A DNA stretch of 53,312 nt from Atribacterota bacterium (lineage in GTDB: Bacteria > Atribacterota > Atribacteria > Atribacterales > Caldatribacteriaceae), in contig JBDIWM010000008.1 in assembly GCA_039638595.1 (NCBI GenBank), forward strand, positions 1 through 53,312, given 5' to 3'. Positions within the stretch are counted from its first letter, which is position 1, and each line of letters begins with the position of its first letter. Under the pieces are notes generated by a model that saw only the letters and a program-made list of their open reading frames with translations, was not told where the DNA came from and did no database searches. This document shows, piece after piece, positions 1 through 53,312 of the stretch. The position numbers were made by a program, and so were the translations under genes.

Positions 1-335
1 TAGCAGGAATCCATTCTTCCGTCATGCCTGAATGCAGTAATCAGGCATCTCAGTAGTGAAAAGAGGATACTGGGATTCCTGATAGAAGCATTCAGGAATG
101 ACGCTTATTTATTCGTCATTCCCGCACAGCCTCCTTCTGTCATTCCCGCAAAAACCCTTTCTGTTATGCCTGCACAAACTTCTTTCGTCATTCCTGCAAA
201 AACCCCCTCCGTCATTCCCGCATGACACCCCCTCCGTCATTCCTGCACGTATTTAGCAGGAATCTCAGTAACTAAGGGAAAAGCAACCGAGATTCCGGCT
301 TAAAGATTGCCGGAATGACCACTGATTAATACCTT
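1..335. repeat. Tandem 24-25 bp repeat block, left copy
   Basis: This gene-free stretch carries a tandem array whose core is CGTCATTCCYGCA. Copies start near 116, 140, 164, 188, 212 and 237, a steady 24-25 bp step, with C-rich linkers such as AAAAACCCCCTC. The array ends in a longer tail (about 240-320) with oppositely oriented GGAATCTC and GGAATGAC parts that could pair with the core. The tail and last units recur at 1281-1460. Another short inverted pair of the same family (GGAATCCATTC, ATTCAGGAATGACG) lies at 1-112. It is not a CRISPR array: the linkers are near-identical and the unit is too short. It resembles the GTCATTCCCGC dispersed repeats common in bacterial intergenic DNA. No gene is seen here. 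Confidence 0.85.
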
Positions 336-554
336 CGAGGGCAGGCTCCCTGGTAAAAGTATCCAGGGGCAGGTTTTTCCGATAAATATATTCAGGACAG
401 GTTGGAAAAGTTTGATTAAAGGTGTTGTTTCGGGGTTACTTTTTTCGGTGGAAACCTAATTGGAAGTCGTTTAAACTTCCCGGAAGATGCGAAGGCAAGT
501 ACTGCGATTTGGTAGAATAAAAAGGGTGCAGATGGACAACTTGGGGGGAAAGGG
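336..554 (+). promoter_or_regulatory. Leader of the MntA/HepT pair
   Basis: This is about 220 bp with no gene. It starts with a second kind of short repeat built on GGGCAGG...CCCTGG and TTCAGGACAGG, related to sequence at 1595-1655. A likely promoter is the extended -10 TGGTAGAAT near 511-519, about 35 bp before the start at 555. The ribosome binding site is the G-rich GGGGGAAAGGG just before the ATG. Confidence 0.4.
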
Positions 555-848
555 ATGAAAACCCTGGAAGAAATAAAAACCCTGTTGATGAAACACAGGG
601 AGGATTTAAAGACACGGTATGGTGTTCGAGAAATAGGTATTTTCGGTTCCTATGTACGGGGAAAGGCCGGGGAGGAAAGCGACCTTGATATTTTGGTTGA
701 CTTTGAAAACCCTTTGAGTTTGCTTCGTATTGTTGCCCTGGAACACGAACTTCAGGACCTTTTGGGGGTAAAGGTTGACCTTGTTCCGAAAAAGAATGTT
801 CGCAAAGAATTGGAAAAGGAAATCCTTAACTACGTGGTTTTTTTATGA
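555..848 (+). CDS. mntA: MntA-type nucleotidyltransferase antitoxin
   Basis: A 97-residue minimal nucleotidyltransferase of the MNT group. The pattern GSx10DxD is complete (GSYVRGK...SDLDILVDF, about residues 30-50), with a third acidic residue further on (VKVDLV), as needed for two-metal nucleotidyl transfer. In characterised MntA/HepT pairs the antitoxin inactivates the HEPN toxin by AMPylating a tyrosine near its active site. The gene overlaps hepT by 4 bp (ATGA), so the two are translationally coupled. Repeat blocks lie on both sides, suggesting a self-contained cassette. The family call is firm; the AMPylation role is by analogy. Confidence 0.9.
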   Translation: MKTLEEIKTLLMKHREDLKTRYGVREIGIFGSYVRGKAGEESDLDILVDFENPLSLLRIVALEHELQDLLGVKVDLVPKKNVRKELEKEILNYVVFL

Positions 849-1201
849 AAAGAAAAATAGTCTTCTTTTTGAGCGATATTCTTGAACATATGGAAAGAGC
901 TGAAAAGTACTTGGCAGGATTTACCCTAGATGCTTTCTTAAACGACTCCAAAACCAGTGACGCGGTGTTACGGTGTATTGAGGTAATCGGTGAAGCGAGC
1001 AAGAACATTCCCCAGGAAGTACGGCAAAAGTACCCTTCCATTCCCTGGCGCGACATGGCTGGAATGAGGGATAAAATCATTCATGGATATTTTCAGGTAG
1101 ACCTTGAAAGCGTCTGGTTAGTCGTGAGAGACGATATTCCAGTTTTAAAACCATTATTGCAAAAAGTTTTAGAAACAATAGAAAAAGAAGACACGAAGTA
1201 A
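845..1201 (+). CDS. hepT: HepT-type HEPN ribonuclease toxin (DUF86)
   Basis: A 118-residue all-helical HEPN protein. It contains the RNase motif and its modification site in one string, RDKIIHGYF (about residues 77-85), which matches Rx4HxY: arginine and histidine for catalysis and the tyrosine that the MntA partner AMPylates. Upstream, VIGEASKNIP is also typical of DUF86 proteins. It starts inside the end of mntA. Expected role: a ribosome-independent RNA nuclease held in check by MntA. Nothing looks broken, so the module is probably functional. Confidence 0.9.
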   Translation: MKRKIVFFLSDILEHMERAEKYLAGFTLDAFLNDSKTSDAVLRCIEVIGEASKNIPQEVRQKYPSIPWRDMAGMRDKIIHGYFQVDLESVWLVVRDDIPVLKPLLQKVLETIEKEDTK

Positions 1202-1720
1202 AGGGAATGGAAATTGGGTTCAGGCTGTTTACAGGGATGGTCCTTGATTAATACCTTCGAGGGTGACGCCTTTTTGTTCGTCATTCCTGCAAAAACCCCC
1301 TCCGTCATTCCCGCATGAATCCCCCTCCGTCATTCCCGCAAAAACCCCCTCCGTCATTCCTGCATGACACCCCCTCCGTCATTCCTGCACGTATTTAGCG
1401 GGAATCTCAGTAACTAAGGGAAAAGCAACCGAGATTCCGGCTAAAAGATTGCCGGGGTGACGGATTAAAAAAGAACGTCATTCCTGCATGCTTTTAGCGG
1501 GAATCTCAGTAACAAAAAGTCACTGGGATTCCTGATAAAAGGGTTCAGGAATGACGTAGGGGAGAGACGTTTAGGAATGACGGTATAAATAGACCCCTGA
1601 TAGAAGCGTTCGGGGGCAGGCTCCCTGATTAATAAATTCAGAGGCGAGCTGGAAGGGATATACCGCTGTTTATGTGAATCTGGATTAACTCTAAGAAAGA
1701 ACCTTTTGGTGGGTTGAGGG
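1202..1720. repeat. Tandem 24-25 bp repeat block, right copy
   Basis: This gene-free stretch repeats the left block. Core units begin near 1281, 1305, 1330, 1354 and 1379, followed by the same tail (about 1380-1460) with only a few substitutions relative to 240-320. The short sequence GATTAATACCTTCGAGGG occurs here at about 1245 and in the left block at about 325. At 1480-1560 an inverted pair (CGTCATTCC ... GGAATGACG) could form a long imperfect hairpin. The two blocks bracket mntA/hepT as direct repeats. Confidence 0.85.
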
Positions 1721-1721
1721 T

Positions 1722-1746
1722 GTGGGAGGAGGGAACCTCCTCCCAC
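1722..1746. terminator. Perfect 11 bp hairpin, probable terminator
   Basis: GTGGGAGGAGG, loop GAA, CCTCCTCCCAC: an uninterrupted stem. On the plus strand it is followed by ATTTTATTC, a fair T-tract. On the minus strand it lies just after the stop codon of the secreted protease-like gene. It may therefore stop transcription from both sides. Confidence 0.7.
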
Positions 1747-1749
1747 ATT

Positions 1750-2820
1750 TTATTCTTTCCAGAAATAGACTATGGCCATACCTTCAGGTGAGACTGGAGC
1801 ACCTTTGGTGAGGGTGTATCCTGGTGAGAAGCTATAGAGTCCACTGATTACTGCCCGGGGGGTTTGGGTGATGATACTGTTTTTGGGTGTGGGGTCCATG
1901 ACGCCACCTTCGCTGGTGTGTCCAGAGAAACCTACCACGTGACCCATTTCGTGGAGGTAGAGGCGGTATTCGGGTTCAAGGTAGTAGCCGTACCAGTTGC
2001 CGGCAGGGAGGATTCCAACTTTAGCTTTGTAAATGGTGTAGTTTGACCAGTAGACTACTGCATAACCCCAGGCACCGGAGTTGGCAATGCTGGAGTCGTA
2101 AACGATCTGGACCGGACTTTGAGGATTGCTGCTTACCCGAAAGACAGTTTTGCCTCCAATGATTCCGTTCCATTCGCTGAGGACCGGGGCAAGGTCGATG
2201 CCTGAGTCGGTGGTGGCGTTGTACACTTCCACTATTCCATCAGCCCAGCGGACTACTGTGTTTTTACCATAGCCGTAGGTGGTAAGGAGGCTGGTGAGGT
2301 CCGTTGGTGCTGGGGTGGGTGTAGGTGTGGGTGTGGGAGTTGGAACAGGAGTAGGTGTTGGGGCGGGGGTTGGTGTAGGTGTTGGCGTCGGGATTGGAGT
2401 GGAAGTCGGCATTGGAGCTGGAGTAGGTGTAGGTGTAGTGACCTTTTCCAGGTAAAAATTGAGAGTGGTATTTTTACTTTTGCGGATGGTGGCGATTTTG
2501 GTTTGGGCATTGTACCCGGTTAGGGTCACGGTAACGGTGACCTGTCCCACGGGGATTCCGGTGATGGTGTAACGACCCAGAGAATTAGTGATACCGGAAC
2601 GATTGACTTCGACCACTTTGACCAGGGCGTTCGGTAAGCTTTTCCCAGTGGAGGCATCTTTTACGGTGCCAGATAAGGAACCGACGAGTACTCTGGCGGC
2701 TTCCTGGTTGCTTTCCACGGAAGGGACGGTTCCGATTTGGCAGCCGGCCAGAATCAATACCACGAAAATTAGAAAGAGACCAAGGTACGGGCGATGCTTT
2801 GCGAAAAAGCGGGTCTTCAT
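1750..2820 (-). CDS. Secreted metzincin-like lipoprotein with carboxypeptidase-regulatory-like domain and TP linker
   Basis: A lipoprotein of about 356 residues. The order is: signal peptide ending in lipobox LAGC (about residue 27), a CarboxypepD-regulatory-like beta domain (about 45-125, with [15 protein letters not shown] and GRYTITGIP), a Thr-Pro/Ala-Pro linker of about 45 residues, then a catalytic-type domain with HEMGHVVGF (H290, E291, H294) and a later VMDP resembling a Met-turn. Metzincins use HExxHxxGxxH; here the third histidine comes one residue late (GFSGH), so zinc binding or the exact family is uncertain. The ATG at 2820 is preferred over 2865 because GGGGAGAAGG precedes it. 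It would be anchored to the cell surface or envelope. It is transcribed behind a c-di-GMP riboswitch. Confidence 0.8.
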
Positions 2821-2874
2821 GGTCCTTCTCCCCTTTTTGAGATTTGAAAGGGAAGAGAGGGTCAATAAAAAATG

Positions 2875-2966
2875 GGACTTGGTAACCCGGCCACCGTAGC
2901 TTTATGCTGTAGGTCCGTGGTTTTGCGTCCTTCCCTTTCGGGAAGTTTGCCCTTTCATTCCCTTTC
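2875..2966 (-). ncRNA. Cyclic di-GMP-I (GEMM) riboswitch
   Basis: On the minus strand the segment reads GGGCAAAC, a stem with GAAA tetraloop (CTTCCC-GAAA-GGGAAG), GGACGCAAA, then CCACGG, ACCTA, a second hairpin closing with GGTGG, and CCGGGTTACC. These are, in order, the conserved blocks of the GEMM-I aptamer that binds c-di-GMP. It lies about 60 nt before the start of the surface metalloprotease-like gene and in the same direction. A possible -10 (TATATA, about 2973-2978) sits upstream. No U-tract terminator is evident between aptamer and gene. Instead, minus-strand segments 2847-2855 and 2828-2836 can pair over the ribosome binding site, which suggests translational control. Confidence 0.92.
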
Positions 2967-3122
2967 TACTTTATATATCGGCGCAATGGAAAAATACTTT
3001 AGGGGTGGAAAATTTTTTTTTGAACTCGGGTGAAATTTTGGAAGGTAAGGCTTACCAAAAAGTGTGGTGTAGCTGACTGTAATCATCATTGATTTACCGG
3101 GTGAGGGTTTGGGTAAGGGAAT
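2967..3122. other. Intergenic stretch between AraC gene end and riboswitch
   Basis: About 155 bp holding the presumed minus-strand promoter of the riboswitch transcript (A/T-rich, near 2965-3010) and the short 3' flank of the regulator gene. I see no gene, repeat or strong hairpin. Confidence 0.5.
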
Positions 3123-4004
3123 TTACGCGCGGGTGGGGAGCGGGGAGATGGGGGTACTTTCGTTTTCGGTTAAAAGGTAGGATTTGCGCCAGGTGGAGGG
3201 GCTTAAACCGGTGATTTTACGGAAGACTTTGGAAAACTGCTGGGTACTGCCAAAGCCCAAACCCATGGCGACCTCTGTCACTGAGTGTTCATGGTGAAGG
3301 AGGAGACACTTACTGCGCTGGATTTTGAGAGTGGTGAGATACTGTTTGGGGCTGACGCCGACGTAGTGTTTGAAAAGTCGGCGGAAGTACTGGGGTGAAA
3401 GACCGTAAATTCTGGCGACTTCTTTAACGTGGGTGAGATTGTGGCTGTGTTCGTGCATGAAGCGGAGGGCGCTTTCGATGATCTGTTTTTGTTCGGGGGA
3501 AAGGGGGGATGAAGAGAAGGCAGTCTTACCCCGCAGGAGGAACACGATCATTTCTTCCACGATGGCCCGGCACTGGATTTCGGCGAAGGGAGGGTTGGAG
3601 GCGATTTCCCGTTGCAGTTTGTGGCAGAACTCAAGGAACACGCTCACCGAAAGCTGGGAAAGGGAAAAACGGCCAATAGGTGGGGTATTAACCAGGTGAC
3701 GCAGAAAGTCATGATCGAAGGGGAGAAACTGAGCCACGACAAACTCGACCCCTTCAGGAGGTTCGGCGTAGAAATCGTGCAAGACACCGCTGGGGATGAA
3801 CATCGCTTCATTTTTGTGGAAACGAAAATTTCTACCCCCGGCTTGGATGGTACAACCTCCAGATTTGACCAGACTCAGTTCGCACTGAGTATGACGATGA
3901 GGATGCATTTGCCACCCTGGGGGATAAGGAGGTTCGAGGATGACAGTGTACATGGAAACTCCGCGTTCAGTAGAGAAAGAAGACGACCTTTCTAAAGCAC
4001 CCAT
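3123..4004 (-). CDS. AraC-family regulator with N-terminal cupin
   Basis: A 293-residue regulator. The N-terminal half is a cupin sensor (HPHRHTQCELSLV and PSGVLHDF carry the histidine clusters of that fold). The C-terminal 100 residues are two helix-turn-helix units typical of AraC/XylS (VKEVARIYGLSPQYFRRLF and VTEVAMGLGFGSTQQFSKVF). A longer reading starting at 4067 is possible, but the extended -10 TGGTATAAT lies inside it, so the ATG at 4004 is the better start. It is divergent from a CUT2 sugar transporter operon that also encodes a rhamnose-mutarotase homologue, so it very likely controls that operon in response to the sugar. Confidence 0.85.
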   Translation of the reverse strand: MGALERSSSFSTERGVSMYTVILEPPYPPGWQMHPHRHTQCELSLVKSGGCTIQAGGRNFRFHKNEAMFIPSGVLHDFYAEPPEGVEFVVAQFLPFDHDFLRHLVNTPPIGRFSLSQLSVSVFLEFCHKLQREIASNPPFAEIQCRAIVEEMIVFLLRGKTAFSSSPLSPEQKQIIESALRFMHEHSHNLTHVKEVARIYGLSPQYFRRLFKHYVGVSPKQYLTTLKIQRSKCLLLHHEHSVTEVAMGLGFGSTQQFSKVFRKITGLSPSTWRKSYLLTENESTPISPLPTRA

Positions 4005-4034
4005 AGCGATTTGACGACCTTCTTTTTGACCATA

Positions 4035-4089
4035 ATTATACCATATGAACTGGTTCTTTTTTGACACCTAAAAGAGCGAAAAGTTATCG
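4035..4089. promoter_or_regulatory. Back-to-back promoters of the AraC gene and transporter operon
   Basis: On the plus strand, TTGACA (4061-4066), a 17 bp spacer and TTATCG (4084-4089) form a promoter for the transporter operon. On the minus strand, an extended -10 TGGTATAAT (4035-4043) serves the AraC regulator; its -35 region would overlap the plus-strand TTGACA. One protein bound here could affect both directions. Confidence 0.65.
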
Positions 4090-4182
4090 CCCGGAAAGGA
4101 AGAGCATACTATGATACTTTTTAAGGCGACTCAAGGAGCGCTTTTTGAGTTGGAAATTCTATTTGGAAGGGAGGAAAATGAC

Positions 4183-5190
4183 ATGAAAAGGTTCACTCTG
4201 GTATTGGTGGTGGTGTTGGCGGTGTTGATGCTGGGGAATGTCACGCTTTGGGCTAAAAAGCTAACCTATGGGTATGTGACACCTGGTCCTGATACCTGGT
4301 ACCGTAAAGATGTGGAAGGATTCCAGTATGCGGCGAGTTTGGCTGGGGTGGATGTGGTGGTGCTGAATTCTGACTACGATACCGAAAAAGAAATCGCCAA
4401 CATCCAGACCCTGATCAATATGGGAGTCGATGGGATGTGTATTTTTTCCTTCAATCCCAATGGGGCAACCATCGCAGCCCGGGAGTGCGAACGAGCAGGG
4501 ATTCCGCTGGTGGTAACCGATAACGTGGGGCAGGTGTTGAAGTCTGGGCATGATGTGGTGGCCTGCATCGATTTTGATTGGAAAGCCATGGGTGAGAACG
4601 TGGCCAACTACATTGCTGAGAATTACCCCGGAGAAAAGATTGCCGTCATCATGGGTCTTTTTGAGCATGTACCGGTGCAAATTTTCCGCCAGTCCTTTGA
4701 ACCTAAAGTAGCTGAATTGGGTAAAAATGAGATCGTGGCCGTCCGCGATGGAAAGTACACGCCCACTGTGGCTGTGGACCAGGCTCAGGACCTGATTGAG
4801 TCAGGATATGATTTCTCGATTCTGTTCATTTTTAACGAAGAAATGGCGGCGGCGGTCGTCCGGATGCTCAAAGCAAGGGGGCTTCTGAATAACCCCATCA
4901 AGGTCATTAGCACAAATGGGGCTCCGTATGGGATTGAGCTCATTAAGGAAGGAAGCATTAAATACTCGATTTCCACCTCGCCCGGTTGGGAGGGATTCAT
5001 TTCCTTCCTGGCGCTCCATGCTTATACTCAGGGACGGATTACTGACACTAACCAACAGATTCTTTTACCCAACACTCCGATTACGCCAGAAACCATTGAC
5101 GACAAGAAAAAGGTTATTCCCTGGGACGTTGACCCGGTATGGATTGAACTCACCAAGGAATATTTCCCGCAGTACGACGGTCTGTATTAG
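4183..5190 (+). CDS. Sugar ABC transporter substrate-binding protein (CUT2, RbsB-like)
   Basis: A 335-residue periplasmic-binding-protein type I fold. It starts with a cleavable signal peptide (MKRFTLVLVVVLA, cleavage near LWA-KK). It shows family landmarks: an early YGYVTPGPDTWY segment, the repeated DQAQDLIESGYD region and a late hinge (ISTSPGW). The ATG at 4183 is chosen because GGGAGG precedes it; the frame opens earlier at 4111 but that would bury the signal peptide. It is the first gene of an operon with ATPase and permease. Ligand not determinable from sequence; the mutarotase further down points to a rhamnose-like or other deoxy sugar. Confidence 0.9.
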   Translation: MKRFTLVLVVVLAVLMLGNVTLWAKKLTYGYVTPGPDTWYRKDVEGFQYAASLAGVDVVVLNSDYDTEKEIANIQTLINMGVDGMCIFSFNPNGATIAARECERAGIPLVVTDNVGQVLKSGHDVVACIDFDWKAMGENVANYIAENYPGEKIAVIMGLFEHVPVQIFRQSFEPKVAELGKNEIVAVRDGKYTPTVAVDQAQDLIESGYDFSILFIFNEEMAAAVVRMLKARGLLNNPIKVISTNGAPYGIELIKEGSIKYSISTSPGWEGFISFLALHAYTQGRITDTNQQILLPNTPITPETIDDKKKVIPWDVDPVWIELTKEYFPQYDGLY

Positions 5191-5198
5191 AGGAAACT

Positions 5199-5228
5199 GG
5201 AGAGGGTAGAAGTACTTCTACCCTCTCC
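5199..5228 (+). terminator. 30 bp perfect palindrome between binding-protein and ATPase genes
   Basis: GGAGAGGGTAGAAGT followed directly by its exact reverse complement, centred on GTAC. There is no T-tract after it. In the RNA it would be a strong hairpin just after the stop of the binding-protein gene. Such hairpins usually protect the upstream message from 3' exonucleases and dampen read-through, giving more binding protein than membrane components. A similar palindrome follows the third binding-protein gene (38958-38993). Confidence 0.75.
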
Positions 5229-5245
5229 GAAGTGAGGTTTTGGCG

Positions 5246-6739
5246 ATGAGCGACGAAGATACCATTGTTTCCCTTAAAGACGTGACCAAAATTTATGGTC
5301 ATCATAAGGCGTTGGATGGGGTTTCTTTTGACCTGCGCCGGGGAGAGGTGCATTGTTTGGTGGGTGAAAATGGGGCTGGAAAGTCGACCCTGATCAAAAT
5401 CCTTTCTGGCGCTATCGCCCCAGACCGGGGAGAAATCTGCATTGCTGGGCAGTGTTTTCGTTTCCTTACTCCCCGACAGTCCATCGAGCTTGGGGTGTCC
5501 ACGGTGTACCAGGATGCAGAACTAGTGGATTCCCTGACGGTAGCGGACAACATTTTTCTGGGTAACGAACAATCGGCGCGTCTTTCCTTTGTGGTGGATA
5601 AAAAGGTACAGCTGGAGAAGGCTCGAGAAATCATCGCCACCCTCCATTTACCCTTGGTACCATCGGCACCGGTCGAGGAACTGTCGGCTTCCCAGCGACA
5701 GATGCTGCAGATTACCAAAGCCCTTTATCGCGAAGCGCGCATTATCATCATGGATGAACCTACCAGTTCCTTGGGGTTAGAAGAAAAAGAAGCGCTGATA
5801 CGGATTATCCGGACCCTGCGGGAGCGGGGCATTGGGATCATCTATATCTCCCACTATCTGGAAGAAATTTTCGAAATCGGGGATCGGGTGACCATCCTCA
5901 AAGATGGGTCAAGTATGGGAACCTACCGTATAGAGGAAGTAACCCTTGAAGAAGTGGTCCGCAAAATGGTGGGGCGGGACGCTTCGGCTTTCTTTCATCG
6001 TCGAAAGGTTCCGCTGGGCGAAGTGCAATTTGAAGTCCGGGACCTTACCAGAAGAGGGCTGGTAGAGAACGTCAGTTTCGGTGTCCGGGAGGGCGAAATC
6101 TTTGGCATTGGAGGTCTGGTTGGTTCGGGACGCAGTGAGCTCGTGAACCTCATTTTTGGGTCGATACCCCTTGAGCGTGGCGAGGTGAGGTTACGGGGTA
6201 AAAAATGTCTCATCCGTTCGCCGAAAGAGGCAATTCATCACGGCATTGCCCTCATCCCTGAGGAACGTCGGAAGCTGGCCATGCTTTTGGGAAGGAACCT
6301 GGTGGAAAATGCATCCCTGGTGCACAATGACCTCTTTCGGGGGATGGTGGTACGGCACCGGGAAGAGGTAGCGCTCACGAGAGGCATCATTCAGAAGCTG
6401 GCTGTGGCAACGCAGTCGGAGTCACAGCTTATTGAAGAACTCTCGGGTGGGAATCAACAGAAAATGGTTATCGGCCGTTGGCTTCCAGATCCCTATTCGG
6501 TGTACATCTTTGACGAACCCACCAAGGGTGTGGATATCGGTGCCAAGGAACGAATTTACGAATTGATGGTGGAACTGGCTGAACAAGGGAAAAGCATCAT
6601 CATGATTTCTTCCAGCATGCCGGAACTCCTTTCAATGAGTGACCGTATTGGAGTGATGCGTGGTGGGCGCATGGTGGACATCGTGGAAAGCCGGAATGTG
6701 ACCGAAGAAGACCTCATTCGGGCTTTCATCGGAGTATAG
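5246..6739 (+). CDS. Sugar ABC transporter ATPase, two nucleotide-binding domains (RbsA-like)
   Basis: 497 residues with two ABC domains in tandem, the usual CUT2 arrangement. The first has Walker A GENGAGKST, a variant signature (LSASQRQ) and Walker B IIIMDEPTSS. The second has a degenerate Walker A (GLVGSGRSE), the signature LSGGNQQ and FDEPTKGVD. The ATG at 5246 is chosen with GAGG eight bases upstream; a TTG two codons earlier is possible. It energises uptake with the permease that follows. Confidence 0.92.
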   Translation: MSDEDTIVSLKDVTKIYGHHKALDGVSFDLRRGEVHCLVGENGAGKSTLIKILSGAIAPDRGEICIAGQCFRFLTPRQSIELGVSTVYQDAELVDSLTVADNIFLGNEQSARLSFVVDKKVQLEKAREIIATLHLPLVPSAPVEELSASQRQMLQITKALYREARIIIMDEPTSSLGLEEKEALIRIIRTLRERGIGIIYISHYLEEIFEIGDRVTILKDGSSMGTYRIEEVTLEEVVRKMVGRDASAFFHRRKVPLGEVQFEVRDLTRRGLVENVSFGVREGEIFGIGGLVGSGRSELVNLIFGSIPLERGEVRLRGKKCLIRSPKEAIHHGIALIPEERRKLAMLLGRNLVENASLVHNDLFRGMVVRHREEVALTRGIIQKLAVATQSESQLIEELSGGNQQKMVIGRWLPDPYSVYIFDEPTKGVDIGAKERIYELMVELAEQGKSIIMISSSMPELLSMSDRIGVMRGGRMVDIVESRNVTEEDLIRAFIGV

Positions 6740-6762
6740 ATGGATACGGAGTGTGAGGATTG

Positions 6763-7725
6763 ATGGTGAACAATCGCGTACGGGAGCGTAGTGCCCTTCT
6801 TCGTAATCAGTGGTTTTTCCTTCTGGTGGTCGAAATCGGTCTGGCGGTGGTGACCGGAATTGTCAATCCACGATTTTTCACTACTAGTAACTTCATGAAT
6901 ATCTTAGAACAGGTGGCGGTTTTGGGGATTGTTTCTTCCGGTATGACCATGCTCATCATTTCTGGAGAAATTGATATCTCTGTGGGAGCCAACATCGGCC
7001 TTTCTTCCTGTGTGATGGCCATGCTGATGAAGGGAAGTAACACTACAGTTTTGCCCACCCTGGTGGGGGTGCTTTTGGCGATTGGAAATAGCCTTCTGGT
7101 GGGAGTCACGTCTCGAAGTTTTCGGGCTCCTTCTTTTATTACCTCATTGGCTTTTATTAGCGTCTTCCAGGGAATAGCCCTGGCTATCACCAAGGGGAGT
7201 TTTCAGACCATTTACGGTCAATTTGAAACCATCGGCATGACCAGAATTTTGCAGGTGCTTCCTTTGAGTTTTCTCATTAGTATCGGGGCATATTTGGTGG
7301 TTCATTTTCTTTTGACTGATACTAAACTCGGACGACGTATTTACTCAGTGGGGAGTAATCCTGCAGCGGCTTTCCTTTCGGGTATTTCGGTTTCCCAGAC
7401 CAAACTCACCGCTTTTTTCCTCAACGGTCTTTTTGTGGGGATTGCCACCATGGTCCTTCTATCCCGCATTGGAGCAGCCCAACCATCCACAGGAAGCGGT
7501 ATTGAACTGCGGGCTATTGGGGCAGTGGTCATTGGTGGAACACCCCTTTCTGGTGGTAAAGGTCGCATTATTGGCACCCTCTTCGGTGTTTTCCTTATGG
7601 GGATTATTTCTAACACCCTCAACATGCTTCGAGTGAATCCCTATTTTCAGGAAGTCACCTTTGGTTTGCTCATCATTGCTTCGCTGGCGGTGAGCGTGTT
7701 CAGTGCGTATCAGGGTAAAAAATAG
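6763..7725 (+). CDS. Sugar ABC transporter permease (RbsC-like)
   Basis: About 320 residues and very hydrophobic, with some eight to ten membrane segments. Family marks include a GEIDISVG segment early, GSNPAAAFLSGI in the middle and VIGGTPLSGGKG late, the EAA-like region that contacts the ATPase. The first ATG at 6763 follows GTGAGG closely; GTG at 6766 is an alternative. It forms the membrane channel of the first CUT2 system. Confidence 0.9.
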   Translation: MVNNRVRERSALLRNQWFFLLVVEIGLAVVTGIVNPRFFTTSNFMNILEQVAVLGIVSSGMTMLIISGEIDISVGANIGLSSCVMAMLMKGSNTTVLPTLVGVLLAIGNSLLVGVTSRSFRAPSFITSLAFISVFQGIALAITKGSFQTIYGQFETIGMTRILQVLPLSFLISIGAYLVVHFLLTDTKLGRRIYSVGSNPAAAFLSGISVSQTKLTAFFLNGLFVGIATMVLLSRIGAAQPSTGSGIELRAIGAVVIGGTPLSGGKGRIIGTLFGVFLMGIISNTLNMLRVNPYFQEVTFGLLIIASLAVSVFSAYQGKK

Positions 7726-7737
7726 GGAGGGATTACC

Positions 7738-8607
7738 ATGAAAATCAGTTTCCATACCGATGCTTTCAATTCGGCAGTTTTTAGCTTTGAAAAGGCGCTC
7801 CAGTGGGCACAGAAAAACGGTGTCCATTATATCGAAGCCGGACTCATCGATGGCGTTTCCTGGATTCATGGTTTGGGGTATTTTCCCCATATTTCCCTTA
7901 CGGAAGACCCGCTGTGGGTGCGGGAAATGATGGCGCGATACGGTGTCCGGTTTTCCCAGCTGGATGCGGCGTATCCTCTTTCCGGAAATGAGGGACTCTA
8001 TTATGGTGTACCGTACGTCCTCAAATCCCTTTCCTGGGCGAAACTCGTTGACTGCCCTAATATTGCTACCACCGATGGCCTTAAAAAACCGGAAGGAATG
8101 AGTGAAACTGAAGCATTAGATCTGATGAAGCGGGCTTATGGAAGTATCATTGAAGCGGCTGAACGTTATCAAATCACCATCAATATCGAAGTCCATGGCT
8201 ACTTTACTACCAACCCTGAGCTTTTAGAAACAATGCTCGATTTTGCCCAGAGTCCCTATTTTGGTCTCAATTTCGACACTGGTAACAGTTTCATCGCTGG
8301 GCAGGACCCAGTTCAATTTTGTCAGCGCTTTTTATCCCGCATCAAGCATGTCCATGTCAAGGATGTTTCCGAAAGTTTGGCGCAGGCTTTGCGCGGGAAA
8401 GATACTGGCATTGGCATTAGTCATGCTGCTATAGGAGAGGGAGTCAATGCCGAAAATATCCGCACCATTCTTACCATCCTGCGGGATGCCGGGTATCGTG
8501 GTTTCCTCAGTATCGAATGCGAAGGGCAGGGTGGACCACTCATCGAAAGGTCCCTGCGGTGGCTTCGTCAAACCCTTGCTGAACTCCATATTCCAGAAGA
8601 GCGATAG
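7738..8607 (+). CDS. Sugar isomerase/epimerase-like TIM-barrel protein
   Basis: 289 residues of the xylose-isomerase-like TIM barrel family (AP endonuclease 2 fold). Visible metal-ligand regions are NIEVHGYF (Glu), LNFDTGN (Asp), HVHVKD (His/Asp) and a late LSIECEG (Glu), the normal set for divalent-metal sugar epimerases and isomerases. RBS GGGAGGG precedes the ATG. It sits 12 bp after the permease gene, so it is probably the first catabolic step for the imported sugar or an epimerase for it. Substrate unknown. Confidence 0.82.
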   Translation: MKISFHTDAFNSAVFSFEKALQWAQKNGVHYIEAGLIDGVSWIHGLGYFPHISLTEDPLWVREMMARYGVRFSQLDAAYPLSGNEGLYYGVPYVLKSLSWAKLVDCPNIATTDGLKKPEGMSETEALDLMKRAYGSIIEAAERYQITINIEVHGYFTTNPELLETMLDFAQSPYFGLNFDTGNSFIAGQDPVQFCQRFLSRIKHVHVKDVSESLAQALRGKDTGIGISHAAIGEGVNAENIRTILTILRDAGYRGFLSIECEGQGGPLIERSLRWLRQTLAELHIPEER

Positions 8608-8671
8608 AAGCTACGTTCTTTTCAAATCATCTGGTAAAATAAGGGAAATTGAACGAGAAAGGGGATTTTCT

Positions 8672-8890
8672 ATGACATGGCGTGAACGAATTGTCCTGCT
8701 CCTTTTTGGCCATGGCTGTATTGTTTTTGGGTGTGCTCTCATCAGCTGGGGAATGTATCTTCTTCCCGTATCGCAACCCCGTTTGGTCCATGTTTTCACT
8801 CGCCCACTTTTCTGGGGACTTTTTTCTCTCATGGGTGGAATTTGTGCCAACTACCATGGCTTTTGCCGCTGTGTTCAGGGAAGGTGGTAA
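8672..8890 (+). CDS. Small two-helix membrane protein, unknown
   Basis: 72 residues predicted from an ATG behind AAAGGGG, with a possible extended -10 (TGGTAAAAT, about 8631-8639). Two hydrophobic segments stand out (LLFGHGCIVFGCALISWGMY and LFWGLFSLMGGI) separated by a short polar loop. I do not recognise a family. A second frame across the same DNA (GTG 8682 to 8903) also encodes a hydrophobic peptide of 73 residues. The choice of frame rests on the ribosome binding site and is not certain. It lies between the epimerase-like and mutarotase genes. Confidence 0.45.
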   Translation: MTWRERIVLLLFGHGCIVFGCALISWGMYLLPVSQPRLVHVFTRPLFWGLFSLMGGICANYHGFCRCVQGRW

Positions 8891-8910
8891 AAAGGAGGAT
8901 TGAGGGAATC

Positions 8911-9234
8911 ATGAAACGTTATGGGATGGTGATCAGGGTCAAGCCGGAAAAGCTCGAGGAGTACAAACAACTTCATGCCAACCCCTGGGAAGGGGTGCTG
9001 AAAACCATAAAGGAATGCAACATCCAGAACTATTCGATTTTTTACCACGATGGGTATCTCTTTGGGTATTTCGAGTACACCGGGGATAACTACGAGGAAG
9101 ATATGAAAAAAATGGCGGCCGACCCCATTACCCAGGAATGGTGGTCACTCTGTAAGCCCTGCCAGGAGCCCCTTTCATCGCGTAAAGAGGGTGAATGGTG
9201 GGCTGAAATGGAAGAGGTCTTCCACCTGGATTGA
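8911..9234 (+). CDS. L-rhamnose mutarotase family protein
   Basis: 107 residues, the normal length for the RhaM/RhaU family, which interconverts the alpha and beta anomers of L-rhamnose. It starts with KRYGMVIRVKPEKLEEYKQLHA, with the conserved tyrosine-histidine arrangement, then NYSIFYHDGYLFGYFEY and a Trp-rich end (QEWWSLC, GEWWAEM). It is last in the operon headed by the first transporter and is the best clue that this operon handles rhamnose or a similar 6-deoxyhexose. No RhaA, RhaB or RhaD homologue is in the operon itself. Confidence 0.82.
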   Translation: MKRYGMVIRVKPEKLEEYKQLHANPWEGVLKTIKECNIQNYSIFYHDGYLFGYFEYTGDNYEEDMKKMAADPITQEWWSLCKPCQEPLSSRKEGEWWAEMEEVFHLD

Positions 9235-9303
9235 GCCAATCAGGGTATTTTCCTGAACGTGATAACTCTTTTTGCTTTGCTTAGGGATAGTTTTGGGAAT
9301 CGC

Positions 9304-9332
9304 TTCACCTTTGAGGTGAAACCTGGTATAAT
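9304..9332 (+). promoter_or_regulatory. Promoter of tRNA-Val
   Basis: TTCACC (9304-9309), a 17 bp spacer and TATAAT (9327-9332) with an upstream TG (extended -10). The tRNA begins ten bases after the -10. Confidence 0.65.
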
Positions 9333-9341
9333 TTTTTTAGT

Positions 9342-9416
9342 GGGCGAATAGCTCAGAGGGAGAGCACTTGCCTTACAAGCAAGGGGCCAGAGGTTCAAGT
9401 CCTCTTTCGCCCACCA
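9342..9416 (+). tRNA. tRNA-Val (anticodon TAC)
   Basis: A 75-base cloverleaf. Acceptor stem GGGCGAA/TTCGCCC, discriminator A and encoded CCA. The anticodon arm is CTTGC-CTTACAA-GCAAG, giving TAC. The T arm is GAGG-TTCAAGT-CCTC. No variable-loop insertion. It separates the rhamnose-type operon from the aldolase operon. Confidence 0.95.
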
Positions 9417-9571
9417 GGATTGAAAAACCGCTTGGAAGCCCGCTTTACTTTGTGATTCCGTTGATTCATTGGTCCTGGTTTTGCCCGTCAAGATGACCAT
9501 TCCCCAAATCATGGTTTTTGAGGCAAACGTGATACAATAAGGGAGAAAAAATCAGGAAAGGAGTCTACGAT

Positions 9572-10507
9572 ATGGTGGATCTGGAAAAGTTACGAGATGT
9601 TTCGCTGCAAAAAATTATGCAGATTGCTTTTCGGGAACATGTTTTGGTTCCAGCTTTCAACGTGGCGTATTTACCGATGGTGGAAGCCATGGTCGAAACC
9701 CTGGAGGAGTGTCAGACCTTTGCCTTGCTTGAAGTATCCCGTCCAGATATCATCCGTTTTGGGGCGGAGAGTTTTGCGGCGGTCAAACGGGAATATGACC
9801 GCTTTGGAAATCCGGTTTTGACCAGGTTACATCAGGACCACGTCCCGGTGATTGACGAAGAAGGTCAAAGGGTGGACTGGTCAGCGTTGATTGAGGAAGC
9901 CATGAATCTGGGATACCATTCGGTGATGATTGATGGTTCACGGTTGCCACTTGGGGAGAATATTGCCGTGACCAGGGAAGTTGTGGAGAGGTCAAGAGAG
10001 AAGGATATTTGTGTGGAAGCGGAGTTAGGAGCAGTTCTGGGGCATGAAGCGGGACCACTTCCACCGTATGAGGAACTGTTCCAAAGTGGAAAGGGGTTTA
10101 CGGACCCGGAAGAAGCACGACGTTTTGTGACTGAAACCGGGGTGGACTGGTTATCGGTGGCGGTGGGGAATATCCATGGGGCCATCAGTGGGGTGGCTAA
10201 AGATGAGAAGAAGGTGGAAGCCCGGCTCAATATTGAGCACCTGGTGAAGATTCGAGATTTGACGAGTATCCCACTGGTTTTGCATGGAGGGTCGGGAATC
10301 AAAAAGGAGTACGTCTTGCAGGCAATTCAAAATGGAATTACCAAAATTAACGTGGGGACGGAAATCCGTCAGGCATATGAAAAAGGGTGGCGGAAATCGG
10401 GGAAGATTCAGGAAGGACAAAAAGCACTGAAGGAGAAAATGAGGGAGTTAATTGAAGAGTATTATGAAATAAAAGGTTCAGCCCTGCTTCTGGCAGAAAA
10501 ACTATGA
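9572..10507 (+). CDS. Class II fructose-bisphosphate-type aldolase
   Basis: 311 residues of the zinc-dependent class II aldolase family (FbaA/GatY/KbaY). Visible sites: PAFNVAY at the start, the catalytic Asp and zinc His in LHQDHVP, the zinc-binding EAELGAV segment, GNIHG (zinc His), LHGGSGI and INVGTEIR for phosphate binding. Key residues look intact. HQDH replaces the usual HLDH. It is immediately followed by an Old-Yellow-Enzyme-type gene, and no sugar transporter or kinase belongs to this operon, so its substrate may not be fructose 1,6-bisphosphate. Confidence 0.87.
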   Translation: MVDLEKLRDVSLQKIMQIAFREHVLVPAFNVAYLPMVEAMVETLEECQTFALLEVSRPDIIRFGAESFAAVKREYDRFGNPVLTRLHQDHVPVIDEEGQRVDWSALIEEAMNLGYHSVMIDGSRLPLGENIAVTREVVERSREKDICVEAELGAVLGHEAGPLPPYEELFQSGKGFTDPEEARRFVTETGVDWLSVAVGNIHGAISGVAKDEKKVEARLNIEHLVKIRDLTSIPLVLHGGSGIKKEYVLQAIQNGITKINVGTEIRQAYEKGWRKSGKIQEGQKALKEKMRELIEEYYEIKGSALLLAEKL

Positions 10508-10519
10508 GGAGGTGGAGGA

Positions 10520-12457
10520 ATGAAGTATCCGAATTTGTTCTCGTTGGGAAAGATTGGGAATCTGGAGCTATCCAATCGGGTGGTGATGCCCCCCATGGCG
10601 ACCAATTTGGGGAGTGCATTTGGGGAAGTAACCCAGGAACTGATTGCCTATTACCGGCGACGCGCGAGGGGTGGGATAGGGCTCATTATCGTTGAAAATG
10701 CCCAGGTGGATATGTATCAGGGAAGAAGCCTCACCGCACAACTTGCTGTGGATAAGGATAAATTTTTAAGCGGGTTGCGGGACTTGCAGGAAGCCATTCA
10801 TGCCGAGGGAGCCAAGGTGTTCTTGCAGATTCAACATGGGGGAAGACAGTGTACCCCTTCCACCACTGATGGATTACCGCCGGTAGCGCCTTCAGAAGTA
10901 GCCTGTAAGTTTTTGCAAATCACTCCCCGGATGCTCACCAGGGACGAGATTCAGGAACTGGTGGAAAAATTTGCTCAGGCGGCGCTGCGGGCGAAGATGG
11001 CTGGTTTTGATGGAGTGGAACTCCACGCTGCCCATGGGTACCTGATCAATGAATTCCTTTCGCCTTACACCAACAAACGTACCGATGAGTACGGGGGGAG
11101 TTTCGAGAACCGGATGCGTTTCCTTCTGGAAATTCTAGAACGCACCCGGACGCTGGTGGGCAGTGATTTTGTCGTGGGAGTGCGTCTTTCGGTGGATGAA
11201 TTTGTTCCTGGAGGATTGAAGGTGCAGGAGACGCAGGAAATTGCCCGGATTTTGGTAGAAAAGGGAGTTGATTACCTGAGTGCCAGCTGTGGGATTTACG
11301 AATCGGTGAGTACCATTATCGAACCAATGAACTTTGAGGAAGGGTGGCGGGCATATCTGGCGGCTCGTTTAAAAGAAGTGGTTTCATGCCCGGTCATTGC
11401 GGTAGGGGTGATTCGCCATCCGGAAACGGCAGAGAAAATTCTTGCTGAGGGGAAAGCTGATTTTGTGGCTATCGGCCGGGGTCTCATTGCTGACCCGGAC
11501 TGGGTGAAAAAGGTGAAAGAGGGTCGAGAGGAGGAAATCAATCACTGCATTAGCTGTAACGTGGGATGTATTGGGGAACTCTTTGCCAACGGAAAAGTCC
11601 ACTGTGCGGTGAATCCCTGGGCAGGAAGAGAATTTGTGTTCTGCGAGAAGGAGAAAGCGGAAAGGCGAAAAAAAGTGGTGGTGGTTGGTGGGGGACCGGC
11701 AGGGATGGAGGCAGCGCTTTTGTGTGCCCAGAGGGGACACGAGGTGTATCTTTTAGAAAAGGAACAAGAACTCGGTGGACAATTGCTTTTAGCTTCAAAA
11801 GCACCCCATAAGGAAAAAATCCTCTGGTTCAGAGATTACTTGGTGGGAATGCTCCATCGCCATGGGGTGCAGGTGGAGATGGAGAAAGAAGCGTCGGTAG
11901 AAACAGTACTCTCCTATGGCCCCGATGCAGTGGTGGTGGCAACTGGTGGAGAACCGGTAATGCCACCGTTTTCTCTTGACCCCTCGGTGACGGCGACGGC
12001 CTGGGAGGTACTCTCGGGGAAAGTGGACATTCGGGAGAAAAAAGTGGTGGTGGTTGGTGGTGGGGTGGTGGGATGTGAGGCGAGTCTCTTCCTGGCAGAG
12101 CGCGATAACTGGGTAACGTTAGTGGAAATGTTACCTCAGGTAGCCTACGATGCAGAAATCATTACCCGGATTGAGCTTCTCAAAGAACTCAATCGGGAAA
12201 ATATCACCATCATGACCCAGACCAGGTGTATGGACGTCCAGGCGGGAAAGGTAATTTATCTCTGTGATGCCGCTTCGTCCACCTCAGAACTTGCTGGAGA
12301 TTACATCGTTTTTGCTTTAGGGACGCGACCCAAAAACGAACTCTACCATGCCCTGGCAGGAAAAGTGGAGGATTTATTCCTGATTGGAGATGCACGTTCG
12401 CCAAGGAAGATTTATCAGGCTGTTCTGGAAGCGATGACAGTAGCGGTGCAGGTATAG
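10520..12457 (+). CDS. NADH:flavin oxidoreductase, 2,4-dienoyl-CoA reductase type
   Basis: 645 residues in three parts. An FMN-binding TIM barrel of the Old Yellow Enzyme family (about 1-330; ELHAAHGYLINEF and FENRMRF). A 4Fe-4S site (CISCNVGC, then a fourth cysteine in VHCAVNP, about 345-375). A C-terminal FAD/NAD(P) module with two Rossmann motifs (VVGGGPAGMEA and VVGGGVVGCE). This is the layout of FadH-like enoate reductases and of trimethylamine dehydrogenase relatives. It reduces activated C=C bonds or related substrates with NAD(P)H. It starts 12 bp after the aldolase gene. A paralogue occurs at 43739-45883. Confidence 0.9.
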   Translation: MKYPNLFSLGKIGNLELSNRVVMPPMATNLGSAFGEVTQELIAYYRRRARGGIGLIIVENAQVDMYQGRSLTAQLAVDKDKFLSGLRDLQEAIHAEGAKVFLQIQHGGRQCTPSTTDGLPPVAPSEVACKFLQITPRMLTRDEIQELVEKFAQAALRAKMAGFDGVELHAAHGYLINEFLSPYTNKRTDEYGGSFENRMRFLLEILERTRTLVGSDFVVGVRLSVDEFVPGGLKVQETQEIARILVEKGVDYLSASCGIYESVSTIIEPMNFEEGWRAYLAARLKEVVSCPVIAVGVIRHPETAEKILAEGKADFVAIGRGLIADPDWVKKVKEGREEEINHCISCNVGCIGELFANGKVHCAVNPWAGREFVFCEKEKAERRKKVVVVGGGPAGMEAALLCAQRGHEVYLLEKEQELGGQLLLASKAPHKEKILWFRDYLVGMLHRHGVQVEMEKEASVETVLSYGPDAVVVATGGEPVMPPFSLDPSVTATAWEVLSGKVDIREKKVVVVGGGVVGCEASLFLAERDNWVTLVEMLPQVAYDAEIITRIELLKELNRENITIMTQTRCMDVQAGKVIYLCDAASSTSELAGDYIVFALGTRPKNELYHALAGKVEDLFLIGDARSPRKIYQAVLEAMTVAVQV

Positions 12458-12476
12458 CGAGCTGGAGGGATGGTGT

Positions 12477-13805
12477 TTGAAGGGAAGGGTGCTTCTGGTC
12501 AATCCCTGGGTGTACGATTTTACCGCCTTTGACCTGTGGGCAAAACCCCTGGGGTTACTGTATCTTGGAGCCCACCTGAAACGTCGGGGGTGGCAGGTAA
12601 CCCTGCTTGATTGTATGGACCGCCTTGACCCGGGGATGACCGAATCCAGGTCCGGGTCAAGGCGGCTGCGGGAATCAGGATGCGGAGGGTACGCTAAAGA
12701 AGTCGTAGTCAAACCACCCTTTTTTGAGGGTATTCCCCGATTTTTTAGCCGCTTTGGGTTGCCACTTCAATATGTACGGGAAAAACTAGCTTTTATGGAA
12801 CCACCAGACCTTGTCCTTCTAACTTGCGGGATGACCTACTGGTATCCGGGGGCAGTTCTTATGGGAGAACTGGTCAAAACCGTGTTTCCCTCTACGCCAG
12901 TATGGTTGGGAGGGGTATACCCTACCCTCTGTCCGGAACATGCCCGGGGGTGGGGTTTTGACCGGGTGGTGACGACCGTAGATCCTCTTCAGGTTCTTCG
13001 GCAAATTGGTGACCTTCTGGGTGAGGACTTTGGGGTAGGAGGGTACGGTGATTTTTTCGCCGTCCATCCGGATTTTTCCCTCTATCCTCAACTTGCGTAC
13101 CAGGTGGTCCTCACCTCGGTCGGGTGTCCATTTCACTGTTCCTATTGTGCGTCAAAAACCCTCTATCCCTCTTTTTTTCACCGGTCCTGGGAGGAGGTGT
13201 GGGGAGAAATCTGCTTTGGATTTGAAACCTTTGGAGTCCAGCATTTTGCCTTCTATGACGATGCGCTGCTTTTTCAAGCGGAAGGGACATTCCTCCCTTT
13301 ACTGCGGGAGGTTTGTCAGAAGTGCCTGCCAATTTTTTTTCATCTTCCGAATGGAATTCATGCCCGATACGTGACGAAGGAACTGGCCCTGCTTATGTGC
13401 GAAGCAGGATTTCGAACCATCCGTCTGAGTTTAGAGACCGTATTTGAATCCTCTCAAAAGGAAACCGGAGGCAAAGTGAATCGGGAAGATTTTGAACGGG
13501 CAGTGACATATTTGCGGGAGGCGGGCTTCACCGAGAAAGAACTCGAGGTGTACCTGCTTTTCGGACGCCCGGGAAGCAGCGAGGAGGAAATCCGAGCTTC
13601 AGTTGAGTATGTGCGGAAAATGGGGCTTATCCCGCGGCTCGCCTTATACGCCCCAACACCGAGAACGGCCCTCTACCAGACGCTTCCTGAGTTTATCCGG
13701 AAAGAGCCACTCTGGCATAATAAAATTGCCTATCTCTATGCTATGGGGAATGCACCTCTGTATGAGGTGTTACAACAAAGGGGAGGTGAAATGGTTTGCA
13801 GATAA
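12477..13805 (+). CDS. Radical SAM protein with B12-binding-type N-terminus
   Basis: 442 residues. The N-terminal region (LLVNPWVYDF ... PLGLLYLGAHLKRRGW) resembles the cobalamin-binding domain of class B radical SAM enzymes, though no DxHxxG motif is seen. The SAM cluster motif is CPFHCSYC (CxxxCxxC), near residue 220, followed by a TIM-barrel-like core (HFAFYDDALLF, LPNGIHARY, IRLSLE). The start is TTG at 12477 behind GGAGGGA; the ATG at 12470 is in another frame. It overlaps the metallo-beta-lactamase gene by 10 bp. Reaction unknown; such proteins methylate, ring-close or rearrange small molecules. Confidence 0.8.
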   Translation: MKGRVLLVNPWVYDFTAFDLWAKPLGLLYLGAHLKRRGWQVTLLDCMDRLDPGMTESRSGSRRLRESGCGGYAKEVVVKPPFFEGIPRFFSRFGLPLQYVREKLAFMEPPDLVLLTCGMTYWYPGAVLMGELVKTVFPSTPVWLGGVYPTLCPEHARGWGFDRVVTTVDPLQVLRQIGDLLGEDFGVGGYGDFFAVHPDFSLYPQLAYQVVLTSVGCPFHCSYCASKTLYPSFFHRSWEEVWGEICFGFETFGVQHFAFYDDALLFQAEGTFLPLLREVCQKCLPIFFHLPNGIHARYVTKELALLMCEAGFRTIRLSLETVFESSQKETGGKVNREDFERAVTYLREAGFTEKELEVYLLFGRPGSSEEEIRASVEYVRKMGLIPRLALYAPTPRTALYQTLPEFIRKEPLWHNKIAYLYAMGNAPLYEVLQQRGGEMVCR

Positions 13806-14431
13806 CCTGGTTGGGACACTCCTTTTTTCTTTTGGTGAGTCTTTCGGGCATGCGAATGGCGTTTGACCCTTTTGGGGAAACGGTAGGGTACCCCCTGCAG
13901 GAAGTGACCGCCGACGTGGTATTTGTCAGTCATGACCATTTTGACCACAACAACATGAGCCTGGTTCGGGGATACGAGGAAGTGTTCCGGGAACCGGGTA
14001 GTTATGAGAGAAAAGGGGTTAAAATCACAGCCTTTCCCACCTACCATGATGAGGAAAAAGGGAAAAAGCGAGGGAGAAATTGTGTGTTCCGTGTGGAGGT
14101 GGATGGAATGGTGATCATCCACTGTGGGGATTTGGGAGCACTTCCCGAGCCGAAAGCCCTTGAAGCCTGGAAACCGGTGGATATTCTTCTGGTGCCGGTA
14201 GGTGGGGTCTATACCATTGATGCGGTAAAAGCGAAAGAACTGGTGAGAACCTTGAACCCCCGGATTGTGGTACCCATGCATTATAAGACGCGGTACCTTC
14301 AGTTTGAGCTTGGGAGTGTGGACTCATTTTTACAGGGTTTTGAGGTGGTGAAACGTATTAAGGGTTCAAGTTTTGAAATAGAAAAAGAAAAACTTCCTGC
14401 CACCACTGAAATATGGGTGTTAGAAATCTGA
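13796..14431 (+). CDS. Metallo-beta-lactamase-fold hydrolase (UlaG/UPF0173-like)
   Basis: 211 residues. The metal motif HxHxDH is present as SHDHFDHNN (about residues 46-54), plus an early WLGHS, a central IHCGDLG and a late VVPMHYKT, the pattern of UlaG-like lactonases and UPF0173 proteins. The start is TTG at 13796 behind GGGAGGTG, inside the end of the radical SAM gene, so the two are probably co-translated. Substrate unknown. Confidence 0.82.
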   Translation: MQITWLGHSFFLLVSLSGMRMAFDPFGETVGYPLQEVTADVVFVSHDHFDHNNMSLVRGYEEVFREPGSYERKGVKITAFPTYHDEEKGKKRGRNCVFRVEVDGMVIIHCGDLGALPEPKALEAWKPVDILLVPVGGVYTIDAVKAKELVRTLNPRIVVPMHYKTRYLQFELGSVDSFLQGFEVVKRIKGSSFEIEKEKLPATTEIWVLEI

Positions 14432-14437
14432 GGGTGT

Positions 14438-14445
14438 GCTATAAT
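14438..14445 (+). promoter_or_regulatory. Extended -10 for the hydrogenase operon
   Basis: TGCTATAAT with an extended TG element; no convincing -35. Transcription would begin near 14452, just before a terminator-like hairpin (14461-14491). Confidence 0.5.
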
Positions 14446-14460
14446 AGTCAGCTTGACCAG

Positions 14461-14491
14461 AAGGGGGGAGGGATTTCCCCTCTTTCTTTTT
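14461..14491 (+). terminator. Hairpin plus T-tract ahead of the hydrogenase operon
   Basis: AAGGGGGGAGGG pairs with CCCTCTTTCTTT across an ATTTC loop, about 12 bp including G-T pairs, then a T-run. It ends transcription of the upstream operon, and because the promoter at 14438-14445 lies in front of it, it could also act as an attenuator for the hydrogenase genes. Confidence 0.7.
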
Positions 14492-14513
14492 AATTTTGGC
14501 TGGGAGTGTGAAA

Positions 14514-14786
14514 ATGGTCACGATTTCGGTATGCGTGGGTAGCTCCTGTCATTTGAAAGGAGCGTACGACATCATCAGAATTTGTGAAGAGATGATCGAG
14601 CGCCTGGGCCTCAAGGACAAAGTGGAGTTAAAGGGGACCTTTTGCCTGGGGCAGTGTACTGAAAATGGGGTTACCGTGGTAATCGAAGGAGAAACTCTGC
14701 ACGGGGTTTCAGCGGAGAACTTTGAAAAGGTTTTTACGGAAAAAGTGCTGCGGCGATTTGCGGAGGAAAACCGTGGGAATCATTAG
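14514..14786 (+). CDS. Small thioredoxin-like 2Fe-2S ferredoxin of the sensory hydrogenase
   Basis: 90 residues, homologous to the C-terminal part of NuoE/HydC. The four likely cluster ligands are in CVGSSC (about 8-13) and CLGQC (about 46-50). The ATG at 14514 follows GGGAGTG; an earlier TTG at 14496 is less likely. It overlaps the next gene by 14 bp. In clostridial hfs-type clusters a protein of this kind sits before the PAS-type hydrogenase and a phosphatase, so it probably passes electrons to that sensory module. The C-terminus of HydA in this operon is a related domain. Confidence 0.82.
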   Translation: MVTISVCVGSSCHLKGAYDIIRICEEMIERLGLKDKVELKGTFCLGQCTENGVTVVIEGETLHGVSAENFEKVFTEKVLRRFAEENRGNH

Positions 14787-16491
14787 CACAGTTCGCACCA
14801 GCTGCCGGGATTGTTATAAATGTGTACGGCACTGCCCGGTGAAAGCCATTCGCATCAGTTTTGGCCACGCCGAGGTGGTGGATGAGCGCTGTATCCAGGA
14901 CGGACGGTGTGTTTTGGTTTGTCCCCAGGGAGCTAAAAAGGTAGAAAACGATACCCAGAAAGTGAAAGCATTGCTGCAGAGTGGAGAGAGAGTGATTGCC
15001 AGCCTCGCTCCTTCTTTTGTGGCTGCTTTTACCGATATTCGACCAGGGCAGGTGGTGAGTGCCCTGAAAAAACTTGGATTTACCGGTGTACGGGAAACCG
15101 CCGAAGGGGCAGAGTGGGTGGCTGGGGAACATGCCCGGATTCTTAAAGAGGGACGGGTAAATCTCATTTCCAGTTCCTGTCCGGCCATCAATAATCTCAT
15201 CTGCCGTTACTTTCCCGAGCAGATTGAGAATCTGGCTCCGGTGGTTTCACCAATGGTGGCCCATGCTCGCCTTCTCCGTAAGGAGAATCCGGAGAATCGG
15301 GTGGTTTTTATTGGTCCCTGCATTGCTAAAAAGGGAGAGATTGAAGAGGTGGAAGTTGCCGGGGAAGTGGAGGTGGCGCTCACCTTTGAGGAACTGAAGG
15401 AATGGTTTCAGGAGGCTAACCTTGATTTGTCCGTCCTCCCCGAAGAGGAATTTGATTCTTCGTCCGTGGAGTGGGGGAGATCCTTTCCGGTAGAAGGGGG
15501 GCTGTTGCGCAGCGCTTCGCTTAGCACTGATCTTCTTTCCAGTGACCTCATCGTCATCACCGGGGTGGAACGAGCTAAGCAGTTTCTGCGGGAATTACAA
15601 GAGGGGAAAGTTCATTTTCGGTTAATTGAGATGATGGCTTGTGAAGGTGGATGCATTGATGGGCCGGTTCTGCGTTCTTCCTTATCGTTCTATGAACGAC
15701 GAAATCGGGTGATTGCCTATACCACTGGACACCATGGAAAGGTATTGGCCACACCGCAAACCGTCCTTGACCCTCCTTCTTTCGTCCGTAATTTTTTGCC
15801 TCAACCGGTGATGAATCCTCCGGTACCCGAAGAGGAAATGCGACGCATTCTCTCTCTGACCGGAAAGTTTTCCCCGCAGGATGAATTGAACTGTGGGGCC
15901 TGCGGATACGATACCTGCCGTGAGAAAGCGGCTGCGGTCTACTATGGAATGGCGGAAGCGGAAATGTGCATCCCTTTTATGCGCGCCAAGGCAGAGTCGT
16001 TCTCGAGTTTCCTCATTGCGGTGACTCCTAATGGCATTGTGCTCCTTGACGAAAATCTGCGTATTGTGGATATCAATCCTGCCTTGCGAAAGATGTTGGA
16101 ACTAACCGGGAAGCTGGTCATTGGAAAGCGAATCGACGAATTTTTGGACCCCTCCCCGTTTGTGGAAGTGCTACGGACCAAAAAAGCAGTGGCAAAAGAA
16201 TTTCACTACCCGCAGTACCATGACCTCTTTACCCAGGTTTCGGTGTTCTATCTCGAGAAACCGCAGCTCCTCATGGGGGTTTTTGTGGACCTCACCAAAG
16301 AGAAAGAGCGAGAGGAACTAATGGAACGAATGAGAGAAAAGACTCTGGAAAAGGCCCAGCAGGTAATTAATAACCAGATGCGGGTAGCACAGGAAATCGC
16401 TAGTCTTCTGGGGGAAACTACGGCTGAAACCAAGGTGCTTCTGGGTAAGCTCATGAAAATCCTGCGAGGAGAAGAGGTCACTGATGAATGA
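14773..16491 (+). CDS. Sensory [FeFe]-hydrogenase with PAS domain (group C, HydS/HfsB-like)
   Basis: 572 residues from GTG 14773, set by GGAGG six bases upstream; the frame is open earlier. Domains: two 4Fe-4S ferredoxin motifs (about 10-50), the H-cluster domain (about 75-350), a further Cys-rich 4Fe-4S motif (CGACGYDTC, about 375), a PAS domain (about 415-520) and a C-terminal coiled coil. All four H-cluster ligands are kept: C136, C183 (PCIAKK), C290 and C294 (MACEGGC). However, the neighbouring proton-relay cysteine is serine: SSSCP, versus TSCCP in the catalytic HydA. It also lacks the GGG after the last ligand (IDGPV). This fits a low-turnover H2/redox sensor. It is followed by a phosphatase, its likely output. 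Confidence 0.88.
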   Translation: MGIISTVRTSCRDCYKCVRHCPVKAIRISFGHAEVVDERCIQDGRCVLVCPQGAKKVENDTQKVKALLQSGERVIASLAPSFVAAFTDIRPGQVVSALKKLGFTGVRETAEGAEWVAGEHARILKEGRVNLISSSCPAINNLICRYFPEQIENLAPVVSPMVAHARLLRKENPENRVVFIGPCIAKKGEIEEVEVAGEVEVALTFEELKEWFQEANLDLSVLPEEEFDSSSVEWGRSFPVEGGLLRSASLSTDLLSSDLIVITGVERAKQFLRELQEGKVHFRLIEMMACEGGCIDGPVLRSSLSFYERRNRVIAYTTGHHGKVLATPQTVLDPPSFVRNFLPQPVMNPPVPEEEMRRILSLTGKFSPQDELNCGACGYDTCREKAAAVYYGMAEAEMCIPFMRAKAESFSSFLIAVTPNGIVLLDENLRIVDINPALRKMLELTGKLVIGKRIDEFLDPSPFVEVLRTKKAVAKEFHYPQYHDLFTQVSVFYLEKPQLLMGVFVDLTKEKEREELMERMREKTLEKAQQVINNQMRVAQEIASLLGETTAETKVLLGKLMKILRGEEVTDE

Positions 16492-17638
16492 GCTTTTTGT
16501 GGAGTTTGCCTATGCTCAGCTTCCCAAGTGGGGTGAAGAACTGTGCGGTGACAGCGTGAGTTATGACCGTACCAGAAACTTCACCATCTTTTCCTGGTCG
16601 GATGGACTGGGAAGTGGAGTGAAGGCGAACATCCTTTCCACTTTAACCTCCCGCATCATTGTTTCCATGTTGAGAAAGAATTCGCCCCTGGAAGAGGTTA
16701 TCGAAACTCTGGTGGAGACTCTTCCGGTGTGTAAGGTGCGCAAAATTGCCTACAGTACCTTTTCAGTGGTTCAGGTGGCTCCAGATGGGGAAGCGTACGT
16801 GGCAGAATTCGATAATCCACCTATTTTCTGGGTCCGCAATAACCGGGTGATGCACCTTGAACGGCACAAACACGAGGTGGGGAAAAAAGTGGTTCTGGAC
16901 TTTACCATGCGTCTCCAAAAAAACGACTGGATTGTCGGTATTACCGATGGTGTGGTGCATGCCGGTATCGGTGGACTCTGGAATTTAGGATGGAGGTGGG
17001 AGAAAATCGCTTCCTTTCTGGAAAGCACGGTCAACGAGCACATGGATGCAAAGACCCTGGCCCAGAAAATCATTGACACCACCAGGAAGCTCTATCAGGA
17101 CCGTATCGGTGATGACGCCACCTGTGTGGTGGCTAAAATCAGGTTACCGCGGCGCCTTTTGCTCTGGGCTGGCCCCCCTGAAGACCCGGCTCAGGACGAA
17201 ACAATCGTCGAGCGGGTTATGACCTTCGCAGGAAAAAAGGTGGTAAGCGGGGGGACCACCGGGAATATTCTGGCTCGGGTGCTCAAGAAGGAAATCCGGG
17301 TGGATTTGAGTTCTTTAGTGCAGGATGTGCCACCGGTGGGAATGCTGGAGGGTGTGGACCTTCTGACTGAAGGGATTTTGACCCTGTCAGCGGTATTGAA
17401 GCGTTTGCGCAGCCTTCAGGGTGGGGAAGAAACCGTTCGGGGTCAAGATGGGGCCAGTCGGCTTCTTCGGCTTTTGCTTGAGGCTGATGAAATCGTGATT
17501 ATCGGAGGAAGGGCGATTAACCCTGCGCATCAGAATCCGAAGCTTTCCGGCGAGTTATCCCTTAAAGCCCGGATTCTGGAGGAAATTAGCGAAGAGCTGC
17601 AGAAGAGAGGAAAGATGGTGACTCTGGAATATTATTAA
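16484..17638 (+). CDS. PP2C/SpoIIE-family phosphatase, hydrogenase-linked
   Basis: 384 residues. The first 220 or so form a PP2C-like domain: GDSVS, WSDGLGSG (metal-binding Asp), GITDGV and IGDDATCVV carry the expected aspartates. The remaining C-terminal region is of unknown type with GGTTGNI and IIGGRAIN motifs. It starts inside the end of the sensory hydrogenase gene (8 bp overlap), indicating obligatory co-expression, as in hfs-type clusters. Inferred role: reverse phosphorylation of an unknown target according to the redox state read by the PAS hydrogenase. Confidence 0.82.
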   Translation: MNELFVEFAYAQLPKWGEELCGDSVSYDRTRNFTIFSWSDGLGSGVKANILSTLTSRIIVSMLRKNSPLEEVIETLVETLPVCKVRKIAYSTFSVVQVAPDGEAYVAEFDNPPIFWVRNNRVMHLERHKHEVGKKVVLDFTMRLQKNDWIVGITDGVVHAGIGGLWNLGWRWEKIASFLESTVNEHMDAKTLAQKIIDTTRKLYQDRIGDDATCVVAKIRLPRRLLLWAGPPEDPAQDETIVERVMTFAGKKVVSGGTTGNILARVLKKEIRVDLSSLVQDVPPVGMLEGVDLLTEGILTLSAVLKRLRSLQGGEETVRGQDGASRLLRLLLEADEIVIIGGRAINPAHQNPKLSGELSLKARILEEISEELQKRGKMVTLEYY

Positions 17639-17653
17639 GTCGGGGGTGAAACG

Positions 17654-18169
17654 ATGGAAGAAGTGAGTCAGGAGGTCACATTAGGACGGAGCTTTGAGAA
17701 AGTCAATGCCATTCTCGAAAAGCATGCCCATAACCCTTCAAACCTGGTGGGTATCCTGCAGGAAGTTCAAGAAGAGTACCGCTACCTTCCGGAAGAAATT
17801 CTCACCTACATTGCCACAGCCCTGGGGGTTTCACCAGCGTATGTGTATGGGGTAGCGACCTTTTACGCCCAGTTTTCTCTGAAGCCCAAAGGGAAAAATA
17901 TCGTCCGGGTTTGTGATGGAACGGCCTGCCACGTGAAAGGATCGTCGGCAGTCCTGAAATACGTTCGGGAATATCTGGGTCTGAGGGAAGGAGAAGAAAC
18001 TACTCCGGACCTCCTTTTTACGGTGGAGACGGTGGCCTGCATTGGGGCCTGTGCGTTGGCTCCAGCTATGATGGTGAATGATGACGTCTATGGGCTCCTG
18101 GACGAAGAAAAGGTGAAAGAAATTCTGGAGCAATACGAAAAAGGGGGAGAGGGTACTGATGGTGTTTAA
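17654..18169 (+). CDS. hydC: Bifurcating hydrogenase subunit HydC (NuoE-like)
   Basis: 171 residues of the 24-kDa NADH dehydrogenase subunit family. The helical N-terminus contains LVGILQEVQEEYRYLP, followed by a thioredoxin-like 2Fe-2S domain with CDGTAC and CIGAC ligand pairs. RBS GGGGGTGAAA before the ATG. It overlaps hydB by 11 bp. With HydB and HydA it would form the soluble trimeric enzyme that couples NADH and reduced ferredoxin oxidation to H2 formation, as in Thermotoga maritima. Confidence 0.92.
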   Translation: MEEVSQEVTLGRSFEKVNAILEKHAHNPSNLVGILQEVQEEYRYLPEEILTYIATALGVSPAYVYGVATFYAQFSLKPKGKNIVRVCDGTACHVKGSSAVLKYVREYLGLREGEETTPDLLFTVETVACIGACALAPAMMVNDDVYGLLDEEKVKEILEQYEKGGEGTDGV

Positions 18170-20054
18170 GGATCGGTTGGGCTTAGAAACGAGAGTCGCT
18201 GAGCTCAAGAAGAGCATGCCCAAAAAGAGGATTCTCGTCTGTGGTGGATTGGGATGTTTAGCTAAAGGAGCCCAGCAGGTTTTTGACCTTTTCGTGGAGC
18301 GATTAGAAACCGAGAGGCTTTCCTGGACGGTGGAGAAAATCGAAGAAGACCTCCATCGTCCAGTCAAAACGGGATGCATGGGTCTTTGCGAAGCTGGACC
18401 CTTGGTGATGATTGAACCCCAGGGGATTCTGTATCTGCGGGTGCAGCCTGAGGACGTGGAGGAAATCGTTGAAGAAACTCTGAAAAAGGGTATAGTTGTG
18501 GAACGGCTGGTCTACCAGGAAGAAAAAAATGGTCACAAAGAAAAGTGGCCTCTCATGAAAGATGTGCCCTTCTACCGCAAACAGGTGAAGATAGTGCTGC
18601 GAAATTGTGGAAGGATTAACCCGGAAAGTCTGGATGAGTACTTAAGCCGGGATGGGTATCTGGCTCTGGCTAAAGTGGTTACCGAAATGAGCCCTGATGA
18701 GGTGATCGGTGAAATCACCAAATCTGGTTTGCGTGGGCGTGGAGGCGGAGGGTTTCCCACCGGTCGGAAGTGGCAATTTGCCCGGGTGGTGAAGGCGGAT
18801 AAGAAATACATGGTCTGTAATGGTGACGAGGGTGACCCTGGTGCCTTCATGGATCGGAGCGTCATGGAAGGTGACCCCCATTCGGTGGTGGAGGGCATGA
18901 CCATTGCTGGATACGCCATTGGCGCCCAGGAAGGGTACATCTACGTGCGGGCGGAGTATCCCTTAGCAGTGCGACGCCTTAAGAAGGCCATCGAAGACGC
19001 GCGAGCCGCTGGTCTTTTGGGACAGAATATTCTGGGGACTTCGTTCTCTTTTGACATCGTCATTCGAGAAGGGGCTGGAGCCTTTGTCTGTGGCGAAGAA
19101 ACGGCGCTCATTGCTTCCATTGAGGGGAAACGTGGGATGCCCAATCCCCGTCCGCCATATCCAGCCAATAAAGGTCTGTGGGGAAAACCCACGGTGATTA
19201 ATAACGTTGAAACCCTGGCCAATGTGCCGGCCATTATCCTTCACGGTGCTGAGTGGTTCCGGTCTTTTGGAACCCTGACCAGTCCCGGGACCAAAACCTT
19301 TGCTCTGGCGGGGAAAATCAAAAATACTGGTCTTGTGGAAGTGCCCATGGGGATTACCATCAGGGAACTGGTCTTTGACATCGGTGGTGGCATTCAGAAC
19401 GACCGGGCTTTCAAGGCCGTTCAGGTCGGTGGCCCTTCAGGAGGGTGTCTCACCGAAACACACCTGGATCTTCCCATTGATTACGACTCACTGTGTGGAG
19501 CGGGAGCCATCATGGGTTCGGGGGGGCTCATTGTCCTTGACGAAGATACCTGTATTGTGGAAGTAGCCCGCTTTTTCATGAATTTCACCCAGAATGAATC
19601 CTGCGGGAAATGTGTACCCTGCCGGGAAGGCACCAAACACATGCTCAACCTCCTGCAAAGGGTCGTGGATGGAAAAGCTTCCATGGAAGACGTGGAACTC
19701 CTGGAAAAGACTGCGGCAGTGGTGAAAGATGCTTCTCTCTGTGGGTTGGGAAAAACCGCACCGAATCCAGTTTTAACCACCTTACGCTATTTCCGGGATG
19801 AGTATGTGGACCATGTGTTACATCGGGTGTGCCCAGCCCATGTGTGCCAGGCCATGAAAGAGTACTTCATCGACCCTGAGAAGTGTCGTTCCTGCGGGAA
19901 GTGTGCCCGGGTGTGTCCAGTATCCTGCATTTCGGGACGTCCCAAAGTACCCTATGTCATCGACCAGAGCCAGTGCATCAAATGCGGATCCTGCTTTGAG
20001 GCCTGTCCTTTTGATGCCATTGTGATTAGCTGGAGGAGGAAGAACCATGAGTAA
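18159..20054 (+). CDS. hydB: Bifurcating hydrogenase subunit HydB (NuoF-like)
   Basis: 631 residues: an N-terminal thioredoxin-like 2Fe-2S domain (about 20-110, cysteines in CGGLGC and CMGLC), a NuoF core binding FMN and NADH (GRGGGGFPTGRKW near 195; GNGDEGDPGAF-type loop near 225), an SLBB region, the 4Fe-4S motif ESCGKCVPCREGT, and two C-terminal 4Fe-4S ferredoxin motifs (CRSCGKCARVCP, CIKCGSCFEACP). This is the full HydB architecture, and all cluster motifs are intact. It is the flavin site proposed for bifurcation. It overlaps hydC and hydA (8 bp). Confidence 0.94.
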   Translation: MVFKDRLGLETRVAELKKSMPKKRILVCGGLGCLAKGAQQVFDLFVERLETERLSWTVEKIEEDLHRPVKTGCMGLCEAGPLVMIEPQGILYLRVQPEDVEEIVEETLKKGIVVERLVYQEEKNGHKEKWPLMKDVPFYRKQVKIVLRNCGRINPESLDEYLSRDGYLALAKVVTEMSPDEVIGEITKSGLRGRGGGGFPTGRKWQFARVVKADKKYMVCNGDEGDPGAFMDRSVMEGDPHSVVEGMTIAGYAIGAQEGYIYVRAEYPLAVRRLKKAIEDARAAGLLGQNILGTSFSFDIVIREGAGAFVCGEETALIASIEGKRGMPNPRPPYPANKGLWGKPTVINNVETLANVPAIILHGAEWFRSFGTLTSPGTKTFALAGKIKNTGLVEVPMGITIRELVFDIGGGIQNDRAFKAVQVGGPSGGCLTETHLDLPIDYDSLCGAGAIMGSGGLIVLDEDTCIVEVARFFMNFTQNESCGKCVPCREGTKHMLNLLQRVVDGKASMEDVELLEKTAAVVKDASLCGLGKTAPNPVLTTLRYFRDEYVDHVLHRVCPAHVCQAMKEYFIDPEKCRSCGKCARVCPVSCISGRPKVPYVIDQSQCIKCGSCFEACPFDAIVISWRRKNHE

Positions 20055-22077
20055 TGGCGTAGAAAAGAAAGTGGTGGTTATCGACGGGCAGGAAATCGCC
20101 CTGAATGGTGAAAAGAATATTCTGGAAGTAGCCAAGAAAGCCAATATTGACATTCCCACCTTCTGTTACCATTCAGACTTAAGTGTTTATGGAGCCTGCC
20201 GAATGTGTCTGGTGGAAGTGGAAGGGAGGGGTCTCATGCCCTCCTGTTCCACCCCACCTGAGCCGGGTATGATTATCCATACCGCTACTGCCAGAGTCCT
20301 GGAAGCGCGCAAGACGATTCTGGAACTGTATCTGGCCAATCACGACCGGGACTGCACGGTGTGTGAACGCAATCTCAACTGCCGCCTCCAGGAAATGTCG
20401 GCCCGGATGGGAATCAAAGAGGTGCGTTTCGGCGAGCGAAAAGAGAAACTTCCCAAAGATGCTTCCACTTTTGCTTTAGTGCGTGATCCCAACCGGTGTA
20501 TCCTCTGCGGGGACTGTGTGCGAGCCTGCCGGGAAATAGAAGGAATTGGAATCTATGATTTTACCCTCCGTGGTTCAAAAGCCCAGGTCGAACCGGCTTT
20601 CGGAAAGAAGCTCAGCGAAGTGGAGTGTGTGTACTGCGGCCAGTGTGCCATCCGTTGCCCAACTGCGGCGCTGGTGGTTAAATCCGAAGTGGATAAAGCC
20701 TGGGAAGCGGTTTTAGACGGGGAAAAATTTGTGGTGGCTCAGATTGCACCCGCGGTGCGTGTAGCGATTGGTGAAGCTTTTGGGCTTCCGCCGGGAGAAA
20801 TCACCACCGGGAAGATTGTGGCTGCACTCAAGAAAATCGGCTTTGACCGGGTATATGACACTTCCTTCAGTGCTGACCTCACCGTCCTTGAAGAAGCTGA
20901 GGAGTTTTTTAAACGTTTGCAAAAGGGGGAGCGATTGCCCCAGTTTACCTCTTGCTGTCCATCCTGGGTGGTCTATGCCGAGCGTAATTACCCATTCTAT
21001 TTAGAACACCTCTCTTCGGCTCGTTCACCACAGCAGATGTTCGGTTCGGTGATTAAAAACTTTATCACCCGTTTGGAAAATGTTCCCAGGGAGCGGATTG
21101 TTTCGGTTTCCATCATGCCCTGTGTAGCCAAGAAATTCGAAGCCCGGCGTTCAGAATACGTTCATGGGGAAATTCCCGATGTAGATATCGTTCTCTCTGC
21201 CCAGGAAACCATCCGGATGATTAAATCGGCAAATATCGACTTTAAAGAGCTGGACCCGGTCCCCTTTGATGTTCCTTTGAGTGCTGGAAGCGGAGCAGGA
21301 GTCCTTTTTGGGGTTACCGGAGGGGTTACCGAAGCGGTTCTGCGATATGCGTATGAACGCCTTACCGGGAAAGAACTCAAAGAGGTGGAATTCAAGGGGG
21401 TTCGCGGTTTAGAAAGCGTCCGCGAAGCTGAAGTCGACTTTGACGGCCGCATGGTGCGGGTGGCCATTGTTCATGGTCTGGCCCGGGCGCAGCAACTCAT
21501 CCGGGAAGTCCAGGAAGGGAAACGGTACTATGATTTCATCGAAGTCATGAACTGTCCCGGTGGCTGTATCGGTGGCGGGGGAATGCCCTTAGGGTACCCC
21601 GATTACCTTGCGGTGCTTCGAAAAAGGGCTGAGGGTCTCTATAACGCCGACCGCCTGAGTCCGGTGCGTAAAGCCCAGGATAACCCGGCCATCAAGTTTC
21701 TGTACGAACAGTGGTTGAAACATCCCGGGAGTGAAACCGCTGAGGAATATCTTCACACGCGTTACCGTTCTCGGCGACGCATCAGTGACGAAGTCATCCG
21801 CATTCAGGAAGCTAAAAGTGCAAAAAAGGTGGATGTGGCGGTTTGTGTGGGGACCAGTTGCTACCTCAAAGGTTCCTATAATCTCCTTCAGGGTCTCCTC
21901 AGACTCATTAAGGAGTACAAGCTGGAAGATAAAGTCAGTGTTGGCGCCACCTTCTGCCTGGAGCGGTGTTCACAGGGACCAAATATCCGGGTCAACGATG
22001 AAATCATTTCCGGGGTGAACGAGGAAAACCTGGAGCGGATTTTTGAGCAAGAGGTTCTCAATAAGGTCAAAGAATAA
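20047..22077 (+). CDS. hydA: Bifurcating [FeFe]-hydrogenase catalytic subunit HydA
   Basis: 676 residues. N-terminal 2Fe-2S domain (CRMCLVEV), His-ligated 4Fe-4S (HDRDCTVCERNLNC), two 4Fe-4S motifs (CILCGDCVRAC, CVYCGQCAIRC), then the H-cluster domain with TSCCPSW (C303 proton relay, C304 ligand), MPCVAKK (C359) and NCPGGCIGGGG (C503, C507). A C-terminal thioredoxin-like 2Fe-2S domain (CVGTSC, CLERC) is the HydA-type extension. All H-cluster ligands are present, so it should be active. It makes or consumes H2 with HydBC. Maturation genes hydEFG are not in the window. Confidence 0.95.
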   Translation: MSNGVEKKVVVIDGQEIALNGEKNILEVAKKANIDIPTFCYHSDLSVYGACRMCLVEVEGRGLMPSCSTPPEPGMIIHTATARVLEARKTILELYLANHDRDCTVCERNLNCRLQEMSARMGIKEVRFGERKEKLPKDASTFALVRDPNRCILCGDCVRACREIEGIGIYDFTLRGSKAQVEPAFGKKLSEVECVYCGQCAIRCPTAALVVKSEVDKAWEAVLDGEKFVVAQIAPAVRVAIGEAFGLPPGEITTGKIVAALKKIGFDRVYDTSFSADLTVLEEAEEFFKRLQKGERLPQFTSCCPSWVVYAERNYPFYLEHLSSARSPQQMFGSVIKNFITRLENVPRERIVSVSIMPCVAKKFEARRSEYVHGEIPDVDIVLSAQETIRMIKSANIDFKELDPVPFDVPLSAGSGAGVLFGVTGGVTEAVLRYAYERLTGKELKEVEFKGVRGLESVREAEVDFDGRMVRVAIVHGLARAQQLIREVQEGKRYYDFIEVMNCPGGCIGGGGMPLGYPDYLAVLRKRAEGLYNADRLSPVRKAQDNPAIKFLYEQWLKHPGSETAEEYLHTRYRSRRRISDEVIRIQEAKSAKKVDVAVCVGTSCYLKGSYNLLQGLLRLIKEYKLEDKVSVGATFCLERCSQGPNIRVNDEIISGVNEENLERIFEQEVLNKVKE

Positions 22078-22085
22078 ATCGCTGA

Positions 22086-22111
22086 GGGAAGAGGAAAGAT
22101 TTCCTCTTCCC
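22086..22111 (+). terminator. 12 bp perfect hairpin after hydA
   Basis: GGGAAGAGGAAA, two-base gap, TTTCCTCTTCCC. It lacks a T-run (CCCTGG follows), so it may be a processing or stability hairpin rather than a strict terminator. tadA starts only 15 bp later and has no clear ribosome binding site. Confidence 0.6.
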
Positions 22112-22126
22112 CCTGGTAGATAAACC

Positions 22127-22621
22127 ATGGGTCAGTGTGACGAATACTTTATGGAAGTTGCCCTGGATGAGGCGCAAAAAGCCTTTTTCGAAGACGAAGT
22201 TCCGGTAGGTGCTTGTGTGGTCTTCGAGGGAGAGGTGATTGCGCGGGCTCATAATCACCGGGAAAGGACCCAGAATCCTTTACTGCACGCTGAAATTAAG
22301 GTGATTGAGCAAGCTTCACAGCGACTCAAAAGCTGGCGGTTGAGTGCGTGTACCCTCTATGTGACTCTGGAACCCTGTCTCATGTGTGCTGGGGCCATTA
22401 TCCAGGCCAGGATACGGAGACTCGTCTTTGGAGCCTGTGACCCTAAAAGTGGTGTGATTGAGAGCGTGTTACGGGTTTTTGACCTGCCCTGGAATCACAG
22501 AGTTGAAGTACGGGGTGGAATTTTGCAGGAAAGGTGTAGCCAAATTCTGAGAGAATATTTTAAAATAAAACGTGGAGAGGTGGCCGAGCTGGACGAAGGC
22601 GCTCGACTCGAAATCGAGTAG
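22127..22621 (+). CDS. tadA: tRNA-specific adenosine deaminase TadA
   Basis: 164 residues. It carries the deaminase zinc motifs HAEIKVIE (His and catalytic Glu) and PCLMCAGA (two cysteines), with EVPVGACVV upstream and NHRERT, all typical of TadA, which makes the inosine at the wobble position of tRNA-Arg(ACG). The start has no evident Shine-Dalgarno; an alternative ATG is at 22151. The last 15 codons and the stop lie inside the tRNA-Ser gene. Confidence 0.93.
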   Translation: MGQCDEYFMEVALDEAQKAFFEDEVPVGACVVFEGEVIARAHNHRERTQNPLLHAEIKVIEQASQRLKSWRLSACTLYVTLEPCLMCAGAIIQARIRRLVFGACDPKSGVIESVLRVFDLPWNHRVEVRGGILQERCSQILREYFKIKRGEVAELDEGARLEIE

Positions 22622-22668
22622 GCAAGTGAGAGCTTGCCTCGTGGGTTCGAATCCCACCCTCTCCGCCA
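22574..22668 (+). tRNA. tRNA-Ser (anticodon CGA)
   Basis: 95 bases with the long variable arm expected for serine. Acceptor GGAGAGG/CCTCTCC, discriminator G and encoded CCA. Anticodon arm CTCGA-CTCGAAA-TCGAG. Variable arm GGCAAGTGAGAGCTTGCC. T arm GTGGG-TTCGAAT-CCCAC. Its first 48 bases are also the end of the tadA coding region on the same strand, so the tRNA may be cut from the tadA transcript. Confidence 0.94.
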
Positions 22669-23120
22669 GCTATTTCAGTTGTGCCCTCCATGTATACGTT
22701 TACCCGGAAGTCTGAGTTGAGCAAATAGCTGAATGGGTATTTGAAGATATCCCCGAGGCGGGAAAGACCTGTTTTCAGACCTGGGGGTGTTTGCCACCAG
22801 CCGAGTAAATAGACTTCCCGGTGTTGATGGGTACTCTGGGTGCTGATTCACCGGTTTCCGGGTCCGTTCCTTCCCGAGGAAAATCCCTCCACGGTGCGTT
22901 TGGCCGTTTGGAAGGAGAACGTAGTGTTTCTTTTTTGAGACTGTTCCCCGGATAGAGCGTGTATCAGCCGAATCGAAAGGATTTCCCAAAAGTCTTCCGA
23001 GCAGGAAGGGAGTAAAGCATTTTTGTTTCTGGGTACTTTGGCTAGTAATTTTAGCTCGGCTGATTCCGGTGTTACTGGGAAGCGAGACGCTTTTAAGATG
23101 GTGGACGTGATTCTCTACAG
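22669..23120. other. Gene-free segment with long-range stems, possible structured RNA
   Basis: About 450 bp without a credible gene, starting right after the tRNA. Exact complementary pairs include CAGCTATTT (22667-22675) with AAATAGCTG (22723-22731); GGAAGTCT (22706-22713) with AGACTTCC (22811-22818), extended by ACC/GGT across one mismatch; and ATCAGCCGA (22963-22971) with TCGGCTGAT (23056-23064). Local hairpins such as GGTGTTTGCCACC and CCGGTTTCCGG lie between. Some stems are mutually exclusive. I compared it by eye with RNase P, tmRNA, SRP, 6S and common riboswitches and found no match. Function unknown; chance pairing is not excluded. Confidence 0.4.
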
Positions 23121-23122
23121 GA

Positions 23123-23159
23123 TTGAGAAATCTCCATGTGTTGTATAATACTCTATAAT
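23123..23159 (+). promoter_or_regulatory. Promoter region of the second sugar transporter operon
   Basis: Two TATAAT boxes (23144-23149 and 23154-23159). TTGAGA at 23123-23128 lies 15 bp before the first. RBS AAAGGAGGCGG precedes the GTG start at 23185. Confidence 0.55.
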
Positions 23160-23184
23160 CTTAAGTTGTAAAGGAGGCGGTAGC

Positions 23185-24108
23185 GTGAGGAAATTTTTGC
23201 TTCTGGGATTGATTGTGCTTGTTGGGATGGCTCTGGTGACCTCGCTTGAGGCAGCCCCGAAGAAAGTCGCGGTGCTCACACCGTATCTGGCTTCGGTGAC
23301 CACCAACGAGATGATTCAGGCTTTTGTGGGCTTTGCCAAAGAAAAGGGATGGGACGTGACCGTAATCGACACCAAGGGAGATTTTGGAGCTCTAGCTAAC
23401 CGGTGGGAAGATGTGATTGCTCAGAAGGTAGACGCCATCGTGATGGGAATGGGAGACCCCAACCAGTTCAAAAAGCAAATTGAGATGGCCAACGAAGCTG
23501 GGATTCCGGTTTTTGGTGGCGATGCTGGATACATCGAGGGAATGGTCTGTAATGTAACATCCAATAACTATGTGCTTTCGGCTCAGATTACTTCATATCT
23601 TTTGGATAAGCTAAAGGGCCAGGGAAAGATCGCCAAGCTTTACCACTCAGCTCATCCTGGGGTACAGAAGCGGGAAGTGATTTTTGATGCCATTGTCGAA
23701 AACACTCCAGAAATTGAAGTGGTGGCCGAGCACTGGGTACAGGTTCCTGGACCGATTGAAGATGCCCGAAAAGCGGTGCAAAGCATTCTTCTGGCACACC
23801 CTGATATTAACGCCATCTGGGCTGCCTGGGATGAACCAGCCATTGGGGCATCGCTGGCGATCAAGGAAGCTGGGAAAGAAGGTCAGGTTATTGTGACCGG
23901 AATTGACGGAAATAAGCAAGCTCTAGCAATGATCCGGGATGGTTCACCCATTATCGCTACGGTTAAACAGGATTTTGTGGCCATTGCGCGGATTCTGGTG
24001 GAACAGGTGGAAAAGGTTTTTGCCGGGCAAGAAGTGACGGAACGAATCTTTTATGCCGCGAGTCCTCTGGTGACGAAAGAAAATGTAGAACAGTTTTTGA
24101 ATCAGTAG
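23185..24108 (+). CDS. Sugar ABC transporter substrate-binding protein (second CUT2 system)
   Basis: 307 residues from GTG 23185 behind AAGGAGGCGG. A signal peptide (MRKFLLLGLIVLVGMALV, cleavage near LEA-AP) is followed by the periplasmic-binding-protein type I fold: DAIVMGMGD, EAGIPVFGGDAGY and AWDEPAIGASLA hinge and ligand-pocket regions. It heads an operon with ATPase, permease, a TrpA-like protein and an FGGY kinase. Ligand unknown. Confidence 0.88.
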   Translation: MRKFLLLGLIVLVGMALVTSLEAAPKKVAVLTPYLASVTTNEMIQAFVGFAKEKGWDVTVIDTKGDFGALANRWEDVIAQKVDAIVMGMGDPNQFKKQIEMANEAGIPVFGGDAGYIEGMVCNVTSNNYVLSAQITSYLLDKLKGQGKIAKLYHSAHPGVQKREVIFDAIVENTPEIEVVAEHWVQVPGPIEDARKAVQSILLAHPDINAIWAAWDEPAIGASLAIKEAGKEGQVIVTGIDGNKQALAMIRDGSPIIATVKQDFVAIARILVEQVEKVFAGQEVTERIFYAASPLVTKENVEQFLNQ

Positions 24109-24110
24109 AT

Positions 24111-25613
24111 ATGGTGGAACGGGAAACGGTTCTGGAGATCCGCCATCTGAGTAAGAGCTTCCCGGGGGTTCAGGCCCTCCGGGATGTTTCTTTCGCTCTC
24201 GAGGCAGGGGAAATTGTTGGTTTAGTGGGTGAAAATGGAGCAGGAAAGTCCACTCTGGTGAAAATCCTGGCGGGGATATACCGTCCTGATAGTGGAACAA
24301 TTTGGCTTCGCGGAGTCCCGGTCCATTTTATGCACCCTCAGGATGCCACAGCTCGAGGTCTTTCCTTTGTCCATCAGCAGTTAAATTTGGTTTTTTCTTT
24401 TGACGTGGTGGATAATGTCTTTCTGGGGAGGTGGATGTCCCGCCCCGGTGGGTCGCTTGATAAGAAAGCTATGCGGGATGTCGTGGGAAGACTCTGTCAG
24501 GAATTTGGATTCTCGCTTGACCTCAATACCCCGGTTCGGAAGCTTTCCACCTCGGAACGGTGGATGGTTCAGATTGTTCGAGCGTTTTTGGAAAAGCCCG
24601 TGGTTCTGGTGATGGATGAGCCGACTGCAGCGTTGCCAGAGGAGGAAGTGCAAACCCTTTTCCGAGTGGTGCGGCAAATTGCCGCACAGGGAGTGGCGGT
24701 GCTGTACGTTTCTCACCGCTTGGGAGAGATTTTTTCGCTCTGTCAGCGGGTGGTAGTGCTGCGTAATGGCGAAAAGGTCTGGGATGGTGGACTCTCTGGT
24801 CTTACTCCTCAAGATCTCATTGTTCAAATGGTGGGACCAAAAGAATTTGCTGCACCGTTTTCTCTTCTATCACCGGCAGAAGAAAAAATCCTGGATGTGC
24901 AGTCTCTTTCTGATGGACAGAAGTTGAGGGACATTTCCTTTTCACTTTTTCGAGGGGAAATTTTGGGCGTGTATGGTTTACAAGGGTCGGGGAGGACCGA
25001 ACTTCTGGAAACACTTTTTGGTATCCGCAGGAGAACTGGTGGTGTGGTACTCTTGCGAGGTCAACCTTTTACTCCATCTTCGCCTGAAGAGGCCATCCGG
25101 AAGGGAGTGGCTTTAGTGCCTGAGGACCGAGGGAAAAAGGGACTTATTCTTCAACACTCGCTTTTCGAAAACGTGGCGTTACCTCATCTTGCTTCATACC
25201 GGGGGTTTCTGGGATACTTTCAGGAGCGAAGATTACGACCAATACTGATAAAGGTAGTAGAACGTCTGCATACCCGATATCGATCTCTTGGGGAAAGGGT
25301 GCAGTTTTTAAGCGGAGGGAATCAGCAAAAAGTAGTCTTAGCCAGGTGGTTATTGCGGGATTTTGACCTTTTCCTGCTTGACGAACCCACCGTCGGTGTC
25401 GATGTGGGAGCTCGGCGAGAACTTTACCGGTTCATCCGAGAACTGACCCGGGAAGGGCGAGGGGTTGTGGTGACTTCTTCGGATTTGGAAGAAATTTTTG
25501 AAATCAATCCCCACCGGGTTATGGTTTTGCGAGAGGGAAGGGTGGCTGGAATCCTCTCAGGAAGAGACATCGAACGGCAAACGATTTTGCAACGCTGTTA
25601 CGAGGGAGGATAA
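24111..25613 (+). CDS. Sugar ABC transporter ATPase, two nucleotide-binding domains (second CUT2 system)
   Basis: 500 residues. Domain one: Walker A GENGAGKST and Walker B LVMDEPTAA, with a degenerate signature (LSTSERWMVQ). Domain two: degenerate Walker A GLQGSGRTE, signature LSGGNQQKVVLARW and LLDEPTVGVD. The gene starts two bases after the binding-protein stop, and the permease ATG follows one base after its own stop, so the operon is tightly coupled. Only one domain has a canonical signature, as usual for RbsA-type ATPases. Confidence 0.92.
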   Translation: MVERETVLEIRHLSKSFPGVQALRDVSFALEAGEIVGLVGENGAGKSTLVKILAGIYRPDSGTIWLRGVPVHFMHPQDATARGLSFVHQQLNLVFSFDVVDNVFLGRWMSRPGGSLDKKAMRDVVGRLCQEFGFSLDLNTPVRKLSTSERWMVQIVRAFLEKPVVLVMDEPTAALPEEEVQTLFRVVRQIAAQGVAVLYVSHRLGEIFSLCQRVVVLRNGEKVWDGGLSGLTPQDLIVQMVGPKEFAAPFSLLSPAEEKILDVQSLSDGQKLRDISFSLFRGEILGVYGLQGSGRTELLETLFGIRRRTGGVVLLRGQPFTPSSPEEAIRKGVALVPEDRGKKGLILQHSLFENVALPHLASYRGFLGYFQERRLRPILIKVVERLHTRYRSLGERVQFLSGGNQQKVVLARWLLRDFDLFLLDEPTVGVDVGARRELYRFIRELTREGRGVVVTSSDLEEIFEINPHRVMVLREGRVAGILSGRDIERQTILQRCYEGG

Positions 25614-25614
25614 G

Positions 25615-26544
25615 ATGAAAGACGTTCTCAGGCAGTACGGAACACTCATGTCTTTTTTTGCTTTGCTGGCTTTATTTAGTATTCTGCGGGGAAGTGTCTT
25701 TTTTACTCTGCGGAATTTGATCAACATCACCCAGCAGATTTCCATTCTTATGATGGTAGCCATTGGAGCAACATACATTCTGGCCATCGCGGAGTTTGAT
25801 CTTTCCCTTTCATCTCTGGTTTCGTTCGTGGGGGTGGTGGCCGCTGGTATGATGGCTTCAGGTGTTCATCCCCTCTTGGCTACGGTAACAGCCTTAGGTT
25901 TCTCTATGCTTTTTGGTTTCCTCAATGGAACGCTTGTTGCCACCTTGCGCCTTCCCTCTTTTGTGACCACATTGGCCACCGGAACGCTTCTTGGAGGAAT
26001 CACGTTCTGGTACAGTGGAGGAACCATTATTTTTTCCGGGATTCCCAGAAGTTTTACGGTTCTCGGACAAGAAAGCCTGAAAGGAATACCACTTTCCAGT
26101 ATCTTTATGTTCGTTTTGCTTTTTCTTTCATCATATCTTCTGCTTCGCACCACTTTAGGACAGGCCATCTATGCGGTGGGAGGAAACGAGATTGCCGCCT
26201 GGTACTCGGGTATTCGGGTGTCTCGGGTGAAAATCATCGCTTTTTTTCTGGCAGCTTTTCACAGTGGTTTGGCAGGAATCGTGTTGACGTCTAAGCTCGG
26301 TTCGGCTCATCCTACCGGTGGAGGAGGGTATCTCATGCCTTCCTATGCTGCAGCGTTTCTGGGAACCACACTCTTTCGGGAAGGTGAAGCCAATATCTGG
26401 GGTACCTTTGTCGGAGCGCTCATCATGGGTGTTCTGGCCAATGGCCTCACCATTCTCAACGTTCCCTACTTTCTTCAGGATATATTTACCGGGATGATCC
26501 TCGTAGGGGCACTGATTTTGCGTGCTTCTCGGGAAAGGAGTTAG
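25615..26544 (+). CDS. Sugar ABC transporter permease (second CUT2 system)
   Basis: 309 residues, hydrophobic, RbsC-like. The ATG at 25615 is preceded by GGGAGG within the ATPase end. Family marks: AIGATYILAIAEFDLS (early membrane loop), VGGNEIAAWYSGIRV in the middle and a late conserved loop region. The late loop FLGTTLFREGEANIWGT replaces the GG-L-GG-G sequence seen in the other two permeases. Confidence 0.88.
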   Translation: MKDVLRQYGTLMSFFALLALFSILRGSVFFTLRNLINITQQISILMMVAIGATYILAIAEFDLSLSSLVSFVGVVAAGMMASGVHPLLATVTALGFSMLFGFLNGTLVATLRLPSFVTTLATGTLLGGITFWYSGGTIIFSGIPRSFTVLGQESLKGIPLSSIFMFVLLFLSSYLLLRTTLGQAIYAVGGNEIAAWYSGIRVSRVKIIAFFLAAFHSGLAGIVLTSKLGSAHPTGGGGYLMPSYAAAFLGTTLFREGEANIWGTFVGALIMGVLANGLTILNVPYFLQDIFTGMILVGALILRASRERS

Positions 26545-26546
26545 TT

Positions 26547-27269
26547 GTGCAGGTTATTCCCTATCTTCTGGTTGGATTTCCGGACCAGATTGCTTTTCTC
26601 CACCATTTGTACTCTTTTCTTGAAAATCCGCATTTTCCTTTTGTAGAAGTAGGACTTCCGGCCCAACGTCCCTACCTCGATGGGAAGGTCATTCGCTCGG
26701 CGCAAAAGTGGGTTCGTAAAGCTGGTATGACCTTTAGAAAGGCACTTCAGTTTCTGGAGGATATATCTTGGGGAGGAAGGGTTCGGAAAATGGTCCTCAT
26801 GGGATATCTTCGGGACCTTGAGGAATTTGGATTGGAGGAATTTGAGGTAAAGACTCACGATGCTCGTCTTGGGGGGATGGTTCTCGTGGGCCAGCGTCGA
26901 AAAGTCCTTACTTGCCAATCCCGGCTGACGATTCCCCTGGTACCGGTGGTGACGGTGAAGGACACCGAGAGCACCCTTCGGCCATTTTTCCAGGGGCGTC
27001 CTCCCTTCATCTATTTTCGGGTCAGTAGTGGAAAAACTGGAGAGGGTGGTCTTCTCCCCCTTCCACTTCTTGAGGAATCGCTCAGAAAGTTAAGAAAAGC
27101 ATATCCGGAGATCCCCATCTTTGCCGGATTTGGAGTGCGTGACCGGGAAACAGCACGCTTTCTTCGGGATATTGGTTTTTCTGGGGTAGTGGTAGGAAGT
27201 GTTCTTCTAAGAATAATGATGGAGGACCGCCCTATGGAGGATTTTCTGCGCGAACTGGAGGAATTATAG
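26547..27269 (+). CDS. TrpA-like TIM-barrel protein of unknown role in a sugar operon
   Basis: 240 residues (GTG start behind GGAG) resembling tryptophan synthase alpha: the early PYLLVGFPD, FVEVGLP carrying the Glu49-equivalent, PYLDGKVI carrying the Asp60-equivalent, KMVLMGYLRD, IYFRVSSGKTGEG in the phosphate loop region, and AGFGVRDRET...GVVVGSVLLR at the phosphate site. It is shorter than TrpA (about 265) and has no TrpB or other trp gene nearby. It follows a sugar permease and precedes an FGGY kinase, with one base shared with the latter. TrpA cleaves a phosphorylated triose-bearing substrate; a retro-aldol role on the imported compound is my inference. Confidence 0.75.
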   Translation: MQVIPYLLVGFPDQIAFLHHLYSFLENPHFPFVEVGLPAQRPYLDGKVIRSAQKWVRKAGMTFRKALQFLEDISWGGRVRKMVLMGYLRDLEEFGLEEFEVKTHDARLGGMVLVGQRRKVLTCQSRLTIPLVPVVTVKDTESTLRPFFQGRPPFIYFRVSSGKTGEGGLLPLPLLEESLRKLRKAYPEIPIFAGFGVRDRETARFLRDIGFSGVVVGSVLLRIMMEDRPMEDFLRELEEL

Positions 27270-28687
27270 TGGCACTTTTAACCTTCGATGTGGGAACAAG
27301 TGCGGTGAAGGTCGCTCTTTTTTCTGAAGGGGGAGAATTATTGGACTCTTCTTCTTGTCCCCTTGTCACCCGGGTAGAGGGACGCAGGGTCACTCAGGAC
27401 CCGGAGGTTTGGTGGGAGGGATTCCTTACAGGGGCTCGGAAATGTCTGAGTACTTTTCATGGCGGTGAACTTTTCATCATGGGAACCGGTCAGATGGAAG
27501 ACCTGCTCCTCCTCGATGAAGAAGGAAAACCCTTGCAGGAAGCTTCCCTCTACAGCGATTCGGATATCGGGGATTACGTGTTTCCAGAAGAATTGAGGCG
27601 ATCTCTGGAAGAAAAGATACCCAATCGGCTGGACAACTTTACTCCTCTAGTCAAAGTGATGGCCCTTTCTTCGTCCCCCGTTTTTCAGAGAGTTCGTTTT
27701 CTCATTCTGGGGGCCAAAGATTATGTCAATTTTCGACTTACTGGGAATTCGGTGACTGACCCCACCAATGCTTCCACCACGGGTTTTTTTAACGGTTATG
27801 CATTCCAATGGGTGGAAGAAACTCAAGCTTTCTTTCCCCTGTTACCTACTCTTTCCTCACCCACACAGATTATCGGAAGGGTGCGCAAAGAAGTTTTGCC
27901 GCTTTTGGGTTTGGAAGAAGACCTGGAAGTTTCGGTATTCAATGGAATTGGGGATCTTGGTGCGGTCACCCTGGGAGCAGGGGTGCTTCTTCCTGGGGAG
28001 GGCTATGGGTATCTGGGTACCACTGGCTGGATGGCTTTGCTCAGGGAAGCACCTTCTTCCAGTAAGGACCTTTTTTCGCTGGCTTTCCTGAAGAAAGGAG
28101 AGTGGATGGTCGTGGCACCGCTTCTCAATCTGGGGAATGTATACCAGTGGTCGATGAAAACCTTTTTGCAAAGCGGGGATTACGCGCAAAGCGAAGCGAT
28201 GCTTTCCCAGCACCTTACCACTCCTGTCCAGGTCTGGCCGTATCTCAACGGGGAACGAACTCCTTTTCGTAACGAACGGGTCCGAGCGGTGATGGCACGC
28301 CTGGTAGAGGGTACTACACCAGGGGAACTCCATGCTGCTTGTTTACGGAGCCTTCTGTTTGCCCTGCGTCATGCCTATGAGGCTCTGGGGACGGAAATTC
28401 CAGTGCTACGTCTTACCGGTGGTCTTACCCGGGGAGAAACCTTTGTGCAGGGTTTAAGTGACCTTCTGCGAAAGCCCTGCCAGGTGGTACAGGAGGATGC
28501 CTTTGCACCCCAGCGGGGTCTTTATCGCCTTTTTTGTCTTCATCGAGGAATCAATCCACCCCCCTTTTTGGTCGAACGGGTCTATACGCCCCGGGATCAT
28601 CCTCTCTTAGAGCAGTATTACCGGGAGTACCGAAACTTTGCTGAAAAGCTCCTTCGGGGGGAAGCCGGCGTTCCAACTTATCTTTAA
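27269..28687 (+). CDS. FGGY-family carbohydrate kinase
   Basis: 472 residues from GTG 27269. The first ATP/sugar loop is LLTFDVGTSAVKVALF. TQDPEVWWE follows, typical of xylulokinase-like members, then NASTTGFFN and GAGVLLPGEGYGYLGTTGW. Near residue 390 RLTGGLTRGETFVQGLSDLLRKP is the FGGY signature region. It phosphorylates a sugar or polyol, probably the compound brought in by the preceding transporter. Together with the TrpA-like protein it suggests phosphorylation then cleavage. Confidence 0.9.
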   Translation: MALLTFDVGTSAVKVALFSEGGELLDSSSCPLVTRVEGRRVTQDPEVWWEGFLTGARKCLSTFHGGELFIMGTGQMEDLLLLDEEGKPLQEASLYSDSDIGDYVFPEELRRSLEEKIPNRLDNFTPLVKVMALSSSPVFQRVRFLILGAKDYVNFRLTGNSVTDPTNASTTGFFNGYAFQWVEETQAFFPLLPTLSSPTQIIGRVRKEVLPLLGLEEDLEVSVFNGIGDLGAVTLGAGVLLPGEGYGYLGTTGWMALLREAPSSSKDLFSLAFLKKGEWMVVAPLLNLGNVYQWSMKTFLQSGDYAQSEAMLSQHLTTPVQVWPYLNGERTPFRNERVRAVMARLVEGTTPGELHAACLRSLLFALRHAYEALGTEIPVLRLTGGLTRGETFVQGLSDLLRKPCQVVQEDAFAPQRGLYRLFCLHRGINPPPFLVERVYTPRDHPLLEQYYREYRNFAEKLLRGEAGVPTYL

Positions 28688-28705
28688 TCCCCAGCAGGGA
28701 TTTTT
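28686..28705 (+). terminator. Terminator of the FGGY kinase operon
   Basis: AATCCC, loop CAGCA, GGGATT followed by TTT. The stem overlaps the kinase stop codon. Confidence 0.7.
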
Positions 28706-28779
28706 CAGAACATCCGGCTTGGGAAAGTTACTTTTTAATCGGGTGTAAAACGGCGCTGAGAAAGCTTTAAAAAGGATTT

Positions 28780-29388
28780 CTACTGGATGATTTTCCTCAT
28801 GCGCAGAAAGAGGAGGGTTCTGCCCCGGTAAGAGAATCGTGATTCTCGGATAACCCCATAGCCCAGATGGTGGTAAATGGTAATGGCTTTGTGGTTTTCG
28901 GCGCTCACGTCGAGTTCCACGCACCAGAGTTTTCTTTGGTAGGCTATGGCTTCAATAAAAGAAAGGAGCTGTTTTCCGAAGCTTTTTCCCTGGTAGGTAG
29001 GATAAACTGCGAGGTTGCTGAGGTAATATCCCTGAGGATGAAATGTTCCCGTAACGGTGTTCAAATTTAAGAAAAAGCGAAGGTGTTGGAAAACATGAAT
29101 TCCCGATGATGCGAGGAGGAAAAGTCCGGTTCGAAGCCCCTCTTTTTTCCTTTGCGGCCATTCATATCCTAAAGCCATTCCGGTGATGGTTCCGTCTTTT
29201 TCGGCCAGATAGGTGTGTTCAAAGCTGAAAAGGGTCCCTCGTTTTGGGAATAGACAGGCAAAAATTTTCTGTACCTGCTTTTCTCCACCTAAATCTTCGA
29301 AAAAGGGAGCCGAAAGCAAGAAAAGAGAAGCAGCCTCTTCATATTCAAAGGGATGGGCCTGGCGAATCAGGATATCGGCATTGGGCAT
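28780..29388 (-). CDS. GNAT-family N-acetyltransferase
   Basis: About 203 residues. The acetyl-CoA binding region is LSNLAVYPTYQGKSFGKQLL (about residues 130-150), with a later ELDVSAENHKAITIYHHLGY (about 165-185), both classic GNAT motifs. The start at 29388 is chosen because further upstream the frame runs antiparallel to the end of the glycosidase gene; the ribosome binding site is poor, so the true start may lie slightly upstream. Substrate unknown. Confidence 0.78.
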   Translation of the reverse strand: MPNADILIRQAHPFEYEEAASLFLLSAPFFEDLGGEKQVQKIFACLFPKRGTLFSFEHTYLAEKDGTITGMALGYEWPQRKKEGLRTGLFLLASSGIHVFQHLRFFLNLNTVTGTFHPQGYYLSNLAVYPTYQGKSFGKQLLSFIEAIAYQRKLWCVELDVSAENHKAITIYHHLGYGVIRESRFSYRGRTLLFLRMRKIIQ

Positions 29389-29468
29389 GTAAATAATCGA
29401 AAGAGCCTGGACTTTTTCGCTTACTGGTACTCTTCTTGGGTGAAGGCAAGAAGGGTACCAGATTCTCT

Positions 29469-30809
29469 TTACGATAGTGCTCTCTGGCGAATTACCTCCT
29501 GGTAAAAATAAAAACTCTTTTTGGGAATACGACGGAGCGTTGGGTAATCGACGTAGACCAGACCGAAACGCTTCGCCAACCCTGAGGACCATTCAAAGTT
29601 GTCCATGAGGCTCCATACAAAGTACCCCTTGACTGGAGCGCCTTCGTCTATGGCCCGGTGAAGAGAAAGGAGGTGACTTCGAAGGTACTCGATTCGTTTT
29701 GGGTCCTCAACAGGACCATCCTGGGAAATCGTATCGGGTGAAGCGTACCCATTTTCGGTGATGTAGATCGCCCTGGGGGTATACTCCTGTGTCACTCTCC
29801 TGACGATTTCGTGCATTCCGGCAGGGTATATTTCCCACCCCATGGAACTTTTTTCGGCATCGGGAGGTTCAACCGGCATGGTTTCAAGGACCGGTTCGGT
29901 TCCCCGGGCAATCACGTGGCGGAAATAGTAATTGATACCCAGAAAATCGAGGGGCTGGGAAACCAGCGCTCCTTCTTTAGAATTCAGCTGGGGAAAGGTA
30001 AATCCTTTTTTCTGGTAGAAGGAAAGCATGTCTTCCGGAAATTGTCCCCGAAAAAAGGGGTCGAGGAAGAAGCGATTGAGAAACCCATCATAGCGTTGCG
30101 CTGCTTCCTGGTCCTCTTCTCGTTCCGTGGCTGGCTGAACCGGTGAAAGGTTCAGGGTGATGCCAATGGGTTTTTTGATTCCCTCTTCGCGAAAGGTTTT
30201 CAGTGTATATCCGTGGGAGAGAATGAGGTTTCGGGCCACTTGCAGGGCAACCCCAAAATCCTTTTTCCCGGGGGCTAATCTCCCTTCATAATTGCCTGGG
30301 AATGCTACCACCCAGGGTTCGTTGTGGGTAATCCAGAGGTCCACGTCATCTTTGAAGGTTTGAAAAAGAAGCTTTGCATAGTGGGTAAAGGCATGAATAG
30401 TCGCCTCGTTTTCCCATCCACCTTCCTCCTGAAGTCTCTGGGGAAGGTCCCAGTGATAAAGGGTAACGACGGCCCGGATTCCAGTCTCTTTGAGCGTGTC
30501 AATGAGTCGGCGATAGAAGTCAAGCCCTTTCTGGTTAACCTGACCTTTTCCTTCGGGGAATATCCGAGCCCAGGCAATTGAGAAACGATAGGCATTAACT
30601 CCTAATTCTCTCATGAGGGCTACATCTTCCTCATAGCGGTGATAGTGGTCGCAGGCCACATCACCGGTAGTACCATCAGCGATGTTTCCTGGGGTATGGG
30701 CAAAACGGTCCCAGATATTTTCGCCTTTACCATCTTCGTTCCAGGCACCTTCGATCTGATGCGCGGAAGTGGCGACACCGAAAAGAAAATCTGATGGAAA
30801 ATGAGGCAC
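29469..30809 (-). CDS. Family 1 glycoside hydrolase (beta-glucosidase type)
   Basis: 446 residues, the usual length for GH1. The acid/base Glu is E164 in THNEPW, and the nucleophile is in YITENGYA (about residue 350). FLFGVATSAHQIEG at the start and SLMDNFEWSSG near the end complete the family signature. No signal peptide, so it is cytoplasmic and would act on imported beta-linked disaccharides. GTG start behind GGGAGGAG. It is divergent from the SIS/PfkB operon; a -10 TATAAT is at 30893-30898 on the minus strand. Confidence 0.93.
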   Translation of the reverse strand: MPHFPSDFLFGVATSAHQIEGAWNEDGKGENIWDRFAHTPGNIADGTTGDVACDHYHRYEEDVALMRELGVNAYRFSIAWARIFPEGKGQVNQKGLDFYRRLIDTLKETGIRAVVTLYHWDLPQRLQEEGGWENEATIHAFTHYAKLLFQTFKDDVDLWITHNEPWVVAFPGNYEGRLAPGKKDFGVALQVARNLILSHGYTLKTFREEGIKKPIGITLNLSPVQPATEREEDQEAAQRYDGFLNRFFLDPFFRGQFPEDMLSFYQKKGFTFPQLNSKEGALVSQPLDFLGINYYFRHVIARGTEPVLETMPVEPPDAEKSSMGWEIYPAGMHEIVRRVTQEYTPRAIYITENGYASPDTISQDGPVEDPKRIEYLRSHLLSLHRAIDEGAPVKGYFVWSLMDNFEWSSGLAKRFGLVYVDYPTLRRIPKKSFYFYQEVIRQRALS

Positions 30810-30892
30810 CCATACTCCTCCCTTCGTTCATTTTTAATATGCCTAAAGTGTTATGGCGTGCGTTGATTGCGTATTTTCCTTGATATAGTACA

Positions 30893-30962
30893 ATTATAAC
30901 TGTGCCTGACAGGACCTGTGTAGTGGTTCCTCTTTTGTGCTACCTCGTTTCTATGGTATAAA
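30893..30962. promoter_or_regulatory. Divergent promoter region between GH1 and the SIS/PfkB operon
   Basis: Minus-strand TATAAT (30893-30898) faces the glycosidase. Plus-strand TGGTATAAA (30955-30962) faces the SIS gene, with TTGTGC 16 bp upstream. Between them lies a palindromic run ACAGG-A-CCTGT (30909-30919), which overlaps a second palindrome CCTG-A-CAGG (30905-30913) and could be an operator. Its half-sites recall the ROK-type palindrome at 35440-35457, with a different spacing. Confidence 0.5.
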
Positions 30963-30992
30963 TAGTGTAGAACGGAAAAAGGAGTGAGGCGC

Positions 30993-32039
30993 TTGAATCA
31001 GCTTTATCGAGAGATTGCTGAACAACCCGAAGTGTTTCGCCGCATCGCTGCTTCGTGCATTACCGAGGAGCAATTTTTGGCCTGGCAGAGGCAATTGCCA
31101 GGACGTATCTACTTTGTGGGGATGGGAAGTTCACTCTTTGCAGCGTATCCAGCGTATCTGTACCTCCTCGAGGGTGGTTTTCCGGTGGAATGGATCGATG
31201 CTTCGGAATTCCTCCATTACGGTCTTGGGGGGATTCGTAACCAAGACACGCTTTTTCTCCTCTCGCAGTCGGGCGAATCATACGAAATTTTGAAAATTCT
31301 AGAAAAGCTCTCGGTAAAGCCATACCGTATCGGTGTCACGGCTTCTTTGGAAAGCACCATGGCCAAAAAGTGCGATACCATCATTGATATCTTGAGCGGT
31401 CCGGAAAAGGCGATTACTTCAACCAAAACCCATACCGCGATGCTTTCGGTTTTGAACCTTTGGGCGATGGCTTATCGTGGGGATCGGGAAGGGTTTTTCC
31501 GAGCGAAAGGAGAGCTTGAAAATGTTGCCGATGAAGCAGAACGCCTCATTACCAGTTCTCCAGAGTGGGCCAGGCGCGCTATTTATAACCTGGAACTTTT
31601 GCAGGAATCGGACGCTCGGGTGATTATAGCGCGGGGGTACTCTCTGAGTGCAGCCTGGCATGGATGCCTCTCGTTTTATGAGTGTGCCAAAGAAACGTTT
31701 TTGAGTTTCTCTGGTGGTCAGTTCCGACACGGACCTCTGGAATTAGCGGTGAAAAAAATGCTGGCAGTGCTCCTCATGCCTCCAGGGAGGACAGCCATTC
31801 CCATGCAGGGTCTGGCTGAGTTTTTAGTCCAGAAGGGAGTCAAAGTGTTGAGTATCGGTCAGTGTGCTCTTGCTCCCAGGTATAACCTGGAGGTACTTCC
31901 TTTTTATGCGAACAATGAGTTTTTTGCCCCCCTTCTTTCCATTATCACGATCATGCTCCTTTCATATTACATTGCTGAGGAAAAAGGAATTGAGCCGGGG
32001 ACAGCCTACCTCATCAAGAAAATTACCCTGGAGGAATAG
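30993..32039 (+). CDS. Two-SIS-domain sugar isomerase or deglycase
   Basis: 348 residues from TTG 30993, placed eight bases after AAGGAG; a GTG at 30984 would overlap the ribosome binding site. Two SIS domains like the isomerase half of GlmS and like AgaS and FrlB: FVGMGSSLFAAYPAYL, LLSQSGES (phosphosugar loop), TSTKTHTAML, GGQFRHGPLEL and a C-terminal ILLKKIT-like tail (YLIKKITLE). No glutaminase domain. It is followed by a PfkB kinase two bases later, the gene pair seen for fructoselysine or fructosamine-type catabolism, so a phospho-sugar isomerase or deglycase role is likely. The actual substrate is unknown. Confidence 0.82.
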   Translation: MNQLYREIAEQPEVFRRIAASCITEEQFLAWQRQLPGRIYFVGMGSSLFAAYPAYLYLLEGGFPVEWIDASEFLHYGLGGIRNQDTLFLLSQSGESYEILKILEKLSVKPYRIGVTASLESTMAKKCDTIIDILSGPEKAITSTKTHTAMLSVLNLWAMAYRGDREGFFRAKGELENVADEAERLITSSPEWARRAIYNLELLQESDARVIIARGYSLSAAWHGCLSFYECAKETFLSFSGGQFRHGPLELAVKKMLAVLLMPPGRTAIPMQGLAEFLVQKGVKVLSIGQCALAPRYNLEVLPFYANNEFFAPLLSIITIMLLSYYIAEEKGIEPGTAYLIKKITLEE

Positions 32040-32041
32040 TC

Positions 32042-32971
32042 ATGTCCAGAGCCTTTGTCATCGGAAACATCAGCCTGGATTTAATCCTAGGAGGAATTGA
32101 TGATTTCCCCGACTGGGGGGTGGAGGTCCTGGTTCCGGGATACGTCATGCGACCTGGTGGGGAAGGGAGCAATGCCGCTTTGGCTCTTGCCGATTTAGGT
32201 ATGGAAACCTTTATTGTGGGAACCATCGGACAGGATGAAACCGGCGAAGAGATCGCGCGGAGTTTCAAGCGGCGAAAAATCCGGACCGAATTTCTTTTTT
32301 TCGAGTCCGATTTTCAAACCGGCCTTTCGGTGGCTTTGACACACCGGGATACTCAGGAACGGAGCTTCTTTACCGAACTCGGTGCCCAGAGTGCCCTTTC
32401 TTTAACCCACCTGGCGCAGGTTTTCTCTGCGATAGCAGACGGTGATTGTGTGCTCCTCGGTGGGTATTTTCTCTCTTCAGGAATCCGCCAGCCCGGGCTC
32501 CCGGATATGCTCTGGAAGCTCAAGAAGGAAAAACGGGTAACCCTTTTTCTTGATACTGGTTGGCCCACTGAGGGATGGGCGGAAGAGGTGAAAAAGGAGA
32601 CGCAACGGCTCCTTGCCCCCTTCGACTATTTTCTTCCCAACGAAAAAGAAATTTCGGGTCTGGTCGACTTTCCAGAGGACATTTTTCGCTTTTTTTCGGG
32701 AACTCTTCTGGTTAAGAGCGGAAAAGAAGGGTGTTTTTGCTATACTCCTTCGGATGCTTTCTCTGTTCCCACCATTCCCGTTAAGGTCCAGGATACAATT
32801 GGTGCTGGGGATTATTTTGACGCGGGGTTCATTTTTGCCCTTGCGGAGGGGTATGGTCTCAAGGAGGCACTTGTGGTGGCCAATCTCGTTGCTTCCCTAA
32901 ACATTGCGTCATCACCAAGAAGGGAAAAGTTGGTGAATCATGATGAAGTCAGAAAGTACCTCCGGCAGTAA
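32042..32971 (+). CDS. PfkB-family carbohydrate kinase
   Basis: 309 residues. RPGGEGSNAALALADLG near residue 38 is the first PfkB signature and DTIGAGDYFDAGF near 250 is the second, with the catalytic Asp in GAGD. Like ribokinase and fructoselysine kinase it phosphorylates a sugar hydroxyl. Two bases separate it from the SIS gene and its end overlaps the next gene by about 30 bp, so all belong to one transcript. Confidence 0.9.
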   Translation: MSRAFVIGNISLDLILGGIDDFPDWGVEVLVPGYVMRPGGEGSNAALALADLGMETFIVGTIGQDETGEEIARSFKRRKIRTEFLFFESDFQTGLSVALTHRDTQERSFFTELGAQSALSLTHLAQVFSAIADGDCVLLGGYFLSSGIRQPGLPDMLWKLKKEKRVTLFLDTGWPTEGWAEEVKKETQRLLAPFDYFLPNEKEISGLVDFPEDIFRFFSGTLLVKSGKEGCFCYTPSDAFSVPTIPVKVQDTIGAGDYFDAGFIFALAEGYGLKEALVVANLVASLNIASSPRREKLVNHDEVRKYLRQ

Positions 32972-33326
32972 CTCCCAGGTGCAGTTTATCGGGTATGAGG
33001 TGTTGAAATTTCATTTTGAACAGGACGCATCAGGAGAGAAGGAGGGGTGGAATTTTTATCCGGACGTCCGGATTGCTGTTCTGAAAGATGGTACTCTGAG
33101 AGGCGAAGTGCTCCTTTCGGCAAACGCTTTCCTTGAATTCAAAGGAGGGAAACGATGTGCTATTGCGGTGCTTTGGCGAGGGTTTTTCCAGAGCCTCAAT
33201 ATGACTCAGGAGGAGTTGAAACAGTATTGCCTGGTGAAAGGTTCGGCCTATCTTATTTCTCCACTTCGGACTTTTGTGAACGATTTTCTGGAGAACGTTC
33301 GGAAGATTTCACATGACGCTCTTTAA
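32940..33326 (+). CDS. Small SecB-like protein
   Basis: 128 residues (ATG 32940, or 32943). It is beta-rich, with FYPDVRIAV and GEVLLSANAFLEF and a final helix LISPLRTFVNDFLENV, which resembles the fold and the 'PY-R' helix of SecB export chaperones. The similarity is weak and the call tentative. It overlaps the PfkB gene and the UbiB-family gene (14 bp), so it is co-translated with both. Confidence 0.45.
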   Translation: MMKSESTSGSNSQVQFIGYEVLKFHFEQDASGEKEGWNFYPDVRIAVLKDGTLRGEVLLSANAFLEFKGGKRCAIAVLWRGFFQSLNMTQEELKQYCLVKGSAYLISPLRTFVNDFLENVRKISHDAL

Positions 33327-34962
33327 CCGGTCTTTAGTTCGTAACTTGAAACGCCTGCGTCAAATTCTCCGCACCTTCACCCATTACGGTTTTGCTTTTC
33401 TCTTTTACCGCCTTCCCTTCTGGGAACGATGGGGAGTGCGTATCCTGAAAGAAGCTCGCCAGAGACCCCCCCAGGAAAATCTCCGTCTCGCCCTGGAAGA
33501 GCTGGGAACAACGTTTATTAAGATTGGGCAGATTTTGAGCACCCGTCCAGACCTTCTGCCGGAAGAGTACTGTAGTGAACTCCGTAAGCTTCAGGACCAA
33601 GCTCCACCAGTGAGTTTTGGGAGTGTACGAGCAGTCGTCGAAAAAGAGCTCAAAAAACCTCTGGAGGAGGTCTTCGAACGCTTTGATGAAAAGCCCCTGG
33701 CCTCGGCTTCCATTGCCCAGGTTCACCGGGCAAAACTCCATGGTGGGCCACAGGTGGCGGTGAAAGTGCAAAAAGAAGGGGTAGAAGAAATGGTCCATTC
33801 TGATCTTGAGATTCTGACCTATCTTGCCCAGTTTATGGACCGTTTTAACCCCTCTGGAGAACCGGTGAGAGCTTCAGAGATGGTGGCTGAGTTCAAGAAA
33901 TATCTCCTGCGTGAGATTGATTTCCTTTATGAGGCTTCCAACGCTTGCAAATTCGGTCACAACTTCGCTCAATTCCAGGGAGTGCAGATTCCTCGAGTTT
34001 TTGCCGAGTATTCAACGAAGCGCGTGCTTACCATGGAACTCATGGAAGGCATTCGTCTTTCACAGAGGGAAAATATCCCCAACGAAGTTGATTGTACCCG
34101 ACTCGCTGAAACTGGTGTTAGGGCCATCTTCAAAATGATCTTTGAGGACGGATTTTATCATGCTGATCCTCATCCAGGAAATCTCCTGGTTTTGCCAGAG
34201 ACCCAGGAACTGGTCTTTCTTGATTTTGGGATGGTCGGGGTGGTTGATGAAAGGACCAGAGAAAATATGCTGGCAATTCTCTCGGCTATCCTCAAAAAAG
34301 ACGTAGAACGAGTGATGGAGCTCCTGGAAGAAGAATTTTTACTAACCCCTTTTCCCTCACCCCTCCATTTTCGTCTGGACCTGGCTGAACTCTTAGAACG
34401 GTATGTCTTTGTGGATCTGCGAGAAATCAACCTGCAAAGTCTTTTTGCCGACTTTTTCTATCTTTTGCGTCGGTACCGCCTGCGCTTTCCTTCTCACTTC
34501 TCTTTGCTTCTTCGGGCGTTAGCAGTGGCCGAAGGAACGGGTCTTTACCTTGACCCCCACTTTACGGTGGTGCCACACCTCAAAGCGTTTTTGGAAAAGA
34601 CCTTTGCCCAGTACTTTACCTGGGATGAACTGTCTCATAAAATCACCGATTACGCCTTAGAGTGGCGTCGGCTTCTGGAGGAATTTCCTCGCCGCAGTCG
34701 TGAACTCCTGGTTCAGGTCTCTAAGGGTAAAATTCGCCTCCACTGGGAGAGTGAAGAACTCAAGGAACTGAACCGCCACCTGGAACAGACCACCAACCGC
34801 CTCTCTTTAAGCATTATTCTGGGGTCTTTGCTTATCGGTTCTTCTTTGATCTTCATCAATTATTCGCATTTACGCTCTCTCAGTATCCTGGGTATTCTGG
34901 GTTACGGTATTGCTGCGTTCCTTGGGGTGGTGCTGGTCATTGAAATCTTGAGTCATCATTAG
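33313..34962 (+). CDS. ABC1/AarF/UbiB-family protein kinase-like protein
   Basis: 549 residues. LGTTFIKIGQILSTRPDLLP (about 57-77) is the KxGQ motif of the family. ASIAQVHRAKL is the A-rich loop, VAVKVQ the lysine, HADPHPGNLL and FLDFGMVG the catalytic and metal loops. Two C-terminal hydrophobic helices (about 495-545) would anchor it in the membrane. In many bacteria UbiB-type proteins support quinone or isoprenoid-lipid handling. No such genes are nearby, so its role is open. Confidence 0.88.
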   Translation: MTLFNRSLVRNLKRLRQILRTFTHYGFAFLFYRLPFWERWGVRILKEARQRPPQENLRLALEELGTTFIKIGQILSTRPDLLPEEYCSELRKLQDQAPPVSFGSVRAVVEKELKKPLEEVFERFDEKPLASASIAQVHRAKLHGGPQVAVKVQKEGVEEMVHSDLEILTYLAQFMDRFNPSGEPVRASEMVAEFKKYLLREIDFLYEASNACKFGHNFAQFQGVQIPRVFAEYSTKRVLTMELMEGIRLSQRENIPNEVDCTRLAETGVRAIFKMIFEDGFYHADPHPGNLLVLPETQELVFLDFGMVGVVDERTRENMLAILSAILKKDVERVMELLEEEFLLTPFPSPLHFRLDLAELLERYVFVDLREINLQSLFADFFYLLRRYRLRFPSHFSLLLRALAVAEGTGLYLDPHFTVVPHLKAFLEKTFAQYFTWDELSHKITDYALEWRRLLEEFPRRSRELLVQVSKGKIRLHWESEELKELNRHLEQTTNRLSLSIILGSLLIGSSLIFINYSHLRSLSILGILGYGIAAFLGVVLVIEILSHH

Positions 34963-35284
34963 GATTTGCGCTGTAGTGTTCTGGATGGGGCGCTTTCACC
35001 ACGAAGAATTCAAGCATTTCTTTGTCTTTATTTTCGATGAGCATTCTTTGGTGGTATGGGATGGCAAGAATATACCCATGGGGGTACTCATGGGATTCTC
35101 TTTCGATGGTGATGGTCATGGCACCTTTTGCGATGATGAGGAAAACGTTGGAATTACTATAGTGTTCAGGAACACGCTCCCCGGGAGGGAGAACGATGTG
35201 ATTAATCTGGACTATGTCCATATTGACAATCTGCTCAAGGCATTTTTCCATTCCCGTTTTAAATTGGTAGGCTTTGACCCCCAC
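34937..35284 (-). CDS. Small cupin-domain protein
   Basis: 115 residues, a single cupin barrel: LPPGERVPEHYSNSNVFLIIAKGAMTITI (metal-binding first motif with HYSN rather than HxH) and PHGYILAIPYHQ for the second. The GTG at 35284 is preferred: GGAGG is seven bases before it, whereas the ATG at 35290 is only one base away. It converges with the UbiB-type gene and overlaps its end by 26 bp. The metal-site residues are incomplete, so it may be a binding protein rather than an enzyme. Confidence 0.8.
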   Translation of the reverse strand: MGVKAYQFKTGMEKCLEQIVNMDIVQINHIVLPPGERVPEHYSNSNVFLIIAKGAMTITIERESHEYPHGYILAIPYHQRMLIENKDKEMLEFFVVKAPHPEHYSANPNDDSRFQ

Positions 35285-35436
35285 AAGCATTCCTCCTTTG
35301 CGGAATATTGGTAGATTAAGGGTATCAGAAGTTGGAGTTGTTGACTATACCCTTTTTATTGGAGGCTCGTTTTATCGCTCATAAACTCTTTTCCCGGTTT
35401 TGATGAAAATGGGATTGCAGTTAAGCCGGCCTTAAG

Positions 35437-35465
35437 TTGACAGGTTGAGTAACCTGTGCTATATA
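35437..35465 (+). promoter_or_regulatory. Promoter with embedded operator, ROK gene
   Basis: TTGACA (35437-35442), a 17 bp spacer and TATATA (35460-35465), 50 bp before the ROK regulator. The spacer and -35 contain a perfect palindrome ACAGGTT-GAGT-AACCTGT (35440-35457). A bound repressor would block RNA polymerase, so autoregulation by the ROK protein is likely. Confidence 0.75.
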
Positions 35466-35514
35466 AAAATAGATTCTTTTTTCACTGAAAGAAGTAAGCC
35501 ATTGGAGGGGACTG

Positions 35515-36702
35515 ATGGCTGGTGTTTACCAGGCGAAAGTTCATGAGGAAAACCTGAGACGGGTTATCCGTTTCGTCCACCGACAAGGGACCACCAATCG
35601 TGTAGCAATTGCCCGGGCTTTGAATCTCAGTTTGTCTACGGTCACCAACCTGGTTGCAGAACTGAAACAACAAGGTCTCATCCAAGAAGGAGGTTCGGGT
35701 CAATCGACGGGGGGAAGGAAGCCCCTCCTTCTTCACTTTAACCGGGAATGGGGTCTGGTGGTGGCGGTCAAGATTGGGGCTCGTCGGGTGCACGTGGGGT
35801 TAGCCAATCTCGATGGGGAGCTTAAGTTCAAGGAAGTGGTACCTCTTATTTCTCATGAACCGCAGGCCATCGTAGGACAGATTGTGCATCTCGTCTCGCA
35901 GATGCTTTCCAGAAATGGTTACTCTCGCATTATCGGGATGGGGGTTTGCTGTCCAGGTATTATTGACCCCCGCAAGGGTGAAGTGATTAAGGCAGTAAAC
36001 CTTCACTGGGAGAACGTACCGCTCCAGGAAATGCTTGCTCCTCATTTTTCCTGGCCAGTTTTTGTGGAAAACAGCCTCGATACTGGGGCACTGGGGGAAA
36101 AATGGTTTGGTGTGGGTAGAGATGTTCAGGACCTTCTCTATATCAATGTGGGGAATGGCGTGGGAGCGGGGATCATTTCCCACGGCGAACTTCTCGAGGG
36201 GTACCAGCATGGGGCAGGAGAATTTGGACATATGAGTATCGACCTTTCTGGACCCCCGTGTCCGTGTGGAAACCGGGGATGTGTGGAGCTCTATGTTTCG
36301 GCCCCGGCGTTGGTGAGAAAAACTCAGGAGTACATTAAAAAAGGGGGCAAAACCCGTATTGCCCATTTGGTTGATGACATCTCCGGTGACTTTTCCTGTG
36401 AGGTGATTGACCAGGCGGCATATCTAGGGGATTTCTTTGCCCTCACGCTTTGGAAAGAGACGGGAAAAATTCTTGGCCGAGCCGTCGCGAACCTTGTGAA
36501 CCTCTTGGACCCCCAGGTTGTGGTTATCGGTGGAGGCCTATCTCTGGCCCATCCAGCTTTTCTGGAAAGCGTTGCTGAAACAGTTTGGGAGATTACGGCT
36601 TCGCTTCATCGAAGGAAAGTGGAAATCCGACGAGCATTTTTTGGTCGTGATTCGGGCCTGGTGGGCGCAGCGGCGTTAACGGTGGAGCGTATTTTTGCCT
36701 GA
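35515..36702 (+). CDS. ROK-family transcriptional repressor (NagC/XylR type)
   Basis: 395 residues. The N-terminal winged helix-turn-helix is about 20-65 (TTNRVAIARALNLSLSTVTN). The ROK domain has GIIDPRKGEV, NVGNGVGAGII, GEFGHMSI and the zinc-binding CPCGNRGCVELY (about 245-260). No full catalytic need: it is a sugar-responsive repressor like NagC. It heads a transcript with amino-sugar genes (NagB-like, NagA), matching an aminosugar-6-phosphate or sugar inducer. Confidence 0.9.
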   Translation: MAGVYQAKVHEENLRRVIRFVHRQGTTNRVAIARALNLSLSTVTNLVAELKQQGLIQEGGSGQSTGGRKPLLLHFNREWGLVVAVKIGARRVHVGLANLDGELKFKEVVPLISHEPQAIVGQIVHLVSQMLSRNGYSRIIGMGVCCPGIIDPRKGEVIKAVNLHWENVPLQEMLAPHFSWPVFVENSLDTGALGEKWFGVGRDVQDLLYINVGNGVGAGIISHGELLEGYQHGAGEFGHMSIDLSGPPCPCGNRGCVELYVSAPALVRKTQEYIKKGGKTRIAHLVDDISGDFSCEVIDQAAYLGDFFALTLWKETGKILGRAVANLVNLLDPQVVVIGGGLSLAHPAFLESVAETVWEITASLHRRKVEIRRAFFGRDSGLVGAAALTVERIFA

Positions 36703-36727
36703 GGTAGGACAAGAGAAGGAGGGGAAA

Positions 36728-37858
36728 ATGGAGCCGCGAGAACGTATCCGCAGAGTCTTGAAGAGAGAGGGAAAGGTTGATTCCACCCCCTGGAGCCTGT
36801 TTTTCGGGGCGACGCCTTCGTTGACACCAGCCTTTTTCGAAAAGTTTGTGGTCCAGAGTGGGATTCGTGATGTCGCTGAATATTTTGGCTTTGAAGTTCG
36901 CATTGCCCATTCAGATGATGTCGACCCCTTCTACCATACAACGACCGCGCATTATGGGTTGCGGATGACGTCCAATGGAATTGGCAGAGAATTTTTCCAG
37001 GAGAAGTTGCCTGAAGATGCAGCATTTTCGCCCTGGGGGGTGGGGATTCTGCCCTGGCCAGATAACCCTGGCTGTGAACGAATGTTCCATCCGTTATCGG
37101 GAGAGCGCACCGTAAAGGAGATTGAACAGTATCCTTCACCGGGTATTGATGCAGAAAGCATGGAGAAAGTTCACCAGAAGGCACAGGAAATCCGCGAGAG
37201 AGGGTATCTACCGGCAGCGTACTGTGGGAGTCTTTATGAGTGGTGTCACTGGATACGGGGGATGGAGGACTTCATGGTGGATTTGATGATCTATCGAGAG
37301 AGGGCTCAGGCACTCATTGAAAAAGTAGCTACGTTCACTCTTTCGTTTGCCCGTGCACATGCTCTTTGTGGTGTGGAGCTTCTCTGTTTCTATGACGATT
37401 ACGGTATGCAGGACCGTTTGCAAATTCCGCCCCGTGTTTTTCGGGAGTTGTTCAAGCCCTGGTGGAAGAGAATCATCGCCACGTTGCAGAGGGAATTTCC
37501 AGAATCACTCTTTTTCCTCCATTCCTGCGGCAGGGTGGAGGAGATTATTCCGGATCTCATCGAAGCAGGCTTCGATGTCCTTCATCCATTGCAGCCAGAA
37601 TGCCATGATGTTACTGAGGTGGTAGCTCGGTACCGAAAACAAATGACTTTCTGGGGGACCATGAGTAACCAAAGGACCCTTCCTCTGGGCAAAAGAGAAG
37701 AGGTAGAGGAAGAAACCAGACACAGAATGCAGCTCGCTTTATCGATGGGGAATGTGATTCCTTCTCCTGCGAATACCATTGGTCCCGAAGTACCGGTGGA
37801 AAACGTTCTGGCCTTTACCGAGGTGTGTCGACAAATGCGAGTTTGGGAAAGGAGGTGA
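36728..37858 (+). CDS. Uroporphyrinogen decarboxylase-family / methyltransferase-like protein
   Basis: 376 residues from ATG 36728 behind AGAAGGAGGGG. URO-D superfamily TIM barrel: MEPRERIRRVLKREG start, LFFGATPS, LCFYDDYGMQ and LFFLHSCGRVEEIIPDLIEAGFD. H265-S-C267 matches the H-x-C half of the zinc site of MtaA/MtbA-type corrinoid methyltransferases; C292 and C367 are candidate third ligands. It is not next to heme genes but inside an amino-sugar operon, so decarboxylation of a porphyrin is unlikely. A methyl or similar transfer on a modified sugar is possible but unproven. Confidence 0.75.
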   Translation: MEPRERIRRVLKREGKVDSTPWSLFFGATPSLTPAFFEKFVVQSGIRDVAEYFGFEVRIAHSDDVDPFYHTTTAHYGLRMTSNGIGREFFQEKLPEDAAFSPWGVGILPWPDNPGCERMFHPLSGERTVKEIEQYPSPGIDAESMEKVHQKAQEIRERGYLPAAYCGSLYEWCHWIRGMEDFMVDLMIYRERAQALIEKVATFTLSFARAHALCGVELLCFYDDYGMQDRLQIPPRVFRELFKPWWKRIIATLQREFPESLFFLHSCGRVEEIIPDLIEAGFDVLHPLQPECHDVTEVVARYRKQMTFWGTMSNQRTLPLGKREEVEEETRHRMQLALSMGNVIPSPANTIGPEVPVENVLAFTEVCRQMRVWERR

Positions 37859-37937
37859 GATTAGGGATCAAGGCGTTTGGGTATTTGGGTGTTGAAGAGA
37901 AGTGAAAAGAAGTTTCATGAAAGGGGAGGTGTTTCTG

Positions 37938-38957
37938 GTGAAGAAATTCGGAATGACGATTCTGGTGATGTTTCTTGTGGTGCTCTTCGTTATAACGGCT
38001 ATAGGTGTTGCGGCAGAAAAAACCTACACCGTGGGTGTGGTGATTCCGTATGAAATTGGATGGTTTACGGCCTTTCATAAGGGTTTTGAACAGATTGCCA
38101 ATAAGGAAGGCGTAAAGATTGTCTGGCAGTACCACAATTACAAAGCGGATGAGGAAACCAAAGCCATCCAGAACCTGATCACCATGGGTGTGGATGCCAT
38201 CAATCTCACCGCGGTGACCCCTTCGAGCGCTGAGTACTCCTGCCGCCTGGCAAACGAGGCGAATATCCCCATTCAGATTACCGAAAGTGGTATCGCTGAA
38301 GGGAAGGGAAAACCCGTTGCTGACATCGATTTTAACTGGTTTGATGTGTACCGCACGGTAGCCACGAGCCTCCGTCGCGATATACCTGGAGAACTGAAGG
38401 TAGTCTGGATCCAGGGGTTTGCCGGGACGCCGCCAGTCATGCAGGGAATCCAGGGATTTATGGATACCATTAAAACTCTAGAAGGGATTAGTTTGGCCAC
38501 CGATGTGCAGTACGGTGATTACGCCACTGCACCATCTCTCAATATTATCAAAACCTTAGTGCAGTCGGGTCTTGAATTTAACGTGGCCATCGGTGCTTGT
38601 CAGGAAATTACCGAAGGCATCATTCAGGGATTGCGAGAGGAGAACGTGGACCTCGACAAGGTCACCATTGTTACCGTCAACGGTGGACCCATGGATGTGG
38701 AGAACGTGAAGAAGGGATACATTGACTATATCCTGAGTCTCTCTCCAGGACTCCATGGCATGATTTGTGCTCAGAACCTCATCAACTACCTCAAAGGGAG
38801 AGAGTACCAGAAGAAGAGTTATTCGCCAATTGTCTGGTGCAGCAAAGCCGACTGGGAAGAGAAGCTCATTCCCTGGTTTCTGGATGAAAGCTGGTTCCCG
38901 GTGGTGGAAGAGTTCGCCAGAACCGGTCAGTATAAGCCTGAATTGAGGGCAAAATAG
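37938..38957 (+). CDS. Sugar ABC transporter substrate-binding protein (third CUT2 system)
   Basis: 339 residues from GTG 37938 behind GGGGAGG; an upstream ATG at 37902 would spoil the signal peptide. Signal peptide hydrophobic core near VMFLVVLFVITAIGV, then YTVGVVIPYEIGWF and the periplasmic-binding-protein fold with AINLTAVTPSSAEYS (hinge) and a repeat of LVQSGLEFNV. Its genomic neighbours are NagA and a NagB-like protein, so an amino sugar or its oligomer is a plausible ligand. Confidence 0.87.
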   Translation: MKKFGMTILVMFLVVLFVITAIGVAAEKTYTVGVVIPYEIGWFTAFHKGFEQIANKEGVKIVWQYHNYKADEETKAIQNLITMGVDAINLTAVTPSSAEYSCRLANEANIPIQITESGIAEGKGKPVADIDFNWFDVYRTVATSLRRDIPGELKVVWIQGFAGTPPVMQGIQGFMDTIKTLEGISLATDVQYGDYATAPSLNIIKTLVQSGLEFNVAIGACQEITEGIIQGLREENVDLDKVTIVTVNGGPMDVENVKKGYIDYILSLSPGLHGMICAQNLINYLKGREYQKKSYSPIVWCSKADWEEKLIPWFLDESWFPVVEEFARTGQYKPELRAK

Positions 38958-38993
38958 AAAAAAATGCGAGGGGGTACCCCCTCGCATTTTTTT
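38958..38993 (+). terminator. 36 bp perfect palindrome with A/T flanks, after the third binding-protein gene
   Basis: AAAAAAATGCGAGGGGGT and its exact reverse complement, starting right after the stop codon and ending in a T-run. It can act as a partial terminator, or as an RNA-stabilising hairpin, ahead of the ATPase gene. The first CUT2 operon has a similar palindrome in the same place (5199-5228), the second has none. Confidence 0.8.
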
Positions 38994-39017
38994 CTCGATT
39001 GGGGGAGGTTTATTTCT

Positions 39018-40541
39018 TTGTCAAGCACAGCGTATATTTTGAACTTGAAGGAGATCAGTAAGAGCTATCCCGGTGTGCAAGCTCTGGATAGGGTATCCAT
39101 GGATGTGGCCTATGGTGAAGTCCATGCTCTGGTGGGACAGAATGGTGCTGGGAAATCAACGCTTATTGAGATCATTGCCGGAGCCCTCCATCCTGATGGG
39201 GGAGAGATTGTCTACGAAGGGCACACCTATACGCACTTTGAGCCGTGGCAGGCGATTCGCCTTGGCATTCAAACGGTGCATCAGGAAAACCAGCTGGTGG
39301 AAGAGCTGACTGTGGCTGAGAATCTCTACCTCTTTGAGCTTCCGGTTCGCCGAGGAGGGGTGGTGGATTATGTCGGTTGTTGGCGTATCGCCCAGGAACT
39401 TTTGCAGAAGCTCGACATCCACATTGCTCCAGATAAAAAGGTGCGCGGGCTTTCTTTTGTCGATAAGAAGCTGGTGAGCATCGCCAAGGCCTTCGCTCGT
39501 CCCGTGAAACTCCTCATTCTTGATGAGCCGACGGCGTCTCTGGATGAATGCGGGAAAAACATTCTTTTCGATATTATTCGGTCCCATAAGGTTCAGGGCT
39601 TGAGCACGATTTACATTTCGCATAACTTAAGCGAAATTTTTGAAATCTGTGACCGTGTCACCATTCTGAAAGATGGACAGAAAGTAGCTACCTATTCCTT
39701 GCAGGATATCACCATGGATGAAGTCATTCGCAAGATGATTGGCAGTTCCCAGGTGACACTCTACAAGAGAGAGAAGATGTCCCGTGCCTCGCGAGAGGAT
39801 GAAACTTTGGAAGTGCGAAATTACAGTCGGCAAGGTGTCATTCATGGTGTTTCTTTCAAGGTACGAAGGGGAGAAATTTTTGGGCTGGCAGGACTGGTGG
39901 GTTCGGGCCGAACGGAACTGGTGCGTATGATATTTGGATTAGACCCCAAAGATTCGGGTACTCTCCTGTACCAGGGTAGAGACATCACTCCCAGGAATCC
40001 TTATGATGCCATTCAAAAAGGCATTGGATACCTTACCGAAGACCGCAAGAGTGACGGGCTTTTGCTGTCGCGGCCAGTGATGGAGAACATGAGCCTTGCT
40101 TCGGTGGCCAAAGATAATGGTTTGCTGTTGAATCTGGGGAGGGAGTATCATGAGTCGATCGCGCTTACCGGACGCTTGAACGTGAAAACGCCGTCGATTT
40201 TCCAGCGGGTGGTGAACTTGAGCGGTGGGAATCAACAGAAAGTGGTTCTGGCCAAGTGGTTGCAGACTCAGGCGGAAGTGCTGATTTTCGATGAACCGAC
40301 GGTGGGTGTCGATGTAGGAGCCAAAGTGGAGATTTACCGAATGATTGAAGAACTGGTGCACCATGGCAAAATCGTCATTGTGATTTCTTCGGATAACCCA
40401 GAACTGGTAGCGCTCTGCGACCGCGTTGGAGTCATGCGGAATGGACGTCTGGTGGCTATTCTTGAGGGCGATGAAGTGACCGAGGAGAACATTGTGCGTT
40501 ATGCCATGGGTGTCTGCGAAGGGATGGAGGTGTCAGGGTGA
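39018..40541 (+). CDS. Sugar ABC transporter ATPase, two nucleotide-binding domains (third CUT2 system)
   Basis: 507 residues from TTG 39018, nine bases after GGGGGAGG; the open frame extends upstream into the palindrome. Domain one: Walker A GQNGAGKST, degenerate signature LSFVDKKLV and Walker B LILDEPTASLD. Domain two: GLVGSGRTELVRMIFG, signature LSGGNQQKVVLAKW and IFDEPTVGVD. Standard RbsA-like arrangement. The permease begins on its last base. Confidence 0.91.
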   Translation: MSSTAYILNLKEISKSYPGVQALDRVSMDVAYGEVHALVGQNGAGKSTLIEIIAGALHPDGGEIVYEGHTYTHFEPWQAIRLGIQTVHQENQLVEELTVAENLYLFELPVRRGGVVDYVGCWRIAQELLQKLDIHIAPDKKVRGLSFVDKKLVSIAKAFARPVKLLILDEPTASLDECGKNILFDIIRSHKVQGLSTIYISHNLSEIFEICDRVTILKDGQKVATYSLQDITMDEVIRKMIGSSQVTLYKREKMSRASREDETLEVRNYSRQGVIHGVSFKVRRGEIFGLAGLVGSGRTELVRMIFGLDPKDSGTLLYQGRDITPRNPYDAIQKGIGYLTEDRKSDGLLLSRPVMENMSLASVAKDNGLLLNLGREYHESIALTGRLNVKTPSIFQRVVNLSGGNQQKVVLAKWLQTQAEVLIFDEPTVGVDVGAKVEIYRMIEELVHHGKIVIVISSDNPELVALCDRVGVMRNGRLVAILEGDEVTEENIVRYAMGVCEGMEVSG

Positions 40542-41542
40542 TGGCGAGAGGCTTGAGGGCTTTTTTTCGGAAGCGAGCTTCCATTGAGCAGGCTTATATT
40601 CTTTTACTCCTGATTGTGGCGATTTCGGTGGTCACCACCATTGTGAACCGACGCTTTGTCAATCCGACCAACATTATCAATATCTTTCAACAGATTGCAG
40701 TCTTAGGTATTGTGGCAAGTGGCGTAGGTATGCTTCTTGTTTCAGGGCATGTGGATATTTCGGTTGGTTCCCAGGTATCGCTTCTGGGGGTTATTTTTGC
40801 CATGCTCATTCAAAGAATCCTCGGTCTTCCGGAAGGGAATGTGGCACCCTGGCGCCAAACTTTTGTGTATCCGATTGCTTTTGTGGTAACTTTTGGCATT
40901 GGAGCTCTGGTCGGTTTCGCGAATGGGGTAACGGTAGTTAAGTCCAGAGCCAATTCGTTCATTATCTCTTTGGGTTTTATGTCGGCCTACCATGGCTTGG
41001 CGCTCCTGGTTACTGGAGGTGCATCCTACATGCTTTTCGGGCGATTTGAAACCCTGGGAAGAGGCCGTCTTTTCCATTATCTTCCCATTTCGATTCTCTT
41101 TTTCCTGGGGGTGGTCTTTCTTTCTTACCTGATTTTGAAATATTTCCGGTATGGACGGTTTCTCTACGCCATTGGAAGCAATCGCCGGGCGGCGCACGTT
41201 TCGGGAATCAATACCGACCGGGTGGTGATTCGAGCGTATACCGTGGTGGGAATACTGAACGCTCTGGCGGCCATCATTCTCATTTCTCGGGTGGGCTCAG
41301 CGCTGGCTACAACCGGTGATGCCTATGCTCTGGATGCACTGGCTTCAGTCATTGTGGGAGGGGTAGCACTCTCGGGTGGTAAAGGTGGAGCGCTCAACAT
41401 TTTTCTGGGGGTGGTGCTGATCGGGTTAATCGGAAATGCCCTCATTATCATGAACGTCAACCCCTATGCCCGGGATTTGGTGATTGGACTGATTATTATT
41501 GCTGCAGTAACACTCAGTCAACTTTCTGAGAGCCGATCATAG
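40541..41542 (+). CDS. Sugar ABC transporter permease (third CUT2 system)
   Basis: 333 residues. The ATG shares one base with the ATPase stop (TGATG), with GGAGG upstream; GTG 40538 is an alternative. Hydrophobic RbsC-like protein with a GHVDISVG early motif, IGSNRRAAHVSGI, and a late IVGGVALSGGKGG ATPase-contact loop. Completes the transporter of the amino-sugar operon. Confidence 0.9.
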   Translation: MARGLRAFFRKRASIEQAYILLLLIVAISVVTTIVNRRFVNPTNIINIFQQIAVLGIVASGVGMLLVSGHVDISVGSQVSLLGVIFAMLIQRILGLPEGNVAPWRQTFVYPIAFVVTFGIGALVGFANGVTVVKSRANSFIISLGFMSAYHGLALLVTGGASYMLFGRFETLGRGRLFHYLPISILFFLGVVFLSYLILKYFRYGRFLYAIGSNRRAAHVSGINTDRVVIRAYTVVGILNALAAIILISRVGSALATTGDAYALDALASVIVGGVALSGGKGGALNIFLGVVLIGLIGNALIIMNVNPYARDLVIGLIIIAAVTLSQLSESRS

Positions 41543-41556
41543 AGGGAGGGATTGAG

Positions 41557-42519
41557 ATGGGAAAGATTAATCTTTTGAATACCATTCGGGGGTCTTTATT
41601 TGAAGGATTTTTTCCGGAAGCGTGGGATTTAGAACGGATGGACTGGTGTTGTAGCCAGCCACCGGAGGCGGTGTACCAGAGAGAACCCTGGTGGCATGAG
41701 CGGTTTCAGCCGGTTGGTTGCCCAACCCTCGAAGACTTCAATACCCTTATGGGACACGAAATTGCCTACCAGATCAAACTTACCAAAGACGAGGGGCGGG
41801 ATTGTATTCTCATTCTCTCGGTCGGTCCCATGGGGATGTATCGCTGGGCGGTGGAATTTCTAAAAAGATGGGGGGTTGATTGTCAGCACGTCCATGGGTT
41901 CAACATGGATGAGTGGTGTGATACCGAGGGAAACACTTTACCGGCAAGCGACCCGGGAGCGTTTCGCAATGCTATGGAGTCGTCGCTCTATGGCCCCTTG
42001 GGAGAATTGACCGTTCCTGAAAAACAGAGACATTTTGCCACCCGGGAAGAACTCCCCACCTATGCGGAGCGCATTGGAGCATTACGTGCCAAGGGAGCAA
42101 AGTTTATACTCATCTATGGCATTGGCTGGGTTTTTCATATCGCTTTTTGGGAGCCCCATTTTGCGGCGGATTACGCCAGCATGGAGGAGTGGTTGAAACC
42201 CACCCACCGGGTGGCTGCGAAACTCCATCCTCTGACGATTATTCAGAATTCCATTACCAGCTTCCGGAGTCGTATTACCCTGGTGCCGGCAAGGGCTAAT
42301 ACCATTGGACCGGGAATCTTTATGCAGGCTGACTATACCATTGGGGGAGTTGATGGGTATTTACCCTGTCGCCGAATGATGTATCAGGCCCATGCCCTGT
42401 GGGTGACGTTAAAATACGGGCCAGATATGTGGGTTCCCTCTTCAGTGATGCCGCAATTGCCGGGAAAACTCTTTTTCGTGGCACCGCTGGCTGGGCCACT
42501 GGAACCCGAGGTTAACTGA
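41557..42519 (+). CDS. NagB-like protein lacking a canonical catalytic Asp
   Basis: 320 residues, related to glucosamine-6-phosphate deaminase/isomerase. HGFNMDEWCD corresponds to NagB FNMDEY (catalytic Asp). In the second active-site loop NagB has GIGxDGHIAFNEP, while here it reads GIGWVFHIAFWEPH: the general-base Asp is replaced (V), while His and Glu remain. The protein is longer than NagB (about 265) with an N-terminal extension including DWCCSQPPEAVY. It precedes nagA by two bases. It probably isomerises or deaminates a different amino-sugar derivative. Confidence 0.75.
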   Translation: MGKINLLNTIRGSLFEGFFPEAWDLERMDWCCSQPPEAVYQREPWWHERFQPVGCPTLEDFNTLMGHEIAYQIKLTKDEGRDCILILSVGPMGMYRWAVEFLKRWGVDCQHVHGFNMDEWCDTEGNTLPASDPGAFRNAMESSLYGPLGELTVPEKQRHFATREELPTYAERIGALRAKGAKFILIYGIGWVFHIAFWEPHFAADYASMEEWLKPTHRVAAKLHPLTIIQNSITSFRSRITLVPARANTIGPGIFMQADYTIGGVDGYLPCRRMMYQAHALWVTLKYGPDMWVPSSVMPQLPGKLFFVAPLAGPLEPEVN

Positions 42520-42521
42520 CC

Positions 42522-43724
42522 ATGTGGGATTATTTACTCTATGGAGGAAAAGTGATCACCGAAAATGAAGTCCTCCCCAGAGGATATGTGGCCATTTGTG
42601 AGGGTCGGATTGTTTCTCTGGGGGAGAACTGGAATGAGGTCAAGGCAAAGAACTGTTTGGATGTTTCGGGTTTCATTGTGAGCCCCGGCTTCATTGACAT
42701 GCACACCCACGGTATTTTTGATGTCGACTTTGTGGAGGGAGATGTAGAGCGTATTGCTTCAGGTCTTTCTCACTATCTCTCCTTCGGTGTTACCAAGGTG
42801 GTGGCCTCGACCATCTCCCGGCCCCTTCCAGAAACAGTGGAACAGATTCAACGCTTGCGGCAGGTGAAGGAGAGTAATTATGGTCGAATTCTCCATGGTG
42901 TGCATCTTGAGGGACCGTGGCTTTCACCCCGATGTCGAGGTGGTCATCCTCTCCAGTACCTCCGTGTGCCCAGTAAAGAGGATGTAGCCTTTGTACTGGG
43001 GGAAGTGGGCGATGTGCTGGTAACGGTGACCTTTGCGCCAGAGCTTCCCAATGCGGTGTGGCTTGCAGAGACGCTTACTTACCGGGGGATTATTCCGGTC
43101 ATCGGGCACACCGAAGCAAGTTATGAGGAGGCTGAACGGGTTATTCGGGCTGGAGCGCGCCATGTGACCCACATGTACGATGGAACCTTGGGATATCGGG
43201 AAAATCCCCAGGAAGCGCTGGTGATGCTTCCCGGTGTCGAAACAGCAGTGCTCTTTTATGACACGGTGAGTGTTGAACTCATTGGATGTCCTGTGCATGT
43301 TCCACCTCCCTTTTTTAAGTTCATTCACAAGGTAAAACCCAAGGGGAAGAAAGTGCTTGTTACCGATTCGCTGGTAGGGACGGGTATGCCTGAGGGAACG
43401 GTCCTCACTTACCGGGATGGTCGAAAGGTGCGGGTGGCGGAGAACGTAATCCGGATGATTGATGAGGATCCGGCTATTGACGGTAATTTAACTGGGAGCG
43501 GGGTTACCATGAATGTGGCACTGCGGAGATTGAAAGAGTATACAGGGATTCCGCTCGAAGAAGCCATTGCCTGGGGCGCCATCAACCCGGCTTCGGTTCT
43601 TGGTATTGATAAAGAGGTCGGAAGCATTGCGGTGGGGAAGCAGGCGGACCTGGTGGTCATCGATGAAAATTTTGAAGCGCAGTACACCTTTTTGGCCGGA
43701 GACCTGGTTTTTCGGAAATCGTAA
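42522..43724 (+). CDS. nagA: N-acetylglucosamine-6-phosphate deacetylase
   Basis: 400 residues, amidohydrolase fold. FIDMHTHGIFDVDF (HxH metal site, about 63-70), HLEGPWLSP (Glu), IGHTEASYEEA and HVTHMYDG (His ligands) and the general acid/base VTDSLVGTG are all in place. The overall order is that of NagA. It removes the acetyl group from an N-acetylamino-sugar 6-phosphate. The operon has no obvious kinase, so the sugar may be phosphorylated by a gene elsewhere. Confidence 0.9.
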   Translation: MWDYLLYGGKVITENEVLPRGYVAICEGRIVSLGENWNEVKAKNCLDVSGFIVSPGFIDMHTHGIFDVDFVEGDVERIASGLSHYLSFGVTKVVASTISRPLPETVEQIQRLRQVKESNYGRILHGVHLEGPWLSPRCRGGHPLQYLRVPSKEDVAFVLGEVGDVLVTVTFAPELPNAVWLAETLTYRGIIPVIGHTEASYEEAERVIRAGARHVTHMYDGTLGYRENPQEALVMLPGVETAVLFYDTVSVELIGCPVHVPPPFFKFIHKVKPKGKKVLVTDSLVGTGMPEGTVLTYRDGRKVRVAENVIRMIDEDPAIDGNLTGSGVTMNVALRRLKEYTGIPLEEAIAWGAINPASVLGIDKEVGSIAVGKQADLVVIDENFEAQYTFLAGDLVFRKS

Positions 43725-43738
43725 AAGGAGGGAATACT

Positions 43739-45883
43739 ATGTCTTCGTTCACACATCTTTTTGAACCGATTTGGATTGGCAATGTGGAAATTCCCAATCG
43801 TATTTGCCACGTGCCAACCGATATCAGCTCCGCTCATGCCGATGGCTCAGTGAGCGCTCGGGATATTCATCACCATGCTACCATCGCCAAAGGGGGAACC
43901 GGTTTTATCATCGTGGGGGCAACTTCCCCTCAGGGGAATACCGGTCGCTCTACGGTGACATGCCTTGTGGCTGATGGGGATGAATACATTCCGGGATTAG
44001 CACGTTTGGCGGAAGCTATGCACCGCTACGGAGCAAAATGTGCGGTGCAACTGCAGCATCCCGGTCGACAGGCAGCGTTGCCCCGTTCGGGGAAATTTGC
44101 TTCCACCGATATGGTGGTGAATTTGCCCTGGTCACAGAGCCGTCCTATCCTCTATGCCAGTGAGGAGGAGAGTGTAACCCGTAAATCGGTTCACGTTCTG
44201 ACCACCGATGAAATCATTGTTTTGATTGACCTTTTTGCGGAGGCGTCCTGGCGGGTAAAACAGGCTGGTTTTGATGCCGTGGAACTCCATGCCGCACACG
44301 GGTATCTCATTTCGGAGTTTATGAGCCCTTATTTGAATCGTCGCACTGACCGATTTGGGGGAAGCTTTGATAATCGGATGCGTTTCCCCCTGGCTATCAT
44401 CGAGGCCATTCAAAAAAAGTGTGGGCGGGATTTTCCGGTGCTTGTACGCTATTCGGTGGATGAATGGGTGCCGGGAGGGAGGGAGTTGCCGGAGTCCATT
44501 CAGGTAGCGAAGGTTTTTGAAGAAGCTGGGGTGGCGGCACTGGATCTCAGTCAGTGCATTCAGGAAAGTCCCGGGGCAGGGTTTGACCCCATGTACTATG
44601 AAGAAGGATGGACGATATACGCTTCAGAAGCCATTAAGAAGGAAGTGAAAATTCCGGTCATTAACAGCCATTCTCTACGTAATCCGGAGTACTGTGAGAA
44701 GATCCTTGCTGAAGGGAAGACCGACATGGTGGGCCTTTCGCGGCAACTCCTGGCTGATCCTTACTGGCCGATTAAGGCTAAATACGGCCAGGTGAGATCA
44801 ATTCGCCGTTGCATTTCCTGCCTCACGGGATGCTGGCAGGAATCACTCATGGCGAAAAAGGAAATTGCTTGTGCCATCAACCCTGCTTGTGGTAATGCTG
44901 CTTTTGAAATCCGCGATCGAGTGACGCAACCTCTGCGTGTTGCGGTCGTGGGAGGGGGACCGGCAGGAATGGAAGCAGCCAGACACGCTGCAGAGAGAGG
45001 ACACCAGGTTACCCTTTACGAAAAGACCGGGGAACTCGGGGGTGCAATTTTGGGATGTTGTCTGACGCCGGGGAAGGAGAAAATGAAGTGGTACGCCGAC
45101 TGGATTCGAAACGAAATCAATCGGCTTGATATTGACCTGCGACTTCGATGTGCGCCTTCCTGGGAGGAACTCGCCCAGTACGATGCGGTCATCAATGCCA
45201 CCGGAGCACATTCCTACGTTCCTCGGGTAGCGGGAATGGTAGAACGAGTGATTCCCTTTGAGGCAATTCTTGCTTGTCCAAAAGTTTCCTGCGAATTTCA
45301 TCCCAAAGACGGAAGAAAACCCCAAAAAATCGAAGGAGAACGGGTCATTGTCTGGGGAGACCACTATCCGGCAGCAGACACTGCAGCATTTCTGGCTTCT
45401 ATTGGGAAAGCGGTCACCATTGTTACACCGTATAAAGAATTTGGGTCTACGATTGAGGTCATCCACATGTACGTTTTACGAAAGCGATTCCAGCAGAAGG
45501 ACGCTGAAGCCCTTCATTCCAAACCCTTCCGGTACCCGGTGACGGTATTTCCAAACAGTATACTTTTGGAAATCGGGGATGGTACAGTAACGCTCCTGCG
45601 TAATGGTGAATTTTGGTCCCTTCCGTATGATGCCATCGTGACCTGCTTTACTCGGCCTGACGCAGAGATCTTTACCCAACTGAGAAATCATGGGGTTCCG
45701 GTGGTCAGTGTGGGTGATGCCGTAAAACCCCGTAACCTCCACGCTGCAGTGAAAGAGGGTGCCTGGGCGGGGTTAACTGTGGAAAAGGGACGGTTATATA
45801 ATCCTAATGGTGCTTTCGTCAACGATTTGCCGTTAGATGTCGAAAGTCAAATTCTGGGCCTGGGAGAGAAAGAGGAGGGATAA
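43739..45883 (+). CDS. Old-Yellow-Enzyme-type Fe-S flavoprotein (second copy)
   Basis: 714 residues with the same three parts as the protein at 10520-12457: FMN barrel (ELHAAHGYLISEF, FDNRMRF), a 4Fe-4S site (CISCLTGC plus a cysteine in IACAINP, about 360-380) and a FAD/NAD(P) part (VVGGGPAGMEA). The second Rossmann motif (VIVWGDHYPAADTAAF) lacks the usual GGG, so nucleotide specificity may differ. Here it lies in an amino-sugar operon between nagA and a Gfo/Idh/MocA dehydrogenase. Its likely role is an oxidation or reduction of the sugar or an attached group. Confidence 0.86.
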   Translation: MSSFTHLFEPIWIGNVEIPNRICHVPTDISSAHADGSVSARDIHHHATIAKGGTGFIIVGATSPQGNTGRSTVTCLVADGDEYIPGLARLAEAMHRYGAKCAVQLQHPGRQAALPRSGKFASTDMVVNLPWSQSRPILYASEEESVTRKSVHVLTTDEIIVLIDLFAEASWRVKQAGFDAVELHAAHGYLISEFMSPYLNRRTDRFGGSFDNRMRFPLAIIEAIQKKCGRDFPVLVRYSVDEWVPGGRELPESIQVAKVFEEAGVAALDLSQCIQESPGAGFDPMYYEEGWTIYASEAIKKEVKIPVINSHSLRNPEYCEKILAEGKTDMVGLSRQLLADPYWPIKAKYGQVRSIRRCISCLTGCWQESLMAKKEIACAINPACGNAAFEIRDRVTQPLRVAVVGGGPAGMEAARHAAERGHQVTLYEKTGELGGAILGCCLTPGKEKMKWYADWIRNEINRLDIDLRLRCAPSWEELAQYDAVINATGAHSYVPRVAGMVERVIPFEAILACPKVSCEFHPKDGRKPQKIEGERVIVWGDHYPAADTAAFLASIGKAVTIVTPYKEFGSTIEVIHMYVLRKRFQQKDAEALHSKPFRYPVTVFPNSILLEIGDGTVTLLRNGEFWSLPYDAIVTCFTRPDAEIFTQLRNHGVPVVSVGDAVKPRNLHAAVKEGAWAGLTVEKGRLYNPNGAFVNDLPLDVESQILGLGEKEEG

Positions 45884-45885
45884 GC

Positions 45886-46953
45886 ATGGTATTACGAACG
45901 CTGGTAGTTGGTGTTGGGGGGATGGGAGCATCACATGCTAAGGCGTATGCCCTTTTGCCTTATTTTGAGATCGTAGGGTTCGTAGTGGCCAAAAACGTGG
46001 AACGGGCAAAGAAGCTTGCGCAGGAACTTGACCTTTCGGTACCGGTTTTCACCGATTACTATGAAGCAATGCGTGTTACCAACCCTCAAGTGGTCTCCAT
46101 CAATACCTATGTGGATACCCATGCTGAGTACGCCATTTATGCCATGCAGAAAGGGGCTCATGTTTTCCTGGAGAAACCCATTGCGCAAACCGTTGCGGAG
46201 GGAAAACGAGTGGTACAAGTTGCCCAAGAGACAAAGCGAAAGCTCGTGGTTGGCTATATTCTGCGACATCACCCGGCCTGGCAGAGGTTTGTCGATTATG
46301 CCTGGAAGATGGGGAAGCCTCTGGTTATGCGGATGAACCTGAATCAACAGAGTTTCGGTCGCGAATGGATGGTACACAAGGAATTCATCCGGCGTATGCC
46401 TCCCCTTGTGGACTGTGGTATCCACTATGTGGATGTTATGTGTCGGATGGTTCAAGCCAAACCCACTCGGGTACATGGGATTGCGGCACGGTTGACGAAT
46501 GAAATTCCTCCAGATACCCACAACTACGGGGCACTCCAGATCGTCTTTGAAGATGGCTCGGTGGGGTGGTACGAAGTGGGTTGGGGTCCAATGATAAGTA
46601 GAACCGCCTTTTTTGTAAAGGACGTCATTGGACCGAAAGGGTCAGTCAGTATCGGTAAAGATGTGAGCGCTGTTGACCCTTCCGATGTATCCCAGCACAC
46701 CGCGGTGAATACATTGGTTGTTCACTGGAGTGATACCGATAGCGAAGGAAAAAGAATGCGTGAAGATGAGTATATCGAGATTTCCGATGAACCGAGTCAT
46801 GAGGAATTGTGTCAACGTGAACAGGAGTACCTCTATCAGGCGATTGTTGAAGACCTCGACCTCTCGCAGGAGCTTAAGGATGCGGTGGAAAGTCTTCGGA
46901 TTTGTTTTGGGGCAGTGGAGTCCTATTTAACAGGGCATGCCGTTTCGCTATGA
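45886..46953 (+). CDS. Gfo/Idh/MocA-family dehydrogenase
   Basis: 355 residues. N-terminal Rossmann motif VGVGGMGASHAKAY, then the EKP signature (FLEKPIAQT, near residue 97) and a C-terminal alpha/beta domain with VDCGIHYVDVMCRM for the catalytic Asp/His. It oxidises or reduces a sugar or inositol-like compound with NAD(P). It starts two bases after the flavoprotein stop. Confidence 0.87.
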   Translation: MVLRTLVVGVGGMGASHAKAYALLPYFEIVGFVVAKNVERAKKLAQELDLSVPVFTDYYEAMRVTNPQVVSINTYVDTHAEYAIYAMQKGAHVFLEKPIAQTVAEGKRVVQVAQETKRKLVVGYILRHHPAWQRFVDYAWKMGKPLVMRMNLNQQSFGREWMVHKEFIRRMPPLVDCGIHYVDVMCRMVQAKPTRVHGIAARLTNEIPPDTHNYGALQIVFEDGSVGWYEVGWGPMISRTAFFVKDVIGPKGSVSIGKDVSAVDPSDVSQHTAVNTLVVHWSDTDSEGKRMREDEYIEISDEPSHEELCQREQEYLYQAIVEDLDLSQELKDAVESLRICFGAVESYLTGHAVSL

Positions 46954-46963
46954 GGAGGATACA

Positions 46964-48346
46964 ATGATGACGCCGAGGTTTGGATTTATTGTTTTTGGGG
47001 TTCACAAGGATGGGTTACGGGATCCTCTGGGAAAACCATTTATCGATGAAGCCATCATTGCTTTTGCTAAGGAAGCGCTATGGAGAAGTGGCATAGAACT
47101 TGTAGAACATAAGGTGGTGGTGGCCACCAAAGAGGAAGCTCGGGTGGCGCTGCGGAGCATGAAACATGAAGAAGACATCGATGGAGTCATACTCTTTTCC
47201 GGTACCTGGGTGTGGGCAGCGCATTTGGTGGGAGCAGTGCGAGACTATGCCCTCACTGGGAAGGGAATTCTTCTCTGGACCCATCCTGGTTCTCAAGGGT
47301 GGCGTACGGTAGGGGGTTTGGTGATGCATGGGGCGATGCTTGAAGTGGGTATTCCTCATAAATTCGTGTACGGGGCTGCTGACGACCGGAATACCATGGC
47401 CCAAATCCTAAGTTATTGTCAGGCGGCGCACCTCAAAAACGTCCTCAATCTTTCTACCATCGGTACCTTTGGAGGAAGGGGGATGGGGCAGACGGTGGGG
47501 GTAGCAGACCCTTCCCAGTGGATGCGGGTATTTGGAGTGGACATCGATAGTCGAGATACAGTGGAGCTCATCCGGGAAGCTGAAGCCGTGAAGCAGGAAG
47601 AACTTGAAGCCCTCAAACTGCGCGTTCAGAGTTTATTCGGGACATTCCCGGAAATGAATCGTCCTAATGAGCGTTCGCTACGGCTTTATCTTGCGATCAA
47701 AAAAATCGTAGAGCGAGAGAAATGGCATTTTTACACTATCCAGTCTTTTCCCGGTTTGGGAGATGTTTATGCTACCACTTGCTTTGCTCAATCTATGATG
47801 CTTGAAGATGGAGTGCCCACCTCCACTCTTGGTGATTTCAACACCGCCCTCACCACTTTTCTTTTGACCAAATTGAGCCGAGAACGGGTGTACTATGGGG
47901 ACCTTCAGCATATTGATATAATCAAGAAGGAGTTGAAAATCATCGGTGACGGAGCGATACCTCCTTCTTTGGCGGGAAAGGTTGGTCCGGCGGGGTTCAG
48001 TCAGCATGGGATTCCCACTGAAGGAAGTGCTGGGGGTTTAGCGGTACAGGCGATTTGCAAAGTGGGCGAGGGGGTTTTGGCACGTCTGGGGCGAATCTCG
48101 GGGGCATTCGTCATGGTACTGGCTCGGGTCTCGATTTTTGAACCGTCGCCAGAAGAGGTGTCAGAGAGGCTTCGAGAGTGTGGGATTCCTTTTTGGCCTC
48201 ATGGATTTGTCCGTGTACATGGTGATATGGGACAGCTTCTTGAGTTCTGGACCAATGAGTATGCCTGTTTGGGGTATGGGGAGGAGCTCTATCCAGCTCT
48301 TATGGATTTTTGTAAGATGACCGACATCAGAATCGTGACGGTGTAA
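46964..48346 (+). CDS. L-fucose/L-arabinose isomerase-like protein
   Basis: 460 residues from ATG 46964 behind GAGGAGG; the frame opens at 46937. It resembles FucI/AraA: early Rossmann-like FGFIVFG, then TFGGRGMGQTVGVADPSQWMRVFGVDI, a conserved core region, and QHIDIIKK. It interconverts a ketose and an aldose, or, given its divergence, may act in a different isomerisation. It closes the ROK operon. Confidence 0.78.
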   Translation: MMTPRFGFIVFGVHKDGLRDPLGKPFIDEAIIAFAKEALWRSGIELVEHKVVVATKEEARVALRSMKHEEDIDGVILFSGTWVWAAHLVGAVRDYALTGKGILLWTHPGSQGWRTVGGLVMHGAMLEVGIPHKFVYGAADDRNTMAQILSYCQAAHLKNVLNLSTIGTFGGRGMGQTVGVADPSQWMRVFGVDIDSRDTVELIREAEAVKQEELEALKLRVQSLFGTFPEMNRPNERSLRLYLAIKKIVEREKWHFYTIQSFPGLGDVYATTCFAQSMMLEDGVPTSTLGDFNTALTTFLLTKLSRERVYYGDLQHIDIIKKELKIIGDGAIPPSLAGKVGPAGFSQHGIPTEGSAGGLAVQAICKVGEGVLARLGRISGAFVMVLARVSIFEPSPEEVSERLRECGIPFWPHGFVRVHGDMGQLLEFWTNEYACLGYGEELYPALMDFCKMTDIRIVTV

Positions 48347-48360
48347 AGCTTTTGGGGATT

Positions 48361-51300
48361 CTATGAACTTCCTAAAAGGCATACGTTGGTGAGAATGCCC
48401 CCGGCCTGGATGATGGTACGAAGGAGCGGTTCGTAGACGTCTAAGGCGGCGTTTGTGTCGGTAACCGGGTCATGAAGGAGAATACTCAGGAGTTCGTCTC
48501 CCCGGTAGAGGGGATGGCCGTTTTTTCGCCAGTCTTTGACATTGATTGTAGCCAGAGAAAAGAGGATAGCCAGGGGGTGATCAGGCATTCCCGGTTCATA
48601 ATCAGCGATACCAAATTCTCCGTAATTGATGCTGTGCACTTGAGGGTCATTGCTTAACGGGTTATTGCCAAAGGTTAGGGTTTTGAGCGCGCTAAGCTTT
48701 TGCGCACAGCTATACGGGTCATTGGCTTCAAAAGAAGCATTGATTTCTTCTGCAAGTTCTTTTCCTTTCTCAAGGAGGGCAGCAATTTGGGCAAGTACTT
48801 TGTCATTTGCGCCCAGTTCCTTAAGAAGTACCACCTTGTACGCTTGGGCTACTGAAGCCTGCACCACTCCCGGAAGTTGCAGTGCCCAGTTGAGGGCGTC
48901 ATAAAGGTATTCGAAAAGGTCAACGGCACTTGAGACGAGTTCCAGGCTAAATCCAAACCTCTGGATAAAGAGGGTTTTCTGGTTTTCGAGGTACGTTCTG
49001 GTAAATTCACAGAAGGAGTCCTCGAGATAGCTGTCGGGGCTGGCACCAAAGATAGAAAAGGCATCCACTCCGTAGTTGATGACTGGTAAAGCAGCGTTGG
49101 CCACATTAGGGCTGAGCCCAGCCAAATAGTTTTTGACCGTGGTCCCGCACGAGAAGACTTCGGTTTTTCCCTTAAGGGAGTACAGTATCGAGGTCTTCAA
49201 TGCGACGTTTTGGTAATTGGCCCAGTTTGGAGGGAAAATCCACACCGTTTTTTCTCTGGTCTCCTGACCCTTCCTGGTTCTTATGAGGAATCGTTCCGCG
49301 TGGTTGAGAGCGGTGGTGTCAAAGGGTACGCCCCATTCATTTTTGGGAAGACACGGAGGTACTCGCTTTGCCCAGCGGGAGGCACTGGCATACTGCTTCC
49401 CCAGGGAACGGCCGTTCTCCCGAAATACTTCCATCTCCCTCGTCCCGTCAAAACAGGTAAAGTACAATTGAGTGCATCCCTGTGGGAGGATAAAGACCGT
49501 ATCACTGACCTCAATGAGGTTAAGAGAATTACGGTTTCCTTCGACGAGAATCCCCGCCGGGTATACTTCCTCAAGTGGGGTGAACTCACCATAGGTTTTG
49601 CGGTCTCCTTCGCCGAGGGCTAACCACCGGTTGGGCTGGAATACCCACTCTTTGCCCGAGCAGGTGTCTTTGACTTTAAGGCCCACCACAAACCAGCCCG
49701 GCTTATTCCCCGAGTTATCGTGAAGGAGAACGATGTGGTCGAGATTCTCAATGGCTCTCCCGGTGACAGAAAAGGCATCCCGTTTTCCTCACTCAAAAGG
49801 ATTTCCCATCTGAGAGAGCAGTAGCACCCCTGAACCGTAAACCACTCCTTCTTGCTCTTTTGGTTCGTAGAGGCTCAGAAACACCCGGGCATCGGTTCCA
49901 GCAGCATTAGTATCTCCAGTGAGCACTTCCACCTCATAGGTTGTGGAGTTCTGCCGCACAAAGGCGGGCGGAATGGTCACTCGTTTGCCGCCGATGGTTC
50001 GTTCCTGGTCCATTGCCACTTCTTTGGTGACTTTTGTTTCCCGCAGGCGGTTATCGGTCACGGTCAGGGTGATAGGGAGAACTTGGAGTTGAGAGAATCT
50101 GTAGGTGATTGCTCTCGCCTCGAGGATTACTGAACCAGGCCATGACTATTGGTATTTGACAATGACCCCATCAGGATCAGAGGAAGGGATGCCACAAAAG
50201 CCAGTTTTCTGGAAGGAGTGCATCTCGTCGTCGCAAACGATGAAGTCTGCTTTGGGATGCGCATTCGGTGAAAGCGTCAGGGTAAAGCGAGGTGGGGTGA
50301 ATCTTGCAGGGTCGTTGACTTGCTCAGCGCTATTTGCACTGAACGTGAGGAAAATCTCCCATTCCCCTCCAAGAGACGGAACAATAACCATTTCTTTATA
50401 GAGGCTTCCCAGTCGGGGCTGGAATTCAAAAATCCGCTCACCTCGTTTCCAAACAAGGCGAAGCGGAAGCGCCGCGCTGGGAAAACCTGGGGCCACACCA
50501 CTGATGCGCACCACATGGTCATCACGCTTTTCGAGGGTTAGGTTTTTGGTAATCTCCTTTCCTGAAGGGTCAAAGATGTAAAGACCCCGGATAACTTCAT
50601 CGGTAGGAAGGTACCACCACGGACGTTCGGGATCCTGCTGCATCCAGACTTCAAAAGCGTACGCCGGGCGCACCGCAAGAAACGATTCAAAAGAAGCCTG
50701 AGCCCTGCCGCGGCGGGAGATGGCTTCAAGGAGGAGAGAGACGGGAAGGGTATAGCCACTCCACTGAACCTGGAAATCCTTGGGGAGATACTCGAAAAAG
50801 AGTTTCCCATGGAGCACGTCCTTTTTGGTGATTCGTTCCGGAAACGGGTCACCATGGGTACATTGGAGGTTCTCGGTTTCTAAATTAAAACGCAAATCAT
50901 CGATATCCACCGAGGTTTTGTTCCTGAGGGTCCAGGAGGCTACGAGTACTTTCCCTCGTGGTGGGTCTGGATTGCAAGAGAGAGGGGATTGGGGAAGGGG
51001 ACGACGGTCATGGGGAACGCCTTTCGGGCAGGACCAAGAGAAGCGGTGACGGTGACCGTTCTTGGGGTATCGTTTTGAAGCTCAGGGATGAGCCAGGTGA
51101 AAATGAGTCTTTCTTCCTTTCGGGTAATGGAAACCGCTTCCACACTGAGTGTAAGAAGCTTCTCAAGGGATGGAAGGGTCGTAAAACGGAGGTCGGTGGG
51201 AAAGTCTTCAAAAACTTCGTATAGGCTTTCCCCGTGCGGGGAAACGGAGACGAGTTCCAACGGAAGGGGCCAGCTTTCGCCTAAGACGTCGAAAGCTACC

Positions 51301-52630
51301 AGTGCCGGTTTTTCGATTCCTTCTTCCTTTCCGGAGAGATTCCGAAGGAAAGTGAGCCCCTTATTCTGGTACACAAAAACACCTGTACTTAGGTCATGCC
51401 CTTCAGAGAAAATGTAGACCCCGGTGAGTTCCCCCTGAGGGAGCTTGTAGCGTAGAATAAGATTTCCTTGGGTGCTAAGGAGTTCTTTTCCGTCCACAAT
51501 CTGGGAGTGCTTCGTGCTCAGTCCCGGGGGCCAGAGGGTTTGTTCTGCAATCCGTGCTCCATCGGGGGAAAATAGGTGAAGTATGGTTTCCTCATGACCC
51601 TTTTCTTCGAGGAGAACAATGGTGCCGTCATTGGAGAATCACCCATAGAGGGTTGTTCTCCCCCGGGGTGCAAATTGGCCCAGAAGAATTGGCGCACCTT
51701 TTATCTTAACGGAAAAGAAATGAAATGTTCCGATTGCATCCTCGATAGCACAAAGCAATGTATCGGAAAAAACATCAAAGAGGTGCAATGGTGATGGAGA
51801 ACGACGCGAAGGAAGGATAACATCCTGGAGGGGGAATCGTTCTACAGTTTCTCCAGTCTAGTCGAGGAGTTCAAGGAAAATTGTTTTCCCTTCTTCCCGG
51901 AGGATGGGAAGGAACCCACCCGGAAAAGTATTCCGGCTCTCCCAGGGTGGCCGTGGTATTCAGGAAGATGAAAATGAGTATCTGGGCTTAAGGAGGGAAC
52001 AGGGAAAGTCTTACGGGATGCAATGTCAAAACCGAGGTAGCCGCTGCAGTTCCTCTGGGTATCCCGGGTGGGCACAAAGACCACTTCTCCCAAGCTCAAA
52101 ACCGCTTCTGCGCTGGCTACAGGTTCGCTGAACAGGCATTCCTCAGTTGTGGGGGCGAAAATACGGAGAATACCTCTGTCGTTTGTTACCAGAAACCCTC
52201 CCTCGGTGACAAGAACTAAGTTGCCAGGATAGGCTTTCTCTTTCTTTGTGGCTATGGAAAAAACCATGGTTTGTGGATGCGACCCAAGGTAGTAGAAAAC
52301 GTACCCATTTTTCAGACCGTGGAGGATACACATTTCAGGGAATGTTTTTTCCAGGACCACTTCTTCTTTGGTCACGTCCACAATCACAAGGGCATTCTTC
52401 CGAACGGTAAAGGCAAAGAGATTCCCATCCTGGAAGGGACCACTGCTGGGAGCGTGAGAGGCATGGGCAATAATCCGTGATACTCCATCAGATTCGCGCA
52501 AAGGTTCCCACTGGTAGAGGGTGTGGAACAAGCCCGTTTACTCTCCGAAAACGGGAGACCCAAGAAGGACCAAAAAGGCGAAGAATCCAGCCAATAGCGG
52601 TAAGGTCCTTTTCGGAACGGAAACACACAT
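48361..52630 (-). pseudogene. Broken gene for a secreted PLAT-domain protein of about 1420 residues
   Basis: Reading from ATG 52630 (RBS AAGGAGGG): a signal peptide ending near SPVFG, then a TAA at 52538-52540. The same frame continues with beta-propeller-like sequence (QDGNLFAFTVRKN, GFLVTNDRGILRIF). A frameshift near 51.92 kb leads to a frame with TAG (51858-51860) and TGA (51639-51641) embedded in matching sequence (FLELLD-stop-TGETVE). A second shift near 50.98 kb joins the third frame, with TAG (50146-50148) and TGA (49789-49791). A PLAT domain (YEVEVLTGDTNAAGTDARVF ... DNSGNKPGWF) spans about 49640-49990, and a helical C-terminal region runs to the stop at 48361. Surrounding coding sequence is well preserved in all pieces, so inactivation looks recent. 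Surface carbohydrate or lipid binding is inferred from PLAT. Confidence 0.85.
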
Positions 52631-52732
52631 ACTCTTCCCTCCTTAGAACTATTTTACCACCACAGACTGAGGCGGGAAAGCGGTTTGCGTAAGTGGATTG
52701 CGGCACGCTCACGAGTGCCCAGAAACTCAATA

Positions 52733-52762
52733 TTGACACTGTTTGGCCTTCTTCTATATAAT
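52733..52762 (+). promoter_or_regulatory. Promoter of the S1-domain gene
   Basis: TTGACA (52733-52738), 18 bp spacer, TATAAT (52757-52762): near consensus. The ribosome binding site GGGAGG is at 52782-52787. Confidence 0.8.
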
Positions 52763-52792
52763 AAACTCAATTTTTTTGAAAGGGAGGATTGT

Positions 52793-53164
52793 GTGGTATT
52801 CATGGTTGAAGTGGATAGCATCGTTGAGGGCAAGGTCATCGGTATCACCAAATTTGGAGCTTTTATCGAGCTTGACGACGGAAGCAAAGGTTTGGTGCAT
52901 ATTTCCGAAATTGCCAACCATTTTGTCAAGGACATCAATGATTACCTGAAAGTGAATGACCGGGTTAAAGTGAAAGTAATCCGGATTGCACCTGACGGGA
53001 AAATCGATTTTTCCATTCGACGAATTGACGAAGACAAAGAGTACGAAGCAAAACTGGAGAAGAGCCGGGCTAATTTTGAACAGAAGATGAATCGTTTCCT
53101 GAAACAGAGCCAAGAGAAACTTTCTGATTTAAAGCGCTGTCAGGAAGCAAAGAGAAAGCGATAA
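52793..53164 (+). CDS. S1 RNA-binding-domain protein
   Basis: 123 residues. One S1 OB-fold: IVEGKVIGITKFGAFIELDDGSKGLVHISEIANHFVKD and VKVKVIRI. The rest is a charged helix (about 85-123) rich in Lys and Glu. The GTG at 52793 has a better distance to the ribosome binding site (5 bases) than the ATG at 52802 (14 bases). Small YugI/CvfD-like S1 proteins of this layout associate with ribosomes or RNA; similar function is inferred. Confidence 0.85.
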   Translation: MVFMVEVDSIVEGKVIGITKFGAFIELDDGSKGLVHISEIANHFVKDINDYLKVNDRVKVKVIRIAPDGKIDFSIRRIDEDKEYEAKLEKSRANFEQKMNRFLKQSQEKLSDLKRCQEAKRKR

Positions 53165-53177
53165 GTTTCCTCTCTTC

Positions 53178-53312
53178 ATGGATGAGTGTACCGTTCGTGA
53201 TGCGGCGCGATTTTTCCGGGAACATATTCCCTGGCTGGTTCTGACCGGGGCAGGGATTTCCACGGAAAGCGGTATTCCCGATTTTCGGACACCTTCTTCA
53301 GGTCTTTGGGCG
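53178..53312 (+). CDS. Sir2-family NAD-dependent protein deacetylase, N-terminus only
   Basis: The first 45 codons, running off the window end. LVLTGAGISTESGIPDFR is the NAD-binding GAGxSxxSGIPDFR motif of sirtuins, starting about residue 21. Start at ATG 53178, 14 bp after the S1 gene, with a weak ribosome binding site, so it is probably in the same transcript. Confidence 0.85.
   Translation, partial: MDECTVRDAARFFREHIPWLVLTGAGISTESGIPDFRTPSSGLWA

Follow-up and report, generated by a model that had tools for sequence, protein, structure and literature searches.

Introduction

TrpA ordinarily depends on TrpB for its activity and pairs with it through Asp56, and in its established mechanism the indole ring stabilises the leaving carbanion, with neither a Schiff-base lysine nor a metal taking part. 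The Lsr system for AI-2 uptake combines a CUT2 importer with the FGGY kinase LsrK and the TIM-barrel enzyme LsrF. Both maize BX1 and the TrpA of C. glutamicum cleave indole-glycerol phosphate (IGP) without TrpB (PMC11574760, PMC9100643), and tryptophan itself is taken up by TrpXYZ, an ABC importer controlled by a tryptophan (Trp) T-box (PMC9382623).

The locus described here has features of each of these systems. It lies in a window of 53,312 nucleotides, the whole stretch of DNA that was analysed (contig JBDIWM010000008.1 of assembly GCA_039638595.1, an Atribacterota bacterium of the Caldatribacteriaceae). Like TrpA (TIGR00262/PF00290), its central protein is a TIM barrel with the catalytic Glu/Asp pair, the phosphate-binding glycines and the aromatic residues of the indole site, but it falls below the equivalog cut-off, has no TrpB in its operon, has Asp56 replaced and is tied to an importer and a kinase. 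With the plant IGP lyases (maize BX1/IGL) it shares equal catalytic residues and the character of a TrpA paralogue that would act without TrpB (PMC11574760, PMC9100643); however, it is bacterial, separately derived and would be fed by import and phosphorylation where BX1 is fed by TrpC, and its lyase activity is putative. The layout is that of Lsr, a CUT2 importer, an FGGY kinase and a TIM-barrel enzyme acting on a phosphorylated ligand, with weak NCBIfam matches, but the kinase is not LsrK (33.9 bits against 528), the TIM barrel is of the TrpA type, and relatives carry trpBA and Trp T-boxes. Those relatives resemble TrpXYZ in having an ABC importer whose Trp T-box ties it to the supply of tryptophan, but theirs is a CUT2 sugar-type importer accompanied by a kinase and TrpBA, which suggests that the imported compound needs phosphorylation.

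A five-gene operon in the window

The unit is encoded on the forward strand and comprises a CUT2 binding protein (23185-24108; PF13407, 5e-38), a CUT2 double-ABC ATPase (24111-25613; PF00005 in two stretches), a CUT2 permease of the BPD_transp_2 type (25615-26544; PF02653, 1.5e-31), a TrpA-like protein of 240 amino acids (26547-27269) and an FGGY kinase of 472 amino acids (27269-28687; PF00370/PF02782), the last two with GTG starts. Successive gaps are 2, 1, 2 and -1 bp, and the unit is uninterrupted. The importer upstream of the TrpA-like gene is complete, with a Peripla_BP_4 binding protein, a double-domain ATPase and the permease, and base 27269 is common to the TrpA-like stop and the kinase start (TAGTG, a 1-bp overlap); this agrees with the sequence-only reading, which had remarked on the shared base and on a CUT2 permease upstream. 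A sigma-70-like promoter (TTGAGA-N15-TATAAT, 23123-23149, forward strand) stands ahead of the operon, and no T-box or other riboswitch was detected in the leader. It had also been claimed that no TrpB or other trp gene is near, and a tblastn search of the window with the genome's own six trp proteins indeed gave no match at E<=0.01, so that the window holds no trpB. The same genome carries a complete trpEDCFBA operon, its trpBA canonical, on a different contig (C5), and the host can therefore make IGP itself; given this operon and the missed equivalog score, we rejected the idea that the TrpA-like gene is a misplaced ordinary trpA.

Among 50 genomes of the phylum, most of them metagenome-assembled (MAGs), the TrpA-like protein is found in a single family, where three genera have it. 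A scan of contigs for close orthologues of the window copy found only two, in Candidatus Caldatribacterium saccharofermentans (G011) and an Atribacteria MAG (G008), with identities of 54% and 44%. The order of the five genes is identical in all three genera despite this divergence, and the linkage of the operon is consequently beyond chance; the link to the kinase is thus conserved. Promoter-like boxes lie at the equivalent position ahead of the binding-protein gene in both relatives.

The window has other features. A c-di-GMP-I riboswitch (2878-2961, reverse strand, 78 bits) lies just upstream of a 371-amino-acid reverse-strand ORF (1750-2865) with a carboxypeptidase-regulatory-like domain. 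A second large catabolic cluster, at 36695-48346, encodes a URO-D-like protein, a CUT2 binding protein, an amidohydrolase, an FMN-dependent oxidoreductase and a GFO/IDH/MocA oxidoreductase, together with two ORFs (41557-42519 and 46937-48346) that have no Pfam match.

A divergent TrpA homologue

The TrpA-like protein is a true member of the Trp_syntA fold. It matches PF00290 at 2e-26 (92.9 bits, cut-off 27) and TrpA structures in the PDB at 4e-17, and its AlphaFold model (pLDDT 78.5, pTM 0.81) returns TrpA and BX1 chains at the top of a Foldseek search, the leading matches including PDB 1tjr and 1rd5. E34 (in EVGLP) and D45 (in PYLDG) correspond to E49 and D60 of Salmonella TrpA and are invariant in the three orthologues, as are TG 164-165, GFG 194-196 and GS 217-218 of the phosphate site; the earlier description of a TrpA homologue with both catalytic acids and the phosphate site thus holds. 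Tyr87, Tyr156 and Phe195 of the indole site are also retained.

Other features set the protein apart from canonical TrpA. All three orthologues miss the TIGR00262 equivalog cut-off of 102.35 bits (70.3 for the window's protein, 62.3 and 93.4 for the others), while 195-257 bits were obtained for the four canonical TrpAs that were scanned. Asp56, the TrpB contact that is present with rare exceptions in the canonical TrpAs compared, has been replaced by R, N or H, the SDP motif becoming QRP, RNP or HNP, and an invariant extra arginine, R158, stands in place of a hydrophobic residue. With about 3.4 changes per site, the branch leading to these proteins is long, and its length together with R158 suggests that the substrate may have shifted. 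In the tree they group with the operon-linked TrpA of another atribacterial genome, G026 (96/93; 93/93 with one long branch removed), and this nearest relative (93-96% support) has a TrpB partner and retains Asp56. In its genomic setting the protein has the marks of a stand-alone IGP lyase of the BX1/IGL type, being a TrpA paralogue apart from a TrpB partner gene with the catalytic pair retained. Since BX1 and C. glutamicum TrpA are active alone, we propose from these sequence features that it is a putative stand-alone, BX1-like IGP lyase.

The importer and kinase accompany trpBA in relatives

With a profile of the binding protein, eleven more genomes of the phylum yield an orthologue, and so do three Nitratireductor plasmids, which were found in the plasmid collection only; about 340 other bacterial genomes sampled across the domain gave no close orthologue outside the phylum. 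The window's binding protein is 88% identical to that of G011, 81% to that of G008 and 42% to that of Nitratireductor, and 53-60% identical to members that are elsewhere linked to trpBA or the kinase.

In family f3 of the same order (G015, G017, G019, G020, G022, G023 and G024), the binding-protein gene lies directly 3' of trpA. The complete genome among these, G017, has the arrangement trpB-trpA-binding protein-ATPase-permease-kinase in full, and the remaining members are fragmentary. G026 belongs to a third family, and its contigs C260 and C40 share 127 identical overlapping bases; when joined they read T-box, binding protein, ATPase, permease, kinase, trpB, trpA. On the Nitratireductor plasmids trpBA is divergent beside the kinase, binding protein, ATPase and permease. 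An f3 genome that lacks the importer, G018, served as a control and has no transporter after trpBA. The operon-linked TrpAs do not share a clade, some being native atribacterial, some native alphaproteobacterial and some of the G026 type, which argues that the tie between importer-kinase and TrpA arose more than once. The system also occurs in other states: G002, G014 and G016 have importer and kinase without an adjacent trp gene; the binding protein is truncated in both G020 and G022, where the importer has decayed and trpBA is retained, G022 also missing the ATPase and having its kinase in fragments; and no kinase of the system clade was detected in G024.

On the Nitratireductor plasmids, trpB-trpA occurs without trpF or accD and near phosphonate-transport genes, possibly as a second, dedicated tryptophan synthase, and on the N. 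kimnyeongensis plasmid inositol genes are also near. Two other sets of genes were considered and rejected. A binding-protein relative in Rhizobium BG6 (43% identity) differs in its motifs and kinase and has an amidohydrolase-type neighbourhood. In Rhizobium, Sinorhizobium and Tritonibacter, an importer set with a 33%-identical binding protein is a different system, adjoined by acetoin-dehydrogenase-like genes and another FGGY kinase; with its E1alpha/E1beta acetoin-dehydrogenase-like proteins and a carboxymuconolactone-decarboxylase-family protein, it looks like an import-cleave system for an acetoin-like sugar.

The kinase has both FGGY_N and FGGY_C domains and scores 170 bits on the xylulokinase XylB model (TIGR01312), below the equivalog cut-off of 380. 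Whether or not the copy is linked to trpBA, the kinases of the system form one clade (100/98); full-length members score 610-764 bits, and the other FGGY kinases of those genomes reach at most 402. Motifs of the binding protein and the kinase are kept across all genomic settings of the system, so that one substrate is likely throughout. We propose that the window's kinase is a putative indole-3-glycerol kinase and its binding protein a putative indole-glycerol binder. The kinase motifs SGQMQN, LYSD, NASTTG and HLGTTGW are also present in PDB 3hz6/3kzb, a Chromobacterium violaceum 'xylulokinase' that may be misnamed.

Tryptophan T-boxes and genomes without trpEDCF

T-boxes precede the trpBA-importer operons in four f3 genomes (G015, G017, G020 and G024); that of G026 lies ahead of the importer gene itself. 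In all five the specifier reads UGG (Trp). Control T-boxes in related genomes, whose downstream genes were named by eye, gave AUG ahead of a putative homocysteine-biosynthesis gene, CUC ahead of ilvD-like genes, UCC ahead of a serine-type aminotransferase and UGG ahead of trpE and a putative TrpX-like gene (G018); the Met, Leu and Ser T-boxes thus give the expected codons. The specifier of G026 has one extra base, and AUG can also be read there by eye; however, its antiterminator is UGGC, matching the trpE T-boxes shown where Met T-boxes have UGGU, and this, with a one-purine spacing, favours UGG. The antiterminator of the f3 trpBA T-boxes is UGGU and their specifier is unambiguously UGG. Because UGG T-boxes lead these operons, a shortage of tryptophan most probably switches on importer and kinase in the organisms that carry them.

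Several of the genomes that retain trpBA appear to lack the preceding steps of the pathway. In G015, which is 98% complete, trpBA and the system kinase are present, while nothing matches trpE, trpD, trpC (PF00218) or trpF (PF00697), and G024 (92%), G026 (89%) and G022 (75%) have trpBA but none of trpEDCF over the cut-off; all four genes are present in G017, G023 and G019. As trpEDCF form one cluster, each absence could be an assembly gap in a single genome, but gaps in four trpBA-retaining genomes together are unlikely. If there is no TrpC, IGP must come from another source, and the simplest source in genomes without trpEDCF is imported indole-3-glycerol phosphorylated by the kinase.

Discussion

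Our essential contention, to which we assign a probability of about 0.52, is that the operon encodes a precursor-salvage module that imports indole-3-glycerol, phosphorylates it to IGP and cleaves this to indole and glyceraldehyde 3-phosphate. The CUT2 importer would take up indole-3-glycerol or a very close IGP precursor, the FGGY kinase would phosphorylate its terminal hydroxyl, and the TrpA-like protein would perform a TrpA-type retro-aldol cleavage of the resulting IGP. The indole might then be used by the TrpB that the chromosomal trp operon encodes, or in part leave the cell. In the relatives, the last steps would be carried out by ordinary TrpBA from the same operon, induced through the T-box on tryptophan starvation; in Caldatribacteriaceae, TrpB was apparently lost from the unit and TrpA would have diverged into a stand-alone, BX1-like enzyme. 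While the link of importer and kinase to tryptophan is well supported, we infer the exact substrate, the activities of kinase and lyase, and the fate of the indole. Several observations run against salvage: the window's operon has no T-box and its host makes its own IGP; G002, G014 and G016 have no adjacent trp gene; the importer has decayed in G020 and G022; and G024 has no matching kinase. In the open-access literature searched, indole-3-glycerol is not documented as a natural nutrient, and the search brought up neither an importer nor a kinase for indole-glycerol.

The sequence-only reading had proposed transport, phosphorylation and retro-aldol cleavage of an unknown carbon source. Its TrpA-type logic stands, but sugar breakdown is not supported, since importer and kinase orthologues share operons with genuine trpBA under Trp T-boxes, which indicates indole-glycerol chemistry and tryptophan supply. 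Homologues lying with TrpB, which that reading regarded as evidence against itself, are found among relatives of the importer-kinase system and not with the two close TrpA-like homologues. A catabolic variant in Caldatribacteriaceae is possible, and in its clearest form the TrpA-like protein would there be a ketose- or polyol-phosphate aldolase serving carbon-source use, with glyceraldehyde 3-phosphate entering glycolysis. CUT2 importers and FGGY kinases usually belong to sugar systems, and such a role would also suit a protein on a long branch, below the trpA cut-off and with R158 invariant where a hydrophobic residue stood, in a family with no Trp T-box and a genome with a complete trp operon elsewhere. 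However, importer and kinase are tied elsewhere to trpBA and Trp T-boxes, the three indole-site residues are kept, and TrpA chemistry, having no Schiff-base lysine or metal, needs the indole ring for the leaving carbanion. We therefore consider a sugar-phosphate aldolase in Caldatribacteriaceae doubtful, and less likely than IGP salvage.

Somewhat less probable still is the import of a related indole or anthranilate derivative, such as a substituted indole-glycerol or other indole-polyol, from which the substituted indole freed might be usable by TrpB. The same genomic evidence (trpBA linkage, T-boxes and kinase clade) would apply, a modified ring would accord with how far the TrpA-like protein has diverged, and the solved relatives of the binding protein, 3l49 and 4wt7, likewise have tryptophan at the W215 position; yet genomes that have the T-box and lack trpEDCF require tryptophan itself, an argument for unsubstituted indole-3-glycerol in those organisms. 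That the importer serves an unrelated sugar or polyol, its trpBA neighbourhood reflecting shared regulation or chance order and the TrpA-like protein being a relic, is the least credible explanation, for although the closest solved binding proteins are annotated as ribose or sugar binders and G002, G014 and G016 carry importer and kinase without trp genes, TrpA linkage occurs in three separate lineages, in G026 it is the importer gene that a Trp T-box precedes, three genera have an unbroken TrpA-like ORF whose catalytic residues do not vary, and G018, where the importer is absent, has no transporter after trpBA.

The wider claim is of a new tryptophan route, in which CUT2 import of indole-3-glycerol and an FGGY indole-3-glycerol kinase allow entry at IGP and tryptophan synthesis without trpEDCF, the Caldatribacteriaceae unit having evolved a bacterial stand-alone IGP lyase; we think the chances of this evenly balanced. 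If true, tryptophan biosynthesis would have an entry point missed by current annotation, and genomes scored as auxotrophs for absent trpEDCF could live on exchanged indole-glycerol. A substrate would be assigned to an FGGY kinase subfamily that, judging by shared motifs, apparently includes the structural-genomics 'xylulokinase' 3hz6, and bacteria would possess a natural TrpB-independent IGP lyase. Salvage of this kind would also point to metabolite exchange in anaerobic subsurface communities.
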